A stretch of DNA of 64,000 nucleotides. It comes from Symbiodinium natans. Its lineage: Eukaryota > Sar > Dinophyceae > Suessiales > Symbiodiniaceae. Under the pieces are notes generated by a model, which saw only the letters and a list, made by a program, of their open reading frames with translations, was not told the DNA's origin and did not search any database. The stretch is taken from positions 62,001-126,000 of the forward strand of contig CAJNDS010000258.1 in assembly GCA_905221605.1 (NCBI GenBank), in the 5' to 3' direction. Made by a program: the position numbers and the translations under genes. The first letter of the stretch is position 1, and every line of letters starts with the position of its first letter. Positions 1 through 64,000 of this stretch are shown piece by piece.

Positions 1-3000
1 TGGCAATCACAATTTCGCCACCAAGTAGCTGCACATATGAAATAGCCCTCGCGCTCGATGCGTGCACGTCGTCCCGACAGAGGGTCAGTGGAAAATGTTG
101 ACACGGCCAACCCGTCCGCGCGCACGGCTGTGTAGCTGATGTTATACTCCTGCTCGCACACTGCCAAAACCGCGAGGCTTCCGATTTTACAATGCCAGAG
201 CATGTTCTGCTACATGCCATGGCTTTGCAGCCCCGGCCGATGGCAGCTCTTCCGGAATGGGGCAGTCAAGGAAGCAGTTCCTGGTCGTACAACAAGAGGC
301 ACGGCTGCAGACTGGCTTGCCCCGGCGTGCTGCTTGCTGTGTGGGGGACGGCGGCACATCCATCCAGGGCTTGCTTCATGGCAGAAAAATGCAGAAACCT
401 ATTCAGCTTAGCGGCGGCATCTGCACGTCGACGTAGGTATTGGGATCAGTGTTGGTGGACGGGCAATGACCAATCGCGGGCCCACCTCCCATCGGCACTC
501 GGCAGAACACCTGGATGTCATGGACGCCACGTGCGGTGTCTACAATGAATCTACAAGCTTCTTCGACATTCACTCAAGAGGGGCCTGGCAGGTCCCTCCG
601 GCCGGCACCAGGCTGCAGTTGGAGGTGTCGTAGTCACAGACATCGCCTAAAGACCCCATGTGCGTCTGTTTTAGCAGAGTATAACAGAGCTTGAGCGCCA
701 CAATTGCGTAGTATGGCATATTACAATCTTCATGGCGGGGATGCAGATGTTGTAACAGCTATGCATCGCTGCGTCCTTCGCTGGTTTCACGGTACTTGCA
801 AGCCCGGGTTGTCTGTGCCGGGCAGCTTGGTGGAAACCAGCACGGCTGAAGTAGCACGCATCCTGTAAGCTCCGTCCTCAGCGACTGCCCAAAACAACAT
901 GAAACAGGGACTCGTGAATCTGCAGAAGCTATGTAACTACAACATGCATGAGTTGAAGGTAGTTGAAACTTGGGAAACGAAACAAAGCCATCCGCGGTCC
1001 TCGTAATGCAGATCGCCCCTCCGCCCGAAAAGAAACGGTCCATGAAGCAACTCGCAGAGGCGGTACCCGTATAGCCTGAAGGCGGGAAAATGCCCTGGGT
1101 ACACAAACTGAAGATTCGCAGACCTGCTCTCTACAGGCATTCGACTTGCCTGGTGCACACGTCCACGCGTCCGGCCCTCGGACATAGCCTGCAACTACAC
1201 AGGCCGAGCCCAAGCATTGCCCAAGCACGCAGCCGAGTCGTCCTGCCTGGAGGTGGAGGGTCCGGCTCCGGGCACAAAAGCTCACAGCTGGGCCTGTCGT
1301 ATTGGATGGGCTCCAGTGGATTCACGTTCCTTAGCTTCATGTGGCGAAGCCACAGTTGCCACACCCAAAGTCGCACGCCCAGTAGAGTTCACTTGTGCAG
1401 TGCCAAGTCACTTCTCCTTGCAGCTGGCGGTTGTACTGCTCCCTCCAAGCAGAGTCATGGATCGGCTCTCTACTTCGCCAGCACTCAGTTCGCTGGCACT
1501 CAACAAGCACCCACTTTCCATCCCCTTGCCTATGTATGGAGCTTGGCAGGACACGTTGCAAGTGGACCCCGGCGTCAGGGCATCACAGCCTTTCATGACC
1601 ACATGCAAGAAGAGAAGGCGCGCAAGAAAAGCCAAGAAATGCATCTTCTGGATGTTCCTCCTCGCTTTGCCTCTTGGCACACTGGGACGCGGGCCGGTGA
1701 AGTTGAACTGGCATTCATCAAAGCTTCGCGGATCCGGAGTCAAGCAAGGCACCACAGGAAGGCAACCAGAAAGCAGCAGGATCCCTGTGCAAGAAGCGTC
1801 CGCGTAGCATGAGCTTACCTGAGTCTCACTTTCGCCATCGCTCACCTTTAGGCAGACCAACTAAAAAGCAGAGGCATCCTTGCATCTATAAACTGGTCGA
1901 GACACCACCGTTCCAAGGTAGCCACTCTCGTTGCACTCCCAACCATTTGGGGTCTCCACATATGCCTGCCAGGAATGCTGCAGGCAAAACACTCACACAG
2001 GTAGCTTCAGCTCGGTTTTCAGCCCCAAACCGAGAACCTCCGTAAGGTTGACGGGAGGGTCGAGACATTGCAGGCTACAGTTGGGCAGCGTGAAGCTCGG
2101 AGCATCATTCAGCACCGTGTTGTTCTCATCACCTCCGCCAGGCTTCTGTAGAAAGAGCAACATGGAGCAGCTTGACTTTGCCCCTAAGTCTTGATCATGA
2201 CCGGGCTCCTGGCAGGTAGCATTTGTAGAGTTCCCATAGAATGGGACTTGGCAATCGATCTGGCAGCCGTCTCCGGGCAGCAGCTGGGCAGGGCAGCTCG
2301 TGACCTGAAACTCTGAGAGCCTTACAGTTTGTAGTTATGCATGGCTGTGCATGGTTGTGCATGGTTGTGCGACACATGGCTTTGGGAGTGAGCTTGGAGA
2401 GGGTAAAAAAGTGATACAGCTGTCACGTGATCGCGAATCGCGGCCGTATCGCAAGCTATATCACGGAAAATTTAAAAAAGAGGTTGGCCGAACACGGGGG
2501 TACCCGCAATACTCTCCCTATTCTAGCATGCGAGTGAACATGTCCAGGGTCCATTGGCCATGCTCTTCCGTGTCACAATCAAATCGCCCAATGCCTGGCT
2601 ATGTCTTTGTTGCATACCCTGAACACAAGGTGGTTACAACACCATGTACGTGTTGATGCGTGCTCTTCTCGTGGCCATGCTGGCTTCACGACGACAGAAT
2701 AGCTAAGATTTGCTAGGCCCCGGCATACTCGCAGCTGCTTGGCAATGGTGGACTGGAGCAGGGCACCTCAAGAGCACGAAACGGGTTGCCACGTTCAATG
2801 TGATTTTCAAAGATCTTCGCGAGCCTACTCGAGTCTTCGAGCGCCCTGTACCCCATGACCTGTCTGCTCGCGTTTGCAAGTTCAACCGAGCATCCTTTTC
2901 CACGCAGCCACTCAAAGTGAATCCTTGGCATGGGTTGCCCTGTGGCCGAATGGAACGGAAGAGGAGAGCAGATTCTGGGCCGGTCTTCAGAGACTGCTCT

Positions 3001-4385
3001 GAGAGCTATTGCATGTGGCCTCTTTTGACACCCAAGATGCGCATGACGCAATTCCGGTCTGGAGCACAGCTTGGCACCGCGGAGCCAAGGTAGCCGTCGG
3101 CACATGTCCACAGGGCACCAGAGCGATTGTAGCCTCGACGGCAAACGGAAAACAATCCGCACAACTTCTCTAGGCTGCTTAAAGTGCCTTCAAAATTAGT
3201 CATTTCGATCGCCCCCACGATGTGGGAGCCATCCTATGCATTGTCGAACAGATAATTCAGGATGCTCCGCGGAAGTCTCTGCAGGCGGACTCCAGGTACA
3301 CTCAAAAGGACTCTTGCGGGATTCTTTGGGGGTGGGCAAGGATACTCGGCAGGACCTTCTGCGGAATTCTCTGGGGGTGGCCCTCCAGGGATTCCGGTCT
3401 CAGACATCCGCCGAAGAGGTCAAGGAGAATGGTTGACTAACAATCTAACAACCCCACACCAAGGGCGGGGGAAAAGACTCAATAATTTGTTTGATCATGA
3501 CTTCGGTCACAGGCGGGCGGGTTACTATGACCGTGGGCAGATCGGACGGAGTATCAACACACTACGGGTTGAGGCTTGCTAGGCCAGGAAGATTGACAGC
3601 AGCTTGACTTCAAAGGGAACACCTGCCACAATCTTCCCCGAGCCTTGCGGAGGCTCTGCAGGTTCCGTGCACTGTGGTTCGCAGCTTGGCAGTACGGGAA
3701 CAACTGGAGGACGAAGTGGATCCTTGAGTGATGTTGCTCAGGCTTTCTGCTTTGGACCAGAACCTTTAACAAGGTTGGGGGGTTTAGGAAAATTAGGGGA
3801 CCCCTAAAAAAGACCCCCAAATAGTAGGATGCCCTTAGAAAGAGGACCCCAAATGAAGGTACCAGTAATTCGGACGCCCCCAAAAGTCACCCAAGGTCAC
3901 CCAAAGTCATCCTATAGGTCTGCAGGGCTTAGAAGTTCAGACTCTAGACCAAGATGCCGTGTTGTCTATGGGGCAGGTCCCTGTCGTTGGATCGCCCAAG
4001 AAGGATGGCGGCTTGCATCGGAACTCGCACTGCTCGCCAGGAAGCAGCCCGGGGATGCAACTGTGTATGTACCTCCGCTGAGAGAGAGAGAAAGAAAGAA
4101 AGAAAGAAAGAGAGAAAGAGAGAAAGAGAGAAAGAGAGAAAGAGAGAAAGAGAGAAAGAGAGAAAGAGAGAAAGAGAGAAAGAGAGAAAGAGAGAAAGAG
4201 AGAAAGAGAGAAAGAGGGAAAGAGAGAAAGAGAGAAAGAGAGAAAGAGAGAAAGAGAGAAAGACAGAAAGAGAGAAAGACAGAAAGAGAGAAAGACAGAA
4301 AGAGAGAAAGAGAGAAAGAGAGAAAGAGAGAAAGAGAGAAAGAGAGAAAGAGAGAAAGAGAGAAAGAGAGAAAGAGAGAAAGAGA

Positions 4386-4462
<77 letters not shown>

Positions 4463-7400
4463 CAGAGAGGGAGAGAGATTGAAAGCAATTAGGCAAGAAA
4501 GCAAGAAAGAAACAAAGTGAGAAAGGGAGAACGGAGCGAGAGAGACAGAGAGAGACAGAAAGACCGAATGACACAAGGAGGGAAAAGAGAGGTATTGGTA
4601 CGCACGAAACACGAGAAGCTCTGCGCGCAGCAACTAGCTGGATAGAGCTGAGGCCTGCATAGGTCAGGATTCTGCATGCCCGCGCAGATGGTGAGGGGGC
4701 TGCAGCCGCTGAAGACATAGCTGGCACTGCAGTTGTTCCTTGGATGAAAGGCACAGTCTGCAAGCATTAGCCAACCGCCATGCATGGCATACCTGCCATG
4801 CCTCTGCATAGCGCCTCTACAGCAAACAACTACCGCGAGCGATTCGAGAGCGTTGCTCTGATGTGCCAACTCCACTCCAAGGCTGTTGCAGCTAAGGGCT
4901 CTCTGCATCGATCAGGCAAGTGGTGGTCGCGTTGCCGCCATAGCCCGCAGCGCAGGTCCAACCTCCAGGACAAGAGTCACACGAGCAAAGAAGCTCGAGA
5001 GAGGAACAAACAGCAGACGTGTTTATATAAGGAAGCAGCCTTTACTTAATTAACAACTCTTGACCTTAGAGGCCATACTGTCTCACTCATCATTCACGCG
5101 GATTGAATTCGGAGAAAGCCCTGGCCGCTCCTGTGGCATTCTCACCCGGGCAAGTGCCAGCATCCTCACAACTTGCGTAGCCCGTTGAAGCCTGCAGGCA
5201 GAAGGTACACCGGAATGGAATGCAGGGCGCAGTGGACAGACAGCTTCAATCAAAGAGGTCAAAGTCGTTCATGGAAGCCACGCTCGCCCCGAAGCCACGT
5301 GACCTGAACTTCTTCCAGGTAGATGCAGGGAGACTCGCAGTGAGGGAGATGTATCCTTGGAGACACACAGGCACTCAGGCAAACGTGTGCAGCTCACAGC
5401 GCTGGAAGAGAGAGAGAGAGAGAAGGGCTGGGCCTTTGCATGCCATCTTTTTTCCTCTGAAACAATTTGCAACATATCAAGACATCACTTCCGGTTCCCC
5501 TCTTCCCTGTCATTCCCTTGAGTCTTTGAGTCCCTGTGCTTCCCAGGGTCTCAGGAGGCGAACCTGTCTCCGTGTTCATCTGCGGGCAGATGGCCATGCC
5601 CGGGGCACCTGGTCAGGGGCAGAACCCCCCGAGGTCACGGTGAGGGCGGGTACGGGTACTTGGCAACCCCGCACCTTGTGTGGGCTCGCGGCAAGTAATC
5701 CTTGGAACTTGCTTGCCGGCCAGGATGAGTTACATGAGGGAAGCTGCCAACAATAAGTTAAGGAGAATTGGATCCTATAATGCTAGATGATCCTATGCAG
5801 AATTCTGAAGAAGGCGGATACGTGTCTATCTACCCTCAAACCCGAAGTCTCACTACCAGCATTACAAAGAGAACCTAAGTACCAAGACATCCCAAAGTCT
5901 CCCACCCTAAGCCCCGATATCCAACGTCGAGCAGCGGGCAGGAGGAACCCGGTGCCATGTCACACTCAGCGACCTCGTGCGCTACTTGCGAACACGGGTT
6001 GAATGGCACGGCAGGTTCTCCAGATTAGGGCCCACCCTTCTTTAGGTACCGATTATCAGGCGGGCCCGTATTACTCAATAAACGACCGTAATTGAAAGAA
6101 CTCAGGTTTAGGGATTCCGAAGCTTTGGGGGTTTGGCGTCAGGTTTTCCTGAATTCTCGGCCTGCCTGGAAGAGGCAGAGATCAACAACTGGAACACCGC
6201 ATGGAGCAACAGGAAGGCATTCCGACAGCTCATACTCACCTGCGCACAAGGGACAAAAGAACAAGATGGCATCAAGGCAGAACCTGGACCGACTTCTCCC
6301 ATCACTGCCCAGAACTACAAGCGTGCCAGAACACTTAGCTCGGCAGGTGACCAGTGACAGCGACCCCGTGTGCCGAAGACTTGCTGTCGCCTACACAGTC
6401 CTCCCGCATGACGCATGTGGCAGTAGCATTGCCCGCGAACCCCGGAGCACAGCTCCACATGTCCTGACAGGAGTGTTCGTTCAACTTCTGCCTTCTCCAC
6501 ACTTGAGACCAGATTGCCTTGTTGCTTCTGTTTCACATGTGACCCACGAAGCAGCCATTGGACAGCGCTCTGTTGGATTCTTCCTTAGGCGGCCTGTCCT
6601 CACTGGAGTTGGCAGCTTGCACCTTCATGTACGGCTCTGGAATCGGGTGCGGATCAATGCAGTCTTCAAACACACAAATCAGCTCCGGCATGTCGAACTC
6701 ACGTCCTTCAACAGGATGGCTCAAGCAGATGCGATGATGACGGGAATGCAGAACCGATCAGCAAAGGAAACTTGTGCTTGCTCTCGGCCTGCAATTGTGT
6801 TCTCAGCCGGACAGAGCCCGATGACAGCGTCCACCGGGAGCAATGGAGGCTCCGAGGGCCAGTCATATGTTGCATTGGACATGTTGGTGATGAAGCTGCC
6901 ATTGCTGCCATTGCTATAGTTGCTGAAGTTGCTAGCGTTGAGTTCGTCCTCGTCCTCCTGCGGTCAGGCATTTGCTTTGAGCCTTTGTTTTTTGCCTTGC
7001 TGAGACATCTTCGTGTGCTAAACCAATGCCCTCCTCATCCTCCACTGGACGGATGAAGCCAGCATAGCTTGCCTGGTGGCAGTTAAAATTCTTTTCACTC
7101 GTTCAGAATCTCGCTTTTCTATCATTCGCACGATGGCCACATGCAGTACCTCTCGTGCAAGTTTGATGCAAAAGTCCCACCTTGCAGGTGACCGAACATG
7201 ACTCGCCAGGGCCCAACTGAAGGCACTCGGAGAAGTTCACACTGCAATGTGCCTGGGCAGAGTCACCACGAAAGCAGCTTGGCGATCAGCAGCACACTAG
7301 GTCCCACTGATCAGACTGGATCCGACAGCTGCGTGCTAATAAAATCCCCCAACATGCAGCTGAGCGCACCATAGAAGGAAGCACGCATGGCTCCAGCTTC

Positions 7401-10400
7401 AAGCATCCAGAAAGCACCTGCCCGACGCCGCATTCTGTGTCATTGTTGAAGACGCACCTGCGGGATTCAGGCATGGCCCGTGGCAACAATTGTATTTGAA
7501 CTGCAATAGAGTCAAGAGAGAAGTCACAAAACTACCTCTCGAAGTCTTGACATACAGGATGTATCTGAGGACAGGCTACGAATATTCTCGAATACTGCCT
7601 GCTTAACAGGTGCCAGAATCATCCATCATGTCTGTGATAAGTCAAATATAGGTATGCAGTTGCGCATCATGTATGGCATGTAAACATGTTGGGTCCACAC
7701 TGGGCTATACTGCACCTGAGAATAACCATGATATAACATGTATCGTACATACATATGTACACACTGACTTGCTCCTGCCACCTAAACACTGCTAAATTAA
7801 AGGCTTCCGGCGGCTTAACTTGTTCCGAAGAAAGCCAAGTGTATGTATCTTAAGCAGAACTCGATGTCAAATATCGAAGTGGAGCTAAAAGAAAAAACCG
7901 AAAATACTGCCATTATTTCGACCTTGCAGACTACATGTCAGAAACCATCAGAGAGCTTCCGAGTGGTCATCCACGTGCGGATTCGGAAACTGGAAAATCG
8001 TGATTCGGGGCCGAGTCGGGAAACTGGGATTCTGGAAACTGGAACCTGCTGATTCGGGAAGCTGCAACCCGACATGGCCGCAAGCCACCCCAACCCACCA
8101 CAATGAGCAACCAATACTCAGAAAACTATCTTCTTCAATTCCCAAGCCTGCACATGTCCAGTCTTTAGGCAAGTGGACTGTTCGGAACACACTTACAGAA
8201 TTTGATCTTTCCAACTGGGGATTGCAAGCGGGACAACAAACGTGTGTCGGAAAGTCTCATGTCGTGAAGCTGCTGCTTTGGTGTTGTGGGACCATTCACC
8301 CTCCCTCCATGATCTCGTGTACACCCTGCTGGTGAAGTGCAGAACGGATAGCTGGTCTTTGCGCACGTCGAAACCCACTTGTGTCCGTTTATGCCAAATT
8401 TATGCTCACGTTCCGCGGCCTTTATATTTGTAGCTTTACCTAAACACGTTTCTCATTTGGGCTCGCTTGCGTCTATTGCCGGTCAGGGGCCTTAACACGT
8501 TTTTAGGGGTTCACGACTCGCGGGGTGATGACTCTTATGGTGTTGAGGGGCTCAGACAATGCCGACTTTGAAAAAACGGGGCTTGTTTCTGGAGCTGCAG
8601 TGGGTCGAAATCTTTGAAGTCAACACGCAGACGTCCGGAGCCCTGGACACTTGGTGAAGACTTGCACCAATGTAACTAGCAAGGGTGCACTTAGTTGAAA
8701 AAGGTGTGGGACTATGCTGGCAGAATAGGTACTTCCTTGTGTGGCAAGTGTCGACACGAGCTGGCTAGCCACAGCTGGCCAGCGATTCAAGATTGCAGGC
8801 ACATTGTGGAAGCACAAAGTACAATCCATGTAATGTCACTGTTGTCCGGTGCCTGGACACTGCCTGGCCGATATAGCCTGGAGCACAACGCCACTCGTCC
8901 AAAATCTCCACGCCAGCCTCACCCTGGCGGGCCAATTCGTATCCCTCTGGCATAGGATCCGGCATTGGGCAATCCTCAGAATGCGCAAAATTCTGTGCGA
9001 CTCGTGCCCGCGAGTCGACACACTGTGAAGAGTCTGCTGCACGGAAGCGCGTTTGTTGCCAACCTTGAATTGCCTTCAGAGCTTCTAGGACGCAAGTGGG
9101 TGGCACCCAGTCGACCGGATGGTACGGATCGATGTTGAAGGTAGGACACCTCGACCCATCCGACGTGCGAAGATATTCAGGCACGAACGAAGTGGCTTGC
9201 AACAACATCGCTGGACCGCGCCTTGCAAAGGTTGGAGCTCCAACATAAGGCGGTCGGCATCTAACCTCGCCTCAGCGATGACTCTTTTCGGCGTGTCTGA
9301 TGTAAGTTGAATTCCGCTGCTGTAGTGGGGCTTCTGGAGCCTTCCAGGATCTTAGGATCTCACAAAAGCTGTTCGGCACCATCTCGCCGCAGTGGGAGTT
9401 GTCAAGAACGCAACTGTCCCAAACCTCCGTGGCCTGTCGGAATGCATGAAGCACCACGAAACCAACTCTGAAGCTTTTGGGGGCAATGCACAAAACGGAC
9501 ATTCTCGTACTAATGTCTGGACCCATGGGGGAGAGCCTCCAGCGGCACACATGACTGTGGGATGCCACATCCCGACAGAAAGCCTTCCTGCAGGAAAGGG
9601 GTGACCATGGACACGCTTCCGCTGGAAAGAAAAGTTTGCAGCGACGAGGACTCTGTGCCACTCGATGCCAACAGCCGTTGAGAGCAAATTCTTGGCAAGC
9701 CCAAAAGAAATCCGGGGGCCTGAACTTCACAGGCCGGCCAGTTTGCATCTTCCATCGGCAGGGACGGCGCACTTTCACAGCGCCTCGATGGCAGACAAGC
9801 TTGCAGTGTCTGCATTTCTACCGCTGTCACCTTGGGGATGTTGCCGAGGGCTGACTACAAGCACGACCAAACGATGCGGGAGAACATGTGACGAGATTAA
9901 GCAACTCAGCCATTGAGGCGTCCACTTTGCTGCGATACCGTTCATGCCTTCTGAGCAGCGCCAGCCAACTGGCGAGCCCGGATCCTGGATGAGCACAAAT
10001 CAGTTCAATAAAGACTCGTACGTGACTAGTCTCTTACACTTCAAAGTAGACAACAGAGGCTGTGATCAGCACCACTCGTCTTCAGAGGGGCATCACAATC
10101 GTGAAAACTGGACATGATATGGCACCGGCCTTAGGCATCCTGAGCGGCTTAGCATAATAAAGACGATCTGCACCAAAACCCCACAAAGCTGGCCTGTGTG
10201 TAGTTTCTGCTATGCACAGCCGGATCCGGGCACTCGAAGAAGCTGCAGAGTGGCTTAGTCCAGAAGGCTTCTCCTGTCTTCAGCAGGTGCCTACACTGGT
10301 GCGCATGGCCACTCCGCCTCCCCTGGATGCCCCACTTGGCAGAGACGGTCCCACGTTTTCTTCCAGCACTTGCATCTCAAGAGTGTCCTTCCGGATCCGT

Positions 10401-13400
10401 GTTGTCCGGTGGACACGTGGCTAGCCCCATGCCACCGGCATAGGGAAGACGGCACCGGATCTCGCAGGTGGAGCCTGGTACTTCATGTGGCACCGACATG
10501 CATCCAAGGATCCAAAAAAAGTCACATCGCCAGGCCTGGGGCCATGCGCTCGGGGCACCCGGAGGCCTCGAAGCGGCAGACTTCCCCTGGGCCAAAGGAG
10601 GGCCTCACACAGCGCCACGGGATCCCTCTCTTCTCTTCCACATTCCTCTGGTCCCCCTCCTCCCTCTCGTCCTCTCTTCTCTCTTCCCCCTCTCCTGCCC
10701 ATCCTCCCCGCGGGGGGGGGAGGGGGGGCCTGCGGCATGGCACAATCGGCTTGCAGCCGGTGAGGTGGAGCTCCGCACCGCACCTCCCACCATCTCTTCT
10801 AAAGAAACAATTAGACGAAGCACACACCTTTTTCATCCCAATTTCGAATTGCAGACAATCTTAGGACACCTCTGATCCAGCCTGTAGCTTGGCTGGCACC
10901 CGACAGATGCATTGCCCGCAAAGCCTGGAGCACAACGCCATCCGCTCCTCACCTTTTCCTTAGAGGCCGCCGCACACGTACTGCGTCTGCACAACCTCTA
11001 CACGACTTGCGGAGGCCTGCCAGGGTTTGGAGGGGATGAACGGCAAAGCCAAAAAAGCCAGGGGTCATAGCCAACCGGGGCCGCATCACAGGCCAATCGA
11101 CAACTCGGCTCACCCACGATCAAGGGTGGCTGCTCAGCGTCCGTGTTGTCCTCGAGACCGCAGAGGCGCAGAAATCTTGGGGGGCAGAAAGACGAATACG
11201 AATGTTGGGTCGTCGAGTCGACAGCTTTCGACAAGTCCTCAGGGCAGAAGGCCGTCCGGAGTTCACCGTGGAAAGGCGGGCGGCAGGGAATCTGGCAAGA
11301 TTGGCCAGGTTCGAGGCCTCAAGACAAACGCAGGGCACGCACAACTCTTACACAACTCTTTGCAAGCTTCTCTGCGCCGCAGTAGCTTTGATCTTCCTGC
11401 AAGCACACAGAACATCACAGACCATTCCGGACCCTTGCCTTGACATTGCGAAGCATCGAACATCTCTGCATCCTCCACGACCACTGGTGCGCAAGGCTCC
11501 AGTGGCGCGCAGCCTGGCAGAGCTTGCGCTTTCGAGGGGGGGGGCACGATTAGGTGTACAGCATGCACTCAGAGCAGAGCCATGCAAAAAGGATAAAGGG
11601 ATGACTGCTCCACAAGAGCTCATGTTACTGTTACGACACACAAGATCTTCCCATGCATCGGTCGGGCCTGTGAGGTTCAGTACTGCAGTGCAGTTCGGAA
11701 CCCAGTCAGCCGGGTATGCCACCTCACATTCGGTAGACACGTTGCCGACGAAGCCTTCGGCACAGACCTTGAGACAACACAGGACTTCCTTTCGTGAACG
11801 ACGCTCCTTTGCCAGACACCTTCATCGTCAATTGTTGGTGCTCTCTCGTGCTACAGTTCCATCGGGCGGGTGCATGCTAAACCTGTCACGTCACGGGAGA
11901 GATCGAGGGAGCCAAGACATATCTTTCGACAGGTTCCACCCGTTCAATTGCAAGTGCAAGCGACCCAGCCGTTCTCCGGGTCTTCCGCGTACTCGGGCGG
12001 CACCGGGTCCGGGTCTACACACTTGGGATCGCAGGTCAGGTCCTTGCGAAGGCTTTTATTTGCGTCGCCGTGCAAACTCCATGCAGACTCCGTGCGCTGA
12101 CGTATTGTCTCACCTTGCTGCACAGTACTGGACTTGATCTGAGCGGCAAAGATTAGAGGCTGCATGATATCCGTGTTCCCCTCTGGGCACGTAGCAACCG
12201 CGGAGTCTGGTTCATAAACACCTTCCAAGCTTTCAAGGCCGATGCAAAAGCATGCTCAAACCAGCACATGGCAGGGCATCAAGAGGGTGAGGTCTTGCCT
12301 TCAGGACAGCGCACGACACAGCTGCTTCCCGCAAACACGTCCACCTCTGCTGCCAAAAAGATCATCAACACCATAAGAGATGTTCAAGGCCGCAGCAAGC
12401 TTTGTCGGCCCAAGGTGCGCAGTCCGAGGTATCCAAAAGGCAAGGATGCACCTGGGAAGGGAGAGCTGATGATTTCTCTCAGCACCAGCTCATCTGCTCA
12501 TCTTGGGATGAGCGGATTCGCGTGCGCGAGAGGCCGCATCGTGGGCACGATCGTCTTAGGAGGGCACGTCTATGGAATGGCAGGGTTGCAGCGGCAGGCA
12601 GCCTGACAGCTGCAGCACCTCCAGAGCAAGTTGCGCACTGCTGGGCAGAGAGCTTTGATCCGGCATTGGTGATGCAAAGAGGTCTCAGGAGCAGCCAGGA
12701 GCCTCCCCACAGTCGGCGCGCTCGGCACGCGCAAGGCCGCTGTAACCCGGCGCACAGCCCCAGCCTGGAGGGAGAGCAGAGACTGTCTCTTGGGCAAAAG
12801 CAGCAAGATGCGACAAGCTGTGACAAGTCTTTTTGACATGCTGGGATCAGGCCTGCTGCAGTGCGCATATAGCCAGGTGGATAGGGATCACAATCTGCTT
12901 GGCAGATTGGCGCAGTGAATTCCAACTCCCTGTCGGCACGGCAGCTCTGAACAGACCGCAATAGAATATGGAGCCGTTCAGCCTACTGTCAATGCCTGGT
13001 CAAACGACCTGAGATTGCTGAGCAAGACGAAGCCACTGAGCCACTAAGCCAAACCTCCCCTTCTTCTACCAAAATTCACTCACCAGCCAGCTTCAAGTCC
13101 GGCTTGCCTCGTGGGATCAACGTTGTCAGCAAGGCATGTCGCTATGGTACTGGCCCCTTCATAGGGAGCTGCGCACTCCACCTCACAGCTGGAGCCCGGC
13201 TCCACAGCCTCAGCTCCCTTGCTTCCCCTTAAGCTCTTTACCGGAGCACCCACCTCACATTGCATCCTTCATGGGCTTCGCCTCAGATGGCCTGACTTCA
13301 ACATACTTTCTCGTTTCACAAGAAGGTATGCTAAAACCTCTCAAGTGTTCCTTCCGACTTAAGACGAGCAGGATGACCCTCTGCGCATGTATGCGCAAAT

Positions 13401-16400
13401 TCTTGCCAACTCCCTGATTTTCTGCCGCCTCGGCACCTCGCAAGGCTGCACGTCCATCTTGCAGCTCTCGCCGTCGCTCACTTCAAGCCTGAGAGGTGAT
13501 TCCCAACACATCGCCTGCAATGTCTCCTCTTGTGGAAGGCCTGAGCTACTCATACTACGCGAAGAACTATGTCAAGGACTTGGCCACTGATTGGACTTGT
13601 CTGGAGTCCAGAAGTCATGGACATCACATGACATCACGGTACTTCGTCCGAGTCCAACAAGTAGTCTTGCTTCTGGGCAACGGCATGCAGGGCAACTTCC
13701 GCTTGCAGCCATCAAAAAGGACCTCCGGATTACAGCGAATGCGTTCACGCCATGCTAATCTGGCCGCACAATTCCCTAAGTGATGCTGCTTCGGTTTTTT
13801 CGAACTGGCCCCTAGTCTCACATTGTCTCCTCACTTGCTTCTCAATGCCAGCATGGTTTTTTGCTTCGAGGCTTGAGGGGAGCAGTGCAGTCAAATGGAA
13901 CCTCTCAAGCAAGGTAAACCCGCCCCCAATGCCGCCTGGAAAGAGCAGTTCGAAAATTGGATGCAGGTTCGGTTGACTTCGCCAACCCAGCCATCATCAC
14001 ATCGCCATTGCGATGCACTGCCTGATGCTTCAGGTTGCCCCCATGAAAAACCACTGCAGGGCTACTCTCCAACGAACAGCATAGAGAGCCTTGAGGGCAT
14101 AAAGCAATACTCCTCTCCCTTTGCCAAGCTTCTCCCAAAAATGTCCTCTCGCCGATAGCCCTCCGGCAATGTCGGTGGATCCGGACACGCCAAGAGGCAC
14201 CGTGGCAGCTCATTGAAAATAAGCTCTTTGTAGGGGTTCACGTTCAACCCAGGACATCCTGGCTGAAGCATTTGGACTGCCCCTTGATGTCTGAGACGGC
14301 ACTAGCGCCTAACTGGCACCTAGGCGAGAGAAGCATGCAGTACATGCCGTGAAGTGTATATACCGGCCAAACATTTCCACTCGGAGGGATGGGATTGGGC
14401 AACCACTCGACCTTTCGCCTCCTTTGACCAAGTATCCAGCAAAGCGCGGAATGCCACCGTCCATGAATGGCGGAAGGCAGTGCAACTGGCATCGCTCTCC
14501 AGGCAGGATACCTGCAACATCCAGAACTTGCCACAGATGCAGCGAGGATGCAATGATATGAAAGCTATTGCAGATGTACAAACACAAGATACAGTAGTCA
14601 ACATGCGTGAACTTCCTGCCCAGGCAGTGAGAAAGCAGCTTGCCTCGGCATTCCGTGAGATTGTAGACGCAAGGGTCAGGGGCCCGGTCCTGGACACACT
14701 ATGTAGGGGTTTACGATAAGGGACTCCTAACATAGACCCCCAAAGAGTAGGATCCCCTTATGGTAAGGACCCCAATAAGGTTCCCTAATGTCGTAAGCCC
14801 CCATATCATGCATGCCGGAGATCACCTTGTTTTATGGCAGAAGACTGACTTCGTGAGGAGTGTTGCTGGGGTTCTATGTTTGAGAGGAAGCCCAAAACTT
14901 GCCTGGCATGCTGCGGAATGTCTGAAATTGGGCAATTGCCTCCTTAACCCAGTGCTGCTGTTGCTCTGCCAGAGCATGTGCTTCCCCCAGTGCATCTATA
15001 TGCCCAAACAAGGCTTTCTCATGTTCGAACACGCCGCCCAGTCTTTTCTCATCAAGGGAAGTTGGGAGCATGCGAAATCCAAACAGCAGCACATAGGGGG
15101 GATATTAAGTCAACTCGTCGAAGGTTTCAAGGGATCTCCTAGGTCCTAGGCTCCCAAATATACGGCCATGAAGCTGCTATCGTACACTCCACCTGCTTCA
15201 ATCCTTGCGCTCAGTATGCCATCGCCCCGGCTGGCTTCCGAGAGCAGGAATTGCAATCCATGCATTGGAATTTGCGGCTTTGGGATCTCAAACAGAGCAC
15301 ATGCCAGCCTGCTTCCACAAAGCGGAAACTTTGAGGCAGCTGTGACCACAGGCAACACAATACCGAAGGTATGTACCGACTCTCAACGACGACAGTCCAC
15401 ACCTCTGGGGGTAAGAAGGAAATGCAGAAAATGCTGCAGACAAATCCTTTGACTTCATTGGGACGTGCTGGGATCAGCATTGTTGAGAACGTTGCTACAC
15501 CCACCCCACACCCATGCGCAAGAAACATGCGCAACGGCAAAACACAAACATAAGCTATGCCGCTATGCACGAAGTCTTCGAATACTTCCGGAATCCCTCC
15601 AACTCAAGCCTCAGGCCCTGAGAGCTTAGAGGGGGGCAAAGAGGAGCAAAGAGCTTCCTTGCCTGTGGCAGCTCCAGGTCTGCACATGGCATCAGCGGAT
15701 AACACCTCGCAGAACACTGAAGATCTTACAGGGCAACTCATCATGCATATCCATGAGGGGCTACCTTAGGGGGGCTCCATACTTGGAGGAGTGGATTCAC
15801 CCAAAGCAAGGCTTCTCATGCTCTGAGCCGCCCCTGCAGCTCCACACGGCGCTGGCAGAAGGGCGCGCCGTCGAACACGCAAATCAGCTCCGCGGTGCCA
15901 GCATAGCCTGAAGGCAGCTTGGGGGCGAAAAGCGGTGATGTGATGCCGGCGCTTCTTGAACCTCCTTCCTATGTAGCACCATACTCAGCTCTGTTGAGGG
16001 TCCTTCGAGCTACTCTGGTCTGCCGTGACAGCCGTGCTGGCAGCCTGGTGCACACTCCCAGACATCGGAGTTGTTCACGTAGCCATATGGGACTGGATCC
16101 GGAGGAGGACAGGGCAACTCACACCGAGCTTCTCCTGCAAGAGGCTCTCCTTGGAAGGACAGGTGGGAACGCTGGGGCACCGTGAAGGCCCCTACAAGGC
16201 CCTACAACATCCTACATGGTCCTACATCGTGAAACTTTCCAAGATTTTCAGGAGAGTGGCGGCCCGGCTCCGTGTTGTCGCCTGGGCACCGGAGCTCGCG
16301 CCCCGGACCCACAAAGGGCGCCACGCAGGGCGCCTGGCAGACTTCGCCCGGGCGCATCTCGCGGCCTCGAGTCAAGACACCCGCGGCATCTGGGGGAGCC

Positions 16401-17882
16401 ATGGCGCTACAGCACAAAGAGAGCAATAATCATGAATAATGATAATAATGATAATAAGAATAGTAATAATAATAACAATAATAACAATAATAATCATAAC
16501 AATAATAAGAATGATAAAAATAATAAAAGAAAAGAAAAGAATAATAATATGTGAATATCCAAGCCACAGTTTTGATAGTCCTCGGCATTTTGGCTACCCT
16601 TTGTAAATGCACGGCATGCGTTTGTTGCCTAAAACAAGGCATGACAGGGTACACCATGGAGTGATGGGAGCAAGAACTTCAGAAATCTGACTTCCTGCCA
16701 GGCAGCCAGGCGCTGGCAGTCCTGCTCCTCGCACGAGTGTGGTACGCTCTGTGCGTGCCTGTGGCATATCAATATGGCATTTTGCAAGCCTCCGTCATAC
16801 GGCAGCCGACCACGCGCTCGCAGCCAACAAGGTCTGCAGGACGAATGGCGCAGTCGTCCTGCCGACTCTCATATTGACCACTACTCAAGTGCAGGGCCAC
16901 TGCAACATATCCCCATAACCGTCCAGCAGATCGGTTTTGCAGCGCCGTATTGGACGACCTGTGCGCAGACACACACAGAGCCTACGAAGTCTACAAAAGG
17001 GTTTGCAGTCTTGTGTCACAAAATGAGGCGCACGGCATCCAGCCTCTGTAGCCATCGGCACAGTGCACGTTTCCTGCAATGTTTGTAAAGGTCTCGAGAA
17101 ACGATTGAGAATCCCAAACGACTGCCCTAGCAGGCGGAACTCGGTTAAAAACTCGTCCTTGGGGATCTCGCACGTAGCCTTCCGGCAGCTCAATCGGATA
17201 AGGGCAGTCGCTGAAGGTGCATGTGGGTGCTGTCCACTCCTTGGCTGCCCACTCTTTGGGACTCTTGCATCTCTTACGTTTCTTATGACGCTGGCTGAGA
17301 GCAAGCAGCTCAGGCACGGGCCAGCGGCAGCCCTTCTTGGAGGTTATTCGAAGGACAGCGCGCTATGGTGCTGTTGCCCTGGTACGGCTCCTCGGGCAGA
17401 AAGATACTAAAGCGACAAGCCAGGGACGTCGCCGCGAGCCTCTCTGTCAGTGAGTCTGAAACAGCCCACCTTGCAATGAACCTCGCAGATAGATCCAGAA
17501 GGCAGGAAGCCACATCCTGCCAAATGCTGCTTCAAAAAGATGCATGCACCCGTTGAAACAACATTTCTGAAAAGTCTTAATCATCCGCCGAGCATCCCGC
17601 GAAGTCGTGCATGCAGGTGTCGATCCCTTCTGGCACCGTGCAGGGTACGCAGAGGGGCACCGTGTCGGATGCATTCCAGGCCCGGCTGCATTGCAGTTGC
17701 CGGCTGGAGCCGCCTGTGGCGACCAGCAGTGAAGCTACGACCTGAAAGCAAGGGGCTTCCGCAGGAACAGAGCAAATTGTGCGCAATCTGCAAACCACTG
17801 GATGTCTGATGATGTGTGGAGTCTCCGGGCCGCGTGCCTCCAGTACAAGCCATCGTCGTCTAGGCATTGACGCGAATCTCAC
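1..17882 (-). CDS. Large multi-exon cysteine-rich modular extracellular protein (partial)
   Basis: Spliced minus-strand gene running off the left edge. Short open stretches repeat one order of motifs about every 1-2 kb. Block A is PG..C...C..P[YF].G....A.CP..NT, block B is P.C...C.DP.P.P.GY, block C is W.CA.GY.G.A...C, and block D is L.GC.P..PC. I place A blocks or A tails near 17.4, 16.3, 14.5, 13.2, 12.2, 11.1, 10.4, 7.2, 5.95, 4.0, 2.25, 1.55 and 0.5 kb, with B, C and D blocks between them. The even cysteine spacing, N-x-S/T sites and GY.G motif recall sushi/CCP or other disulfide modules, which suggests a secreted or surface protein. That is resemblance only; I cannot name the domain family. 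Exon ends are mostly unresolved, the true start is not located, and the 17,882 boundary is only the last cysteine-rich stretch. The gene could also be two adjacent genes of one family. Confidence 0.7.
401..521 (-). CDS. Cys-rich module exon, block A tail
   Basis: Reads VFCRVPMGGGPAIGHCPST followed by NTDP, the C..P..G....A.CP..NTDP signature seen in the other A blocks. A separate open stretch at about 590-640 gives SNCSLVPAGGTCQAPL and looks like the start of the same block. Confidence 0.6.
1243..1319 (-). CDS. Cys-rich module exon, block B
   Basis: Reads NPLEPIQYDRPSCELLCPEP and continues DPPPPG, matching P.C...C.DP.P.P.G. It is followed downstream on the same strand by block C-like text (AWTCAPG near 1.17 kb, PPSGYTGTASASC near 1.06 kb) and block D (ELTGCVLLQPC near 0.85 kb). 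Confidence 0.55.
1515..1773 (-). CDS. Cys-rich module exon, blocks D and A
   Basis: Continuous reading with LSGCLPVVPCLTPDP (block D) and then ALTPGSTCNVSCQAPYIG (block A). The hydrophobic stretch between them may be intron read through, because other modules lack it. Confidence 0.6.
1893..2304 (-). CDS. Cys-rich module, blocks A, B and C in order
   Basis: This is the clearest ordered unit. Block A at 2204-2304 reads LLPGDGCQIDCQVPFYG with NATCQEP after it. Block B at 2010-2130 reads DENNTVL then LPNCSLQCLDPPVN. Block C at 1893-1962 reads NGWECNESGYLGTVV. The three pieces lie in different frames, separated by short stretches that must be introns, and several N-x-S/T sequons are present. Confidence 0.65.
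3051..3128 (-). CDS. Cys-rich module exon, block C
   Basis: Reads NRSGALWTCADGYLGSAVPS followed by CAPDRN, a strong match to W.CA.GY.G.A...C. A matching block B (VLPSCEPQCTEPAEPPQG) lies upstream near 3.6-3.72 kb. Confidence 0.6.
3779..3885. repeat. Dispersed repeat copy 1
   Basis: About 105 bases starting GGGTTTAG with several ACCCC or GACCCCC words (for example GACCCCCAAATAGTAGGAT). It aligns over its length with 14705-14807. Both copies lie in introns of the cysteine-rich gene. Confidence 0.7.
3955..4068 (-). CDS. Cys-rich module exon, block A
   Basis: Reads GLLPGEQCEFRCKPPSFLGD and then GTCPIDNT, a full block A. Its upstream side is directly next to a 400-base GA-rich array, which therefore sits in the preceding intron. 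Confidence 0.65.
4081..4475. repeat. GA-rich microsatellite, mostly AAAGAGAG
   Basis: Nearly uninterrupted array of AAAGAGAG with AAAG and GAGA runs at its ends. It starts within about a dozen bases of a coding block A exon. Its long open frames (serine/leucine/phenylalanine on one strand, lysine/arginine/glutamate on the other) are products of the repeat, not genes. Confidence 0.95.
4672..4758 (-). CDS. Cys-rich module exon, block D
   Basis: Reads NNCSASYVFSGCSPLTICAG, a match to L.GC.P..PC with flanking cysteines and a sequon. It lies on the far side of the GA-rich array from the block A exon at about 4.0 kb. Confidence 0.45.
6395..6700 (-). CDS. Cys-rich module, blocks B and C
   Basis: Block B at 6629-6700 reads MPELICVFEDCIDPHPIPEP. 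Block C at 6395-6460 reads MWSCAPGFAGNATATC. Block D-like text (LMPSCSFVPCAQ) follows near 6.23 kb. The ELICVF word also occurs near 15.9 kb, which supports the repeat assignment. Confidence 0.6.
7178..7450 (-). CDS. Cys-rich module, blocks D and A
   Basis: Block D at 7376-7450 reads ECGVGQVLSGCLKLEPC. Block A at 7178-7245 reads ECLQLGPGESCSVTCKVG. The order and the gap between them match the other units. Confidence 0.6.
8852..8989 (-). CDS. Cys-rich module exon, blocks B and C fused
   Basis: One open stretch reads EDCPMPDPMPEGYELARQG and runs into DEWRCAPGYIGQAVS, so B and C share an exon here. An upstream stretch at 9090-9190 reads CPTFNIDPYHPVDWVPPTC, an A-tail to B transition. Confidence 0.6.
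10386..10481 (-). CDS. Cys-rich module exon, block A
   Basis: Reads VPGSTCEIRCRLPYAGG and then LATCPPDNTDPEG, close to the block consensus. The preceding block D at 10725-10788 reads ELHLTGCKPIVPC. Confidence 0.65.
11055..11162 (-). CDS. Cys-rich module exon, A tail into block B
   Basis: Reads LEDNTDAEQPPLIVGEPSC then RLACDAAPVGY in one frame. It shows directly that the NT(D) end of block A continues into the C...C..P.GY of block B, so the block order is not an artefact of joining frames. Confidence 0.6.
11947..12222 (-). CDS. Cys-rich module, A tail and block B
   Basis: The A tail at 12169-12222 reads GVYEPDSAVATCPEGNTD. Block B at 11947-12039 reads LTCDPKCVDPDPVPPEYAED followed by NGWVAC. 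The region between them is in frame but does not resemble other modules and may be intronic. Confidence 0.55.
12851..12928 (-). CDS. Cys-rich module exon, block B
   Basis: Reads EFTAPICQADCDPYPPGYMR, close to the B block near 17.2 kb (EWTAPTCTFSDC...LPEGY). Confidence 0.5.
13108..13205 (-). CDS. Cys-rich module exon, block A
   Basis: Reads VEPGSSCEVECAAPYEGAST and then IATCLADNVDP, one of the best block A copies. Confidence 0.65.
14140..14506 (-). CDS. Cys-rich module, blocks A and B
   Basis: Block A at 14446-14506 reads GILPGERCQLHCLPPFMDGG. Block B at 14140-14217 reads ELPRCLLACPDPPTLPEGYR. An intron of roughly 230 bases is needed between them. Confidence 0.6.
14705..14807. repeat. Dispersed repeat copy 2
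   Basis: Second copy of the repeat at 3779-3885, sharing words such as GACCCCCAAA, GAGTAGGATCCCCTTA and AGGACCCCAA. Clear substitutions and small gaps show it is an old copy. Confidence 0.7.
15835..16357 (-). CDS. Cys-rich module, block A and block C-like exon
   Basis: Block A at 16260-16357 reads MRPGEVCQAPCVAPFVGPG and then LRCPGDNTEPG. A second exon at 15835-15915 reads LPSGYAGTAELICVFDG, combining GY.G.A with the ELICVF word. The B block expected between them was not found. Confidence 0.55.
16431..16552. repeat. AAT/AAC-rich microsatellite
   Basis: Irregular array of AATAAT, AACAAT and GATAAT triplets, strongly A-rich on the plus strand. It lies between two exons of the cysteine-rich gene. 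Confidence 0.9.
17015..17417 (-). CDS. Cys-rich module, blocks A, B and C
   Basis: Block A at 17338-17417 contains EEPYQGNSTIARCPSNN. Block B at 17155-17239 reads WTAPTCTFSDCPYPIELPEG. Block C at 17015-17083 reads NVHCADGYRGWMPC. This is the first well-formed unit counted from the N-terminal side. Confidence 0.6.
17590..17760 (-). CDS. Cys-rich exon at the N-terminal side
   Basis: Reads VVASLLVATGGSSRQLQC and continues with LCVPCTVPEGIDTCMHDFAG. It is cysteine-rich but not a canonical A-D block. The hydrophobic start could be the end of a signal peptide, which would put the gene start nearby; this is inference. Confidence 0.35.
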
Positions 17883-19083
17883 ATCGCCTCAGCATGCTTT
17901 CTTGACTGGCTGCTATGACTGCATATATGTTAAAAAAAAAAACAATCCAACTGGATTTCCACATCCGCGCTTTCAGCCTGAGAGTTCACTGTATGTTGCA
18001 GATGCGATATAGAAAACATAGAAGGCTGTGCTAGCCGCGCCAAACCAGCCAGCTGGGGTGCAGACGCAACACCGAGTGCCCAGACACAAGCACGGCATGC
18101 AGAAAGCTCAAGAAGCTGTTAGCTTGACAGCCGACTTGCCCCAACTTGCCCCACATGTTCTGCAGGTCTTCATCCCATATGCTTGGAGCAGCTCTTAGGT
18201 GCAACGTAAAGAGTTGGCTAGGAAGTCTCAACATGTCTCAACGTTGCCTTGCATGGAAAGGGGTACATTCTGTCATTTGTCCATAACCGAAACCCTTGAG
18301 ATCACAAGAGGGCCCAGAAAGGTGCCAACGGTGCCAGCTGCTCCAACAGAGCTTCTGCCCATGCAAACATCTCACCAACAGGCTCAGAAGTGGACATGGA
18401 ATTGGCTGGACTTCTTCTTTCTCATCCATAAACCTACCCCACTTTTGAAGCTCCGCAGCGACGCACACCATCATCTCAAGCAACTTTGCGCAACGGCTCC
18501 CCAAATCGAATTCGCAATGTTGCCGCCAGAAGGGCGTTCTTCCTGCACCTCTCCCCTATACTGGTGCCATGATGTGCCACGCCTGGCACTACGTCAGTGC
18601 AAATTCAGCCCCAGAGATTCCAGAGGCACTAGCAGACTGGCAAAAAAGTCAGCACTTGGCTTCGAAATGGTTTTCACCGGTGGCTCACCAGCATGCAACT
18701 GGTTCATCAGCTTTCCAACAGATGCCTCACGGATCAACCAGCAGCATAGTTGTGAGCAAGGGAAAGGGAAAGGTGCGACTGTAGTGTCATCCAGGCTGAG
18801 GAAATCTGGATTCTGCAACTTCGTCAGTTCAATTCTCTAGTATCCTGCATCTCTATCTTCTACAACCCAAAACTTGCCCCTGATCTATCCCGGAGGTGGT
18901 CCTTGACCCACACCACACCACAACGGTCAGCTCTCTCTGATGAAACCGCGGATATTTCAAAGAGGGAAAGCAAGCCAGGGAACTGACCACAAGGCAACTG
19001 GGGTGATGACAGCCCGCTCTTCGGCAATCTGCTTGCGTCGGGGCAGAGGAATTCCAGGACCAAACTCCTGCAGTCCCCCTCGC

Positions 19084-19599
19084 TCAGATTCCCACCCAAA
19101 GGCAGCTCTCATCCAGCGAGGGATAAATCACTCTCAAAAAGCCGCAAGAGGGATCGGAGGATGGCCTTGTCCATGTTGTTCCGGATGTCCTCAACCAACC
19201 TGAAAGCCTTGGCCGCAGAGTTTCTCGAAGTGACACAAACAGATCAGGGGAGAGGTTACCATTATCTTTGCCAGAATCTGAGGGCTGCGCCTCTCGATCA
19301 CAAGCCCGCAAGCTGAATTCCTCCCAGTTCCCATGGAACCGGACCTTTAGCTTGAACTCGGATGCTGAGCTCTGAATGGCCTGCTCAGACATCCGAGGCG
19401 TAAAGTTGAAGAGCGAGTGAGAGCTGTGCACCCTTTTCCCGGCCTCCTGCTGATGGTAGGTTGCCAGCAACACCAACGGCAGCAATCCAAGCGGTGTGGT
19501 GGTATTCTTGGACCACAGGTACATGAAGCCTGAAACCCAACCGGGAAGTCTGGCAAACACGACGGATCTCTTTCCACGAACAAGGTTGCACCAAGACAT
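19084..19599 (-). CDS. Possible hypothetical membrane protein exon
   Basis: Open for about 170 codons without recognised homology. Near its start is one possible membrane segment (TPLGLLPLVLLATYH), followed by a mixed charged region with KLKVRFHGNWEEFSL. A neighbouring minus-strand open stretch at 19617-19850 (LMDLGNGVTNRSVQNV) could be an upstream exon in another frame. Length in a GC-moderate intron-rich background is the only support, so this may be chance. Confidence 0.25.
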   Translation of the reverse strand: MSWCNLVRGKRSVVFARLPGWVSGFMYLWSKNTTTPLGLLPLVLLATYHQQEAGKRVHSSHSLFNFTPRMSEQAIQSSASEFKLKVRFHGNWEEFSLRACDREAQPSDSGKDNGNLSPDLFVSLRETLRPRLSGWLRTSGTTWTRPSSDPSCGFLRVIYPSLDESCLWVGI

Positions 19600-20390
19600 T
19601 GATGTTTTGGCACCGTTTACAGTCGAAAACCCCAGTGCCCCTTGCCTTTGCCCGTCTTCACCGGCAAAGCGTCGGCTGTGATGATCTCGCAGTTGTCCTG
19701 TACCTGTTCGTTAACACGAGGTTGGGAGTGGAACTCATTACGGACTGGCTCACCTTCACTGACGCGCAGTCCTGTGCTCCGTGGATACGTTGCTGGAAGG
19801 CGTTGGACATTTTGGACCGACCGGTTTGTAACGCCGTTTCCAAGGTCCATCAGGGCGATGGTATCGAGTTCGCATGACTTCGCGACTCATTTCTTGAAAG
19901 GTAGGTCCCCCCCAATTTTCGGAGACCGCCATCTGCCGCCCATGGCCGACATTGCGCGCATGTCTGTCGAGCTTGTCGCCATACAGGAAAGCGACAAAAC
20001 TCGCCGGCCCGCGATTTTATGAGTGACGCGGGCACTTCTTCAATCTGGTGGCTGCAAAGGCAAAAATGGCCCCCATGGCATCTGCAAGGCTTCTTCCGAA
20101 CATAATTCCCTCCCCCTAATATTTTGCCCCCCTTACCCCCTTTTTCTTCAGACTCCCATTATAGTTAGTCATATAGTGTACAGTTAATATTTAATATTAA
20201 GGGGTTTAGGGATTACCACAATGGGATTGTCTTTCTTTCTTTTTGGGGGAGAGGGAGGGTGGGGTGGGCCTGCGGCTCGGCCAGGGACTCAGACTTCAGC
20301 TTGCAAACGGAAGCACTGCTTCCCCGGAGCTGCGCCTGACCCAAAGGCAACTCTACCAGGGCGCAAGCGAAGCCAAAAAAACTCTAAACA

Positions 20391-20640
20391 GCTTAAATAG
20401 GGTAAATAAAGTAAATAGGGCAATTAGGGTAAATAGGGTCAATAGGGTAAATAAGGTCACTAGGGTAAACATGGCAAACAGTGCAAACAGCGAAAGTAGG
20501 GTAACTAGGGTAAATAGGGTAAATAGTGTAAAAAGGGTAAATAGGGTAAAAAGGGTAAATAGGGTAAATAGGGTAAATAGGGTAAATAGGGTAAATAGGG
20601 TAAATAGGGTAAATAGGGTAAATATAGGGTAGATAAGGTT
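20391..20640. repeat. GGGTAAATA minisatellite
   Basis: About 27 units of nine bases, regular at the right end and degenerate at the left. It translates as an Arg-Val-Asn repeat on the plus strand, which is not taken as a gene. Confidence 0.95.
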
Positions 20641-21119
20641 GAGCTCGGAAGAGAAACTCAAGGCCTGCTGGCGTCTCTGCAAGCCCCAGCTTCTCGGCTC
20701 GGCGCTCCTGGGAGGGAACTGGAAGTGGCAGGAGCTTGCAGAAGGGCATATCGAACAGCCTGCGCCATCCTCTCCTGTTATGCTTCTGGAATGCTTTCTG
20801 GAATGCTTTCTGGGATGCTTCGGATCTTGCTTTCGAACCTTCGAAGGCTTGTCACAGGAGTCCTGAAGGGGAAAGTGCTGTTCGTGCCCACCGCAACGAC
20901 TTGACAAGCTCGGGCTGCTTCCTCCCTTGACCTGCGCAGCGCATGCCCTCATCGCAAGGCAACTCGAACAACTTCTCACGCACATGAGGAAGCAAGACAC
21001 GCGGTAACATAATGGGACAAGCCCATGGGAAAAAAGTTCATCGGACAAGTCGCCCGAAGGTGACTGTGACCTTGTTGCTCCCTCCGTCGATCCTCGGATC
21101 ATGCCAGAGATTCCGCGCG

Positions 21120-21323
21120 TCAGTCTTCCAGGGCTCTCCGCACTAGCACCTGTGTAGCCAGTGTGGCAAGGTCAAGATTCGCAACATCTTCAATCTGGAA
21201 GCCATGTTCCACCAGAAAAGGACCAACTCTCTCCTGCACATGAAGGGTTCCTCCTGTATGGACATCTCGATGGCACTTCAACTGCGCTGTTGCAACGCCA
21301 GTCCTTCTGGTTTCGTCGGGCAT
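21120..21323 (-). CDS. Possible C-terminal exon, unknown product
   Basis: Reads VGPFLVEHGFQIEDVANLD and ends LATLATQVLVRRALED before TGA. The helical character and clean stop suggest a real C-terminus, possibly of the helicase gene ending near 22 kb or of a small separate gene. No family was recognised. Confidence 0.3.
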   Translation of the reverse strand: MPDETRRTGVATAQLKCHRDVHTGGTLHVQERVGPFLVEHGFQIEDVANLDLATLATQVLVRRALED

Positions 21324-21365
21324 GGAAGCAAACCTGTCAGCAAAGCTGGGGGAGCAGTCAGGTTG

Positions 21366-21408
21366 AACCCTAAACCCTAAACCCTAAAAAACCTAAACCC
21401 TAAACCCC
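21366..21408. repeat. Interstitial telomere-like repeat
   Basis: AACCCTAAACCCTAAACCCT and related words: about six near-perfect units of the TTTAGGG type read from the minus strand. Shorter degenerate versions occur near 24.25 and 47.69 kb. Confidence 0.85.
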
Positions 21409-22012
21409 GAAATAACCACGCAGCGTTTGAAGAAAGCAGGTGCCTGCTCCGTGCATGCAGAGCTTTGAAGCGACACGATCCCATGAATGAAGGAGGCGGC
21501 AATGCCTGAGCCAATTCTGTTTATTGTCGGGATTGCTTGCCTCAGCAACATTACACAACCACGTCTGATATTAAGGCAGATTCATGCCAATTTTTCACGT
21601 CAGGGAAGATAACCCGGGCATGTCCACATGAGCACCTGGCCTATCAAAGCGGTGAGCCACCTTAACTTTAAAAACTATGCCTCTGGATCAGCCTGTAAGC
21701 CAAGATGTCTAAGGGTCTGCATAAACGCGCCAGACCTAAGCCCGGGCCTACGCCCTTCCGCCCCAACTGTCGAGCCGCTCCGCACATTGAGGAATGACAA
21801 GTCTATGTCACCCAAATACCATCAAACAAAGTAGGCGGACATGCAGCTGAGACTCACCACTGCAGCAATCGAAACTGACTTGCATCCTGGCTGAGGAGCT
21901 CCCGGATGTCTTTGCAAGGGTCGCCTGCATCCAAGAGATGCGATGTGACGTCTGCAGATCCGCACAAGCTCAGAGGGAGATAGAGGGAGCATTGCAGCAA
22001 GTGCCTGCTATA

Positions 22013-25000
22013 TCAGGCAATGCAGACACGTTGTCGCATCGCCGTCGCTTGCAAACCGGCATGCGCGCACCCTGCATCTGCGGAACCTGGGCTGCCCACC
22101 AAAAACCAACCAAGCCAAGAAGTAAGCTGGACCTCGGCCTTCTCACGAGCCTGATAGCCGTTCTGGTGCAAAATGTCGAAAATCTGTCGCTTCACCTGCA
22201 ACGGATGTCAATAACACGCTCACCTACACACACTCATCACAGCCGACCTCTTCAACCGACTGCAGGCGGTCAAAGCTGAGGAAGTGGTTCACACACCATT
22301 GAGGGCCATTGTCATAAACCCAGCTTGATCCCATACTTTCCACTTGCCTGAGGCACAGGGGCCTACCACTTAGCTGACTGAGCTCTCCGACAGCAAAGCA
22401 AAGACATGACCGCCACTACAGTTGCCAAGCATGCCGTGATCCGACTGGGACAGCGTGAGTACGGCGAGGTTGAGTCGCTGAACGATCCGAGCCTCTGCCA
22501 GGCACGATAAGCCCCCAGGTCTTGCAGCAGGTCCGAAGGAAATCCGTCGCAGCCTGCCTTGTCACAGACTCGCATAGAGTGAGATCATGCACATTGGCTG
22601 CGGACTTGTGTAGCAACGAACACCCAGGTGAACACGACCATCAACGAGCCGAGTTTCACAGACCTTACGGACCTCCCAGTGCTGCACTGCACGTTGCATA
22701 TTCCAACTTTGATTCTGATCCAGGCTGGGCACCTGCAAAGCAACGGAAACCGCACGCACTCTTCACATGAGAACAGACAAAGCCCGGCCTCAAAAGGACT
22801 TCCCTGCTGCAGAATTGCCGCCATAGCACAGCAGTCCACAATGGCATTATACCGGAGGCCATTGATGACCAACCTTGGAACCACCAACATGGAGCAACCC
22901 ATGGCCTGGCTTATGACTTATGAGACTTTTTTCTCATTTTGAGACTGATGAGTATTACGGTATGACTCTGCGGCCGCAACTGGTAGGCTTGCAAGCGTTC
23001 TTGACGTAAGTTGCTCCAACAAAAGCTTCCGTGACTCTCACACCATGCATTGCAAAGGGCATACCGCATCCTGGATCAAGTGGAAGCTGATCAAGCAGTC
23101 GACCTACAGCAGTCAGCCTCCATCCGGAAATAGCATGGTCAAAACAACACAGTATCAGCGTGCTTCACACACCCGCGCTCGCGCGCACGCGCACCCTGCC
23201 TTCCATCTGAACCCAGGGCGCCCAACTCTTCAAGGCGAAAGATGCAGGACTTCACCCTCGCTGGATCAGGAGGGCTGGGCATGGAGGTCAAGAAGTCCTC
23301 CATAAACGAGCTCTCTCCCTCTCTTTCTTTGACTCTCTTGCTCCTGATCTTCTTCATCTGCTTCTTCTTCGTCCGTCCAGAACCTCATAACAACCTCTGC
23401 TCCAAATTTCCCTCGGCACCGGTCCTCCGGAGCCCTCGCCAGGCCACGAAAGCCGTGGACTGTCAGCACCAAACTCTCCAGCGGCTGGTGACGAATCTCC
23501 GGCTCTGCGTGTGGCTGCAGCCTTTTGAAGCTCATCTCGGTGATGCACCGAAGGGCATGGCCGTCACGGAGCCTCGCCGTGCGGCCACTTCGCTGGAGAG
23601 CCTTGCACTGAAAATGCTCGAAATTGTGTCTTGCCATGGTTTAGATTTGTTTAGGAGCTTAGTAGAACATGTAGAACCTCTCATCCAATGACTCACCGAC
23701 GCATCCCCTGCCTCATCCTGGCTGATGAACTGGATGGTCAGCGGACTCTCCTTGAACACTGGGTTCCAGCGCCGTCTTCTATGCAGGCAGGTGTCAATGA
23801 CCAGATCCACGGTGGGGATTGTCACCGACGACCTCAGACAGATAAGACCACTCAACCTTGGAGTTCGAAGCATTGGTCCCACTCAGGGCGTAGCTCCACA
23901 ACATCTGTGGCAAGGATGACTAAGCGCTTGCATCCGTCTCTGTGATCCAGAGAACGCTGTTGCGCGTGCAGAGCCTACCAGCAGGGTACCAGCAAGGCAT
24001 TCCACGACACGAAACATGCACCCAGAACACAAGGCCGTCTGAGAGCATGCCTATACGAACATACAAGAGCATGATGATGGCTCGGCCAGAAGATGCCAGC
24101 AGCACGGGAAATGGCATGCTTTGTGTGCCCTTGCCTGACCGCCAAAGAGGCGCTGGACCACCATGCGAGGCACAGCCGACAGCCGGTCAGCAAGCGCGTG
24201 CACCTCCTGACGACACAGATCAACACAGCCTTCTCCAAGCGTTTTATGGTCTGGTTTAGGGTTTACAATAGGGTTTCAGAGCGCTCCTGGCGACCAGGAA
24301 GGAAGACCTGGAGAACGAGCGAAGGCGAGCGGAAAGCGAACCCAAGGAACACATCGCAGTTGAAGAACAACAAGAGCGAACACGCAGCTTACTGGAGCTG
24401 AGGACGGTTCCAGAAATGATTGCCTCACCTCTCGCTGAGCGTGGTTCTGCATCACGATCAGCTCAAGCACTTCTGTCATCTGCTCTAGTGGCATATCCTG
24501 GGTGTAGGTGTCGGGGGTTTAGGGCATGGGCTCGCAACTACCGCACGCTGCTGTACCTGCATCTATTCCACCGATGTCTTTCTGAGGCTGCTTCTGGAGT
24601 CAAACTGCGCACAACCATGCCATCCGCATAGGACACAGTCAGCCGATGAGGTCGCTTCATCTCCAGGTCGATGAGACCCATACTCAGATTCCGGAAGTAG
24701 CTCTTGAAGAATGGCACGTCAGTCGCTGCTGACATCAGGACGACCTGCGGCAGCTAGACTGACATCCCAACTGCCTGCAACACTGATCACAAGCACCTTC
24801 CTGCCGTCATCTTGAGGCAGCACATCGCCCTTCAAGACATTCAGCAGGGCATCAATATGCATATCACCTTGCACAGGTTCTGTTCTTCAAACACCAGCAG
24901 CAAATAGGTCGCAGGAAAACAAGCGAGCATCCCCCGACCACGGAACTACACAACAGTACTGCTTACTAGCATGCCCACCACTCACATGCCCGGCCCGGAT

Positions 25001-27350
25001 GTCAACCGTACAGCAGCCTGGACGCAGTTCGATTCAACCGGTGCTGTGCAGATGCAGAGGTGCAAGCCAAGTCACGGACATGGACTTCATCGACTAAGAT
25101 ATGTGTCGCTGGAACATCACCCTGCAGGCACATCAGCATCGCGATCGCCGTCGTCATGTACACCAGCTGCGTCCTTGCACCAGGCATCCCCACAATGCGC
25201 GCCCGTGATCATGAAACCCAAGCTTAACCTGACACTGCAGCTGATGCAGCAGCTGATATCAGCTGATGCTGAGGAGCCCGCTGCTCACTCCACTCCCGAT
25301 GCCCTCCGACTTGGAAGCCCACGATCTCACCAACCTGAGCACGAACCACGATCCTCATCTCCTCACCCCACATAGTCTACAGATGCTCGCTGAATTCTAT
25401 AAACACGCAGCACTCAAGCCCACAAGAAGATGCAAGAGACCTGCGAATGCGTGTAGTCGGCCAGCCGCCGGGCCAGACTTGCGGTCGCCACACGTCGGGG
25501 CTGCGTGCCTGCAGCGTCGTTAGATTTTCTGAAGCGTTCTGTTGCGAAACGCAAGATGAGCTTCTGAGCTTCTGGCATATGACGCGCCGACTCGCGCATT
25601 CATGCAGCAGGAGCCGTGGCACTGCTGTAGACTTTCCTGAACCTGCAACACCGCGCAGAACAATACAGAACCTTCATCCGGTTATCGCCCCTGGCCTGTA
25701 GGCGCTATGAGGAGGGTGACTTGATGCTGAGCAACACAGGCGAGGACCTCCTCCGCTTGATCGTCCACCATCGTCCAGGCGTCGGTATTTCGAGCAGGCA
25801 CTGGCCAAATGCCGGGTGGAGCTCCAGGCCTCTCACGACCTCCTCCTTCGACACTTGAACCTTCTGGTGCCTTGCCTACATCTTGCCCCATCAAGCCTCG
25901 GACAAGTTCACAAAGCACCACGCGATCCAGCGCTGCGTCAGGACATGCCAAGTTATGCTCCTCGAGAATGGCCTGCAAGGCTTCGGTGGGCCAATTCTGA
26001 ATTTGATCCTGATCCTCCTCCTTTACGACATGGTTCTTAGCAGTCTGACTTGAACGGGCTTGTCCATCCGGTGAGGAGGCTGTGTGGGGAAGGCTCCCTC
26101 CAGAAATGTCCACTCGAAGCTCAGGCAATCGAGTCTTCAAGGGCCTCGCAACATGAAGTTTTCACAAGTCTCCAGCCCAATCTTCAACTCAATCTGGATG
26201 CAACCCTGTCTAACTGTCTCACATCACCGGGCATTTGGCTCAGAAGCGCTCCAACCAGACCCACTTGTGTTGGGCCAACGCTGCCCATGAGACTACAAAA
26301 ATTTCTCACTTGTAGTTGTCATGTTTTGGCTCACTTGCAAGTATAAAATTGGCTCACTTGCGACTATAACCAGGCTCATTTGACACTATCTCACCCCCAA
26401 ACGCAGCTCCTATTCCGGCTCACGTGCGACCATTACAAAATTGGCCGGCTCACTTGTGGGAGGGGAGGATCTGGGGCGGAGCGGGAGGAGAGGGGAGGGG
26501 GGAGGACGAGCGGGGGGGGGGGGACGAGAGGGGGGGGGGACGAGAGGGGGGGGGGAGGGGCCCTGTGCAGGGTTTTGGCTGTGAATAGCGACGAAAAAGG
26601 CACAATCGACTAGAACGCTTCTAGAGCCCTAAGCAGGGTTTTTGCAGTGAACCAAATTAAAGGCCAAGCGACAACCTCCAAAAAGGGTCGCAAGCGAGAA
26701 GGCAAGAAAATCTCACAAAGCGAGCCAAAAACACCAAAAGCGAGTAAAGATCCTGCCCCTATGCCCACTCCTCTAGATCTTTGTCCCACAAAGCGTCAAA
26801 CTTTGCCCACAGCGAAGGCTGCAACCACCATCGCCCTGCCTGGGAAGGTCCACCACCGCTTGGGACTGTCCGTAGTAGCGCTCGGCCCGAATCTTTCTGA
26901 CTGCCATCATTTCATCAAGCTGCTCCTGAACTTTCACGCATGATCAGAGAAACCTACACAAGGCATCTCCATGCTGGTCCTGTGCTGGTACCTCTTGAGA
27001 AATGCTGCTTGCACAACTGGAGGCGGCAGACCCACCAGCTTGTACAGATGTGCAGACATCCTCAAGGGCATCAGCATCACAGGGCACGTTGACAGCCAGC
27101 TCGGAAGACAATGCCCCTTCCTTCCCTCGCAACGGCGGCAGCGAGCTCATGCCGAAAGTCTGAAGGACCTCCTGCCGGGCCAACTCGACTGGCATTTTCG
27201 TATCGAAGCTGCAAGCCCCTGCTGAGTCAATAGAAGCTGATAGCACTCCTGCCAGGCACAGCACCATTCGTTTGCCGCCTTCTTGATGGTGCCATGAAAC
27301 AACTCACATCCGGCAGGCAGCACCCTTCTTGGATACTCCTGGCGGTTCAT
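22013..27350 (-). CDS. DEAH/DEVH-box RNA helicase (multi-exon)
   Basis: ATP-dependent RNA or DNA-RNA helicase of the DEAH/RHA group (SF2). The helicase motifs occur in order through spliced exons. Motif I is APTGSGKST, split by a 53-base GC-AG intron at 25643-25695. Motif Ia is VICTQPRRVA, split at 25509-25576. GEIVGFQV lies near 25.3 kb, motif II is HILVDEVHVRD near 25.1 kb, and motif III is VVLMSAATD after a 52-base intron at 24745-24796. Motif V is SVTIPTVDLVIDT near 23.8 kb and motif VI is QRSGRTAR near 23.6 kb. Downstream are the winged-helix and HA2-type parts (LTAVGRLLDQLPLDP near 23.05 kb, AIVDCCAMAAILQQGSPF near 22.8 kb) and a helix near 22.15 kb. DEVH replaces DEAH and SAA replaces SAT. 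The N-terminal part (27.35-26.2 kb) is acidic and helical, and its start at 27,350 is tentative. The exact orthologue (YTHDC2, DHX36 or DHX29-like) is not settled. Confidence 0.85.
26325..26460. repeat. GGCTCACTTG short repeat
   Basis: Five degenerate copies of TTGGCTCACTTGCGAC.ATAA at about 20-40 base spacing, next to a G-rich tract. Located in an intron or the 5' part of the helicase gene. Confidence 0.7.
26456..26566. repeat. Poly-G rich tract
   Basis: Runs of 8-12 G separated by ACGAGA or AGGACGAGC, a candidate G-quadruplex region on the plus strand. Located within the helicase gene upstream of the motif I exon. Confidence 0.9.
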
Positions 27351-27422
27351 GTGCTTCTGATGTACGAGTAAGTCTGAAGCACGGCTGAAGCGTCACGCTC
27401 TTGGCTACTCTTGCAAGATATG

Positions 27423-28831
27423 TCAACCGGGGTCGTCCTCCAGCCAACCCGTGTTGTTGCCATCGACGTAATGACTGGGCTTGTGCTCAGCCGAGTAATG
27501 CCAAATGACTACGTCATTCGCATCTAACCGTCCGCGCGGATTATCTTCTCCATCTCCTGAGCACTGCAAGCCTTGCCCTGCAGAACCCTAGCGGAGCCTG
27601 TGGTACCATGCCTAGAGCAGGCTGGAGCCGACTAATCTTCATCTGGCAAGCTGCGCTGCAAGAATGCAAGCTGATGGAGCTGATAGTTGTACTTGACATG
27701 CAAGGGCCTGCCATGATGGTTCAGAGATGTTCAGAGACTTCAGATGGCATGCGTTTGTGCGCAGGCACGTGCCAAGCCTCCACTTCGCTGCAAACCACAA
27801 GGTCAGGAAGTCCTGCTCCGGCATCGTGCTGTGCGAGTCGTGTTCTGGATGCAGAAGTTGCTCCTGTCACGACCCCCATCACCCATGACCACCAGCAGCT
27901 GACCACAGCTCAGAGGTATTGATCCGCACTGCAGCACGCACACAAGACTGCCGAAAGTGGGCTGTCCTGCATCTTGCGGAATGTCGACACGCACGGCTCC
28001 AAGATCACGACTCCGGCATTGATACCTCCCTTCTGCAAGCCCGAATTCCGGTCGAAGAAGGACTCCCTCAGTCAATCTTGCCAGGCCTGTGTAGCAGCCT
28101 CAAGCCCAGATTAATACGTGCCCTGGGTCCCTGCACCTGACGGCCCAACAAGCCTTGCACCATACAAGACAAGGCACGGCCGTCTTGCAGCGCCAGGTGT
28201 CCAGGTGGCATTGCCCCGGAACAATGCTGCTGGCGCCTCGGAGCAGGCACTTACGAAGCCCCAAGCGGAGACTCCTCGAAAAGTGAGGAGCTTCGACTCG
28301 CTTCGACGTGTTTTCTGACTTTTTATTTATACTTGTCCTGGAAGGAGAAGAGCTCTTCGCAGTTCGAGCGGATCAGGAGGTCCAAGTCCAGAAGAACCAC
28401 CTCCGAAGACTAGCGCTGGCAACTTTGCACTTCCCCAAAGTGGAAGGACATCCATGGATTTACAGGAACGAAAGCTGAGTCAGACCAGCCTTGCAGTATT
28501 CTTCCAGTTCGAAGACACGTAACTTGTTGAAGACTCCCGCAAATCGAGCCCTGCACCCGCTTGTGAGGAGCGGAGCAACCTCGACTGGCTGAATCTCCCG
28601 CAGCTGCCAAAAGATCTCGAGGTACTTCGCGCCATCGTGCCGCAACACCGACTCCGTGACGAGAAGCACACAATCATGACCTCCACCGAACTTCTCCAAA
28701 GAGTGGCCGAGAACTAAGGCGTCGCGAATGAGATCCCAGGCCACGTTTTCCGCATCGCCGGCCTGTGTCCAGAGGGCTGCAACCTGGGCTGCCCATGGCT
28801 CGCCAAGACAAGCTTTAAGTTCAGTGCCCAA
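27423..28831 (-). CDS. Glycogenin-like GT8 glycosyltransferase (multi-exon)
   Basis: Predicted to transfer a sugar from a nucleotide-sugar donor, as glycosyltransferase family 8 does. Conserved pieces in order are DALVLGHSLEKF and HDCVLLVTESVL (N-terminal Rossmann strand) and RFAGVFNKLRVFELEEYCK near 28.5 kb. Then come GGINAGVVILEPCVSTF near 28.0 kb (the family's NAGV word), MPEQDFLTLWFAAKW near 27.8 kb, KYNYQLHQLAF near 27.68 kb, and DVVIWHYSAEHKPSHYV just before a TGA at 27,423 (the HY..KPW region). The DxD exon expected between 28.4 and 28.1 kb was not resolved, and the first exon may start further upstream. Only 72 bases separate the stop from the tentative helicase start, a tight head-to-tail pair. 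Confidence 0.8.
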
Positions 28832-29061
28832 AGTGTCCGTTATCCCTCGAGCGGATTTCCTTCAAAACAGGCCTCAAAGTGACAAGACTGGGATTGGCTG
28901 CCATTGGAAGCCAGACAAATGCTCAAGATGCCTTCTCTCAAGGTGGCATCTGGTACTACGTCGCGCTGCTCTGGCTAAATGCACCCATGAAGCATATGCA
29001 TGTTGAGCAGCCCGAAACCGTCGGCTTCCGCCTCGATGCACCTTGCGTGTCGCAATCAGAC

Positions 29062-30599
29062 TCATCTTGAGCCCTGGCACGGAGCTTGCATCCTACGAAA
29101 AATCCTTTCCTGAAAGAGGGGCACCTCGTTGTGCAAAGTGGACTTTGAAAGCTTGCTACTCATCTCCTGCGTTCTTGGTGGCACTGCCGTGTTCATGTTC
29201 GATGCCGGCCTGAGCTCACCATGTATCCAATTTGTCATCTGACTTGCAGCAGCAGGCATGCAAAGGTTGCAGAAGCCGTGATACCGCATGCGTGCAACGT
29301 AATACCACTGTGGGACTCTGGCTGAGAAGTCGGCTGGTACGATGGACATAGGAAGTCCCCCGACGGAGTAAAGGTGAACTTGAGGGTGTGCTCACGCACC
29401 CACGTTTCTGTGATGCGGCGAGACCTTCTCATTTTCACTGTAGGGGCACTGCTCCTACTTACCAAACGCCGAGCAAAAGAGCATATGGGTACGGCCGATA
29501 TCTAATACAGATCTTGAACAGGATTCGTGCCCCAGCATCTGTCGAACCTTGGATTCACAACTAGTCTTGGATTGGTGGGCCTCACATGATTGCGAAAGAG
29601 GTCGTTTGTGACGATGACAGCGGCATTGCCCTCTTGCTCCTTCATCTCCACGAACTTGATCAGGAACAGATCAACATCCTCCCCGGTTGGGGTCACGACC
29701 CACTGCTGCTGGTACTTGGCCAAGGGCTCACATGCCTTCCACCTCTCCGCAAGGTCACGGTAGATGAACAGCCACACCGTGGCCACTGGCTGGTGCGAGG
29801 CAAAGAACTCGAAGGCTCGAGCAAGCTGCTGACTGTCTGGGAGCCGCGGGAGATGGGAACTGAATCCACATTTTGCGATGTTGCGGCTGTCCAAGACCAG
29901 CTGGCGCGTGCTGGGAAGAGCAGGGACCGGGGGAGGATCTGAGATGGTTGAAGATGGCGACTTGCGAGCGGCATTGGAAGGTTGCGAGTCCTTACGCAAC
30001 GTCATGCACACATGTGCATTCAAAATTCAAAACACGTCTGCCTCTGAAAGGAGCTACAGCAGCAGGTTGTCCTACTCCTGCGGTCCATCGTAGCTACCCT
30101 AAACCCAATTCAACAACACAGCCTGGCAGCCAACAAGGACTGCAGAAGCAAAGCCAGCATCTGTCGGTCGTTTGGACATGACATCTGCCTTGGTGCGGCT
30201 GACAAGACAGCCGGAGCAGCAACCGACGTCTGCTCTTTCCATGCACACGAGAACCACTCAGAAAAATGAGCAAAAATTTACCCAAGTCGCAGAACTGTCT
30301 CGAAATCATGCAAGTCCAGAGCCTGCAGCCTAAGAGCTCCAACATGACTACACACAAGGCCTTGGCAACACACACCGAATGTATACCACAGACGGCATAC
30401 TGCAGCACGGGAACTCAGAGAGATCCATGTTCAATGCCTCCACCATGAAGGCGGCATCCAAGAAGCCTTCATCTTTCAGCCACGCAACCACTCTTGGGCA
30501 ATCCCAAAGCTTTTGCGCTGGCCTGGACAAAGCGAATTCTGAGATTCGAGCTTGAAAGCCGCAAGAACCGCAAGAAGCTTGAGAGGCACGCCCCATCAA
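29062..30599 (-). CDS. Zc3h12a-like NYN/PIN-fold ribonuclease
   Basis: Predicted endoribonuclease of the NYN (PIN-like) fold. The core exon at 29502 to about 29960 carries RQLVLDSRNIAKCGF (first metal-binding Asp), VATVWLFIYRDLAERWK, the acidic GEDVDLFL and AAVIVTNDLFRNHV (the SND-like Asp). A further exon near 29.34-29.43 kb reads ETWVREHTLKFTFTPSGDFL, the usual final strand. A C-terminal exon ends near 29.06 kb. An upstream exon at 30348-30599 (PRVVAWLKDEGFLDAAFMVE) is placed in the same gene by position only. No CCCH zinc finger was seen. The gene lies between GT8 and EXO1 on the same strand. Confidence 0.7.
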
Positions 30600-30633
30600 C
30601 AGCTAGCACATCCCGAATGACAAGAGCGAAAGA

Positions 30634-30888
30634 TCAAAACTTCGCGCACTTGTGAAGCACGAGGTGCCGTGACGTCATCCGCCTCGACCGAGAATATTCA
30701 CAACTCTGCATGGGCCACATGGGCAGCAAGCAAGTCAAGAAACACAAGACAACAATGCATGCTTTTGCGAACTGTTCTGCAAGCATGGCGAACCAACCCT
30801 TTTCACACGCACATACTCTCCCCAGTATGTCGAACAGCAGTTGCTGTTTCTCACCCAGCTCGGATTTCAAACTGAGCCAACGGCACAC
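30634..30888 (-). CDS. Possible exon, unknown product
   Basis: Open for 84 codons with SELGEKQQLLFDILGRVC and a hydrophobic segment (ACIVVLCFLTCLLPMW). It could be the first exon of the NYN nuclease gene or a chance frame. No homology was recognised. Confidence 0.2.
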   Translation of the reverse strand: MCRWLSLKSELGEKQQLLFDILGRVCACEKGWFAMLAEQFAKACIVVLCFLTCLLPMWPMQSCEYSRSRRMTSRHLVLHKCAKF

Positions 30889-31015
30889 AACACTGTACAG
30901 ACGGTCTTAACGTCTTAAAGAAGATCTACTCTCGAAGCTTGCAAACGCCATCAGTTTGCACCGAGATACTCAGGATTCTGCGCACCGAAGCGAAGCTGCG
31001 GACAGGTTCGCTCAG

Positions 31016-33160
31016 CTAAACACGCTGTCTGAAAACCCGAGCTTGGTTTCGAAGAGACAAAGGATTATGACGAGGCGCGGATGCAACTGCTTCAGGTTCT
31101 TCTTCCCATGGCCGGGATTTCCACGAAGCGATGATATCCACCTTCTGCGTGTCTGCCTTGCTTGGGCTCTTGCTGCGGTCCTCCCTGGAGTACACAGCCT
31201 GGCGGTCGAAGAAGGACATCAGCTTGGACCTGGCCTTGTTCTCATCAACCTCGACAGCAGGGACCCCACGCTGGGCCAACACGGCTTCCACAGCAGTCTT
31301 TGCTCCACCGCCACCCCTTGGATGATGCTCAGGCTTCTTGAACTTCACGTCCTCGTCAACAGAAGCTCTGGGCGCGACCACGCATCGCACTGTTTGTCGC
31401 AAACACAAGCTTTTCTTTGCAGGGACGGCAATGCCGTTCATACTCTCCTTGACATTTGCGTCTTGTGAAGGACGCTTGCGGCCAAATGGATTGGAACCCC
31501 TTGATGTGCCGTTGCCCATACTCTCGCCTGTACGAGGAGGTGCCGATTTGGCCTCCTGCCAGTCATCTCGTAATGCAGAAAGCTGCTGCAGTCTCTTGAA
31601 GTCTCCCGCGAGAAGCTTGATCTCTCGGCTTTCCTGTTGTACTGTGGGCTCTTCGGGTAGACTCTCATCAATGCCACAGTTCAGTGCCTCTTCTTGCATG
31701 GCCTTCTGCGCCTCGGCTTCAGCACGTTGCGCCTCGGCCTGCTCTGCTGCAACTTGCTGCCTGTACTCTCGCTGCTCCCTGCGCTTGAACTCAAGGATAC
31801 TATCTATGACAGCACGTTCGGCTGGAGACAAGGGCTCAAGCTTCTTTACCGTCCTTGTGCGTGGATCAAGATCACCTTTGGCCACACGCACCGCTTCTAG
31901 CTTCAGAAATCCCTTCCCGCAAACTGTTGCAGGATCCATGCCGGAGCAGTCTCTGCGCGTCTCAGTCAAAGGAAAGGACGTAGAGATCGATGTGCATTCG
32001 CCACTTCTCAGATTAAACACAAGATGATGCCAAAAAACACACACCACTGACACAAATCGTGGAACATATTCTTCTGCTGCGCATGGCAAACGCTGCTGAA
32101 ACCCCTTGTCACTGACCATCCACTTCAAAAGGTCTTGCGTGTTGCCATACTTCTTCATGAACTGAAAGGCAGTTTTGATGCCAAACTTCTTGATGTGAGT
32201 CTCGGGCTCCTTGTAATCTGTTCCGCAAAAGACACAGAACTCGGTGAACTGCTCTGGGGACCAGCGATCCAGACAAGACTGGAACTCTTTCACGACGGCC
32301 ACTTTGTCCGCTTCACTCTTCCCCTTGGTGACCTTCGAACCCTTCTGCGGCTGGGAGCATTCAACACCGTCGGCTGCTGACTGCATCTTGCCTTGCGACT
32401 CGTCCGTGGTCTTGCATGCTTTCACCGATGCTTTCTTAGCCTTCTGTCCAGGCTTCAAGCGCTGCCTCTGCTTGCCCTTCGTTTTGCTGCCAGAGCCTTC
32501 GGGAGGAGACTTCTCTTGGTAAGTCGGGCGTGCATCCACTTGCAGACAAGGCAGCGCAATGTGGTCGCCATTCCCAAACTTGTCCATTTTGAACAAGGTG
32601 CTCGGACAGCCGTAGGCTAGCAAGTCACTGTCTTCAGAAACTGCAACGTCAATCCAACCCATTCGGCACATGTAGGCTAGCTGCGCATCCGCCTCGTACG
32701 GAGCGATGATGAAGTCAATGGACAGCTCCCTCAAGGCACTTTGAAGCCTCGAGATCATGGAAGATGTGACTTTGATGGCACCCTCACACTTGGAGGAGAT
32801 GTCTTTCTCATCCACCTCGTGTCCCGATTGCTGTCGGCTTATGAGCTCTAAAGCTTCCAGGCGCGCCTTCTCGCGTGCTTTTCCACGGTTCTCGTCCTCC
32901 TTAGCCTTGGCTGGCAACCTGTCTCCGTCAAAGACGATGATCGGCTTGATGCGGGAACACCGCAGCACCTCGCACATCCGCAAGAAGTACCTCACAAACT
33001 TGTCGGTGTCTACGCCTTCTACCAACTCCCGGGAGCAGGCAAATGCCCCTTTGTGCATCCAACACATCGCATCCACGCCGACCGTTTTCCCCTTGAAGTC
33101 ATCAATGTTGATCTTCTTGACATATGGCTTTAAGAATGGCAGCAAGCCATGAATCCCCAT
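31016..33160 (-). CDS. EXO1: EXO1-like 5'-3' exonuclease, intronless
   Basis: A 714-residue XPG/RAD2-family nuclease for mismatch repair and end resection. It starts MGIHGLLPFL at an ATG at 33,160; an upstream in-frame GTG is ignored because family members begin MGI. Metal ligands sit where EXO1 has them: D30 (VGVDAM), D78 (VFDGD), E156 and D158 (APYEAD), D177 and D179 (SEDSD), and D315 (FCGTDY). About 84 Lys/Ser-rich residues (roughly 209-290) are inserted before the helix-two-turn-helix, which reads GTDY...FGIKTA rather than GCDY...GIG. The C-terminal third is low complexity, with a Glu/Gln/Ala helix near 500. RSKLMSFF at 644-651 has PIP-box spacing (Q..L..FF) but Arg in place of Gln. There are no introns across 2.1 kb, although its neighbours are intron-rich. 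No spliced-leader relict or poly-A tract was seen at its ends. Confidence 0.92.
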   Translation of the reverse strand: MGIHGLLPFLKPYVKKINIDDFKGKTVGVDAMCWMHKGAFACSRELVEGVDTDKFVRYFLRMCEVLRCSRIKPIIVFDGDRLPAKAKEDENRGKAREKARLEALELISRQQSGHEVDEKDISSKCEGAIKVTSSMISRLQSALRELSIDFIIAPYEADAQLAYMCRMGWIDVAVSEDSDLLAYGCPSTLFKMDKFGNGDHIALPCLQVDARPTYQEKSPPEGSGSKTKGKQRQRLKPGQKAKKASVKACKTTDESQGKMQSAADGVECSQPQKGSKVTKGKSEADKVAVVKEFQSCLDRWSPEQFTEFCVFCGTDYKEPETHIKKFGIKTAFQFMKKYGNTQDLLKWMVSDKGFQQRLPCAAEEYVPRFVSVVCVFWHHLVFNLRSGECTSISTSFPLTETRRDCSGMDPATVCGKGFLKLEAVRVAKGDLDPRTRTVKKLEPLSPAERAVIDSILEFKRREQREYRQQVAAEQAEAQRAEAEAQKAMQEEALNCGIDESLPEEPTVQQESREIKLLAGDFKRLQQLSALRDDWQEAKSAPPRTGESMGNGTSRGSNPFGRKRPSQDANVKESMNGIAVPAKKSLCLRQTVRCVVAPRASVDEDVKFKKPEHHPRGGGGAKTAVEAVLAQRGVPAVEVDENKARSKLMSFFDRQAVYSREDRSKSPSKADTQKVDIIASWKSRPWEEEPEAVASAPRHNPLSLRNQARVFRQRV

Positions 33161-34181
33161 GGGCACGCTGGCAATAGGTTTGTGCAGCTACGTATGCCCC
33201 GCAACCTACTGAAACTGCACAAAACCCATCCTATTACATTGCATTCATTTGCCGATTCTTTGTTTAGTTACTTCATGTGCCAATGCACAACTGCGGCCGA
33301 AACGGCAATCAAGGGACAGCAGCTAAAATCAAGTGCACTACGGGCAGCAAGCTTGGACAGCCAGCATCAGAATGTAAAACACCTGGGCGAATGAGCTTGA
33401 CCGGCCTGGACGTTCCCGATACTGCGGGAAAGTATGGGCCGAATGGCTGCGTTGGCGCATGACAGGTGAAAGAAAAAAACCCAACTGGAATCGGACCAAT
33501 TCTCCCGTATCCCTGATCTTTGGAGCTCCCGCAGCCTCTTTCTCGAGTGCCTTTATATGACTTCATGCTATGCCTGTCATGGACTTTGTGCCTCCTTCCC
33601 GGAAAAACAGGCCCCTGCTCCCCTCTGTGCCTGCCAGGACGAACTATTTGCTGGGCACAAGATACGCGCAACTTGCGATAACCTTCCATTGTCAGCACTT
33701 TGTGTGCGAGAGTCAGAGTCTGAGTGAGGGAGCGAGAGCGCGAGCGAGAGCGAGAGTGATGAAATTAATTCTCTGCGGCTCCCATCTTCCTCACCCGCTT
33801 CATCGTTTTTAAAGATCGACCGCATCGGCTAGGCCATGTGCAGATGAAAGAAAAGATGAAATATACAGTCGACGAGCCGTATTTCCAAAAAGACCGAAGA
33901 GAGAGTCGCCTCTTTGGGGGTGGCCCACTTTCCCACTGAGCAAGCAGGGCAAGAGTCAACCGATTTGTCCAGCTGCCAGATGCATGGAAGGCAGCTGAAC
34001 AGGAGGCTAGGAATGGCAGAGAGTGGCATTCAAGCACTATACAGCAAACAGCCTTGGGATGCTCTGACATTCGAAAGCTTCAGTATGCTGCCTGCCTGTA
34101 CGTGTCTGTACATGTCTTTCCGCGTCTGTACACACAAAAGAAGAATGCATTGCATTCGGAATCCACAAAGCCTTCAAATGT
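33161..34181. other. Intergenic region between EXO1 and PrpF-like gene
   Basis: No coding motif was recognised. It holds a short GAGCGAGA purine run at 33726-33757 and should contain the EXO1 promoter and 5' leader and the 3' end of the PrpF-like gene. Confidence 0.5.
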
Positions 34182-36097
34182 TCAGTCGAAACATGTTGAA
34201 CGCACAAAGACGTTCCCATCCATGATTGGCTGCGCAGTTCTGATGAGACTGGCCTCCACTACCCTACCATTGACTTTGGCACCGGTGGAACGGCCGACCT
34301 TCGACCCAGTGAGGTCCAGCAACAAATCCATCTGAATCTGCCCTGATGGATGCTCCACCCCCACTCGTCGCAGAGGGCCTTCCTGCTGCACCGCCACTTC
34401 TTCGGCCACTGTGCCGTCGAAGGTGGTGGCAACCGCAATGGCAATGGCACCGGTCACGGCATGCGCAGCATGGCACCGATCGGGGACAAAGTATCGAGAG
34501 CAAATGCTGCCACCCTTTGAAGGTGGAGATAAGACAGCCACCTGCATGCTGTCAGGGAACAAACGAGACTCCGTACGACTTGCGGTATGGTTCATCAATG
34601 TTCATCAGCCCCTTAACCTTTTGTCGCACTCTTTCGACAACGGACCTTCGGGAGATTCTTGCCCTGAGCAGGTCCCAAAGCCATGCGAAGGGAGGCTTCC
34701 TGCCGGATGTGCTCCAAGCGCTGGAGCATCGGGAGGTCTTGGTTCAGCTCCTGCGTCGGAGCTCAAATTGAACATGAGAGAATCATCAGAAGCCTAGACA
34801 GCACCACTACAAGGTGGAGAGGCTGAGACGAACCAAACATAAGCTTCCATTGAAATGCTGCTGATTTCCTAGCTGCTTCTGGCTAAGATTCTGCTCAAAC
34901 CCTCTTCCTCAACAGACTCATGGCCCGTTTCCAGGCCCAGTTGTTCAAAGTGCATCAGCACCACAGGGTTGGCGCTATCAATGCAGGTCACTCGTACTCC
35001 ATCAATAAGCTCTGAACGTTGGCCCGTGGGAAAGATCTTGCCCGTGCGAGCTCCCAGGACGTCCAGAAAGGTGACCTTGATGGGAGCCTCAGATCAAGAC
35101 CCAAAGGCGCCGCGCGAAATTCTTACATGAAGGCTTGGAGTGATTGGCTGGTCCCTCCATGGGTTCTACCAAAACCAAGCTTTTGGTAAAGCATTGCAAG
35201 GCAAAAATCACGTTTCGCCCCCTTTCAATCGAGCAAACAAGGATTGCTCGAGCTGGCAGAGAGCCAACCAACTAGTCAACAGCTTAGCGCTGGAGCCAGG
35301 GCTCTCCTGTGCCCGGGACACCATCAATCGCTGCGGAACCAGCAAAGCTCAGTTCTCCACCGGGCGTTTGCCTCGGCAGCACACTAAGCCGGTCGGACAG
35401 AATCAGATCACCCCCCCCTCCCCTCCCCCATCCGGTAAGCAGGAAGTTCCAGAGCTCACTTTGACCAAGTTGCACCGTTACCAGCGCTCGCGTTTGAGTG
35501 TTCGTGTTGAAGACTTGAATCTTCGTCTCCGGGTCCTCAGCCTTTACCAAGCCCCTCATGATCGCTGCAGGGCCCACCTCAATGACGGCAGCGCTTCCAG
35601 CAAGCTAGCGGAAATTCAGAGCATAAATAGAAATCTGAGCAAGAACCGACAAAATTGAAAGACCTCTTGATATGCCCTATGTCCCTAAGTGTAACATCGT
35701 GTACACTCCCCTCAGTATTTCAACAGCTGAGCCCAGGAACTCCTGCCAGGATGTTTCCACAGTTTGCCTTCCATTTTACAACAGCCTCGTCTACTCGAAC
35801 CTGCGCAAAGGTGTAGTCCACGTCCGCCCCGTGCTGTGATGGTGCCATGATGCCAACTTTGCTGGTCAGCGAGTTGCCACCACCCAACCCGTTGATTTGC
35901 AAGGAGTGGGGAGACCCCATCACATCCAGAAGAAAGGGTGACCAGCGTTCCTTCGGCAAGTCCGATGCTAAGAAATAAGGCCCTCTAGATGTACCTCCGC
36001 GCATCAGGAGGCATGGGACAGGTCGCAGCGTTCCCAGCGCTCCCAGGCCCCGGGACGTGGGGGATGCAGAACATGTACGAGACAGGCGAGCCAGCAT
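34182..36097 (-). CDS. PrpF-family isomerase (aconitate/4-oxalomesaconate type), spliced
   Basis: PrpF proteins move a double bond in methylaconitate or 4-oxalomesaconate; the exact substrate cannot be read here. Exon 1 (36097 to about 35740) has a basic Ser/Arg-rich start that may be a transit peptide, then MRGGTSRG, VMGSPHSLQINGLGGGN, SLTSKVGI and NCGNILAGV. A second exon near 35.47-35.57 kb reads VGPAAIMRGLVKAED and continues to VFNTNTQTRALV. A third near 34.89-35.08 kb has FLDVLGARTGKIFPTGQ and VTCIDSANPVV. A fourth ends at 34,646 with RMALGPAQGKNLPK. The last begins at 34,541 with VAVLSPP and ends RTAQPIMDG and a short tail. The 34542-34645 intron is GT-AG with AG|G at both ends. The exon 1/2 junction phase was not resolved. 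Both fold halves and the catalytic-cysteine region (NCGN) are present. Confidence 0.85.
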
Positions 36098-37470
36098 TTG
36101 CTAAAAGTATCCGCAAATAAGAGTATGAGCAAGCTGCCAAACGAAGAAGAAAGGTTTTCTGCACGCGTGTAAACTGAAAACCAGCTAACACACATGCCGC
36201 TCGTCTGTGTGCTGGCAGAGTCTTCTTGGGCCGAAAGCTGTCTCCGACAATCCATGCTCACCCATATGCCAGGTCAACCCAGCAGAGGCTAAACATGAAG
36301 CCTAGATCTTGACAGCGCAGACGACTTAGAAAACTAACTGCTTTCTGCTCTCTGCGTATCCTGGACACACGTCAGCCTCAGAGCGCCAGGGCCCCATTTA
36401 CTGTACAGCTTTTCAAGAAACATCGGCCCTTGAAAATGTCCGGGACAAGAAGTCTGTAGGGACGACTTCGGGAGATCCCAAAGCTTACTTACGCGTCCCA
36501 GGCTCCTAGATACCTGACGCTTGAGTCTGTGGAGGATGCTTCAGGACAAAAGCATCCAAGGTTCTGAAGGCTTAAACAGTAATCATGTGGGCTTCGGGAC
36601 GGATCTGCCCGCCCGGTTAGCCAAACACATGCCAGCTCGTCGTCACCATTCACAGGTGTGAGCACGAGCAAAACCTATACATCCAAAAGAGATCAAGAGA
36701 TGAGCACGGGGCGCTTTGGTGCCTCTCGGCAATATACGTTCAAAAGGCTGGAACCACTAAGGAACCCAAGCTCAAAGAAGCAGAGTGGGGGCGGCGGTGG
36801 TGCTCTCGGTGTCGTTGAAGCAAACATCGAGGGAGTTGTTCGGGCCTGGGTGGAAGAAATCCACCAGACCATACCTCACAGACTGGAGTCTGCACAATGC
36901 CCTGGGGGGAGGTCACAGAGACTCGCACTTAGGGTCCTCACTTTGGACACAATAAGTCAAGCACAACTTTCCAAGGCTTTTGTGAATGTAGTGGACATGG
37001 ACGATGCAACGATTGCTTAAGCCGCCACACAAGCACGTCGAACAAACGTATGCAAGATCTATGAAGCATCGAGAGACCACACAGAGCAACGTGTCAACCC
37101 ACGGAAAGCGCTCTCATCCCTACTGCAGAACCTGTCCAGCTTTGAGGTCCTGCCACGTTATCACTTGCCTATTGTGCCCACGGGATTTCGAGGTCCAGGG
37201 CCCGGAGCCTTCCAGGAGTAGGTTCAAGCTGTCCCAGGCTCAGCGCAAGGAAGGAAGAACCCCATCTCAGACAATTGCCGAGCAGCTTCTCGCTGAACTC
37301 TATGATGAACTTCTCACCATGCTGCGGGCGGGGCTTCCATGGTGTATGTTTACCGGGCATGATTCTTCTTGCAGACCTTCCGCCCTAAAGCTTGATTCGG
37401 CGGATAACGGTTGCTCTTAGGCTTCTCTTGAAGGTTTGGGTTCACTGCTTAAGGCTGCAGGCCTGGAAGC

Positions 37471-37511
37471 CTCAGAAGGCTCAGAAGGCTCAGAAGGCTC
37501 AGAAGGCTCAG
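37471..37511. repeat. GGCTCAGAA tandem repeat
   Basis: Four to five perfect nine-base units (CTCAGAAGG in the other phase). Confidence 0.9.
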
Positions 37512-37851
37512 GCTCCACGTACACCCAGCCTAGCAAGTCGATTCCTAATGCTGGCAGGGGATGACAAATGAGTCCTATCTCTTTTGCAGGCCTGTGCTGT
37601 CACTGCAACCTGGTGGGGTAAGACCCTCTTAAATCCTTCTCACGCAGCAGTGGCAGCCCGTCGTCGTCGTACTAATGGCAAGACCACCAACCGCGCAAGC
37701 CCTCACCAGGCAATCCGAAGCCAACCTCCAAGCCCAGGACCTGCACCTATCACAGGAGGCGACCCAAACCTAACTGGGAAACCAACGGCCGACCCCATTG
37801 CAATAGACGAAATGCAGGACGTCCTCACCGAAGCCCTGAATACCTTGTGAC

Positions 37852-37965
37852 CAAAGCCCGCAACTTTTCCGGGTCCTTCTCCAAGGTCTTGTTCAGGCGA
37901 AGCAGCTCCTTCTTGTTTGCCTCCGCAACGGCCTCCTCCTCCTCCCGCAGCTTCGGGCTTAGGTC
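37852..37965 (-). CDS. Possible coiled-coil exon
   Basis: Reads LREEEEAVAEANKKELLRLN and continues KTLEKDPEKLRALVT, a strongly helical, heptad-like charged run. An AAG|GTATTC donor follows it. Neighbouring exons were not identified, so the product is unknown. Confidence 0.4.
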
Positions 37966-40009
37966 TTAGGCCAAGACCAACAGACCGGCTTCCTAACTTC
38001 AGATCTCAAGAACCTGAAAGGTTTGCTTGTTGAAAACATGCCTTGACACACCTGTGACGGAAACCCGCAGATTGGAAGTCTCCACCACAAACCCATGTAC
38101 CGACAACCTCCAGTTCGCGACTTGGCACAAGGCTACAGTTTAGTGGTTGGAAGCGAGCGGGTTTCAGGGTACAAGTTCGGCAAAAGCTGAAAGACTGCAC
38201 TAGCTGCGAGCCACCTTTCATCAAGGAGATGAGTGGGTAGATATGAAATGACTGGATAAGAAGAGAAAGCAACATACCGGTGGCAACTTAAAGGGATCAC
38301 GTGCCTGTGGCCTTCGTTACCAAAGATGACAACAAGGACACTGAGAAAAGTACCGCAGATGAGATGCGGAACCGATCAAGGCTGCAGTCAGGAACAACAA
38401 AGAAATGCGACGAATTCTTGGACCCCTTGCCGAGCTGTTTCCACAGCTTCGGGGACCTAGGCCTTTTCCAGCTTTGCCACTGCCAGAGGCTCAGGCCAAA
38501 TCAGCGACAGCTAAGCTGGGGTTGGGCGATTGCCAACGCAAGCACTAGGAGGGTGGACCTCGTTGCTAGGAGATAAGGGGCGTGGCATGGCGTGGCCATG
38601 TGAATTATGGGCACCAAGAGCGATCGAGGTACTAAAGGTGACGACAACTCCACGCTTTGCGACTTCGTGCAAGGGAGGCTCCAAAAGGCGATGACAGTTC
38701 TGTACTTCGCACAGTTTAGGTCCGGTGCACTTTTGGAGGCTCTTGGTTCACCGTCGCGAAAAGTTGGCGGGCACATACTTTCCTGCACTTGAGCTCTTGG
38801 GTGGGTTCACGGGGTCACTTCGTGTGTCCAGTGCGTTAGGGAATTTCTCTCGCACATGATGCTGGTCTTGGTCCCACATTGCCCTCGAGTGGAGGCATCG
38901 ATGTCGCAAACACCAGGCACAAAGGACCGAGGCAAGAGCACGACTTGATAGGCCGAACAACTCATGCTGTTGGCGATGAACACCACATTTCGGGAGCCCC
39001 CAAAAACTCCGCGGGCGTGCCCACACCTAGGACGGAGCGCGAGGCCTCGACGAGAGCAAGTGCGATGGCAGACTGCCTTGGATTTGGGAAGCATCACGAA
39101 ACGCCCCTTTTCGATGGTAGCACTTCTACAGCCTCGCCCTGCCTAAAAGCAAAGATGTCCGTGAAGTCCTGCCTTCGTCAGATGCACACCCTTGTAGAAG
39201 TCTTCAACATCCACAAAGGCTCCATAGAAGCCTTGCAGATCAGGTCAAGCATGGAGGATAATGAGCATCCGTTGTTGTACCATGCGCTTCTATCTCTTGC
39301 AGCAGTTCTCAGAGCTTGTCGAGATGCAGAGACGCGAGCATGAGTATGAAAAAACGACGTAGAAGAACCAACTAACATGGGTTAAACTGATTGCTTCCGA
39401 CTGTGCCTTGACAGCCGGCAAAACCTGCACTTTACTGGTTGGGTTAGGTTGAGAGCGCTTCAGTTTAAATATAGCTTGGTCGGATACAAACTTGCCAAAA
39501 ACAACGGTTCCTTTTCCTGAACCTTTCAAAACGTAGCTTCAGGTTCAAGCCTCTGTGCCTAGCCTTAACATGTTTGCCAAGCATGTGCTGGCACGGAAGT
39601 ACATATGGTGAATAGGGCTTGTTTACGGTGCTTGCATTTCGTCAACTTCACGTTGGTTGCGCAAATTTCAGAGCTGTCATGTCTTTCAGAACAGCTTTGG
39701 AACACACAGGGCCGGCCTACGTGGCACGTCACACTGAAACTTGAATCTGAAGCATACAGAGCAATGCCACGTTGAAAAAAAAATGTCATGGCTGCAATGA
39801 CGACGCTCGGGACAAGACGACATGATGGATACACTTCTGCAGTTTGATGAAGCAGTTGCCCTCAGTGTGAACTCCTAGCCAACTATCGTTCTATTCATTC
39901 CTACTCGGAGGCGCCTACGAGCACCAAACCCGGGCAGAACCTTCAGGTTTGCCCCAACCATACGAGGCTCCCCCAGTGGAACTCCAAGACCCCATGCCCT
40001 TCCCCCCTT

Positions 40010-43000
40010 CGGGTCTTGGGGGGGGCCTCCCAGGGACGCGGCTTGCAAGCAGGCTTCCACGGCGGGCTCCCCGCGATTGGGGTTGAAGTTGCCTCGGCTC
40101 AGCATCTCGAGTTTGTCTTGGGCATCGGGTGCCGGGGCATCGGAGATGAGGTTGTGCGCATGGCTTGGCATGCCAGGCTATCCGGGAACGGGGTCTTGCA
40201 AAGAGTCCCGACAAATCCCCAATTCTCTAGCGCGAGGTCTCCCAGAGCCTCAGTCTAGCAAATTTCGTCTTTGGCAAAGCTGACCATTTGGCTTCAACGT
40301 TGCCTTGGTTGAGGTAGTAGAGCTTCTCTTGCATCTTGAAGAGGAGGGCTGAGTAGGCCGGAATCTGGGAAAGGTCCTTGCTTTGTGCTTTGGGGCTACG
40401 ATCTACCAAAGCTTACGGGTTCGAGGTTTGAGGTTCAGCCGGTTCAGCTCTTGGACCTCTCCTCGAGTTCGTTGGGGTCGTGCTCCACGTTGAACAGGCA
40501 CCCGCCAGGGCCGCAGTCGCCCGCCTTCGTGAGCTCAGCCTGCTCCGTGGCATTGGCCTCAACTTTCATCAACTTTCATCAAAGAGTCAAACAGCCTCTG
40601 GTGGCACTTCGCCACGACTGAGACTCTGTTCGTAACCGTTTGCTCAGAGGCTGCCTGCTGTTCAAGTACGACTGTCATGTCCCCAGAGCTTCATAAGTCA
40701 CAAAAGGCTGCCCGTTGGAGTTGCAAGCCACGCTGGGGAAAATGGGCGCCCCGAAGACATGCATGTCCGAGAAGACGGGCCCCTCGTCGGCCTTCATGCC
40801 TGCCAAGGCTGATGGCTGATGTGGGCTGGAGGAGGCTGAAGTGCGCGCGCGACTCTAACCAAGGGCACCTACGGTACCAACATACGCGGTTCTTTCTTTT
40901 TGTTTGCGGACTCTTGTTTCGGCATCTTCTCACACGGGGCTTGGCCTGCCACAGTGGTGCAGTTCGGGTACACGGGGCCCTGGTGGAAGCTGTAGGGCTG
41001 CTGGCCCGTCACCAACCTTACATTGGAATGGCCAGGCTCCACGAAATCCATGACACGCTGAAACCGTTTGAAGCTTGAAGAGCCCGGAACACAAGTAAAG
41101 TTCGGGCTGTCAGGGCAAGAAGCTTGAAGGGCCACCAAAGCAGGGCCTCCTGGCTGAGGTGCAGAGGGTCCGTCCGGCCATGGCCGCCCCAAATGATGTT
41201 CTCCCACTGTGGCCGGCCATCCACTGGGGGTAGCAAGGGCAAGCCGTTCCTCAAAAAGAAAAACATCAAGCCTTCCGGTCGCATGTCTTGGGTTGAAGCC
41301 GAAGCATTTAATAAGCTAAGCTAGGACCACACATAGCGAACATGGCTTGCCTATTGGGCTTCGCTTCTGCGCCAGGTACCGGTTGGCCTCCTCCGCCTTC
41401 TGGTCCCGAACAGGAACCCCGGCGATGCTGGCGAGTGTGGCATACCAATCCTCCGCCCCCAACAACTGTTCTTCAAGACTTCTACTTGGTCAATACAGAG
41501 AAAAACTTGCAGCAGACTTGCTTTCGAGAGTGTCGTATGATTCGTACGACATGATCAACAAGGGCCAAGGATCTGCGATGGAGATAACGCCAGAGAACCT
41601 GGAGCCTCTGTTCAACCACGGAACGAAGCCGCCGGAGACAAAAGCATTGGTCCGCACACCCCCCTCCCAGTCGCTGTATTTGCCTCCATGCGAGCAAACC
41701 AAGGCAAGTATGCTTTCTGCCAGGTTGCCATACAAGAGCACACACTCGCCAAAAGTGCTCTTTCTTGTTCTCTCTCTCTCTCTCTCTGGTGCTCTGTGTC
41801 TCTCTCTCTCTCTCTCTCTTTGTTGCTATGCTGTATAGTGCAGTACCATGACAAATTGTGTCAGACTGCAGAATGCAGAATGACGCTGCCTCCTTTCAGG
41901 GGCCAGTTGTTGGCGGAGCCAGGCTCGTAAACAGGCCCGCCGTTGTCCGCGGTGAAGACAATGAGCGTGTCGTGGTACATGTGACGGTGCTGAAGGGAGA
42001 TGGGCTTGGGCTTAGGGTACTTCAGGGTCGAGGATCCTTGAGGCTGGAGATCAAGGTGACCTTTAGACTTAGGATTGAAGGTTCGGGCTCGCGGCTTACG
42101 GTACATGGCTGTCCTTGAGAGCGGAAACCAGGTTCCCAACCATAGTGTCCATGTAAAGGGTCATTGCAGCGTAGAGCCTCCGATTCTGCGTCCATGGGAC
42201 GGATTGCTCGACCCCACTCTTGGCCACGATCTCGTCAATCTGCTGCAAATAGGACTCAGGGATCTGAAGCGGCGTGTGGAGAAGGTGGAAGGAGTAGAAG
42301 AGGAAGAGGGGCTCGCGCCTGTCATGCTCCTTGATGATCTTCAGCGCATAGTTGTTCAACATGGCCTCCTCGAAGCAGGCCTCGGGCAGACAGTAGCTTG
42401 GATCTTCCTTGTTGCAGCCGGTGGCGTTGACCTGCGCGCCAAAATATGGTCACCACCAAGCAGCAAACAAAGCAGCAAACAAAGCAGCAAACAAAGCCGC
42501 AAACAAAGCCGCATGCACAGCAGCACAGCAAGCGCAGCACAGCAAGCGCAGCACAGCAAGCGCAGCGGCAAGCACATGAGCTCTCAGATGTTCAGAGCTT
42601 TGCAAAACCGCTTTCCTGCGGAGAAATGCCCATCTTCTGGACATGTCTCACGCTGGCATCACATCCCAGCTCCGCAGCCACCTCTTCTGTCACACCAGCT
42701 CGGTATGTGGCGTTGTAGAGGGAGAAGTCCCTGTGCTGCGTCCCATGAAAGAAACATGACAGCTGACATAGAGACTGGGCACTGTTGCCTCATGCTTCTT
42801 TTGCAGGCACAATTTTCGAAAAGCATACGCAAGCACCCTCTCCGTGCCGGGCGCCTGAACTTGTTCAAGCAGATGTCGACGTCCCCGGTGGATGCGAGCG
42901 GCATGCTTTCTTGCCAGTAATCGTTGGCATGCTGGAAGTAGCCCAGCCATGAATCGTAGCCCTTTCCCAGCGGAGTGTGGGCAGGCATAGCCATGCCCAC

Positions 43001-45189
43001 GTCCCATTTGCCTGGAGACAGGAGGCACTACATGTATATATGTATATATCGTGCGTATGTTATACACAGAATCTTGTCAGATCCCACTGGCCTACTAGAT
43101 GCGTGCGGTAGCCGGCATGCTGCATCTTTTCGGCCATACCAGTCATGTTGGCTGGAATGCCTGCGAAGCCAGACACGTTGTCCTCAGAAAGAGGGACTCT
43201 GTTGGCAAGTGCTTCCAGCGGAGAGCATATGGAGAGCTCAACGTTCGTTCAATCTCTGAAACCATCTGTCATGTCATACTCTCTAACAGTCTTGTGTGTA
43301 AAGCCCCCGGCCGCAGGGTTCCAAAATGTCACGCCGGTGTTCACCGTGTTCACGTGAACTGGCAATCGGCCACTCTGCAGCGAAGACCTGGCAGGGCTGC
43401 AGAGGTGTGGACACGCGCTTCATGCCAACAGCCACCAGCTGACGCTTGAGGTTACCTTGAGGCTTATCTTCTCTGCGGCAGCTGTTGCCGCACAGGCTTG
43501 CTCGGCATTGAGGTGCAGAGACTTTGGATGCTGCTGGGGCTTCAAGAGTTGAACATGTCAGGAGCAGGAGGTTGCACTGAATTTGAGTTCTTAACACAGT
43601 TTGGGTCGCCCAAAGGGTCTTGCATCCGGTAGATCAGCTTCCCGCTTGAGATGGATCATAAAATCACATCAGCCCCCACAGGCCTGGAGGGGGAACAGAT
43701 CTTGTAGGCGTAGTGCCGCTCCAGGAGCACACCCTCCCTTGGCAATGAGAAGTATGATTATGATGATAATTGTTTTATATATAGCTATGCATGAAATTAG
43801 TATATATGATTGTCATCATATTACTTGAGAAATGCTAAGGTTCAGGGTTTGGAGAAGGATTGCTGAGATTGCTTACTGCAGGCTGGTGGAAGTTTGCACT
43901 AGCCTTCAGAGAGACTTCTGCCATCACTATACAAAACCCTTCTCCCTGACGGCCTTTGCAGGCTGATGGCACAATCTGTAGATACTATATCTCCGCACAA
44001 CTCGTTCCAGATCGCCATGTTCTGAGTCCAGGCCCACCAAATGCTACCCGGCTGCCGGATAAGCTTGTCCAGGTTTGGCGTGTGCGTCTCAGCCCGGCCT
44101 TGCGCCTCTCAAAGAACTATTTAGCGCATTTTTTTGGTTCAGGTGTCCAATCTCATGCCTGTCCTCCCTACCTCCCTGTCTGCCTACCGCTTGCCAAACT
44201 CGATTGCCCCATTCTTGCAAAAATTAGGATGCTTCTTCTAGGCACATTCACAGGCATCTATTGGCCGCCGTAGTTTGGCCCGGACCGCATGAACTTCTTC
44301 AACGGGTGAATGTGCCAAGCAATGCATTGACACAACAAGGGAGTCCACCGTTCTTGCTCTGCAAACACAAAACATTAGTCTGGCAACCTTCACAAGGTTG
44401 TGAACATTCTAGGATCTAACACAGCCCTGACCAATTTGCTGGAGCTTCCTTGGCGAGCACTTCTGGCTGGCATGGCTGTACGCTGTGGCGAAAGCCTTCC
44501 GCACCAACCCGTGAAGGCCTCGGCCCTGGCCCTACTTCATCATAGCCCTCTCTCCCAAAAACATAAAAAGTTGCCACATCTTGGAACATCCCCACCAGGC
44601 CTCGGCCTCCCCTCGCGCATGCCGGCGGTGTCTTCCCAGGTTTGCCCAGCCATAGTCGTCCGCCAAGATGAAGACGACGTGAGGCCTAAGGAGGGCATTC
44701 ACCAACGAAAGGTTGAACAACTTCTGGAGGCTGAGCTCAAAAATTTGAGCAAGGCCGCGAGACTGTCGGGCTTCGGGTGAAAAGAGTTAAGTTTGGAGCC
44801 GACATGGGGAGAACATTGGCCTCGCAAGCTGGTTTTAACTGGTCGTTCTTTAGTCGCTTAAATTGAAAACTTCCAAACGGCTTGCATAGAATTTTTCAAC
44901 TTGGGACCGCCTACATCCAATGAGACCGCGGCACGCATATACTCGCAACCCCAAAATTTCCAGGAGTTTTGCGTGGAGGGTTTGGTGAATTTCGGACTTG
45001 AGGCCGTAAGGTTCCTTGGGGTCTGGAGGTTGAAGCTCTAGGAGCCACTGCAAACCCCGCCCAGGCCCTCAAGCGTTCTTGAAAAACCCATCTAGTTTTC
45101 GGAACTTGCATGCATCCAGAGCTCTTCCTGCCCACGGCTGGCTGGAACAATAACGCCGCCAGGGCAAGAGCCAAAGAACCGAAAGCCAT
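40010..45189 (-). CDS. Secreted arylsulfatase, ARSB/ARSI/ARSJ-like, at least 15 exons
   Basis: Sulfate-ester hydrolase of the formylglycine type. The start at 45,189 gives a signal peptide (MAFGSLALALAALLFQPAVG). Then, in order: RPHVVFILADDYGWANLG (metal-binding Asp pair, 44.7 kb), HTPNLDKLIRQ (44.05 kb), LERHYAYKICSPSR (43.7 kb), SSLQSGRLPVHVN (43.35 kb), and GMAEKMQHAGYRTHLVGQWD (43.15 kb). These are followed by TPLGKGYDSWLGYFQHANDY (42.95 kb), LFLFYSFHLLHTPLQIPE (42.3 kb), TLIVFTADNGG and NNWPLKGG (41.95 kb), SDWEGGVRTNAF (41.7 kb), AEDWYATLASIAGVPV (41.4 kb), NGLPLLPPVDGRPQWENI (41.2 kb), YSFHQGPVYPNC (40.95 kb), and CGPGGCLFNVEHDP (40.55 kb). C-terminal exons follow to about 40.0 kb. CSPSR-SSLQSGR is the Cys-type sulfatase signature, interrupted by a GC-AG intron at 43388-43683. 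Trp replaces Lys-His-type residues in LVGQWD (usually GKWH), which could affect activity. Introns contain TC and AAGCAGCAAAC repeats. Confidence 0.88.
41768..41822. repeat. TC microsatellite in a sulfatase intron
   Basis: Two TC runs separated by GGTGCTCTGTG, on the plus strand. Confidence 0.9.
42446..42575. repeat. AAGCAGCAAAC and GCGCAGCACAGCAA tandem repeats in a sulfatase intron
   Basis: About five 12-base units (AAAGCAGCAAAC, drifting to AAAGCCGCAAAC) followed by about three 14-base units (GCGCAGCACAGCAA). Confidence 0.85.
43684..43728 (-). CDS. Sulfatase exon with the catalytic cysteine
   Basis: Encodes EGVLLERHYAYKICSPSR. The cysteine of CSPSR is the residue converted to formylglycine in this family. 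The exon ends CTCCAG and the intron starts GC; the next exon starts at 43387 after CCAG, completing the Arg codon and giving SSLQSGR. Confidence 0.75.
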
Positions 45190-45653
45190 GGCTTTGGAAC
45201 GTCCACGAGTGTAGAGAGTGCTATCCGCTATCCCCAATCTTTGAGCCTGCATCAATGACAGAAACGCGCATGTGGATGTGCCAAAACCCCCAACGGCCCA
45301 AAAACAACACTCAACGCACGCGAAAATAGAGATAGACTTATGTTCCTTTGGCAAACTCAATGTCATTTTTTCCCCGACGACAATCAGGGATCGAAACTTG
45401 CGATGCGCGCAGCAACTATTCCAGCAAAGCAGAAAGAAATCGGCGACGTGGACAGAAATGTTTTCGGACGAGGTCATGAAGAATAGAAGCAATGGCAGTG
45501 GTAAAAACAAATATCTCTAAAGCATGTCCACATAACGCCTACTAGTCACCAACAAATGTGTTCAGCCTCCTGTACACATCTCGATGTACTGTGAGGCTGA
45601 CTTCGGATTGGTTGGATTTCAGTAATTCAAGAATGTGTTGCACGTTGGCAACC

Positions 45654-46115
45654 TCAAGAGACGACTCCAATGAGGCGGGTCGCAACCAGCCTGTGGTGAT
45701 AGGCACCAGCCGAAACCGCAATCATGGAGGACCAGCCAACCCGGCTAAAAGAGTATAAGACATCGCAGCGCTCGCCATGTCGAAGCCGGAGAAATCCAAC
45801 CCAGCTGTTGGAGCACTGTTTGACGTGTTCAATTTTGGCACGGCATGCCAAGTTCGTCTCTCGAGCCGAAAGCTCCACCACAAGCGCAGAACATGGCCAT
45901 TTTTTGGCAGCTCGGTTTGATGCTGCAAAGGCATTGCCCTCCTTGTCAGTGCCAGGCTTAGAGTTGCACACTTGGCGCGCCGCCAGCATGAATTCCAAGC
46001 TGCAATCCGCTTCTTTGGCGCCGTATGCTTCAATGGCGAGCCCCTGGACCTGGTCCTTACAGGGGTTCGGGATCGCAGAAAACCAGCCACCAATGGCCGC
46101 ACGGGTTTCCGACAT
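45654..46115 (-). CDS. Hypothetical protein
   Basis: 153 residues starting MSETRAAIGGWF, with several cysteines and no recognised motif (for example LEFMLAARQVCNSKPGTD). Just upstream the frame runs into the CGCCGCACC array, so only the part from 46,115 is considered. It may be an exon or chance. Confidence 0.25.
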   Translation of the reverse strand: MSETRAAIGGWFSAIPNPCKDQVQGLAIEAYGAKEADCSLEFMLAARQVCNSKPGTDKEGNAFAASNRAAKKWPCSALVVELSARETNLACRAKIEHVKQCSNSWVGFLRLRHGERCDVLYSFSRVGWSSMIAVSAGAYHHRLVATRLIGVVS

Positions 46116-46142
46116 TTTCCGACCCGCCTGCATCACTGGACC

Positions 46143-46445
46143 CGCTGCACGCCACGCCGCACCGCCACGGCCGCACGTCGTGCCACTCCGCCACGCCGCA
46201 CCGCCAGGCCGCACCGCCAAGCCGCATGTCGCGCCACTCCGCCGCGCCACGCTGCGCCGCACCACCACGCCACGCACTCCGCTGCGCCGCACTGCGCCGC
46301 ACTCCGCCGCACCACGTCGCGCCGCGTCGCACAAAGTCGTACCGCGACGCTGCGCCGCACTCCGCCGCGCCACACCGCGCCGCATCGCGTCGCAACGCGT
46401 CGTCCCGCGCCATGCCGCGCAGCACTCCGCCGCGCCGCGCCAAGC
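46143..46445. repeat. CGCCGCACC-type GC-rich minisatellite
   Basis: Irregular tandem words CGCCGCACC, CGCCACGCCGC and CGTCGCGC over 300 bases. It makes long Ala/Arg/His-rich frames on both strands, none treated as genes. Confidence 0.9.
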
Positions 46446-47387
46446 GCCAAATGTGTTCCAAGTGTGCCCAAAAATCTGGCATTTATGCGGCTAAAGCGCA
46501 GCCTTTTCGTTTCAAGTTCGCCCGAAATTGCTGCGTTGCACCACGCCGCGCCACCCCGCGCTCCCACTGCGTCCTCCAACCTGTGCTATATGTCCTATAT
46601 GTCCTACCTCTACTGGGCGTCTAAAGTCGAGAACCTCAGGGCTGTGTGGTTTGAAGCAGCGTGTGCCACAAGTCGTATCTTGGGTTCTTCTTTACAACAG
46701 GGCACCATGCCGGGTGCATTTAAGGAGTAATCCAAACCAAAAAATCGCGTATGGAGGATGCTTGTTGCGTCCATGCCAGGGTACCTTGTTTTTAGAAGTC
46801 GGGCTGTGAAATCCTTTCCGGGCGTATGCCAATCCAAATTCCGAATCCTACTTTTCGACCTCTTGGCTCGGTTTCAACCTTTAAGTTGAACATAATGGGG
46901 GGTGGGGTCCTTAAACGAATCTAGGGATGTCCGGGGATAAAAGGAGAATTTATGGGGTCGATTCATACTAGGAATTATGTACAAACAATTAACCATGGAG
47001 CGGCCCTCCCTTTCTCGAAGCTCCCTCATCTATCCTTACATAAGACAATGGCTTTACGTCCAGTACACAGTCCAAGCGGAGTCCGAGTAAAACTGTTGAA
47101 ATGTACCTTCAACTGCCTTTTGCATAGCCATCCGCACCCATCAGCTTTCATTCCTATGTGCTATTGAACTATTAGTTATTGGAAAGTGAAATCGAAACTA
47201 TTGGTTCTTGTTGTAGTTGCCATTCTCTTTTGCGCGCCAAAGGAAAAAACATGTGCACTGCTACACTCTACACATGGCATGCCATAGTTTCCAGTCTTAC
47301 GAAACACAGAACAACAAACATGCAAACTACTACTTTGTACTGTCTTCATGGAAAAAGAAGACTAGAAGCTAGTAGCATCGGTGTCCA

Positions 47388-47486
47388 TTTGTCTTTCCCA
47401 TCAGTCATGTCATGGAAGCAAACATGAAATTTGTACTTTATGAAGTAGCTTGGATTCTTTTGACCATGAACGATGGGAAAGACAAA
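47388..47486. repeat. Imperfect hairpin in AT-rich island
   Basis: TTTGTCTTTCCCATC at 47388-47402 is the exact reverse complement of 47472-47486, with a 69-base loop. It lies in a 750-base AT-richer patch unlike its surroundings, possibly a miniature mobile element remnant. Confidence 0.6.
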
Positions 47487-48135
47487 GGAATCTACTGCAT
47501 CATGTGGTAACTCCCATTCTCCTGTCCATCTCCATGACTAGAGGAGGTCAAAATGAAAATTACTAACCTGTAGAAGCCGCAGTCTTGCTTGCAATCGTTG
47601 TTCACTTGATGCTTCGGGAAGTTTGACAGACATTCTGCAGTCTTGTTCAGCTCCATCGGTTCAGGGATCCGGGCTAAACTTCACAGGGTTTAGGGGTGCA
47701 GGGTTAAGAGGTTTAAGGTTCAGGGTTTCGAAGACCCGCCAAAACTTTGACAGTGGCACGAACAGCGGTCTGGGCATCAGCGACACACCGAACAAAGTCT
47801 TGTGGTTCGGTAACCCAGTCTCCTTCGCCTTTTAAAGACGTCAGGAAGGACCAATAAGAACTTGTTTGTACCACTTCTGCCAGGCCCAAGATGCCGAATG
47901 GCAGCTTTCGGCAGCTGCTTTCTGCAACTTATGCAGTTCGACCTCGTGCTTCCTGCCCCTTTGGGGGAGAGATTTGCCACTTTGAGCGAACTCTTGCAGC
48001 ACTTGCTCTTCGACTGGATGCCCCAAGCAAGAGTGAAACTTAGCACCATCACAAGACGGACAGCCGGCGCTAGGCCCCTTATGGGGCAACACCCCTGGCA
48101 TTTCCTGATTGTGAAACTTGCTGCTTCTGGGGCAT

Positions 48136-49524
48136 TTAAGCGTCAGGAGCATCTCTAGAGTCGTTGGAAGCTACATACCGTTCAACATCATCTCCTGTTG
48201 CAAACCTGCAACATCTTAGAACCGTCAGAAAGAACAAATTCGCGCCCAGCATGCTGCAAAGCAATTCCGTTTCCCAAACCACGGACTCACCACATGGGCC
48301 TCTTGCGAAATACCAAGCAATTGCGGCGTAGCCAGCAACCTCCATCCAGCGAAACATTAAGAGGCAGGAATCGCCACAGGAGTCTTCTTCCTCAAGAAGT
48401 GCATAGGCAGGGACAAAATGTACCACCAACCATGTCAGAAGCTTCCGCCACTCCCCGCTTGTTCTCATACTCAATGTTTCCTTGCCTCTCTCGCTGCGTC
48501 CAACAGCACAGCAGGTTCCACAGCAACAGAGGGAGATTGCGATGGGTAAGCCGACTACCCTCGGAACCTCTGACCAAACCATTGCATACGCCAAAGCACG
48601 AGAAGCCAAATCGGTAGACAACCATAGAAACCCTATAATTTTGCCACACATGCTCTGTGTTTTCCATTTCTGAACCGTGTTGCTGGGAATAAGTTTTGGA
48701 AGCCCTTGAATAGATGCAAGAGCAAGATCTCCAAGGGAAATCGCCAAGGAGGCTATTGCCACTTGTCCATATTGACCAACAACAAAAACTACATATCCTT
48801 GCAGCAGCATTTGCGGCAAACTTTCCGCCCACTTGGTGAGTAGATCTTTGTTTTTAATGCGACTGAGTAATGCTTGCAACTTGCCATCTTCCTCATACAT
48901 TGCTTCACAAATGTCCGCAAATGATGGGCAACATAATGTAAAGACGTGCTCGCCCGTCGTCCCGTCATACTCTTCGAAGACCTCTTGGTGGCCGAGGCAA
49001 GCGCAGCAGGTTGAAAGAATTAGTATCGTCAAAGATATCGCAAACCACCAAGGATGCGGTACACAGGTTCCAGCAGGAAATCCTTCCTCTGTTGGCCTTG
49101 GCGCTTCTATATGTTGAACATCGATTGAGGTTCCTCATTTCAAAATATTAAATAGTTAAACTGTTATAATTAAGCAGCTGGAGATGAGTGGCTATGTGGT
49201 TCCTTGCATAGCGAACCATAACAAACACAATCCTCCATCTTCACGAACTGACTCACGAACAATCGAGATGGATTCACTTGATGAATGAGAAGATCCAAGA
49301 CACCTTACGGTCGTCATCCAGGTCATGTTCTGGTCTTCTGAACGGTTAGAGATGTTCAGAGAGTAAACCATGGCTTCAGCGACTTCTGGGCAAACGACAG
49401 TAACAGCTCCATCCACGGCACAAATGTATTGCAGAGTAACCCATATGTCCGTGCCCCAGTCAGCCACATTCAAGGCCAAAGACAACAACGCAGCAAACAC
49501 TGCCTGTTGTCGCAGGGAGAACAT
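48136..49524 (-). CDS. XK-related (XKR-like) membrane protein, at least two exons
   Basis: XK/XKR proteins are multi-pass plasma-membrane proteins, some acting as lipid scramblases. The N-terminal exon (49524 to about 49200) starts MFSLRQQAVFAALLSLALNV and has ADWGTDIWVTLQY, like the first helix of the family, then a loop with N-glycosylation sequons. The main exon (about 49090 to 48136) opens with a membrane segment (ISLTILILSTCCACLG) and has ESLPQMLLQGYVVF, the family's E..PQL.LQ.Y signature. At least four further hydrophobic segments follow (IIGFLWLSTDLASRALAYAM, VGLPIAISLCCCGTCC, LLTWLVVHFVPAYALL, LLCSMLGANLFFLTVL), ending in a short charged tail before TAA. The splice junction and a further upstream exon are unresolved. 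Whether it scrambles lipids cannot be said. Confidence 0.6.
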
Positions 49525-49608
49525 GGCTCACAAATTGGATGGGGCTCGAATGGCTCGGTTTGTGCATGCAAAGACAAGCTTCCCGGCGCTGACTTAATTA
49601 CATTGCGC

Positions 49609-49950
49609 TCATTGGATGTTCACTCTGACTTTCAACTTAGAGCAACGTCTGTCGCAAAGCGAGTTGCGATTGCTGGCTGTCTGTGCGGCTTGGTCCAATA
49701 GCGGCAAGATGACAAAATGAGTCACATCCCCAATGTAGCAGGTAGCATCACGTTGAGTTGCCATGAACACAATCCAGACAGCCATGCCCCTCAGAAAAAA
49801 ACACTTTACCTGGGGCTCCGCGGAATGAAAAAGGGATGTTAGTGCAATATAGCGAGCTATAGAGAATATCGCGTCTTGCCCACATCCGAACCACTCTGTG
49901 GGTGGGGCATCATACAAAGCTGCCAAGCTCGAAACCCAAATCACACACAC
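49609..49950 (-). CDS. Possible membrane-protein exon upstream of the XK-like gene
   Basis: 113 codons with hydrophobic segments (FFLRGMAVWIVFMAT, THFVILPLLDQAA) and WFGCGQDAIFSIARYIALTS. It may be a 5' exon of the XK-like gene or the end of a separate membrane protein. Confidence 0.3.
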   Translation of the reverse strand: MCVIWVSSLAALYDAPPTEWFGCGQDAIFSIARYIALTSLFHSAEPQVKCFFLRGMAVWIVFMATQRDATCYIGDVTHFVILPLLDQAAQTASNRNSLCDRRCSKLKVRVNIQ

Positions 49951-50075
49951 TCACACTCACACACACGCACGCACGCACACAAACATCGAAGCTACACAAA
50001 CAAATGCATTCACAAACAAACACGCAAGCTCTTCACACGCACACAGAAACACGCACAAACAGACACTGCAGACGA
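49941..50075. repeat. CA-rich microsatellite
   Basis: CACACACTCACACTCACACA, followed by irregular ACAAACA words. Confidence 0.85.
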
Positions 50076-52440
50076 AAAAACTGCCGAAACTCTCAAAATT
50101 CTAACTTAGAGAGCCCCAACATTCCGACTCAGCCCGACGCAAACGAAATTACTCGACAACGCCACGTAATACTAAACGATCGTCAACACAAACCACCTGC
50201 TTTGCTGCGCCCAAGACTGTGGTCGTTTTTGCACCTACGTCCAAGGTTTTGCGCCGCTCTCAATAGCAGGCGTTTGCTTGTTTGTTTTTTTTGCACCTTA
50301 CGGTAGGATCTGTTTGAAGAGTGCCACCCCGCTGCGTCTCGTAAACCTAGGATGTTGCTGATTTAGCAGGTGTTCAGCCATGAACGAAGCCGTCTTCAGC
50401 TCCTTATGGCATGCTCGCTGCACTCTGAAAGAACAATTTGTTGCTTGTCAACAATGGCACTTGCGCAAGGCTGGGCATTGCTTCCAGCCAGTACCATCGG
50501 GAACGCACGCATGTGAAAGATCAGTCACTGAGTGCGCAATCCGTTCAGTACCTAGGTGAAATAGCCCCCGCTGCGCGATGTCTGACTTTACCACAATATT
50601 CCCGCACCTTACAGAGATCGCTGCACAGGCGACTTTCGACGCAATTCCCCTTAGACGACACACACAGAACACTGCACGGACGGTGCCCGACTTTCTGCTG
50701 CAATTTCCTTTAGAACAGCTTAGGCATAAAGTCTAGTGCCCAATGGCCAACTTTACAATACACTTCTCCTTAGAATGGCGTAAAGTCCAACGCGTCTGAA
50801 AGAAAAGGTTTTAAAAAGTTTTCTTTGCACATTTACGATTTCCAGCGTTCTAAGGGGAACTGGAAAGCACAAAAGCAAGGACCTTTCCCAGATTCCGGTC
50901 AACCTTGGCAGAAAATCCATTGGGGTCCTATGTGCGCATTGAGATGAAAACGTGGCACGTCCTGGGACACCGCCAGTGGCAGCACTTTGATTCATGACAA
51001 GAGCATAGGTTTTGCAAGGTGTTCGAACCCTGGGTTCGAACTCCTGGGGGGGGAGTTGGGGGGGGGAACATATAACATATAACTCTCGAACTTAGGTTGA
51101 ACCCAGGGTTCGAACTCTTGGAACCCTAGATTCAACCTAGGGTTCGAACACTAGAACCCTAGGTTAACTAACCCAGGATTCGAACACAGAGTTCCCGAAC
51201 CCAGGGTTCGAATATTAGAACTCCAGGTTAACCAGGGTTCGAACACTGGAACCCTAGGTTAAGCAGGGTTCGAACATAGAGTTCCCGAACCCGGGTTCGA
51301 ATGTTAGAACTCCAGGTTAACCCAGGGTTCGAACACTGGAACCCTAGGTGAACCCAGGGTTCGAACAGAGAGTTCCCGAACCCAGGGTTCGAATATTAGA
51401 ACTCGAGGCCAACCCAGGGTTCGAACACGAACACAGAGTTTCCGAACCTGGGTTCGAATATTAGAACTCTCGGTTAACTCAGGGTTCGAACACCTCCCCC
51501 GAATACAAAGCCGGGCCTCCCCCGAACCCCAGGTTAATCCAGGGTTCGAACATCGAGTTTCCGAACCCAAGGTTCGAATGTTGGAACTCTAGGTTAACCC
51601 AGGGTTCGAACACCTCCCCAGAGACGACATCACGAAGCCCGGAAACCACATGACGAAGCCGGGCCTCCCCCGAATACTAAATTACGAAGCCGGAACTCTC
51701 CCACATTGGAACTAGGTTAATCCAGGGTTCGAACATAGAGTTTCCAAACCTCTCTTCTCTCTTGTACAGGCTTTGCAGGAAGACAAGGAACAAAGAGGGT
51801 GAATTGGGTGGAATTTAGAATAAGTCTTCTCTCCTCTAATAGAAACAAGAGGGGTGGAATGTAAAAAAACCTTCTCTCTTCTGGAATTTTAAATGATTAA
51901 AAATACCTGCTCACTTAATGTGAAAAACGCAGAGCTCTTTTTCACTCCACGCTTGAGCCAAAACACACAAGGTGTTCGGCAAGGCTCTCGCAGAGTCAGC
52001 GCAGCTTCACTTTCGTGAATTCCATCTCAACTTTGTTAAACAAAGGAGGAACACATGCAAACGTCCTAATGCTTCTCAGGACTTCAGTGCTTCAGCAAAA
52101 CAAACACAAACACGCCAGTGCACAGCCACTCTGCTCGAACCTTAGTACGACGACACGAGCGAAGCGAGGGTCGGCGGTCAAGGTCTGAAGAGCAAACTCA
52201 GAGCAACACGCACTTCTTCAAGGATGCCCTACAGCATCTCCAGTGCTTCTCTGCTCATCATGCACACTTCAAGCAACTCTAAACAAGCTCAAAGCAAGCT
52301 CAAACCATGCCATGCCAATGTCTGTTCTTGCCAAAACACACAAAAGGTTCCAAACGTAGTTTCACACTCATGCAGAGCAAACTCATGGTTCATCCCACAT
52401 GTGCAAGACGTCATGTCAACTGTAAGGGCACTCACAAGGA
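49951..52440. other. Gene-free stretch rich in repeats
   Basis: No coding region was recognised. From left to right: a CA-rich tract, a degenerate 55-59 base repeat (50570-50790, words like CGACTTT...CAATTCCCCTTAGA), the TTCGAA array, and a purine-rich stretch (51.77-51.9 kb) with CTTGAGCCAAAA at 51953-51964. Transcription changes from minus to plus strand across this interval. Confidence 0.6.
51021..51750. repeat. Minisatellite of CCAGGGTTCGAACA units
   Basis: More than twenty copies of GGGTTCGAA or its complement, alternating with GGAACCCTAGGTTAA and AGAGTTCCCGAACC words. Spacing is about 30-50 bases, becoming irregular at the right end. Confidence 0.9.
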
Positions 52441-52530
52441 AGTCAAAAACTTTCTCACCAAGCGCGGGGGCGTGAGCAGAGCTCAGTCAACATGTCAGAT
52501 TAATTAAACATGCAAGCCGGAGGTGAGACG
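52441..52530 (+). repeat. Duplicated leader segment, copy 1
   Basis: Begins AGTCAAAAACTTTCTCACCA, passes through GGGGGCGTGAGCAGAGCT and TTAATTAAACATGCAAG, and ends in the start of a short plus-strand reading frame. It aligns with 52786-52880. Confidence 0.8.
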
Positions 52531-52781
52531 GACGTGGTACCGGCTCCGGTCCGAAGTCCTTGGGACGCCCATGCCCAGGGGCAGGGACTGTGAAGAATGT
52601 GAGGTTTTCCAGACGTACCCACGCCTACTGGCAGGGAAATGACCCCGTCTTGAGTGGCGGTACTCTCCAACCTTGCAGGGCTTTTGGTTCCCCCAAGCAC
52701 CCTTTTAACCGCGCAGCCGTCCAGGGTTTTTGGTTTGGCGACCCATCAGACGAGGGCTTTAGTATGCCCTCAGCCTTGTAG
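52509..52781 (+). pseudogene. Short frameshifted reading frame, unknown product
   Basis: An ATG after TTAATTAAAC begins MQAGGETDVV and stops after 27 codons. A second open frame from 52560 continues plausibly (VRFSRRTHAYWQGNDPVLS) to a TAG at 52781. The change of frame near 52590 suggests a frame break. The start context is shared with the next frame at 52861. Confidence 0.35.
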
Positions 52782-52785
52782 TCAA

Positions 52786-52880
52786 AGTCAAAAACTTTCT
52801 CACCAGGCGCGCGAAGGCGTGAGCTTAGCAAGCTAGCTCCACGAGTCAAATTAATTAAGCATGCAAGTTGGTGTGAAACG
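52786..52880 (+). repeat. Duplicated leader segment, copy 2
   Basis: Second copy of 52441-52530, with the same AGTCAAAAACTTTCTCACCA start and TTAATTAAGCATGCAAG end. It places an ATG in the same position relative to the repeat. Confidence 0.8.
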
Positions 52881-53097
52881 CCGGGACAACCTGTTCGGGA
52901 ACACGCAGTTCGTTGCGGCCTTCCCCGTGGAGCGTGTGCCCAAGCATCCTTTGAGCGGCATCTCAACACGCTCGGGCGACCTGTGCCGCTTCAGCTTCAG
53001 CAACATGGAGGCGGACCGCGCGGACCAGTGTTTTGTGCACATGCTCAGCTACAATTTGTGCACTTTGAGCTCGGCGGGCGTGTCGAGCCTCGACTGA
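52861..53097 (+). CDS. Small intronless protein, possibly virus-derived
   Basis: 78 residues starting MQVGVKRRDNLFGNTQFVAA and ending LCTLSSAGVSSLD before TGA TAA. GC-rich third positions, no introns, and the reading frame is preceded by the duplicated leader. The end has the look of a capsid-type C-terminus, but I cannot assign it to a family. The stop is followed at once by TAAAACA, the same junction word as before the next two starts. Confidence 0.45.
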   Translation: MQVGVKRRDNLFGNTQFVAAFPVERVPKHPLSGISTRSGDLCRFSFSNMEADRADQCFVHMLSYNLCTLSSAGVSSLD

Positions 53098-53163
53098 TAA
53101 AACAGGTAAAAACAGTGTTTGTATGTGCATTTTTGCTCATTTTGGCGCCACGTCAGGTAAAAC

Positions 53164-53241
53164 ATGAGTCTTTTCTACCAGCTCGTGACGGTCTCAGGAG
53201 CTGCGGTCCTGCGGTCAGTTCCCTCGACTAGTAAAACATGA
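53164..53241 (+). CDS. Short upstream reading frame overlapping the fibre-like gene
   Basis: 25 codons starting MSLFYQLVTVSGAAV. Its TGA overlaps the ATG of the next gene (ATGA). The TAAAACATGAGTCTNTT start context is nearly identical to that of the larger gene, so this looks like a truncated copy of a gene start. Confidence 0.35.
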   Translation: MSLFYQLVTVSGAAVLRSVPSTSKT

Positions 53242-54371
53242 GTCTATTTGAGTCGACCATCACCGGGAACATCCTGAACGATGGCCAGACCCCCATCACC
53301 ACCATCGAGATGCAGGGGATCTCTGCAGGCCAGCTGGCCACGGTCCTCACGGCCTACACCCCCCTGACCGACACCGCAGCCAACACCGCCTCCATCGGCA
53401 CCAACTCGGCCGCCGTGGCAGCGCTACAAACGCAGGTGGCCGCCATCCCACCGCCTCCTGACCTCGCACCCTATGCGCTGGCCGCCGATTTGGCAGCCAC
53501 CGAGGGCCTCATCGCTGCCAACGCTTCCAGCATCACCAGCCTGAGCACCAGCCTCACTACGGGGCTGGCGGGGAAGGCGAACCAAAGCGCACTCGACGCG
53601 CTGCAGCTGGACGTGAACTCCAATCCGGCCAACGCTTCCATGAGCAGCGCAATCACCAGCGCCGACAATGCAGTGCTCGCGCAGGTCGCAGCCACGTATG
53701 GGCTGAAGAGCACGCAGGACCAGCTGGCCCTCGACGTGGCGGCCCGGCAAACAGCCGCGGACGTCGACCAGAAAATAGCGACGGCTCTTGTGGACCGGCC
53801 CACAACTACCGACCTCAGCAGCACAGTGGCCCTGCGCACCACGCCCGCGGATGTCTCGCAGCTCATCGCTACAGCCCTGCTTCCTTTCGTGCAGCAGGCG
53901 GCCCTGGACGCAGCCCTGGCCATCCGAGACGGGAGGCTCGACGCCGCCGAGGCGGCCCTGGCGGTGCTGCAAGCCGCGGGCTTCCAGTCGGCTGCCGACG
54001 TGGCTGCAGCTCTTGCCACCGCACTCGCAGGGTACACGGACACCGCGGGGCTCAGCGCACTGCTGGCCGTGCGAGATGCGCGCCTGGATGGGCACGACGC
54101 GGAGATCCTGGCGCTGCAAGGTGCGGGGCCCTTTGCGATGGCGGCCGAGCTGTCGGCTTCCGAAACAAGTCTGCAGAGCGCCATCGACGCGCTCAACTCG
54201 GCGCTGGCCGCGCTCACCACCGGCGGGGGCACGAACCTCGCCAACGCCCAGGCATGGCCCGGGCAGACGACCTGGGACCTCCTCGTGGGCACCAACACCA
54301 TCCGCAACTGGCACTTCAACGCTCCCCTGAGCATTACCCTCGAGAACGACAACTTCACGCTGAGCCGCTGA
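53238..54371 (+). CDS. Phage/virus tail-fibre-like protein, interrupted
   Basis: 377 residues, intronless, rich in Ala, Leu, Asp and Thr, starting MSLFESTITGNILND. It has repeating helical segments such as TTPADVSQLIATALL, YTDTAGLSALLAVRDARLD and LATALAGYTDTAG, the (D)xYTxxEVxxLL style of phage and large-virus fibre or adhesin stalks. No catalytic motif is present, so a structural or adhesion role is inferred. The frame stops at 54,371, but the adjacent frame continues the same pattern (DAYTQGEVNALLAPLASESW) to 54,466, which suggests a one-base frame break near 54,360. A mobile element follows from 54,469, and matching text resumes at 63,914. High GC content, no introns and plus orientation set it apart from the host genes. 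The antisense strand is also open; I treat that as a shadow. Confidence 0.6.
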   Translation: MSLFESTITGNILNDGQTPITTIEMQGISAGQLATVLTAYTPLTDTAANTASIGTNSAAVAALQTQVAAIPPPPDLAPYALAADLAATEGLIAANASSITSLSTSLTTGLAGKANQSALDALQLDVNSNPANASMSSAITSADNAVLAQVAATYGLKSTQDQLALDVAARQTAADVDQKIATALVDRPTTTDLSSTVALRTTPADVSQLIATALLPFVQQAALDAALAIRDGRLDAAEAALAVLQAAGFQSAADVAAALATALAGYTDTAGLSALLAVRDARLDGHDAEILALQGAGPFAMAAELSASETSLQSAIDALNSALAALTTGGGTNLANAQAWPGQTTWDLLVGTNTIRNWHFNAPLSITLENDNFTLSR

Positions 54372-54469
54372 GCCTGGCCTGCGATGCGTACACGCAGGGA
54401 GAGGTCAACGCCCTGCTGGCCCCCCTGGCTAGCGAGTCCTGGGTGCTGGCCACCCTCGGATCCTATTAG
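54359..54469 (+). pseudogene. Out-of-frame continuation of the fibre-like gene
   Basis: LSLACDAYTQGEVNALLAPL continues in the next frame to LATLGSY, then TAG. The TAG is made only by the first G of the inserted element. The match of style with the preceding frame indicates one original gene. Confidence 0.55.
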
Positions 54470-54654
54470 TTCACAGCTAGTTCAAGCCACACTACCAAAG
54501 CCACTACCGAGCCCTAAAAAGTCCCGGCCAGAAAGCACCTACCCTAAGCACACGCTCTCTCCTTTTTTGACTTTGCCGGAAATGCAGCTCAGAGTACGAA
54601 GCACAAAGCAAGCAATCGAATTGCGGCAAAGCTGAGTAGACAAAGCTTACCACC
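54469..54654 (+). repeat. Left terminal repeat, copy 1 (186 bp)
   Basis: Matches 55175-55360 with one visible difference (CACGCTCTCTCC against CACGCCCTCTCC). The preceding base differs, which fixes the left end at GTTCAC. Confidence 0.9.
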
Positions 54655-55046
54655 GTGCAAGCGAATGAATTGTATCAAAGCAGAGAACCTGAGTGAGCCA
54701 TGACGAGAAAACACAGGAGCAAAACAGAACAGATCTTGACCAAGGCAAGAAAAAGAGCTCGTGGATTCTCGTGAAACGAGGCTGGCTCCAATCGCTTAAA
54801 AGATGAGCGCGCCTTTGGGTTGACATGGCTAGTAGCTCGCAAGCCTGCTGTCCTAAAGCAAAAAGGGAGCACAACCGCTAGACGGTAGCAAAAGAGCTAG
54901 CACAGCCGTTTAGAGGACGGGGCCCCTCTGGGCAGACCCGGCAGACAGCTTGCGAGTATGGTACACGTCTCAAAGTAGAAGCAAGCACTGCTGTGAAACA
55001 AGTGCAGATGAAGGAATGAATCCTCATAATGGGAGTGGTGGGTGGG

Positions 55047-55174
55047 ACAATAAAAGCGAAGCTACTAAGCGACGCAATGGAAACTGCAAGAATTCGGTGT
55101 GTGGCTTGAACCAAAAGCAACAAAGTACGGTGATCTTTCACAACAGTAAACAGACATAAGTAAACACATGAACC
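55047..55174 (+). repeat. Right terminal repeat, copy 1 (128 bp)
   Basis: Matches 63786-63913 with one visible difference (GACATAAG against GACATGAG). It is followed directly by the left end of the next element without spacer bases. Confidence 0.9.
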
Positions 55175-55360
55175 GTTCACAGCTAGTTCAAGCCACACTA
55201 CCAAAGCCACTACCGAGCCCTAAAAAGTCCCGGCCAGAAAGCACCTACCCTAAGCACACGCCCTCTCCTTTTTTGACTTTGCCGGAAATGCAGCTCAGAG
55301 TACGAAGCACAAAGCAAGCAATCGAATTGCGGCAAAGCTGAGTAGACAAAGCTTACCACC
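55175..55360 (+). repeat. Left terminal repeat, copy 2 (186 bp)
   Basis: Second copy of 54469-54654, at the left end of the long element. Confidence 0.9.
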
Positions 55361-55603
55361 AATTTAACACTGGCAAAGTCAAAGCTCGCCCCGAACAGCC
55401 CAATTTTTAAAAGTGAGCGAAGACGTGCCAGGCGTGCCCCCCAGTTGACTGGGTGGATCAAGCGGAGTGTTGTAACATGGCTTCCGTGACTCAAAGTTCC
55501 AAGCGCAGAGCCAAAAACCAGAGCTGCTTCCCGAAGCCAGTCGCCTCGTAGAAGTCGTGTCACGTGAGGACCCCCCAATAAGGAGGGGAAAGAAAAAGCA
55601 CGG

Positions 55604-55903
55604 CTAGGGTCGATTGCCCAACTGTCGGAGCACAGAACAAAGTACAGATCCAATGCCTTGGATGACTGCACACAGAGAGGCCTGAACCTCCGCCAAACGA
55701 GTGTTGCAGAGCTCGAGGTCGGCCTCCATGTCAGACAACCGGACTGTGTGCCCACTGGACGACTGCTCCAGGGCGAGGACACGAGTGAGAAGCCCATCTG
55801 TTGTCAGATGAGCGCCCGACAGGTCCCCTTGCAGGATGGCTACCTGATGCCTGAGACGAGAGACCTCCTCCCGCAGAAAGGCCACCTCGTCAGAGCGGTC
55901 CAT
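55604..55903 (-). CDS. Coiled-coil protein of the element
   Basis: 99 residues starting MDRSDEVAFLREEVSRLRHQ with heptad-like leucines through VAILQGDL, VLALEQ and DMEADLELCNTRLAE, ending IGSVLCSVLRQLGNRP before TGA. Predicted oligomerising coiled coil; function unknown. It is the last frame of the element in transcription order. An earlier in-frame ATG at 55,960 would add 19 residues. Confidence 0.5.
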   Translation of the reverse strand: MDRSDEVAFLREEVSRLRHQVAILQGDLSGAHLTTDGLLTRVLALEQSSSGHTVRLSDMEADLELCNTRLAEVQASLCAVIQGIGSVLCSVLRQLGNRP

Positions 55904-57313
55904 GTGCACGGCCCGCGGGTAGAAAAGCCAGCTGCGGAAGCCTTTCAAAGTGATGTACATGAAAAGGACGTGTAAAGCGTTCCATGTTCAAATGCAAAGA
56001 GTGCTCTAATGCTCCCTGAGAGCCACGTGGGACAGAGGCCGCGCGGGAAAAGAGAGGCCGTTATGGCACCGCCGCTGCTCGTCAGGCCGTCCAAGCATGA
56101 GAAAGGCTGACAGGAACCCCCAAAAGTGGGATAACAGGGAGAAAGCGTGCGTTCATTTACTCCAACAGACGGTGCGCGGATCTGAAGCATTGAGCGGCGC
56201 ATATCTCCTGGCGAGGTTGCAGGCAGGGGGCCTAAAACCAGCTGAAGGAAACTATCCTACCGCCCGAAAGACCCACAGGCCGAAACCCAGGCTTAGGGAC
56301 AGTGCAAATGAGGGCAGAGGAAGCCGCACAAAGAAATTCTGTCTGCCACAAGTTGAGTTATCCCAAGGGAAAGAAATGTGCCTCCAAAGAGAAAGCTTGT
56401 AATACTGGGCACAGGGAGCTGCAGGCTAGGGCGAGTGCTGCGTGGCATGCTCACAAAGAACAGCAAAAACAAGACGGAGCCATCCTTCTCGCCAAAACGC
56501 ACGCTGGCCCTGGACTGATAGGTCCTAGCGCGTGGGACTGAAACGCGGAAGCTGCGACGAGCCGAGGATTTAAGGACTGTGTGACAATCTTGAAGGCCTG
56601 TAAGAGGCTCCGAACTAGCCGAAAAGGGAAGCCGGCCTGACTCTTGACAGGAAAAGGAGAGGGTGTAGGCAAAGCCCCTTACTGACTGCCAGCAGAACAA
56701 ACGCACTGAGCCAAGCACGGCCTAGGGCTCCGTATGGATTGGGACGCATTCCTATACAGGGGGGAAAAACCGAAGGCTCGGGGTGTAGCTCAAAGTCACC
56801 GGGTCAAATGAGCTTTAGGCAAATGCCGGGCCTGAAGACGCGAGAAGGAGGACGATATCTCGGAGCTTTGGTGGCCGAAGCAGCCAAGACCTGAGCGAAA
56901 AGAAAAGGAGGGGCAGCCCACCGTAAGAGCGGCGGATTATGCGCTATGGAAAAGAGAAAAACTGGTGGAGTAACCCGAATTAATGACGCCTACGCTGCCG
57001 CCAGTATTTCTCCCTCCGTGCCGGCACCAAAGTCGGCCGACTGCCTAAGCACGTGAGACCTGCTCAATGAAATCACGGAGATCACAAAGGAGGATCTTGA
57101 AGCAGGAAGCATGTCTAAGGGCCAAATGTCAATGCCAATCTCACGGTATAAGCCCCGCAAAGCTAGCCCAGGAGCAGAAGCACGGAGTGCCATGGTGCTG
57201 TTGAGGGCACACAAACAAAAGAAAGTGCAGGTACAAAGGCTATTTGAAAGCCTGCGTAACCAAGCACACCTGAAAGGAAGGCCCTGTGGAATCGAGAAAA
57301 GAAGGGGTCACCC

Positions 57314-57619
57314 TCACGAGTTGCTTGGTGCTTCAGCTAGAGGAAACTCCTCCGACTCAGGCTCTGGGGACATCTCGGCCAAGTTGCGGACAAAGAGAGC
57401 TCGCTCCTGAGGATGTTGTGCCAAAGCGTCCAAAAGAGTCTTGACCAAGTCGTTCTCGAGGCGGATGGTACTCCATCTCGCCTTCCAATTGTGCGAAAGT
57501 ATTTGCCTGGCGGACGCAAAGGAACGATCCTTAGTCAAAGCATCCCAAAGCGGGCCGTCCGCGGCATCGCGGATCTGATAGAAACGCGCGTCTGACATGG
57601 GCTCGTCCTGGGACGACAT
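57314..57619 (-). CDS. Small helical protein of the element
   Basis: 101 residues starting MSSQDEPMSDARFYQIRDAA and containing LTKDRSFASARQILSHNW and ENDLVKTLLDALAQHPQ, with an acidic tail (EMSPEPESEEF). It has the balanced composition of a soluble helical protein, unlike the hydrophobic frames of the surrounding pyrimidine-rich spacer. No family was recognised. Confidence 0.5.
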   Translation of the reverse strand: MSSQDEPMSDARFYQIRDAADGPLWDALTKDRSFASARQILSHNWKARWSTIRLENDLVKTLLDALAQHPQERALFVRNLAEMSPEPESEEFPLAEAPSNS

Positions 57620-59203
57620 AATGGCAAAGCTCAGAGAAAAGTTGCACTATCCCGTTGGAGTGGGAGACGCCACAAACAGTCTTGGGCCCCAAAGGCTGGC
57701 GAGAGGGCACAGACGCAGGTGACACCCCGCAGGGGCGCAGATGAAGCAGACACTGAAAGTTAGACAGAACAAAAGTAGGCAAGCACAATACCCAATGATA
57801 CGCACTGATATCCTGGGGTGTAAAAATCGAAGAACTGGCCGAGTCGCGCACGGATGCACCGAGAAAAGCTCCAAAGACAAGCCGTCTCGGCGTCTGCGGG
57901 AGTGGCATAGGCCAAGACCTGCACAGGACGGAGATGTCCCTGAAAGGAGGGCTGACCTAACGAGCCGAAACCTTTGGGCCCGAGAAGTAGGAGATAAGAA
58001 TCACAAGAACAAAGGCTCAAATGAGTGTCCCCAATGTCGACATCTGAAGGAAGACGTGACAAAAGCACAGTGCTCTAGGGACCTGAAAGGACTCAGCAAC
58101 ACTGATGTGTGCCAGCATCTTGAGTCAGGGACGCCTGGCGGAAAGGTTCCAAGAGCCGGTGGGACCAATGGCCTCGAAATGCACAAAACTGACGCTCAAT
58201 GGCCCAGGAGTTGGAGTGCGGTTGCGGTCTCAAAGAGACAAAATCCCCGCAAGCACAGTGAAGAAAAGACGGTCAGACTGCAATGAGGCAAGCACTCGCG
58301 AGGTCGAAGCAACCCCCAGGGCAGGAGAAAGGCAAACTCTGGGTGGTCGTATCGCACCTGGGGCAGACCAGGGGTCACGAAGTCCTAACTGGCTGGCGTG
58401 TAACTTGGATGACATGAAGCAGCATGAGACCTATAGATAGGTTTAACACTCCTGCACCGGTAACGAAAGGGAGATGCCCAAGGTTCAAGATGCGCGGAAC
58501 AGGGGAGCATGCTGAAAAGCCTCTGAGCTGCTGACCCCAACGGACTGGGACCAGAACATCAGCGGGTCGAGGTCGAAACCTCCCGAGAAAAAGGAAAAGA
58601 GGGCCGGTCGATGTGGGAGGGCGGCTTCGGGAAAAGGGACCCGCCAGAGCATGAAAATATTCATGCGACGTCGCACAGGGAAGCCCCATTAGGGAAAGAA
58701 AGTAGCTGCCCCGAATGCTATCTGTTATTATTTTGTGTCAAAAGCAAGCTCCAAGCGAAAGCAGGGTGACTACACCGTACACCTTCCAGGGAAAATGAAC
58801 CTGGAAGGCGCAGCCCAGGCTGCTGTCAGGAACTGTTATGCGGGCCAAAGCGAGGCAAGCCGAACAGCACACAGAGAGACAGCAAGCGGAGCGCAAAAAA
58901 AGGCTGGGCTGAGGGAAAGATTGGACACACTGAAAGCTGCGCCTGGAAACATGTGAGCAGGTTCCAAAGACAGACCTGGGAGCGAAAGCTGCATGAGAAG
59001 GGGCACAAGAATCTGGAGTGAAAGCAGCCCCAAAACCGCAGGCCCACTCGGATTTGCATCGGCGCGTTCTGAAGCCAATCGTCCTTCAGCAGCCTAAGGC
59101 GCCCGGAGGAAAATGCGGTGAGACAAAGGCCAAAACGGACAGAACGAGCAAAGCCAAAGCAGAGGGCGCCAAAGGAAAGACAAGGTGCTGGAGTGAGGGC
59201 TTT

Positions 59204-59960
59204 CTAGGGCTGCCCTTGTGCTCTCCTAAAAGCTTTGTAGCAGATGCCACAGCGGTGACGATGAGGTAAATCCTCGCGCGTAAGAACTACCCCGCAATGG
59301 CCAGCCCCGCAGTCTTGACATGTAGAGCGGCAGTAAATTTGCTGGACAATCACCGTTTCGTTGTGCTGGCTGAGTGGGAAGGCGTCCGACCCCATGCCAG
59401 TGGAAAAAGGAGGACTGTGATACCCAAAGCCAAAGCCATTGGCCGATGTTCCATCCATGGCCCGCTTCCCTGGCGCGCTGAATCAAAGTATCAAAGGCCG
59501 AGTCCTGCTCCATCCAAAAGCGAAGCCAGTCGTCCTCCTTCCAACCACTGGTGCCATCGAGGGAAGCGGCCTCGTCCAACCATACATGTGCACGAAGAAG
59601 GTCAGCGGGGGCCAGACCAAGGGAACGGTGGCCATTAGGAAAATGCGGCCAATGGCCATCGAAAGCAGTATGCGCCGGCGTGGTCTGAGAAGCTGACGTG
59701 CTCGGGTTCGAAGCGGCCTTCTCCATCTCCTCAACCCAATGGAAAGCCCAATCATCAGAGCCGAAGCCAAAGACAGTATCCATTTTTTCAGCAGCCTCTG
59801 TTAAAGGAGTGAATGCTGGAGAGGACGAAAGCCAATGCCACAGCCATTGCGCCGGTGAAAAGCCACTAGTCGCCGGCATGTGGCGCGCGTCTTCCAGCCA
59901 AGATACCGCCTTGTTTACCTCCGTATCCGCAAGGCCCAGGAAAATGTCGACATTTGCCAT
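59204..59960 (-). pseudogene. Trp-rich repeat protein with Cys/His C-terminus, frameshifted
   Basis: From ATG at 59,960 (MANVDIFLGLADTEVNKAVS) the frame contains four related units of the form G[FW]....W...W...: GFSPAQWLWHWLSSSPAF, GFGSDDWAFHWVEEM, GWKEDDWLRFWMEQDSAF and GWNIGQWLWLWVSQSS. Near 59,420, at a TTTTT run, the coding signal moves to the next frame. That frame gives CRSTCQDCGAGHCGVVL then LPHRHRCGICYKAFR, a zinc-finger-like cysteine/histidine set, and stops at 59,204. The first frame stays open to 59,226 but loses the pattern. An upstream in-frame ATG at 60,140 would add 60 residues with a hydrophobic stretch, doubtful because the spacer itself is pyrimidine-rich. No known family was recognised. 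Confidence 0.55.
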
Positions 59961-61906
59961 TGCCAGCAAAAAAGCAAAGATGGGCAGGGCCACCAAGGCA
60001 AGAGACAACTTTCGTGTCAAAGTTGGAAAGCTAAAACGAGGATCAAAGCTCTGAAGCAAAGCGGCAAACAAGAATGAAGAAGCTCTGGATGCAAAAAAGA
60101 AGCACTGATTTGCTGTGTAGTTGTTACACACGAAGCTCACAAACGACGCTCAATAGCAGTTCAGATTGTCTGAGTGCGAGGCCCGGGGAAAAGCGCTGCA
60201 ACCAATCTACCCCCCCGTAGGGTAAGGGTGAAGAGCCGGGCCGAAGCGAGTAAGCACTGAAGCTCCGATGCAAGCACCGACATGAGTGCAAAATAAAGAA
60301 AGCCAAAGCAAAGTGATGCAAGTCTGCCCGAAAGCGCGACCCCCTTTCTGAGGCTCGCAGCAGAGCAAAGATTCGCGTTCAAAAAGGGGAGCGGCCACTG
60401 TCAAACCAGACCTGACCCGATATCAAGGGCAAAATGAAAATTTCCCAGAGGGCCTGGAGATTTTCCTCCTGCACAGGTTAACAGGCAGTCCTTATGAGGG
60501 ATTAGGGCTTAAGGGTTATAAGGTTTGAAACCTATGCCCCTCTTTTTTGGTATCCAGCCGACGACCAAATGGGAAAGAACGCGGGAATGGTTAAAGCTAT
60601 GGACTTGCATACGGGAGACATGCCCGAATAAAGAATGCCGATTATTGTGATAGAAGCCTCTCCAAAGAGAGCCTCCTTGTGGCTGAAGCAATGCAAAGCT
60701 CCACGGGCTGAAGTGAAAGCCGTAAAATGCCATACAGGAATGTGATTGCGCTCCAGGGCAACAGCAGGGCTTCCGAAGGACTGTATGGTATTGACAAAGC
60801 TGAGCGCTGGGCTTGATGTAGGCGGTCTGGAAGGATCCCTCAGGCGAACAGGCCAAAAACCCCTAGGCCAGACCTGAATTGTCAACCGAAACGTCCGCTG
60901 GAGGTTGGCGGAGCCAAGAAGGCTAACAACCGAAACTGTAGAGACGTCTCGCCCTGAAGTCTTTAACGTTCGCGAGACCCTGGGTGTCCGTTCTGTATGA
61001 GTAGCTCCGGTGATGGTGTGCGACACCCGAAAGAAACACACAAAAGATAAAAGGCCTCCACCCCCCTTTTTAGGTCGGGAAGGCCGGCAAGGCACCGATG
61101 TGTGTCAGGAAAGCAACAAGCTGAGCTCAAAGCAAGACGGAGTCGGCCTCCCAGGGCTTCCGGAGCAGGAACAGCGGAAAGGTGTGGCCTGCTCTCGGCT
61201 ACAAAAATAGAAACTGACAAGAGTCAGAACGCCAAAGGCCTACAGCCACGAAGAAGCAAGGAAGGGACCTGACGGTCCCAAAAATTGGAAAATGCGACAA
61301 AGCAAAGAAATGAACTCGCGATAAATGCACAAGGGCAATAGGCATTAGGAGGCAAAAATGTCTCCAAGCCTAAGAAGCTCTGACGCTCGGAAAGTATGCT
61401 CAGCAGGCAGACGCTCTGAGTGCAAGGCAGAAAAGAGATAATCTTCCAGCACCCCCTCGGGGCCTGAGCGAAAGCTAATGATGCCGGCTCTGAGAGGCAA
61501 GTTATTGAACTGCAAAAAAAAGACACACCAAAATTGGAAGTCCCGATCATGCAAAGCACTCTAGAAGAGCATCAAAGAGCGAAGCCTGTCGTGGTGCGTG
61601 CGCACACCGCTCGAAGAAGTTGAAATGAGAGCGAGAACGGCACCTGAGCTCAATGGACATGTCAAAAAAAAAAAGAAATGGCGAAGCGAAGGAAGGGCAT
61701 GGCACTGGCCCCTCACCACAGAACAAAGTGATTTTTGCACAAAAGGCAGGGTCGAGCGCAGGCAAAAGGTCAGCCAAAAGCGACAAGCTGAGCTGAGGGT
61801 GAAACGACTCCCCGATTCAAGTGCATACTGCCAAGAGGCATGAAGGTTGGCTGCGGGACTTCTCAAGCCAGAGGAAAAGTGCCCGTCTCGGGATAAAAGC
61901 CAGAAA

Positions 61907-62605
61907 TTAGCTGGGCTGATCACTGGCGGCTTCGTCCTCCAGTACAGCAGGTGTGGTCGGAGACCCAGGAGAAGCTGTAGTCGGTGGAGCTCCCGTACTC
62001 TTCGGTGCTGCTGGAGGTGGAGCAAGACCAATGAAAGAAGCCGTCGCCGATGGAAGGGTCGGAGTAGAAGGGTGAGGAACCGCATAGACCCCAAAAGGCA
62101 ACTGCAAAGTGGCAAAGCCGTCAACGTATATGAAGGGCAAAGTGACAGCGGCCGGTCTTGGGGGCGGAGGGCCCGAGGGTCCCGCAGACCCAGGAGCTCC
62201 AAGTGCAAGGGCAGCCAAGCCAAAGGAAGATCCCGGCGTGGTCGCTGTGGAATGCGTCAGCGCAGTGGAGGGACCAGATGGGCCAGAAGGAATGTCCGGG
62301 GCCCCTGCAAAGCTGGAAGAGGGACGAGGCGTGGTACCCGAGGACGGCTCACCATCTGCGGACCTGGCTCGACGGCTCTCCATTCCACGACGCAAAGCCA
62401 AAGATGACACAGAACCCGCCTTGGATCTGACCAGCGTGCTATCCCCTGTAGGGGGGGGAGGACCGCCCGGCGGGGACGGGACTTCTTCCGTTTCCGAGCT
62501 CGCATCCCGTGAGCGGGGTTTTGGCGTAGGCAAACCAGCAAAGCGGCCCCGCCTCAAAATCGAAGCAAGGGGTTTCGCGGCTGGTCGTTTGTGCCCCGGC
62601 ATCAC
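61907..62605 (-). CDS. Pro/Ser-rich low-complexity protein of the element
   Basis: 232 residues with a basic start (MPGHKRPAAKPLASILRRGR), a long Pro/Ser/Thr/Gly-rich middle, and one ordered-looking segment (AVTLPFIYVDGFATLQLPFG) before a Pro/Ala tail. It resembles gag-type or other nucleic-acid binding linkers in composition only. The ordered segment and clean start argue against chance. Function unknown. Confidence 0.45.
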   Translation of the reverse strand: MMPGHKRPAAKPLASILRRGRFAGLPTPKPRSRDASSETEEVPSPPGGPPPPTGDSTLVRSKAGSVSSLALRRGMESRRARSADGEPSSGTTPRPSSSFAGAPDIPSGPSGPSTALTHSTATTPGSSFGLAALALGAPGSAGPSGPPPPRPAAVTLPFIYVDGFATLQLPFGVYAVPHPSTPTLPSATASFIGLAPPPAAPKSTGAPPTTASPGSPTTPAVLEDEAASDQPS

Positions 62606-63421
62606 CAGGCGGAGGACCGAAAAGGGAAAAGGGGAGTTACAAAAGGAATGCTAGGATGCAAGAGCCAGGTAGGCGACCTCTTGAGAGGAGGCTGCAGTCC
62701 ACACACAGAATGACGTGCGCTGGTGCTCCAAAAGGGAAGGACAGACGAAGCAAGAAGCAAGAACCAATAACTTGAGTCCCCTGCCATGCCAGCAAGACCA
62801 GAATGTCGGCGGAGCGGATGGCAAAAACAAGGTGCTCAACACCTGCAGTTGCGTACCAAAAGAAATGCACAGACCAAGTGAAGCTGCTAGCGGAAGTGCA
62901 GGGAAAACGGCAGCCTGGCCAAGCATGGCCTGAGAAGCCCGGACAGTGTCCTGCAGAAACAGGCGAAACAAGAACGTATACTGTCGCCGACGCAGACATA
63001 GCTCAAAGGCCGCAAGACAGCGAGCTCAAAACCAGCAGGCCTAACGGGGGAAGTCGGCCATGCCCAGGAAAGGTCAAAAGAAATGCAACAGTGGACACCA
63101 CTGAGCTTGAGTTGCAGGAACCGATGCAACAATGAACAAGAAAACGCAAGTCAATGTAACATGTGCTCACAATGACCGCAGCTGGTTAACAAACGGGCTT
63201 TTGCACGGAGCATCATGTAACTGAAAAATTGCAAAGCAAGTCGCCATGGGATGAAAAGCAGAAGGAAGTCCCGTGCAAGATGTCCACAGGATACCTCCAA
63301 AGGAACAGAGCCTGGCATGAAAGTGCACGAACGCTGAGCGGACGCCCAGAGGCAGGAGCTTCCGAGCACCCTGCGGAAGAACATGTGCACATAATGGCGT
63401 AGAAAAGGGAAAAGGGGGCCA

Positions 63422-63640
63422 TCATGGCCTAACCATCTTCCAAGCACGAAAGGCACGAGACAAGGTCGCCTGGGCCTCAAGGTGCTCTAGACGCACTGAA
63501 AGCATTGAACACCAGCGCAAAAGTAAAGCCAATGTACGTCCGTGTGCGAGGTGCTCTCTTTGCAAGAAACTCAAGCTGCTGGCGCTGGTATCGCTGGAAG
63601 AAGCGTTGCCAGGCGAGGCCACCTCAAGGGCCTGTCCCAT
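63422..63640 (-). CDS. Small helical protein of the element
   Basis: 72 residues starting MGQALEVASPGNASSSDTSA, then a long amphipathic helix (LALLLRWCSMLSVRLEHLEA and AQATLSRAFRAWK). First frame in transcription order. A GTTAGG donor-like word follows WKM near the end, so it could be a first exon. Confidence 0.45.
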   Translation of the reverse strand: MGQALEVASPGNASSSDTSASSLSFLQREHLAHGRTLALLLRWCSMLSVRLEHLEAQATLSRAFRAWKMVRP

Positions 63641-63725
63641 CTGGCAGCTGATCGCAGCTGCCGTGCACGAGGCCTAGTGCCGAATCTGTAGCTTACAAGT
63701 TCTCTAGACAAAGCTTGTCAGTAAT

Positions 63726-63815
63726 ACAAAGCAAAGCTACCAAGCGATATAATGCAACAACAAAAGCGAAGCTACTAAGCGATGCACAATAAAAGCGAAG
63801 CTACTAAGCGACGCA
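63726..63815 (+). repeat. Three 29-base subterminal repeats
   Basis: Units at about 63726, 63757 and 63786 share AAGCGAAGCTACTAAGCGAYGC with increasing similarity towards the right end. The short element has only the last unit. They may be recombinase or replication protein binding sites; this is inference. Confidence 0.6.
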
Positions 63816-63913
63816 ATGGAAACTGCAAGAATTCGGTGTGTGGCTTGAACCAAAAGCAACAAAGTACGGTGATCTTTCACAACAGTAAACAGACATGAGT
63901 AAACACATGAACC
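63786..63913 (+). repeat. Right terminal repeat, copy 2 (128 bp)
   Basis: Second copy of 55047-55174. It ends CATGAACC, and the next base differs from the first copy's context, fixing the right end. Confidence 0.9.
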
Positions 63914-64000
63914 CGACTCCAGCGAAACCAATGGAGCCATCACATCAGCCCTGGCGGCTTACTACGACAGCGCACAAACGGACGCCGCGATTGCTGCGGC
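63914..64000 (+). pseudogene. Right-hand part of the fibre-like gene (partial)
   Basis: Open to the window edge, reading DSSETNGAITSALAAYYDSA then QTDAAIAA, the same Ala-rich stalk style as the frame ending at 54,466. The two bases TA left over at 54467-54468 plus C at 63914 complete a Tyr codon, so phase is kept when the inserted bases are left out. Confidence 0.55.

Follow-up and report, generated by a model that had tools for sequence, protein, structure and literature searches.

A probable non-autonomous tyrosine recombinase retrotransposon of Symbiodinium natans that carries four genes under purifying selection

Several described groups of retroelements resemble the locus examined here, to judge from those parts of their descriptions that were available. 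SymbioDIRS-Dnmt3 and other Symbiodinium DIRS elements share with it a dinoflagellate host and an A–coding region–B–A–B order of repeats, and we count as further likenesses a methyltransferase in Pol and a reverse transcriptase (RT) that is poorly matched by Pfam; our element differs in that neither Pol nor gag nor a recombinase can be recognised in it and four genes, P1–P4, are present instead, a four-gene, enzyme-less form that the available part of the SymbioDIRS description does not mention (PMC5890265). PAT and Ngaro elements also have split direct repeats, together with the RT and tyrosine recombinase (YR) that are found in an autonomous relative of our element, whereas the element itself has four proteins in place of the core enzymes (PMC4157794). 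In VIPER of trypanosomes the split direct repeats run A1 ... B1 A2 B2, and the part that extends from the internal to the terminal repeat (that of A2 and B2) constitutes the non-autonomous SIRE, which the solo short forms described below resemble; however, SIRE is a short, truncated form, whereas the non-autonomous four-gene form is itself about 9 kb long (PMC6681497).

The window, by which we mean the whole 64,000-nucleotide stretch of S. natans DNA that was analysed, had been described in an initial annotation as containing an 8.7-kb element in tandem with a 706-bp short form. We find one element of 9,445 bp, which is very probably a non-autonomous member of the YR retrotransposons with split direct repeats (PAT/Ngaro/SymbioDIRS type), mobilised, as we propose, in trans. 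Its parts are as follows.

54469..63913, minus strand: whole element, with exact ends in the window; the coding strand is minus
54469..54654, minus strand: A1, terminal repeat b2 in coding orientation, 186 bp
54655..55046, minus strand: spacer between a2 and b2, 392 bp; with its flanking repeats, the 'short form'
55047..55174, minus strand: B1, internal repeat a2, 128 bp
55175..55360, minus strand: A2, internal repeat b1, 186 bp, directly abutting B1
63786..63913, minus strand: B2, terminal repeat a1, 128 bp
54480..54492, no strand assigned: subterminal inverted arm GTTCAAGCCACAC, 13 bp, 11 nt from the b end
63838..63850, no strand assigned: partner arm, the reverse complement of GTTCAAGCCACAC, 63 nt from the a end

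The plus strand thus reads A1–spacer–B1A2–interior–B2, and the minus (coding) strand reads a1(128)–P1–P2–P3–P4–b1(186)a2(128)–spacer(392)–b2(186). The A pair (54469-54654 and 55175-55360) has 1 mismatch in 186 bp and the B pair (55047-55174 and 63786-63913) has 1 in 128 bp; in both, identity ends abruptly at the inner repeat edges, and GTTCACAG and CATGAACC each occur on the plus strand only at the two places given for them. This comparison of repeats within the window bears out the claim that the ends are exact to the base. The reported 5-base inverted match between the termini is present but was an incomplete account, since the 13-bp subterminal inverted match is also found. These arms were first noticed in a folding of 54469-55360, a segment that is not more stable than its shuffles (z −0.52).

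The element interrupts a gene on the opposite strand.

53238..54468, plus strand: left part of the target, a fibre-like gene with repeated Ala/Ser/Thr-rich segments
63914..64000, plus strand: right part of the target, in the same fibre frame, running on past the window in C258:126001-127500

Joining 54468 to 63914 gives a single open frame (...VLATLGSY, then YDSSETNGAITSALAAYYDSAQ... across the junction), as expected from the earlier reading that the fibre-like frame breaks off at the one position and resumes in phase at the other. Of 60 places in the same genome that match the joined 62-residue peptide, 31 do so free of stops over 59–62 residues with at least 77% identity; these 31 empty paralogous places may include duplicate contigs (for example, C583/C1142), and the best of them, in C756, is 98% identical across exactly 186 nt. 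The fibre gene is also broken in frame elsewhere by itself (for example, at 54371), and no relatives of it were found in viral contigs. The absence of a target-site duplication above 2 bp holds beyond the window: at the 13 insertions read on both sides, two of them solo forms, the direct duplication measures 0 bp in ten cases, 1 bp in two and 2 bp in one.

Copies with the same ends had been anticipated, and a family was found; none of the objections that the initial annotation raised against itself (ends unique to this locus, repeats produced by misassembly or an unrelated right flank) was borne out. The 759-Mb genome searched, in which the dinoflagellate protein DVNP is present, has 18 places marked by P3, the window counted. 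Among 15 loci compared, again with the window, the left end is the same at all 15 and the right end at all 7 where it was read. The full A/B plan is present at 13 of the 15 loci, B1 lies directly against A2 in all 13 that have A2, and no solo long form was recognised. The 13-bp arm keeps its offset from the b end at 15 of 15 loci, and its partner lies 62–64 nt from the a end in B1 at 14 of 15 loci and in B2 at 5 of the 7 read. One copy (C1998) is shortened to 4.5 kb; in another (C857) the interior is divergent beyond 1.5 kb and the other end was not found.

Repeats are more alike within than between copies: mean identity is 99.6% within (n = 13) and 89.9% between copies for A, and 98.6% (n = 7) and 93.9% for B (105 between-copy pairs each), although the contrast for B is small and the B pair of C319 is only 92.3% alike. 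Both members of a repeat pair therefore appear to derive from one template at insertion. The tandem could otherwise have been built from two independent elements that share ends, a 706-bp short one and an 8.7-kb long one, by repeated insertion at one junction, which would suit the short form standing alone with its own flanks at 2 of the 15 loci (C2365:187322 and C2166) and C1935, where three A ends spaced 647 bp apart make two short units in a row. We consider this very unlikely, given the constant order and flush junction of the 13 full loci, the repeat pairs that are near identical within a copy and diverged between copies, and the same plan in autonomous-type elements.

The window element was said to have no recognised transposase or RT, and a six-frame translation of it (stops as X) likewise has no Pfam match to RT or RNase H, the sole line being DUF728 at E = 0.87; no tyrosine recombinase was recognised by this search or by codon-position bias, which occurs only at P1–P4. 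With no RT or RNase H recognised and with this bias confined to the four genes, the window element is non-autonomous at best. The window as a whole has no Rfam match at gathering scores and no tRNA genes.

Autonomous-type YR elements with split direct repeats were read at three other places in the genome: nested in C1169 (321, 251 bp), as family L034 in C602 (147, 265 bp) and in C1790 (114, 178 bp). Their presence, with the same repeat plan as the window element, overturns the view that no standard class fits; an LTR retrotransposon does not match, because the repeats are split and no duplication exceeds 2 bp. The C1790 element (9,829 bp) has similar ends, P2, a recombinase, gag and RT, with its gag and Pol frames broken. 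It is 88% identical to the window element over 82 nt of a1, 75% in b1a2 and 81% in an intact P2, and its 13-bp arms agree with those of the window element in both sequence and offset, such that this genome has an autonomous-type and a non-autonomous element with cis-acting ends in common. Over its outer 82–123 nt, the window a1 is 86–88% identical to the a1 of C2362, C1790 and C2021. L034 has its own 12-bp arm pair, different in sequence and similar in offsets; the arm match in the C1169 element is at other offsets and may be due to chance.

Pfam RVT_1 detects the RT of L034 above the cut-off (E = 1.3 × 10−8) and that of C1790 below it (E = 3.8 × 10−5), and the Pol of the C1169 element has no Pfam match. 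Relatives that share the ends of the window element carry a tyrosine recombinase, an assignment made from where the motifs lie and from low-scoring profile matches: four divergent ORFs have in common an invariant upstream K, HxxK, H and Y, the Arg is present in all three ORFs that cover its position, and matches to PHROG integrase have E = 0.0021 and 0.036. Searches of these recombinases against Pfam, NCBIfam and PDB sequences gave no integrase match.

A Crypton-like YR DNA transposon, moved by recombinase alone and without reverse transcription, would also insert exactly and without duplication; it would agree with the circle-like b–a junction inside every full copy and with the lack of a recognised RT in the window copy. 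We know of no Cryptons with split direct repeats. Such repeats are a mark of YR retrotransposons in the available parts of two accounts (PMC4157794, PMC6681497), and the relative with the same ends bears an RT and a gag-like ORF, which makes this origin improbable. A Helitron, Helentron or other class that leaves no target duplication has in its favour that lack of duplication and the tandem units of C1935, but is extremely improbable: DUF728 is the only line in six frames, with no Rep or helicase match, 15 left flanks inspected by eye have no fixed dinucleotide, and the split direct repeats would go unexplained.

In the YR retrotransposon that we favour, where the initial annotation listed five intronless same-strand frames, the pattern of substitutions gives support to four coding genes rather than five.

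61907..62602, minus strand: P1, 231 aa, basic, Pro/Ser-rich; stop included
59204..59960, minus strand: P2, 266 aa in intact copies; window frame broken near aa 184
57314..57619, minus strand: P3, 101 aa; stop included
55604..55903, minus strand: P4, 99 aa, coiled-coil-like; stop included

P1–P4 are under purifying selection, with median dN/dS of 0.18, 0.11, 0.12 and 0.10, respectively, values biased by the use of intact ORFs only. In a codon-position test that took in copies with broken genes, each of the 34 windows of strongest bias overlaps P1–P4, and the spacers are flat. P2 has W-rich repeats and a C-terminal Cys/His tail, the same tail as that of one recombinase (C2362), and dN/dS between the P2 of C1790 and those of six non-autonomous copies is 0.10–0.12. 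In two further YR elements (C2422 and C1850), the recombinase-like ORF has a distant relative of P4 as its neighbour. Searches of P1–P4 against NCBIfam and PHROGs gave weak lines only, and a Pfam search of ten ORFs yielded no match above chance for the element. A single 27-residue match to P2 in viral contigs was dismissed as chance, and a 699-aa frame in C570 that was considered as a fusion with P1 was taken to be a diverged relative, its P1-like part shifting frame.

These genes could be relics, and the element an ordinary deletion derivative that is now dead; the frameshifted window P2, the broken P2 in 5 of the 11 copies in which its start was found and the shortened C1998 copy are what such decay would leave. 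The low dN/dS and the restriction of codon-position bias to the four genes speak against it, as do an intact 266-aa P2 in the other 6 of the 11 copies and 16 places, autonomous types counted too, where P2 is open for at least 260 residues at at least 79% identity. P1 and P3, moreover, were not found in five autonomous-type loci compared and so are not plain leftovers of those. We therefore regard decay as highly improbable.

For the trans-mobilised YR retrotransposon, we propose a cycle in which the host would transcribe the element and a related autonomous element would supply the RT/RNase H that copies the resulting RNA. A C1790-type element is probably this putative helper, to judge from its sequence, although C1790 itself has broken gag and Pol. 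Templating across the internal b1–a2 junction would regenerate both ends and yield a closed circle. The tyrosine recombinase of the autonomous element would insert this circle without target duplication through recognition of the ends that the two elements have in common, 13-bp inverted arms included. P1–P4 would most likely serve packaging of their own RNA, nuclear import or recruitment of the recombinase, with a preference for their own coding molecule, and this would account for selection keeping them.

Gene loss, rather than the retention of four genes under purifying selection, is what one expects of non-autonomous retroelements, and a parasite mobilised purely in trans would not be expected to show such selection. 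The TR-GAG elements of plants are similar in being non-autonomous and retaining a protein gene while RT comes from others, but they have LTR order, an integrase rather than a YR and one gag gene instead of four genes. A possible, though rather doubtful, extension is a two-component retrotransposon whose segments have the same ends and in which the spread of segment II would depend on the proteins that it encodes. As proposed, segment I (C1790 type) would comprise the recombinase, P2, gag and methyltransferase–RT–RNase H, and segment II (window type) P1, P2, P3 and P4; the segment II proteins would either form a particle or set of adaptors of their own or be the tools of a hyperparasite that captures segment I machinery, and P2, common to both, would be the link between them.

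The architecture is already known from YR retrotransposons of SymbioDIRS type; the conserved load of four genes without enzymes is a new variant. The asymmetric inverted arms of 12–13 bp, which differ in sequence between families, are candidate YR recognition sites. In algae in which YR elements are hard to detect by standard profiles, this family makes testable what a retroelement must encode itself when its enzymes come from elsewhere.

The genome around the window (C258:62001-126000, where C plus a number denotes a contig and L a stretch fetched from one) comprises 759 Mb in 2,543 contigs and has 25 matches over the cut-off to DVNP, a protein family of dinoflagellate chromatin, versus none in 14 control genomes; on this basis we regard the host as a dinoflagellate. 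At least 41 places match the left end of the element (192-bp query; best 40 of 93 candidates scored) and at least 40 match the right end (128-bp query; best 40 of 82); among the matches listed, left ends are mostly paired, with a spacing of 624–834 bp. We compared 15 loci of the family, the window copy and 14 others. The start GTTCAC(A/C)GCTAGT is present in all 15 and the terminus CATGAACC in all 7 right ends contained in these stretches, confirming that copies with the ends delimited in the initial annotation occur elsewhere in the genome; each left flank is different. Small extra stretches provided five additional ends on each side, the right ones CATGAACC and the left ones GTTCACAG, GTTCACCG or GTTCACTG. 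The order A1-spacer-B1A2-interior, with the 128-bp repeat B1 flush against the 186-bp repeat A2 (a2 and b1 in coding orientation), is found in 13 of the 15 loci and A-spacer-B alone in two (C2365:187322 and C2166); at C1935 there are three A ends with a spacing of 647 bp. Identity of the interiors to the window copy ranges from about 97% down to about 72%, and the C1998 copy is shortened to 4.5 kb. P3, one of the four genes of the element (P1–P4), occurs at 18 contig places with the window counted, one of which (C736) is distant and partial. The plus strand of window 54001-64000 is strongly A-rich across the whole element, including the spacers (AT skew +0.25 to +0.35 per 2 kb).

The initial annotation is correct on the two repeat pairs and their lengths, and also on the fibre frame, which stays in phase. 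The A repeats have a mean identity of 99.6% within a copy (n = 13) versus 89.9% between copies, and the B repeats 98.6% (n = 7, one at 92.3%) versus 93.9%. Judged from these sequences, the pattern is that of LTRs from one insertion. The greater likeness within copies argues against two elements having come to lie in tandem by chance, and also against misassembly, which had been raised as a possible source of the repeats.

The element interrupts a fibre-like gene, listed here with other features of the window.

Window 53238-54468 and 63914-64000, continuing in C258:126001-127500 (L056): fibre-like gene, multicopy family
Window 31016-33166, minus strand: 716-aa open frame carrying XPG N (E 2.2e-20) and XPG I (E 2.6e-16) domains
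Window 4080-4553: tandem array of GAGAAAGA x 59.5
Window 51093-51613: nested tandem repeat, periods about 30, 60 and 90 bp

By eye, the end of the fibre-like gene looks like an endosialidase-type tail-fibre chaperone; it has no Pfam match. When joined, the flanks of the element form an open frame that extends into the adjoining contig sequence; they belong, as proposed, to one fibre frame, with the right flank in phase and the frame running on past the window. A 62-residue stretch of this family matches 60 places, many within open frames of more than 1,000 aa, and at 31 of them the joined peptide extends without a stop over 59–62 residues at 77% identity or higher (75 candidates, all scored; some of the 31 may be duplicate contigs). 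On the evidence of these open peptides, the site is filled in C258 and vacant in many paralogues, with codons neither gained nor lost; the empty sites that the initial annotation proposed to look for were thus recovered, as paralogues rather than the same locus of another strain. For 13 two-sided insertions, 11 of them full and 2 solo, the direct duplication was 0 bp in ten, 1 bp in two and 2 bp in one; the annotated absence of a target-site duplication extends to these family members in that no duplication among them exceeds 2 bp. The fibre-like gene may itself be viral or mobile.

Comparison of the window copy with C2178, C1913, C2098 and C2211 located the excess change at one codon position in the P1–P4 region; all 34 top windows for this bias overlap P1–P4 and the spacers are flat overall. 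Median dN/dS among intact copies, broken ORFs excluded, is 0.18 for P1 (5 copies, 10 pairs), 0.11 for P2 (6 copies, 15 pairs), 0.12 for P3 (9 copies, 36 pairs) and 0.10 for P4 (10 copies, 45 pairs). Of the 11 copies in which the start of P2 could be located, 5, including the window copy, have the gene broken. None of the four matched Pfam, PHROG or NCBIfam over any cut-off; weak lines below it, for P4 and others, had E values of 0.0056 and worse. Genome-wide, P1, P3 and P4 have 26, 20 and 29 matches (all candidates scored), of which the strong ones belong to members of the element family; no separate host gene was recognised among them.

P2 has 47 genome matches (63 candidates, all scored) and links the family to relatives that carry enzymes.

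L032 726-2960 (C2362): recombinase ORF ending in the P2 tail, then ~525 bp, 83–90% identical to some element copies
C602:717655-726920 (L034 3-9224): YR retrotransposon, 9.2 kb, split repeats 99–100% identical
L014 7192 to L015 6181 (C1169): YR element nested in a family copy, ~9 kb, with gag-like part, methyltransferase-RT-RNase H (by eye) and recombinase

At C2362 the match is confined to about 32 residues, the C-terminal tail of P2, which here terminates a 744-residue ORF bearing recombinase-like motifs; an a1 end of the family is present at this locus too. The arrangement could be a chimera or, alternatively, could point to P2 and the recombinase having exchanged domains. Crossing matches of the C2362 ORF (best 60 of 1,916 candidates scored) with those of P2 placed a recombinase stretch just upstream of P2 in at least 14 contigs, of which C311 and C2350 look like duplicates. 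One of the 14, C1790, holds an element of 9,829 bp with frame breaks in gag/Pol. It comprises a1 (114 bp), a 780-aa recombinase, a 266-aa P2, a gag-like ORF that has a Cys/His motif at its end, a methyltransferase-like part and, as judged by eye, a stretch from RT (YVDD) to RNase H. Behind these come b1, a2, a spacer and b2, the b repeats being 178 bp long and a2 114 bp. C2021, another of the 14, is similar and more broken. More small coiled-coil ORFs lie close to recombinase-like ORFs in other elements (L058 about 960-1475; L035 3162-3644). Searches for P1, P3 and P4 in five autonomous-type loci (L034, C2362, C1790, C2021 and the element nested in C1169; tblastn, E up to 1) returned only lines taken as chance (E 0.2 to 0.84). 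A distant relative of P4 (32–35%) directly precedes, and partly overlaps, recombinase-like ORFs in two further elements, C2422 and C1850. Matches of these ORFs to the recombinases are at E 6e-20 and 1e-47, the C2422 ORF lacking HxxK in the frame examined. P4 thus also belongs among such elements.

The catalytic set of tyrosine recombinases includes Arg, HxxK, H and Y positions. Across four divergent recombinase ORFs, HxxK, H, Y and one upstream lysine do not vary, and arginine is at the expected position in all three covering that region; the integrase profiles of PHROG match weakly (E 0.0021 and 0.036). Each end carries one half of an inverted pair of 13 bp, putatively the recombinase arms. 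The distance to the b end is 11 nt at 15/15 loci, and that to the a end is 62–64 nt for B1 at 14/15 loci and for 5/7 B2 repeats read. C1790 has the identical 13 bp at identical offsets. In the L034 family the pair has another sequence and measures 12 bp, with offsets of 63 and 13 nt; the C1169 nested element shows an 11-bp match, differently placed, that may be chance.

Among described elements, the accessible portions of the sources give the SymbioDIRS-Dnmt3 repeats as A-coding-B-A-B, with an RT that fits Pfam poorly (PMC5890265), describe the VIPER repeats, with SIRE as the A2-B2 region (PMC6681497), and set out the PAT/Ngaro/VIPER scheme (PMC4157794). Open literature on dinoflagellate or Symbiodinium split direct repeats, SymbioDIRS and non-autonomous DIRS, mostly as titles and abstract openings, contained no account of a non-autonomous form with four genes.

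At the internal b1-a2 junction the two outer ends are joined exactly. In the Goodwin and Poulter model of split direct repeats, the ends are reportedly rebuilt through a circle, and the junction would supply what such rebuilding requires. L034 is inserted in A2 of the C602 family copy, five bases past the B1-A2 junction, and the likeness of its repeats indicates that this insertion is recent. Such nested insertions show elements of this kind in action.
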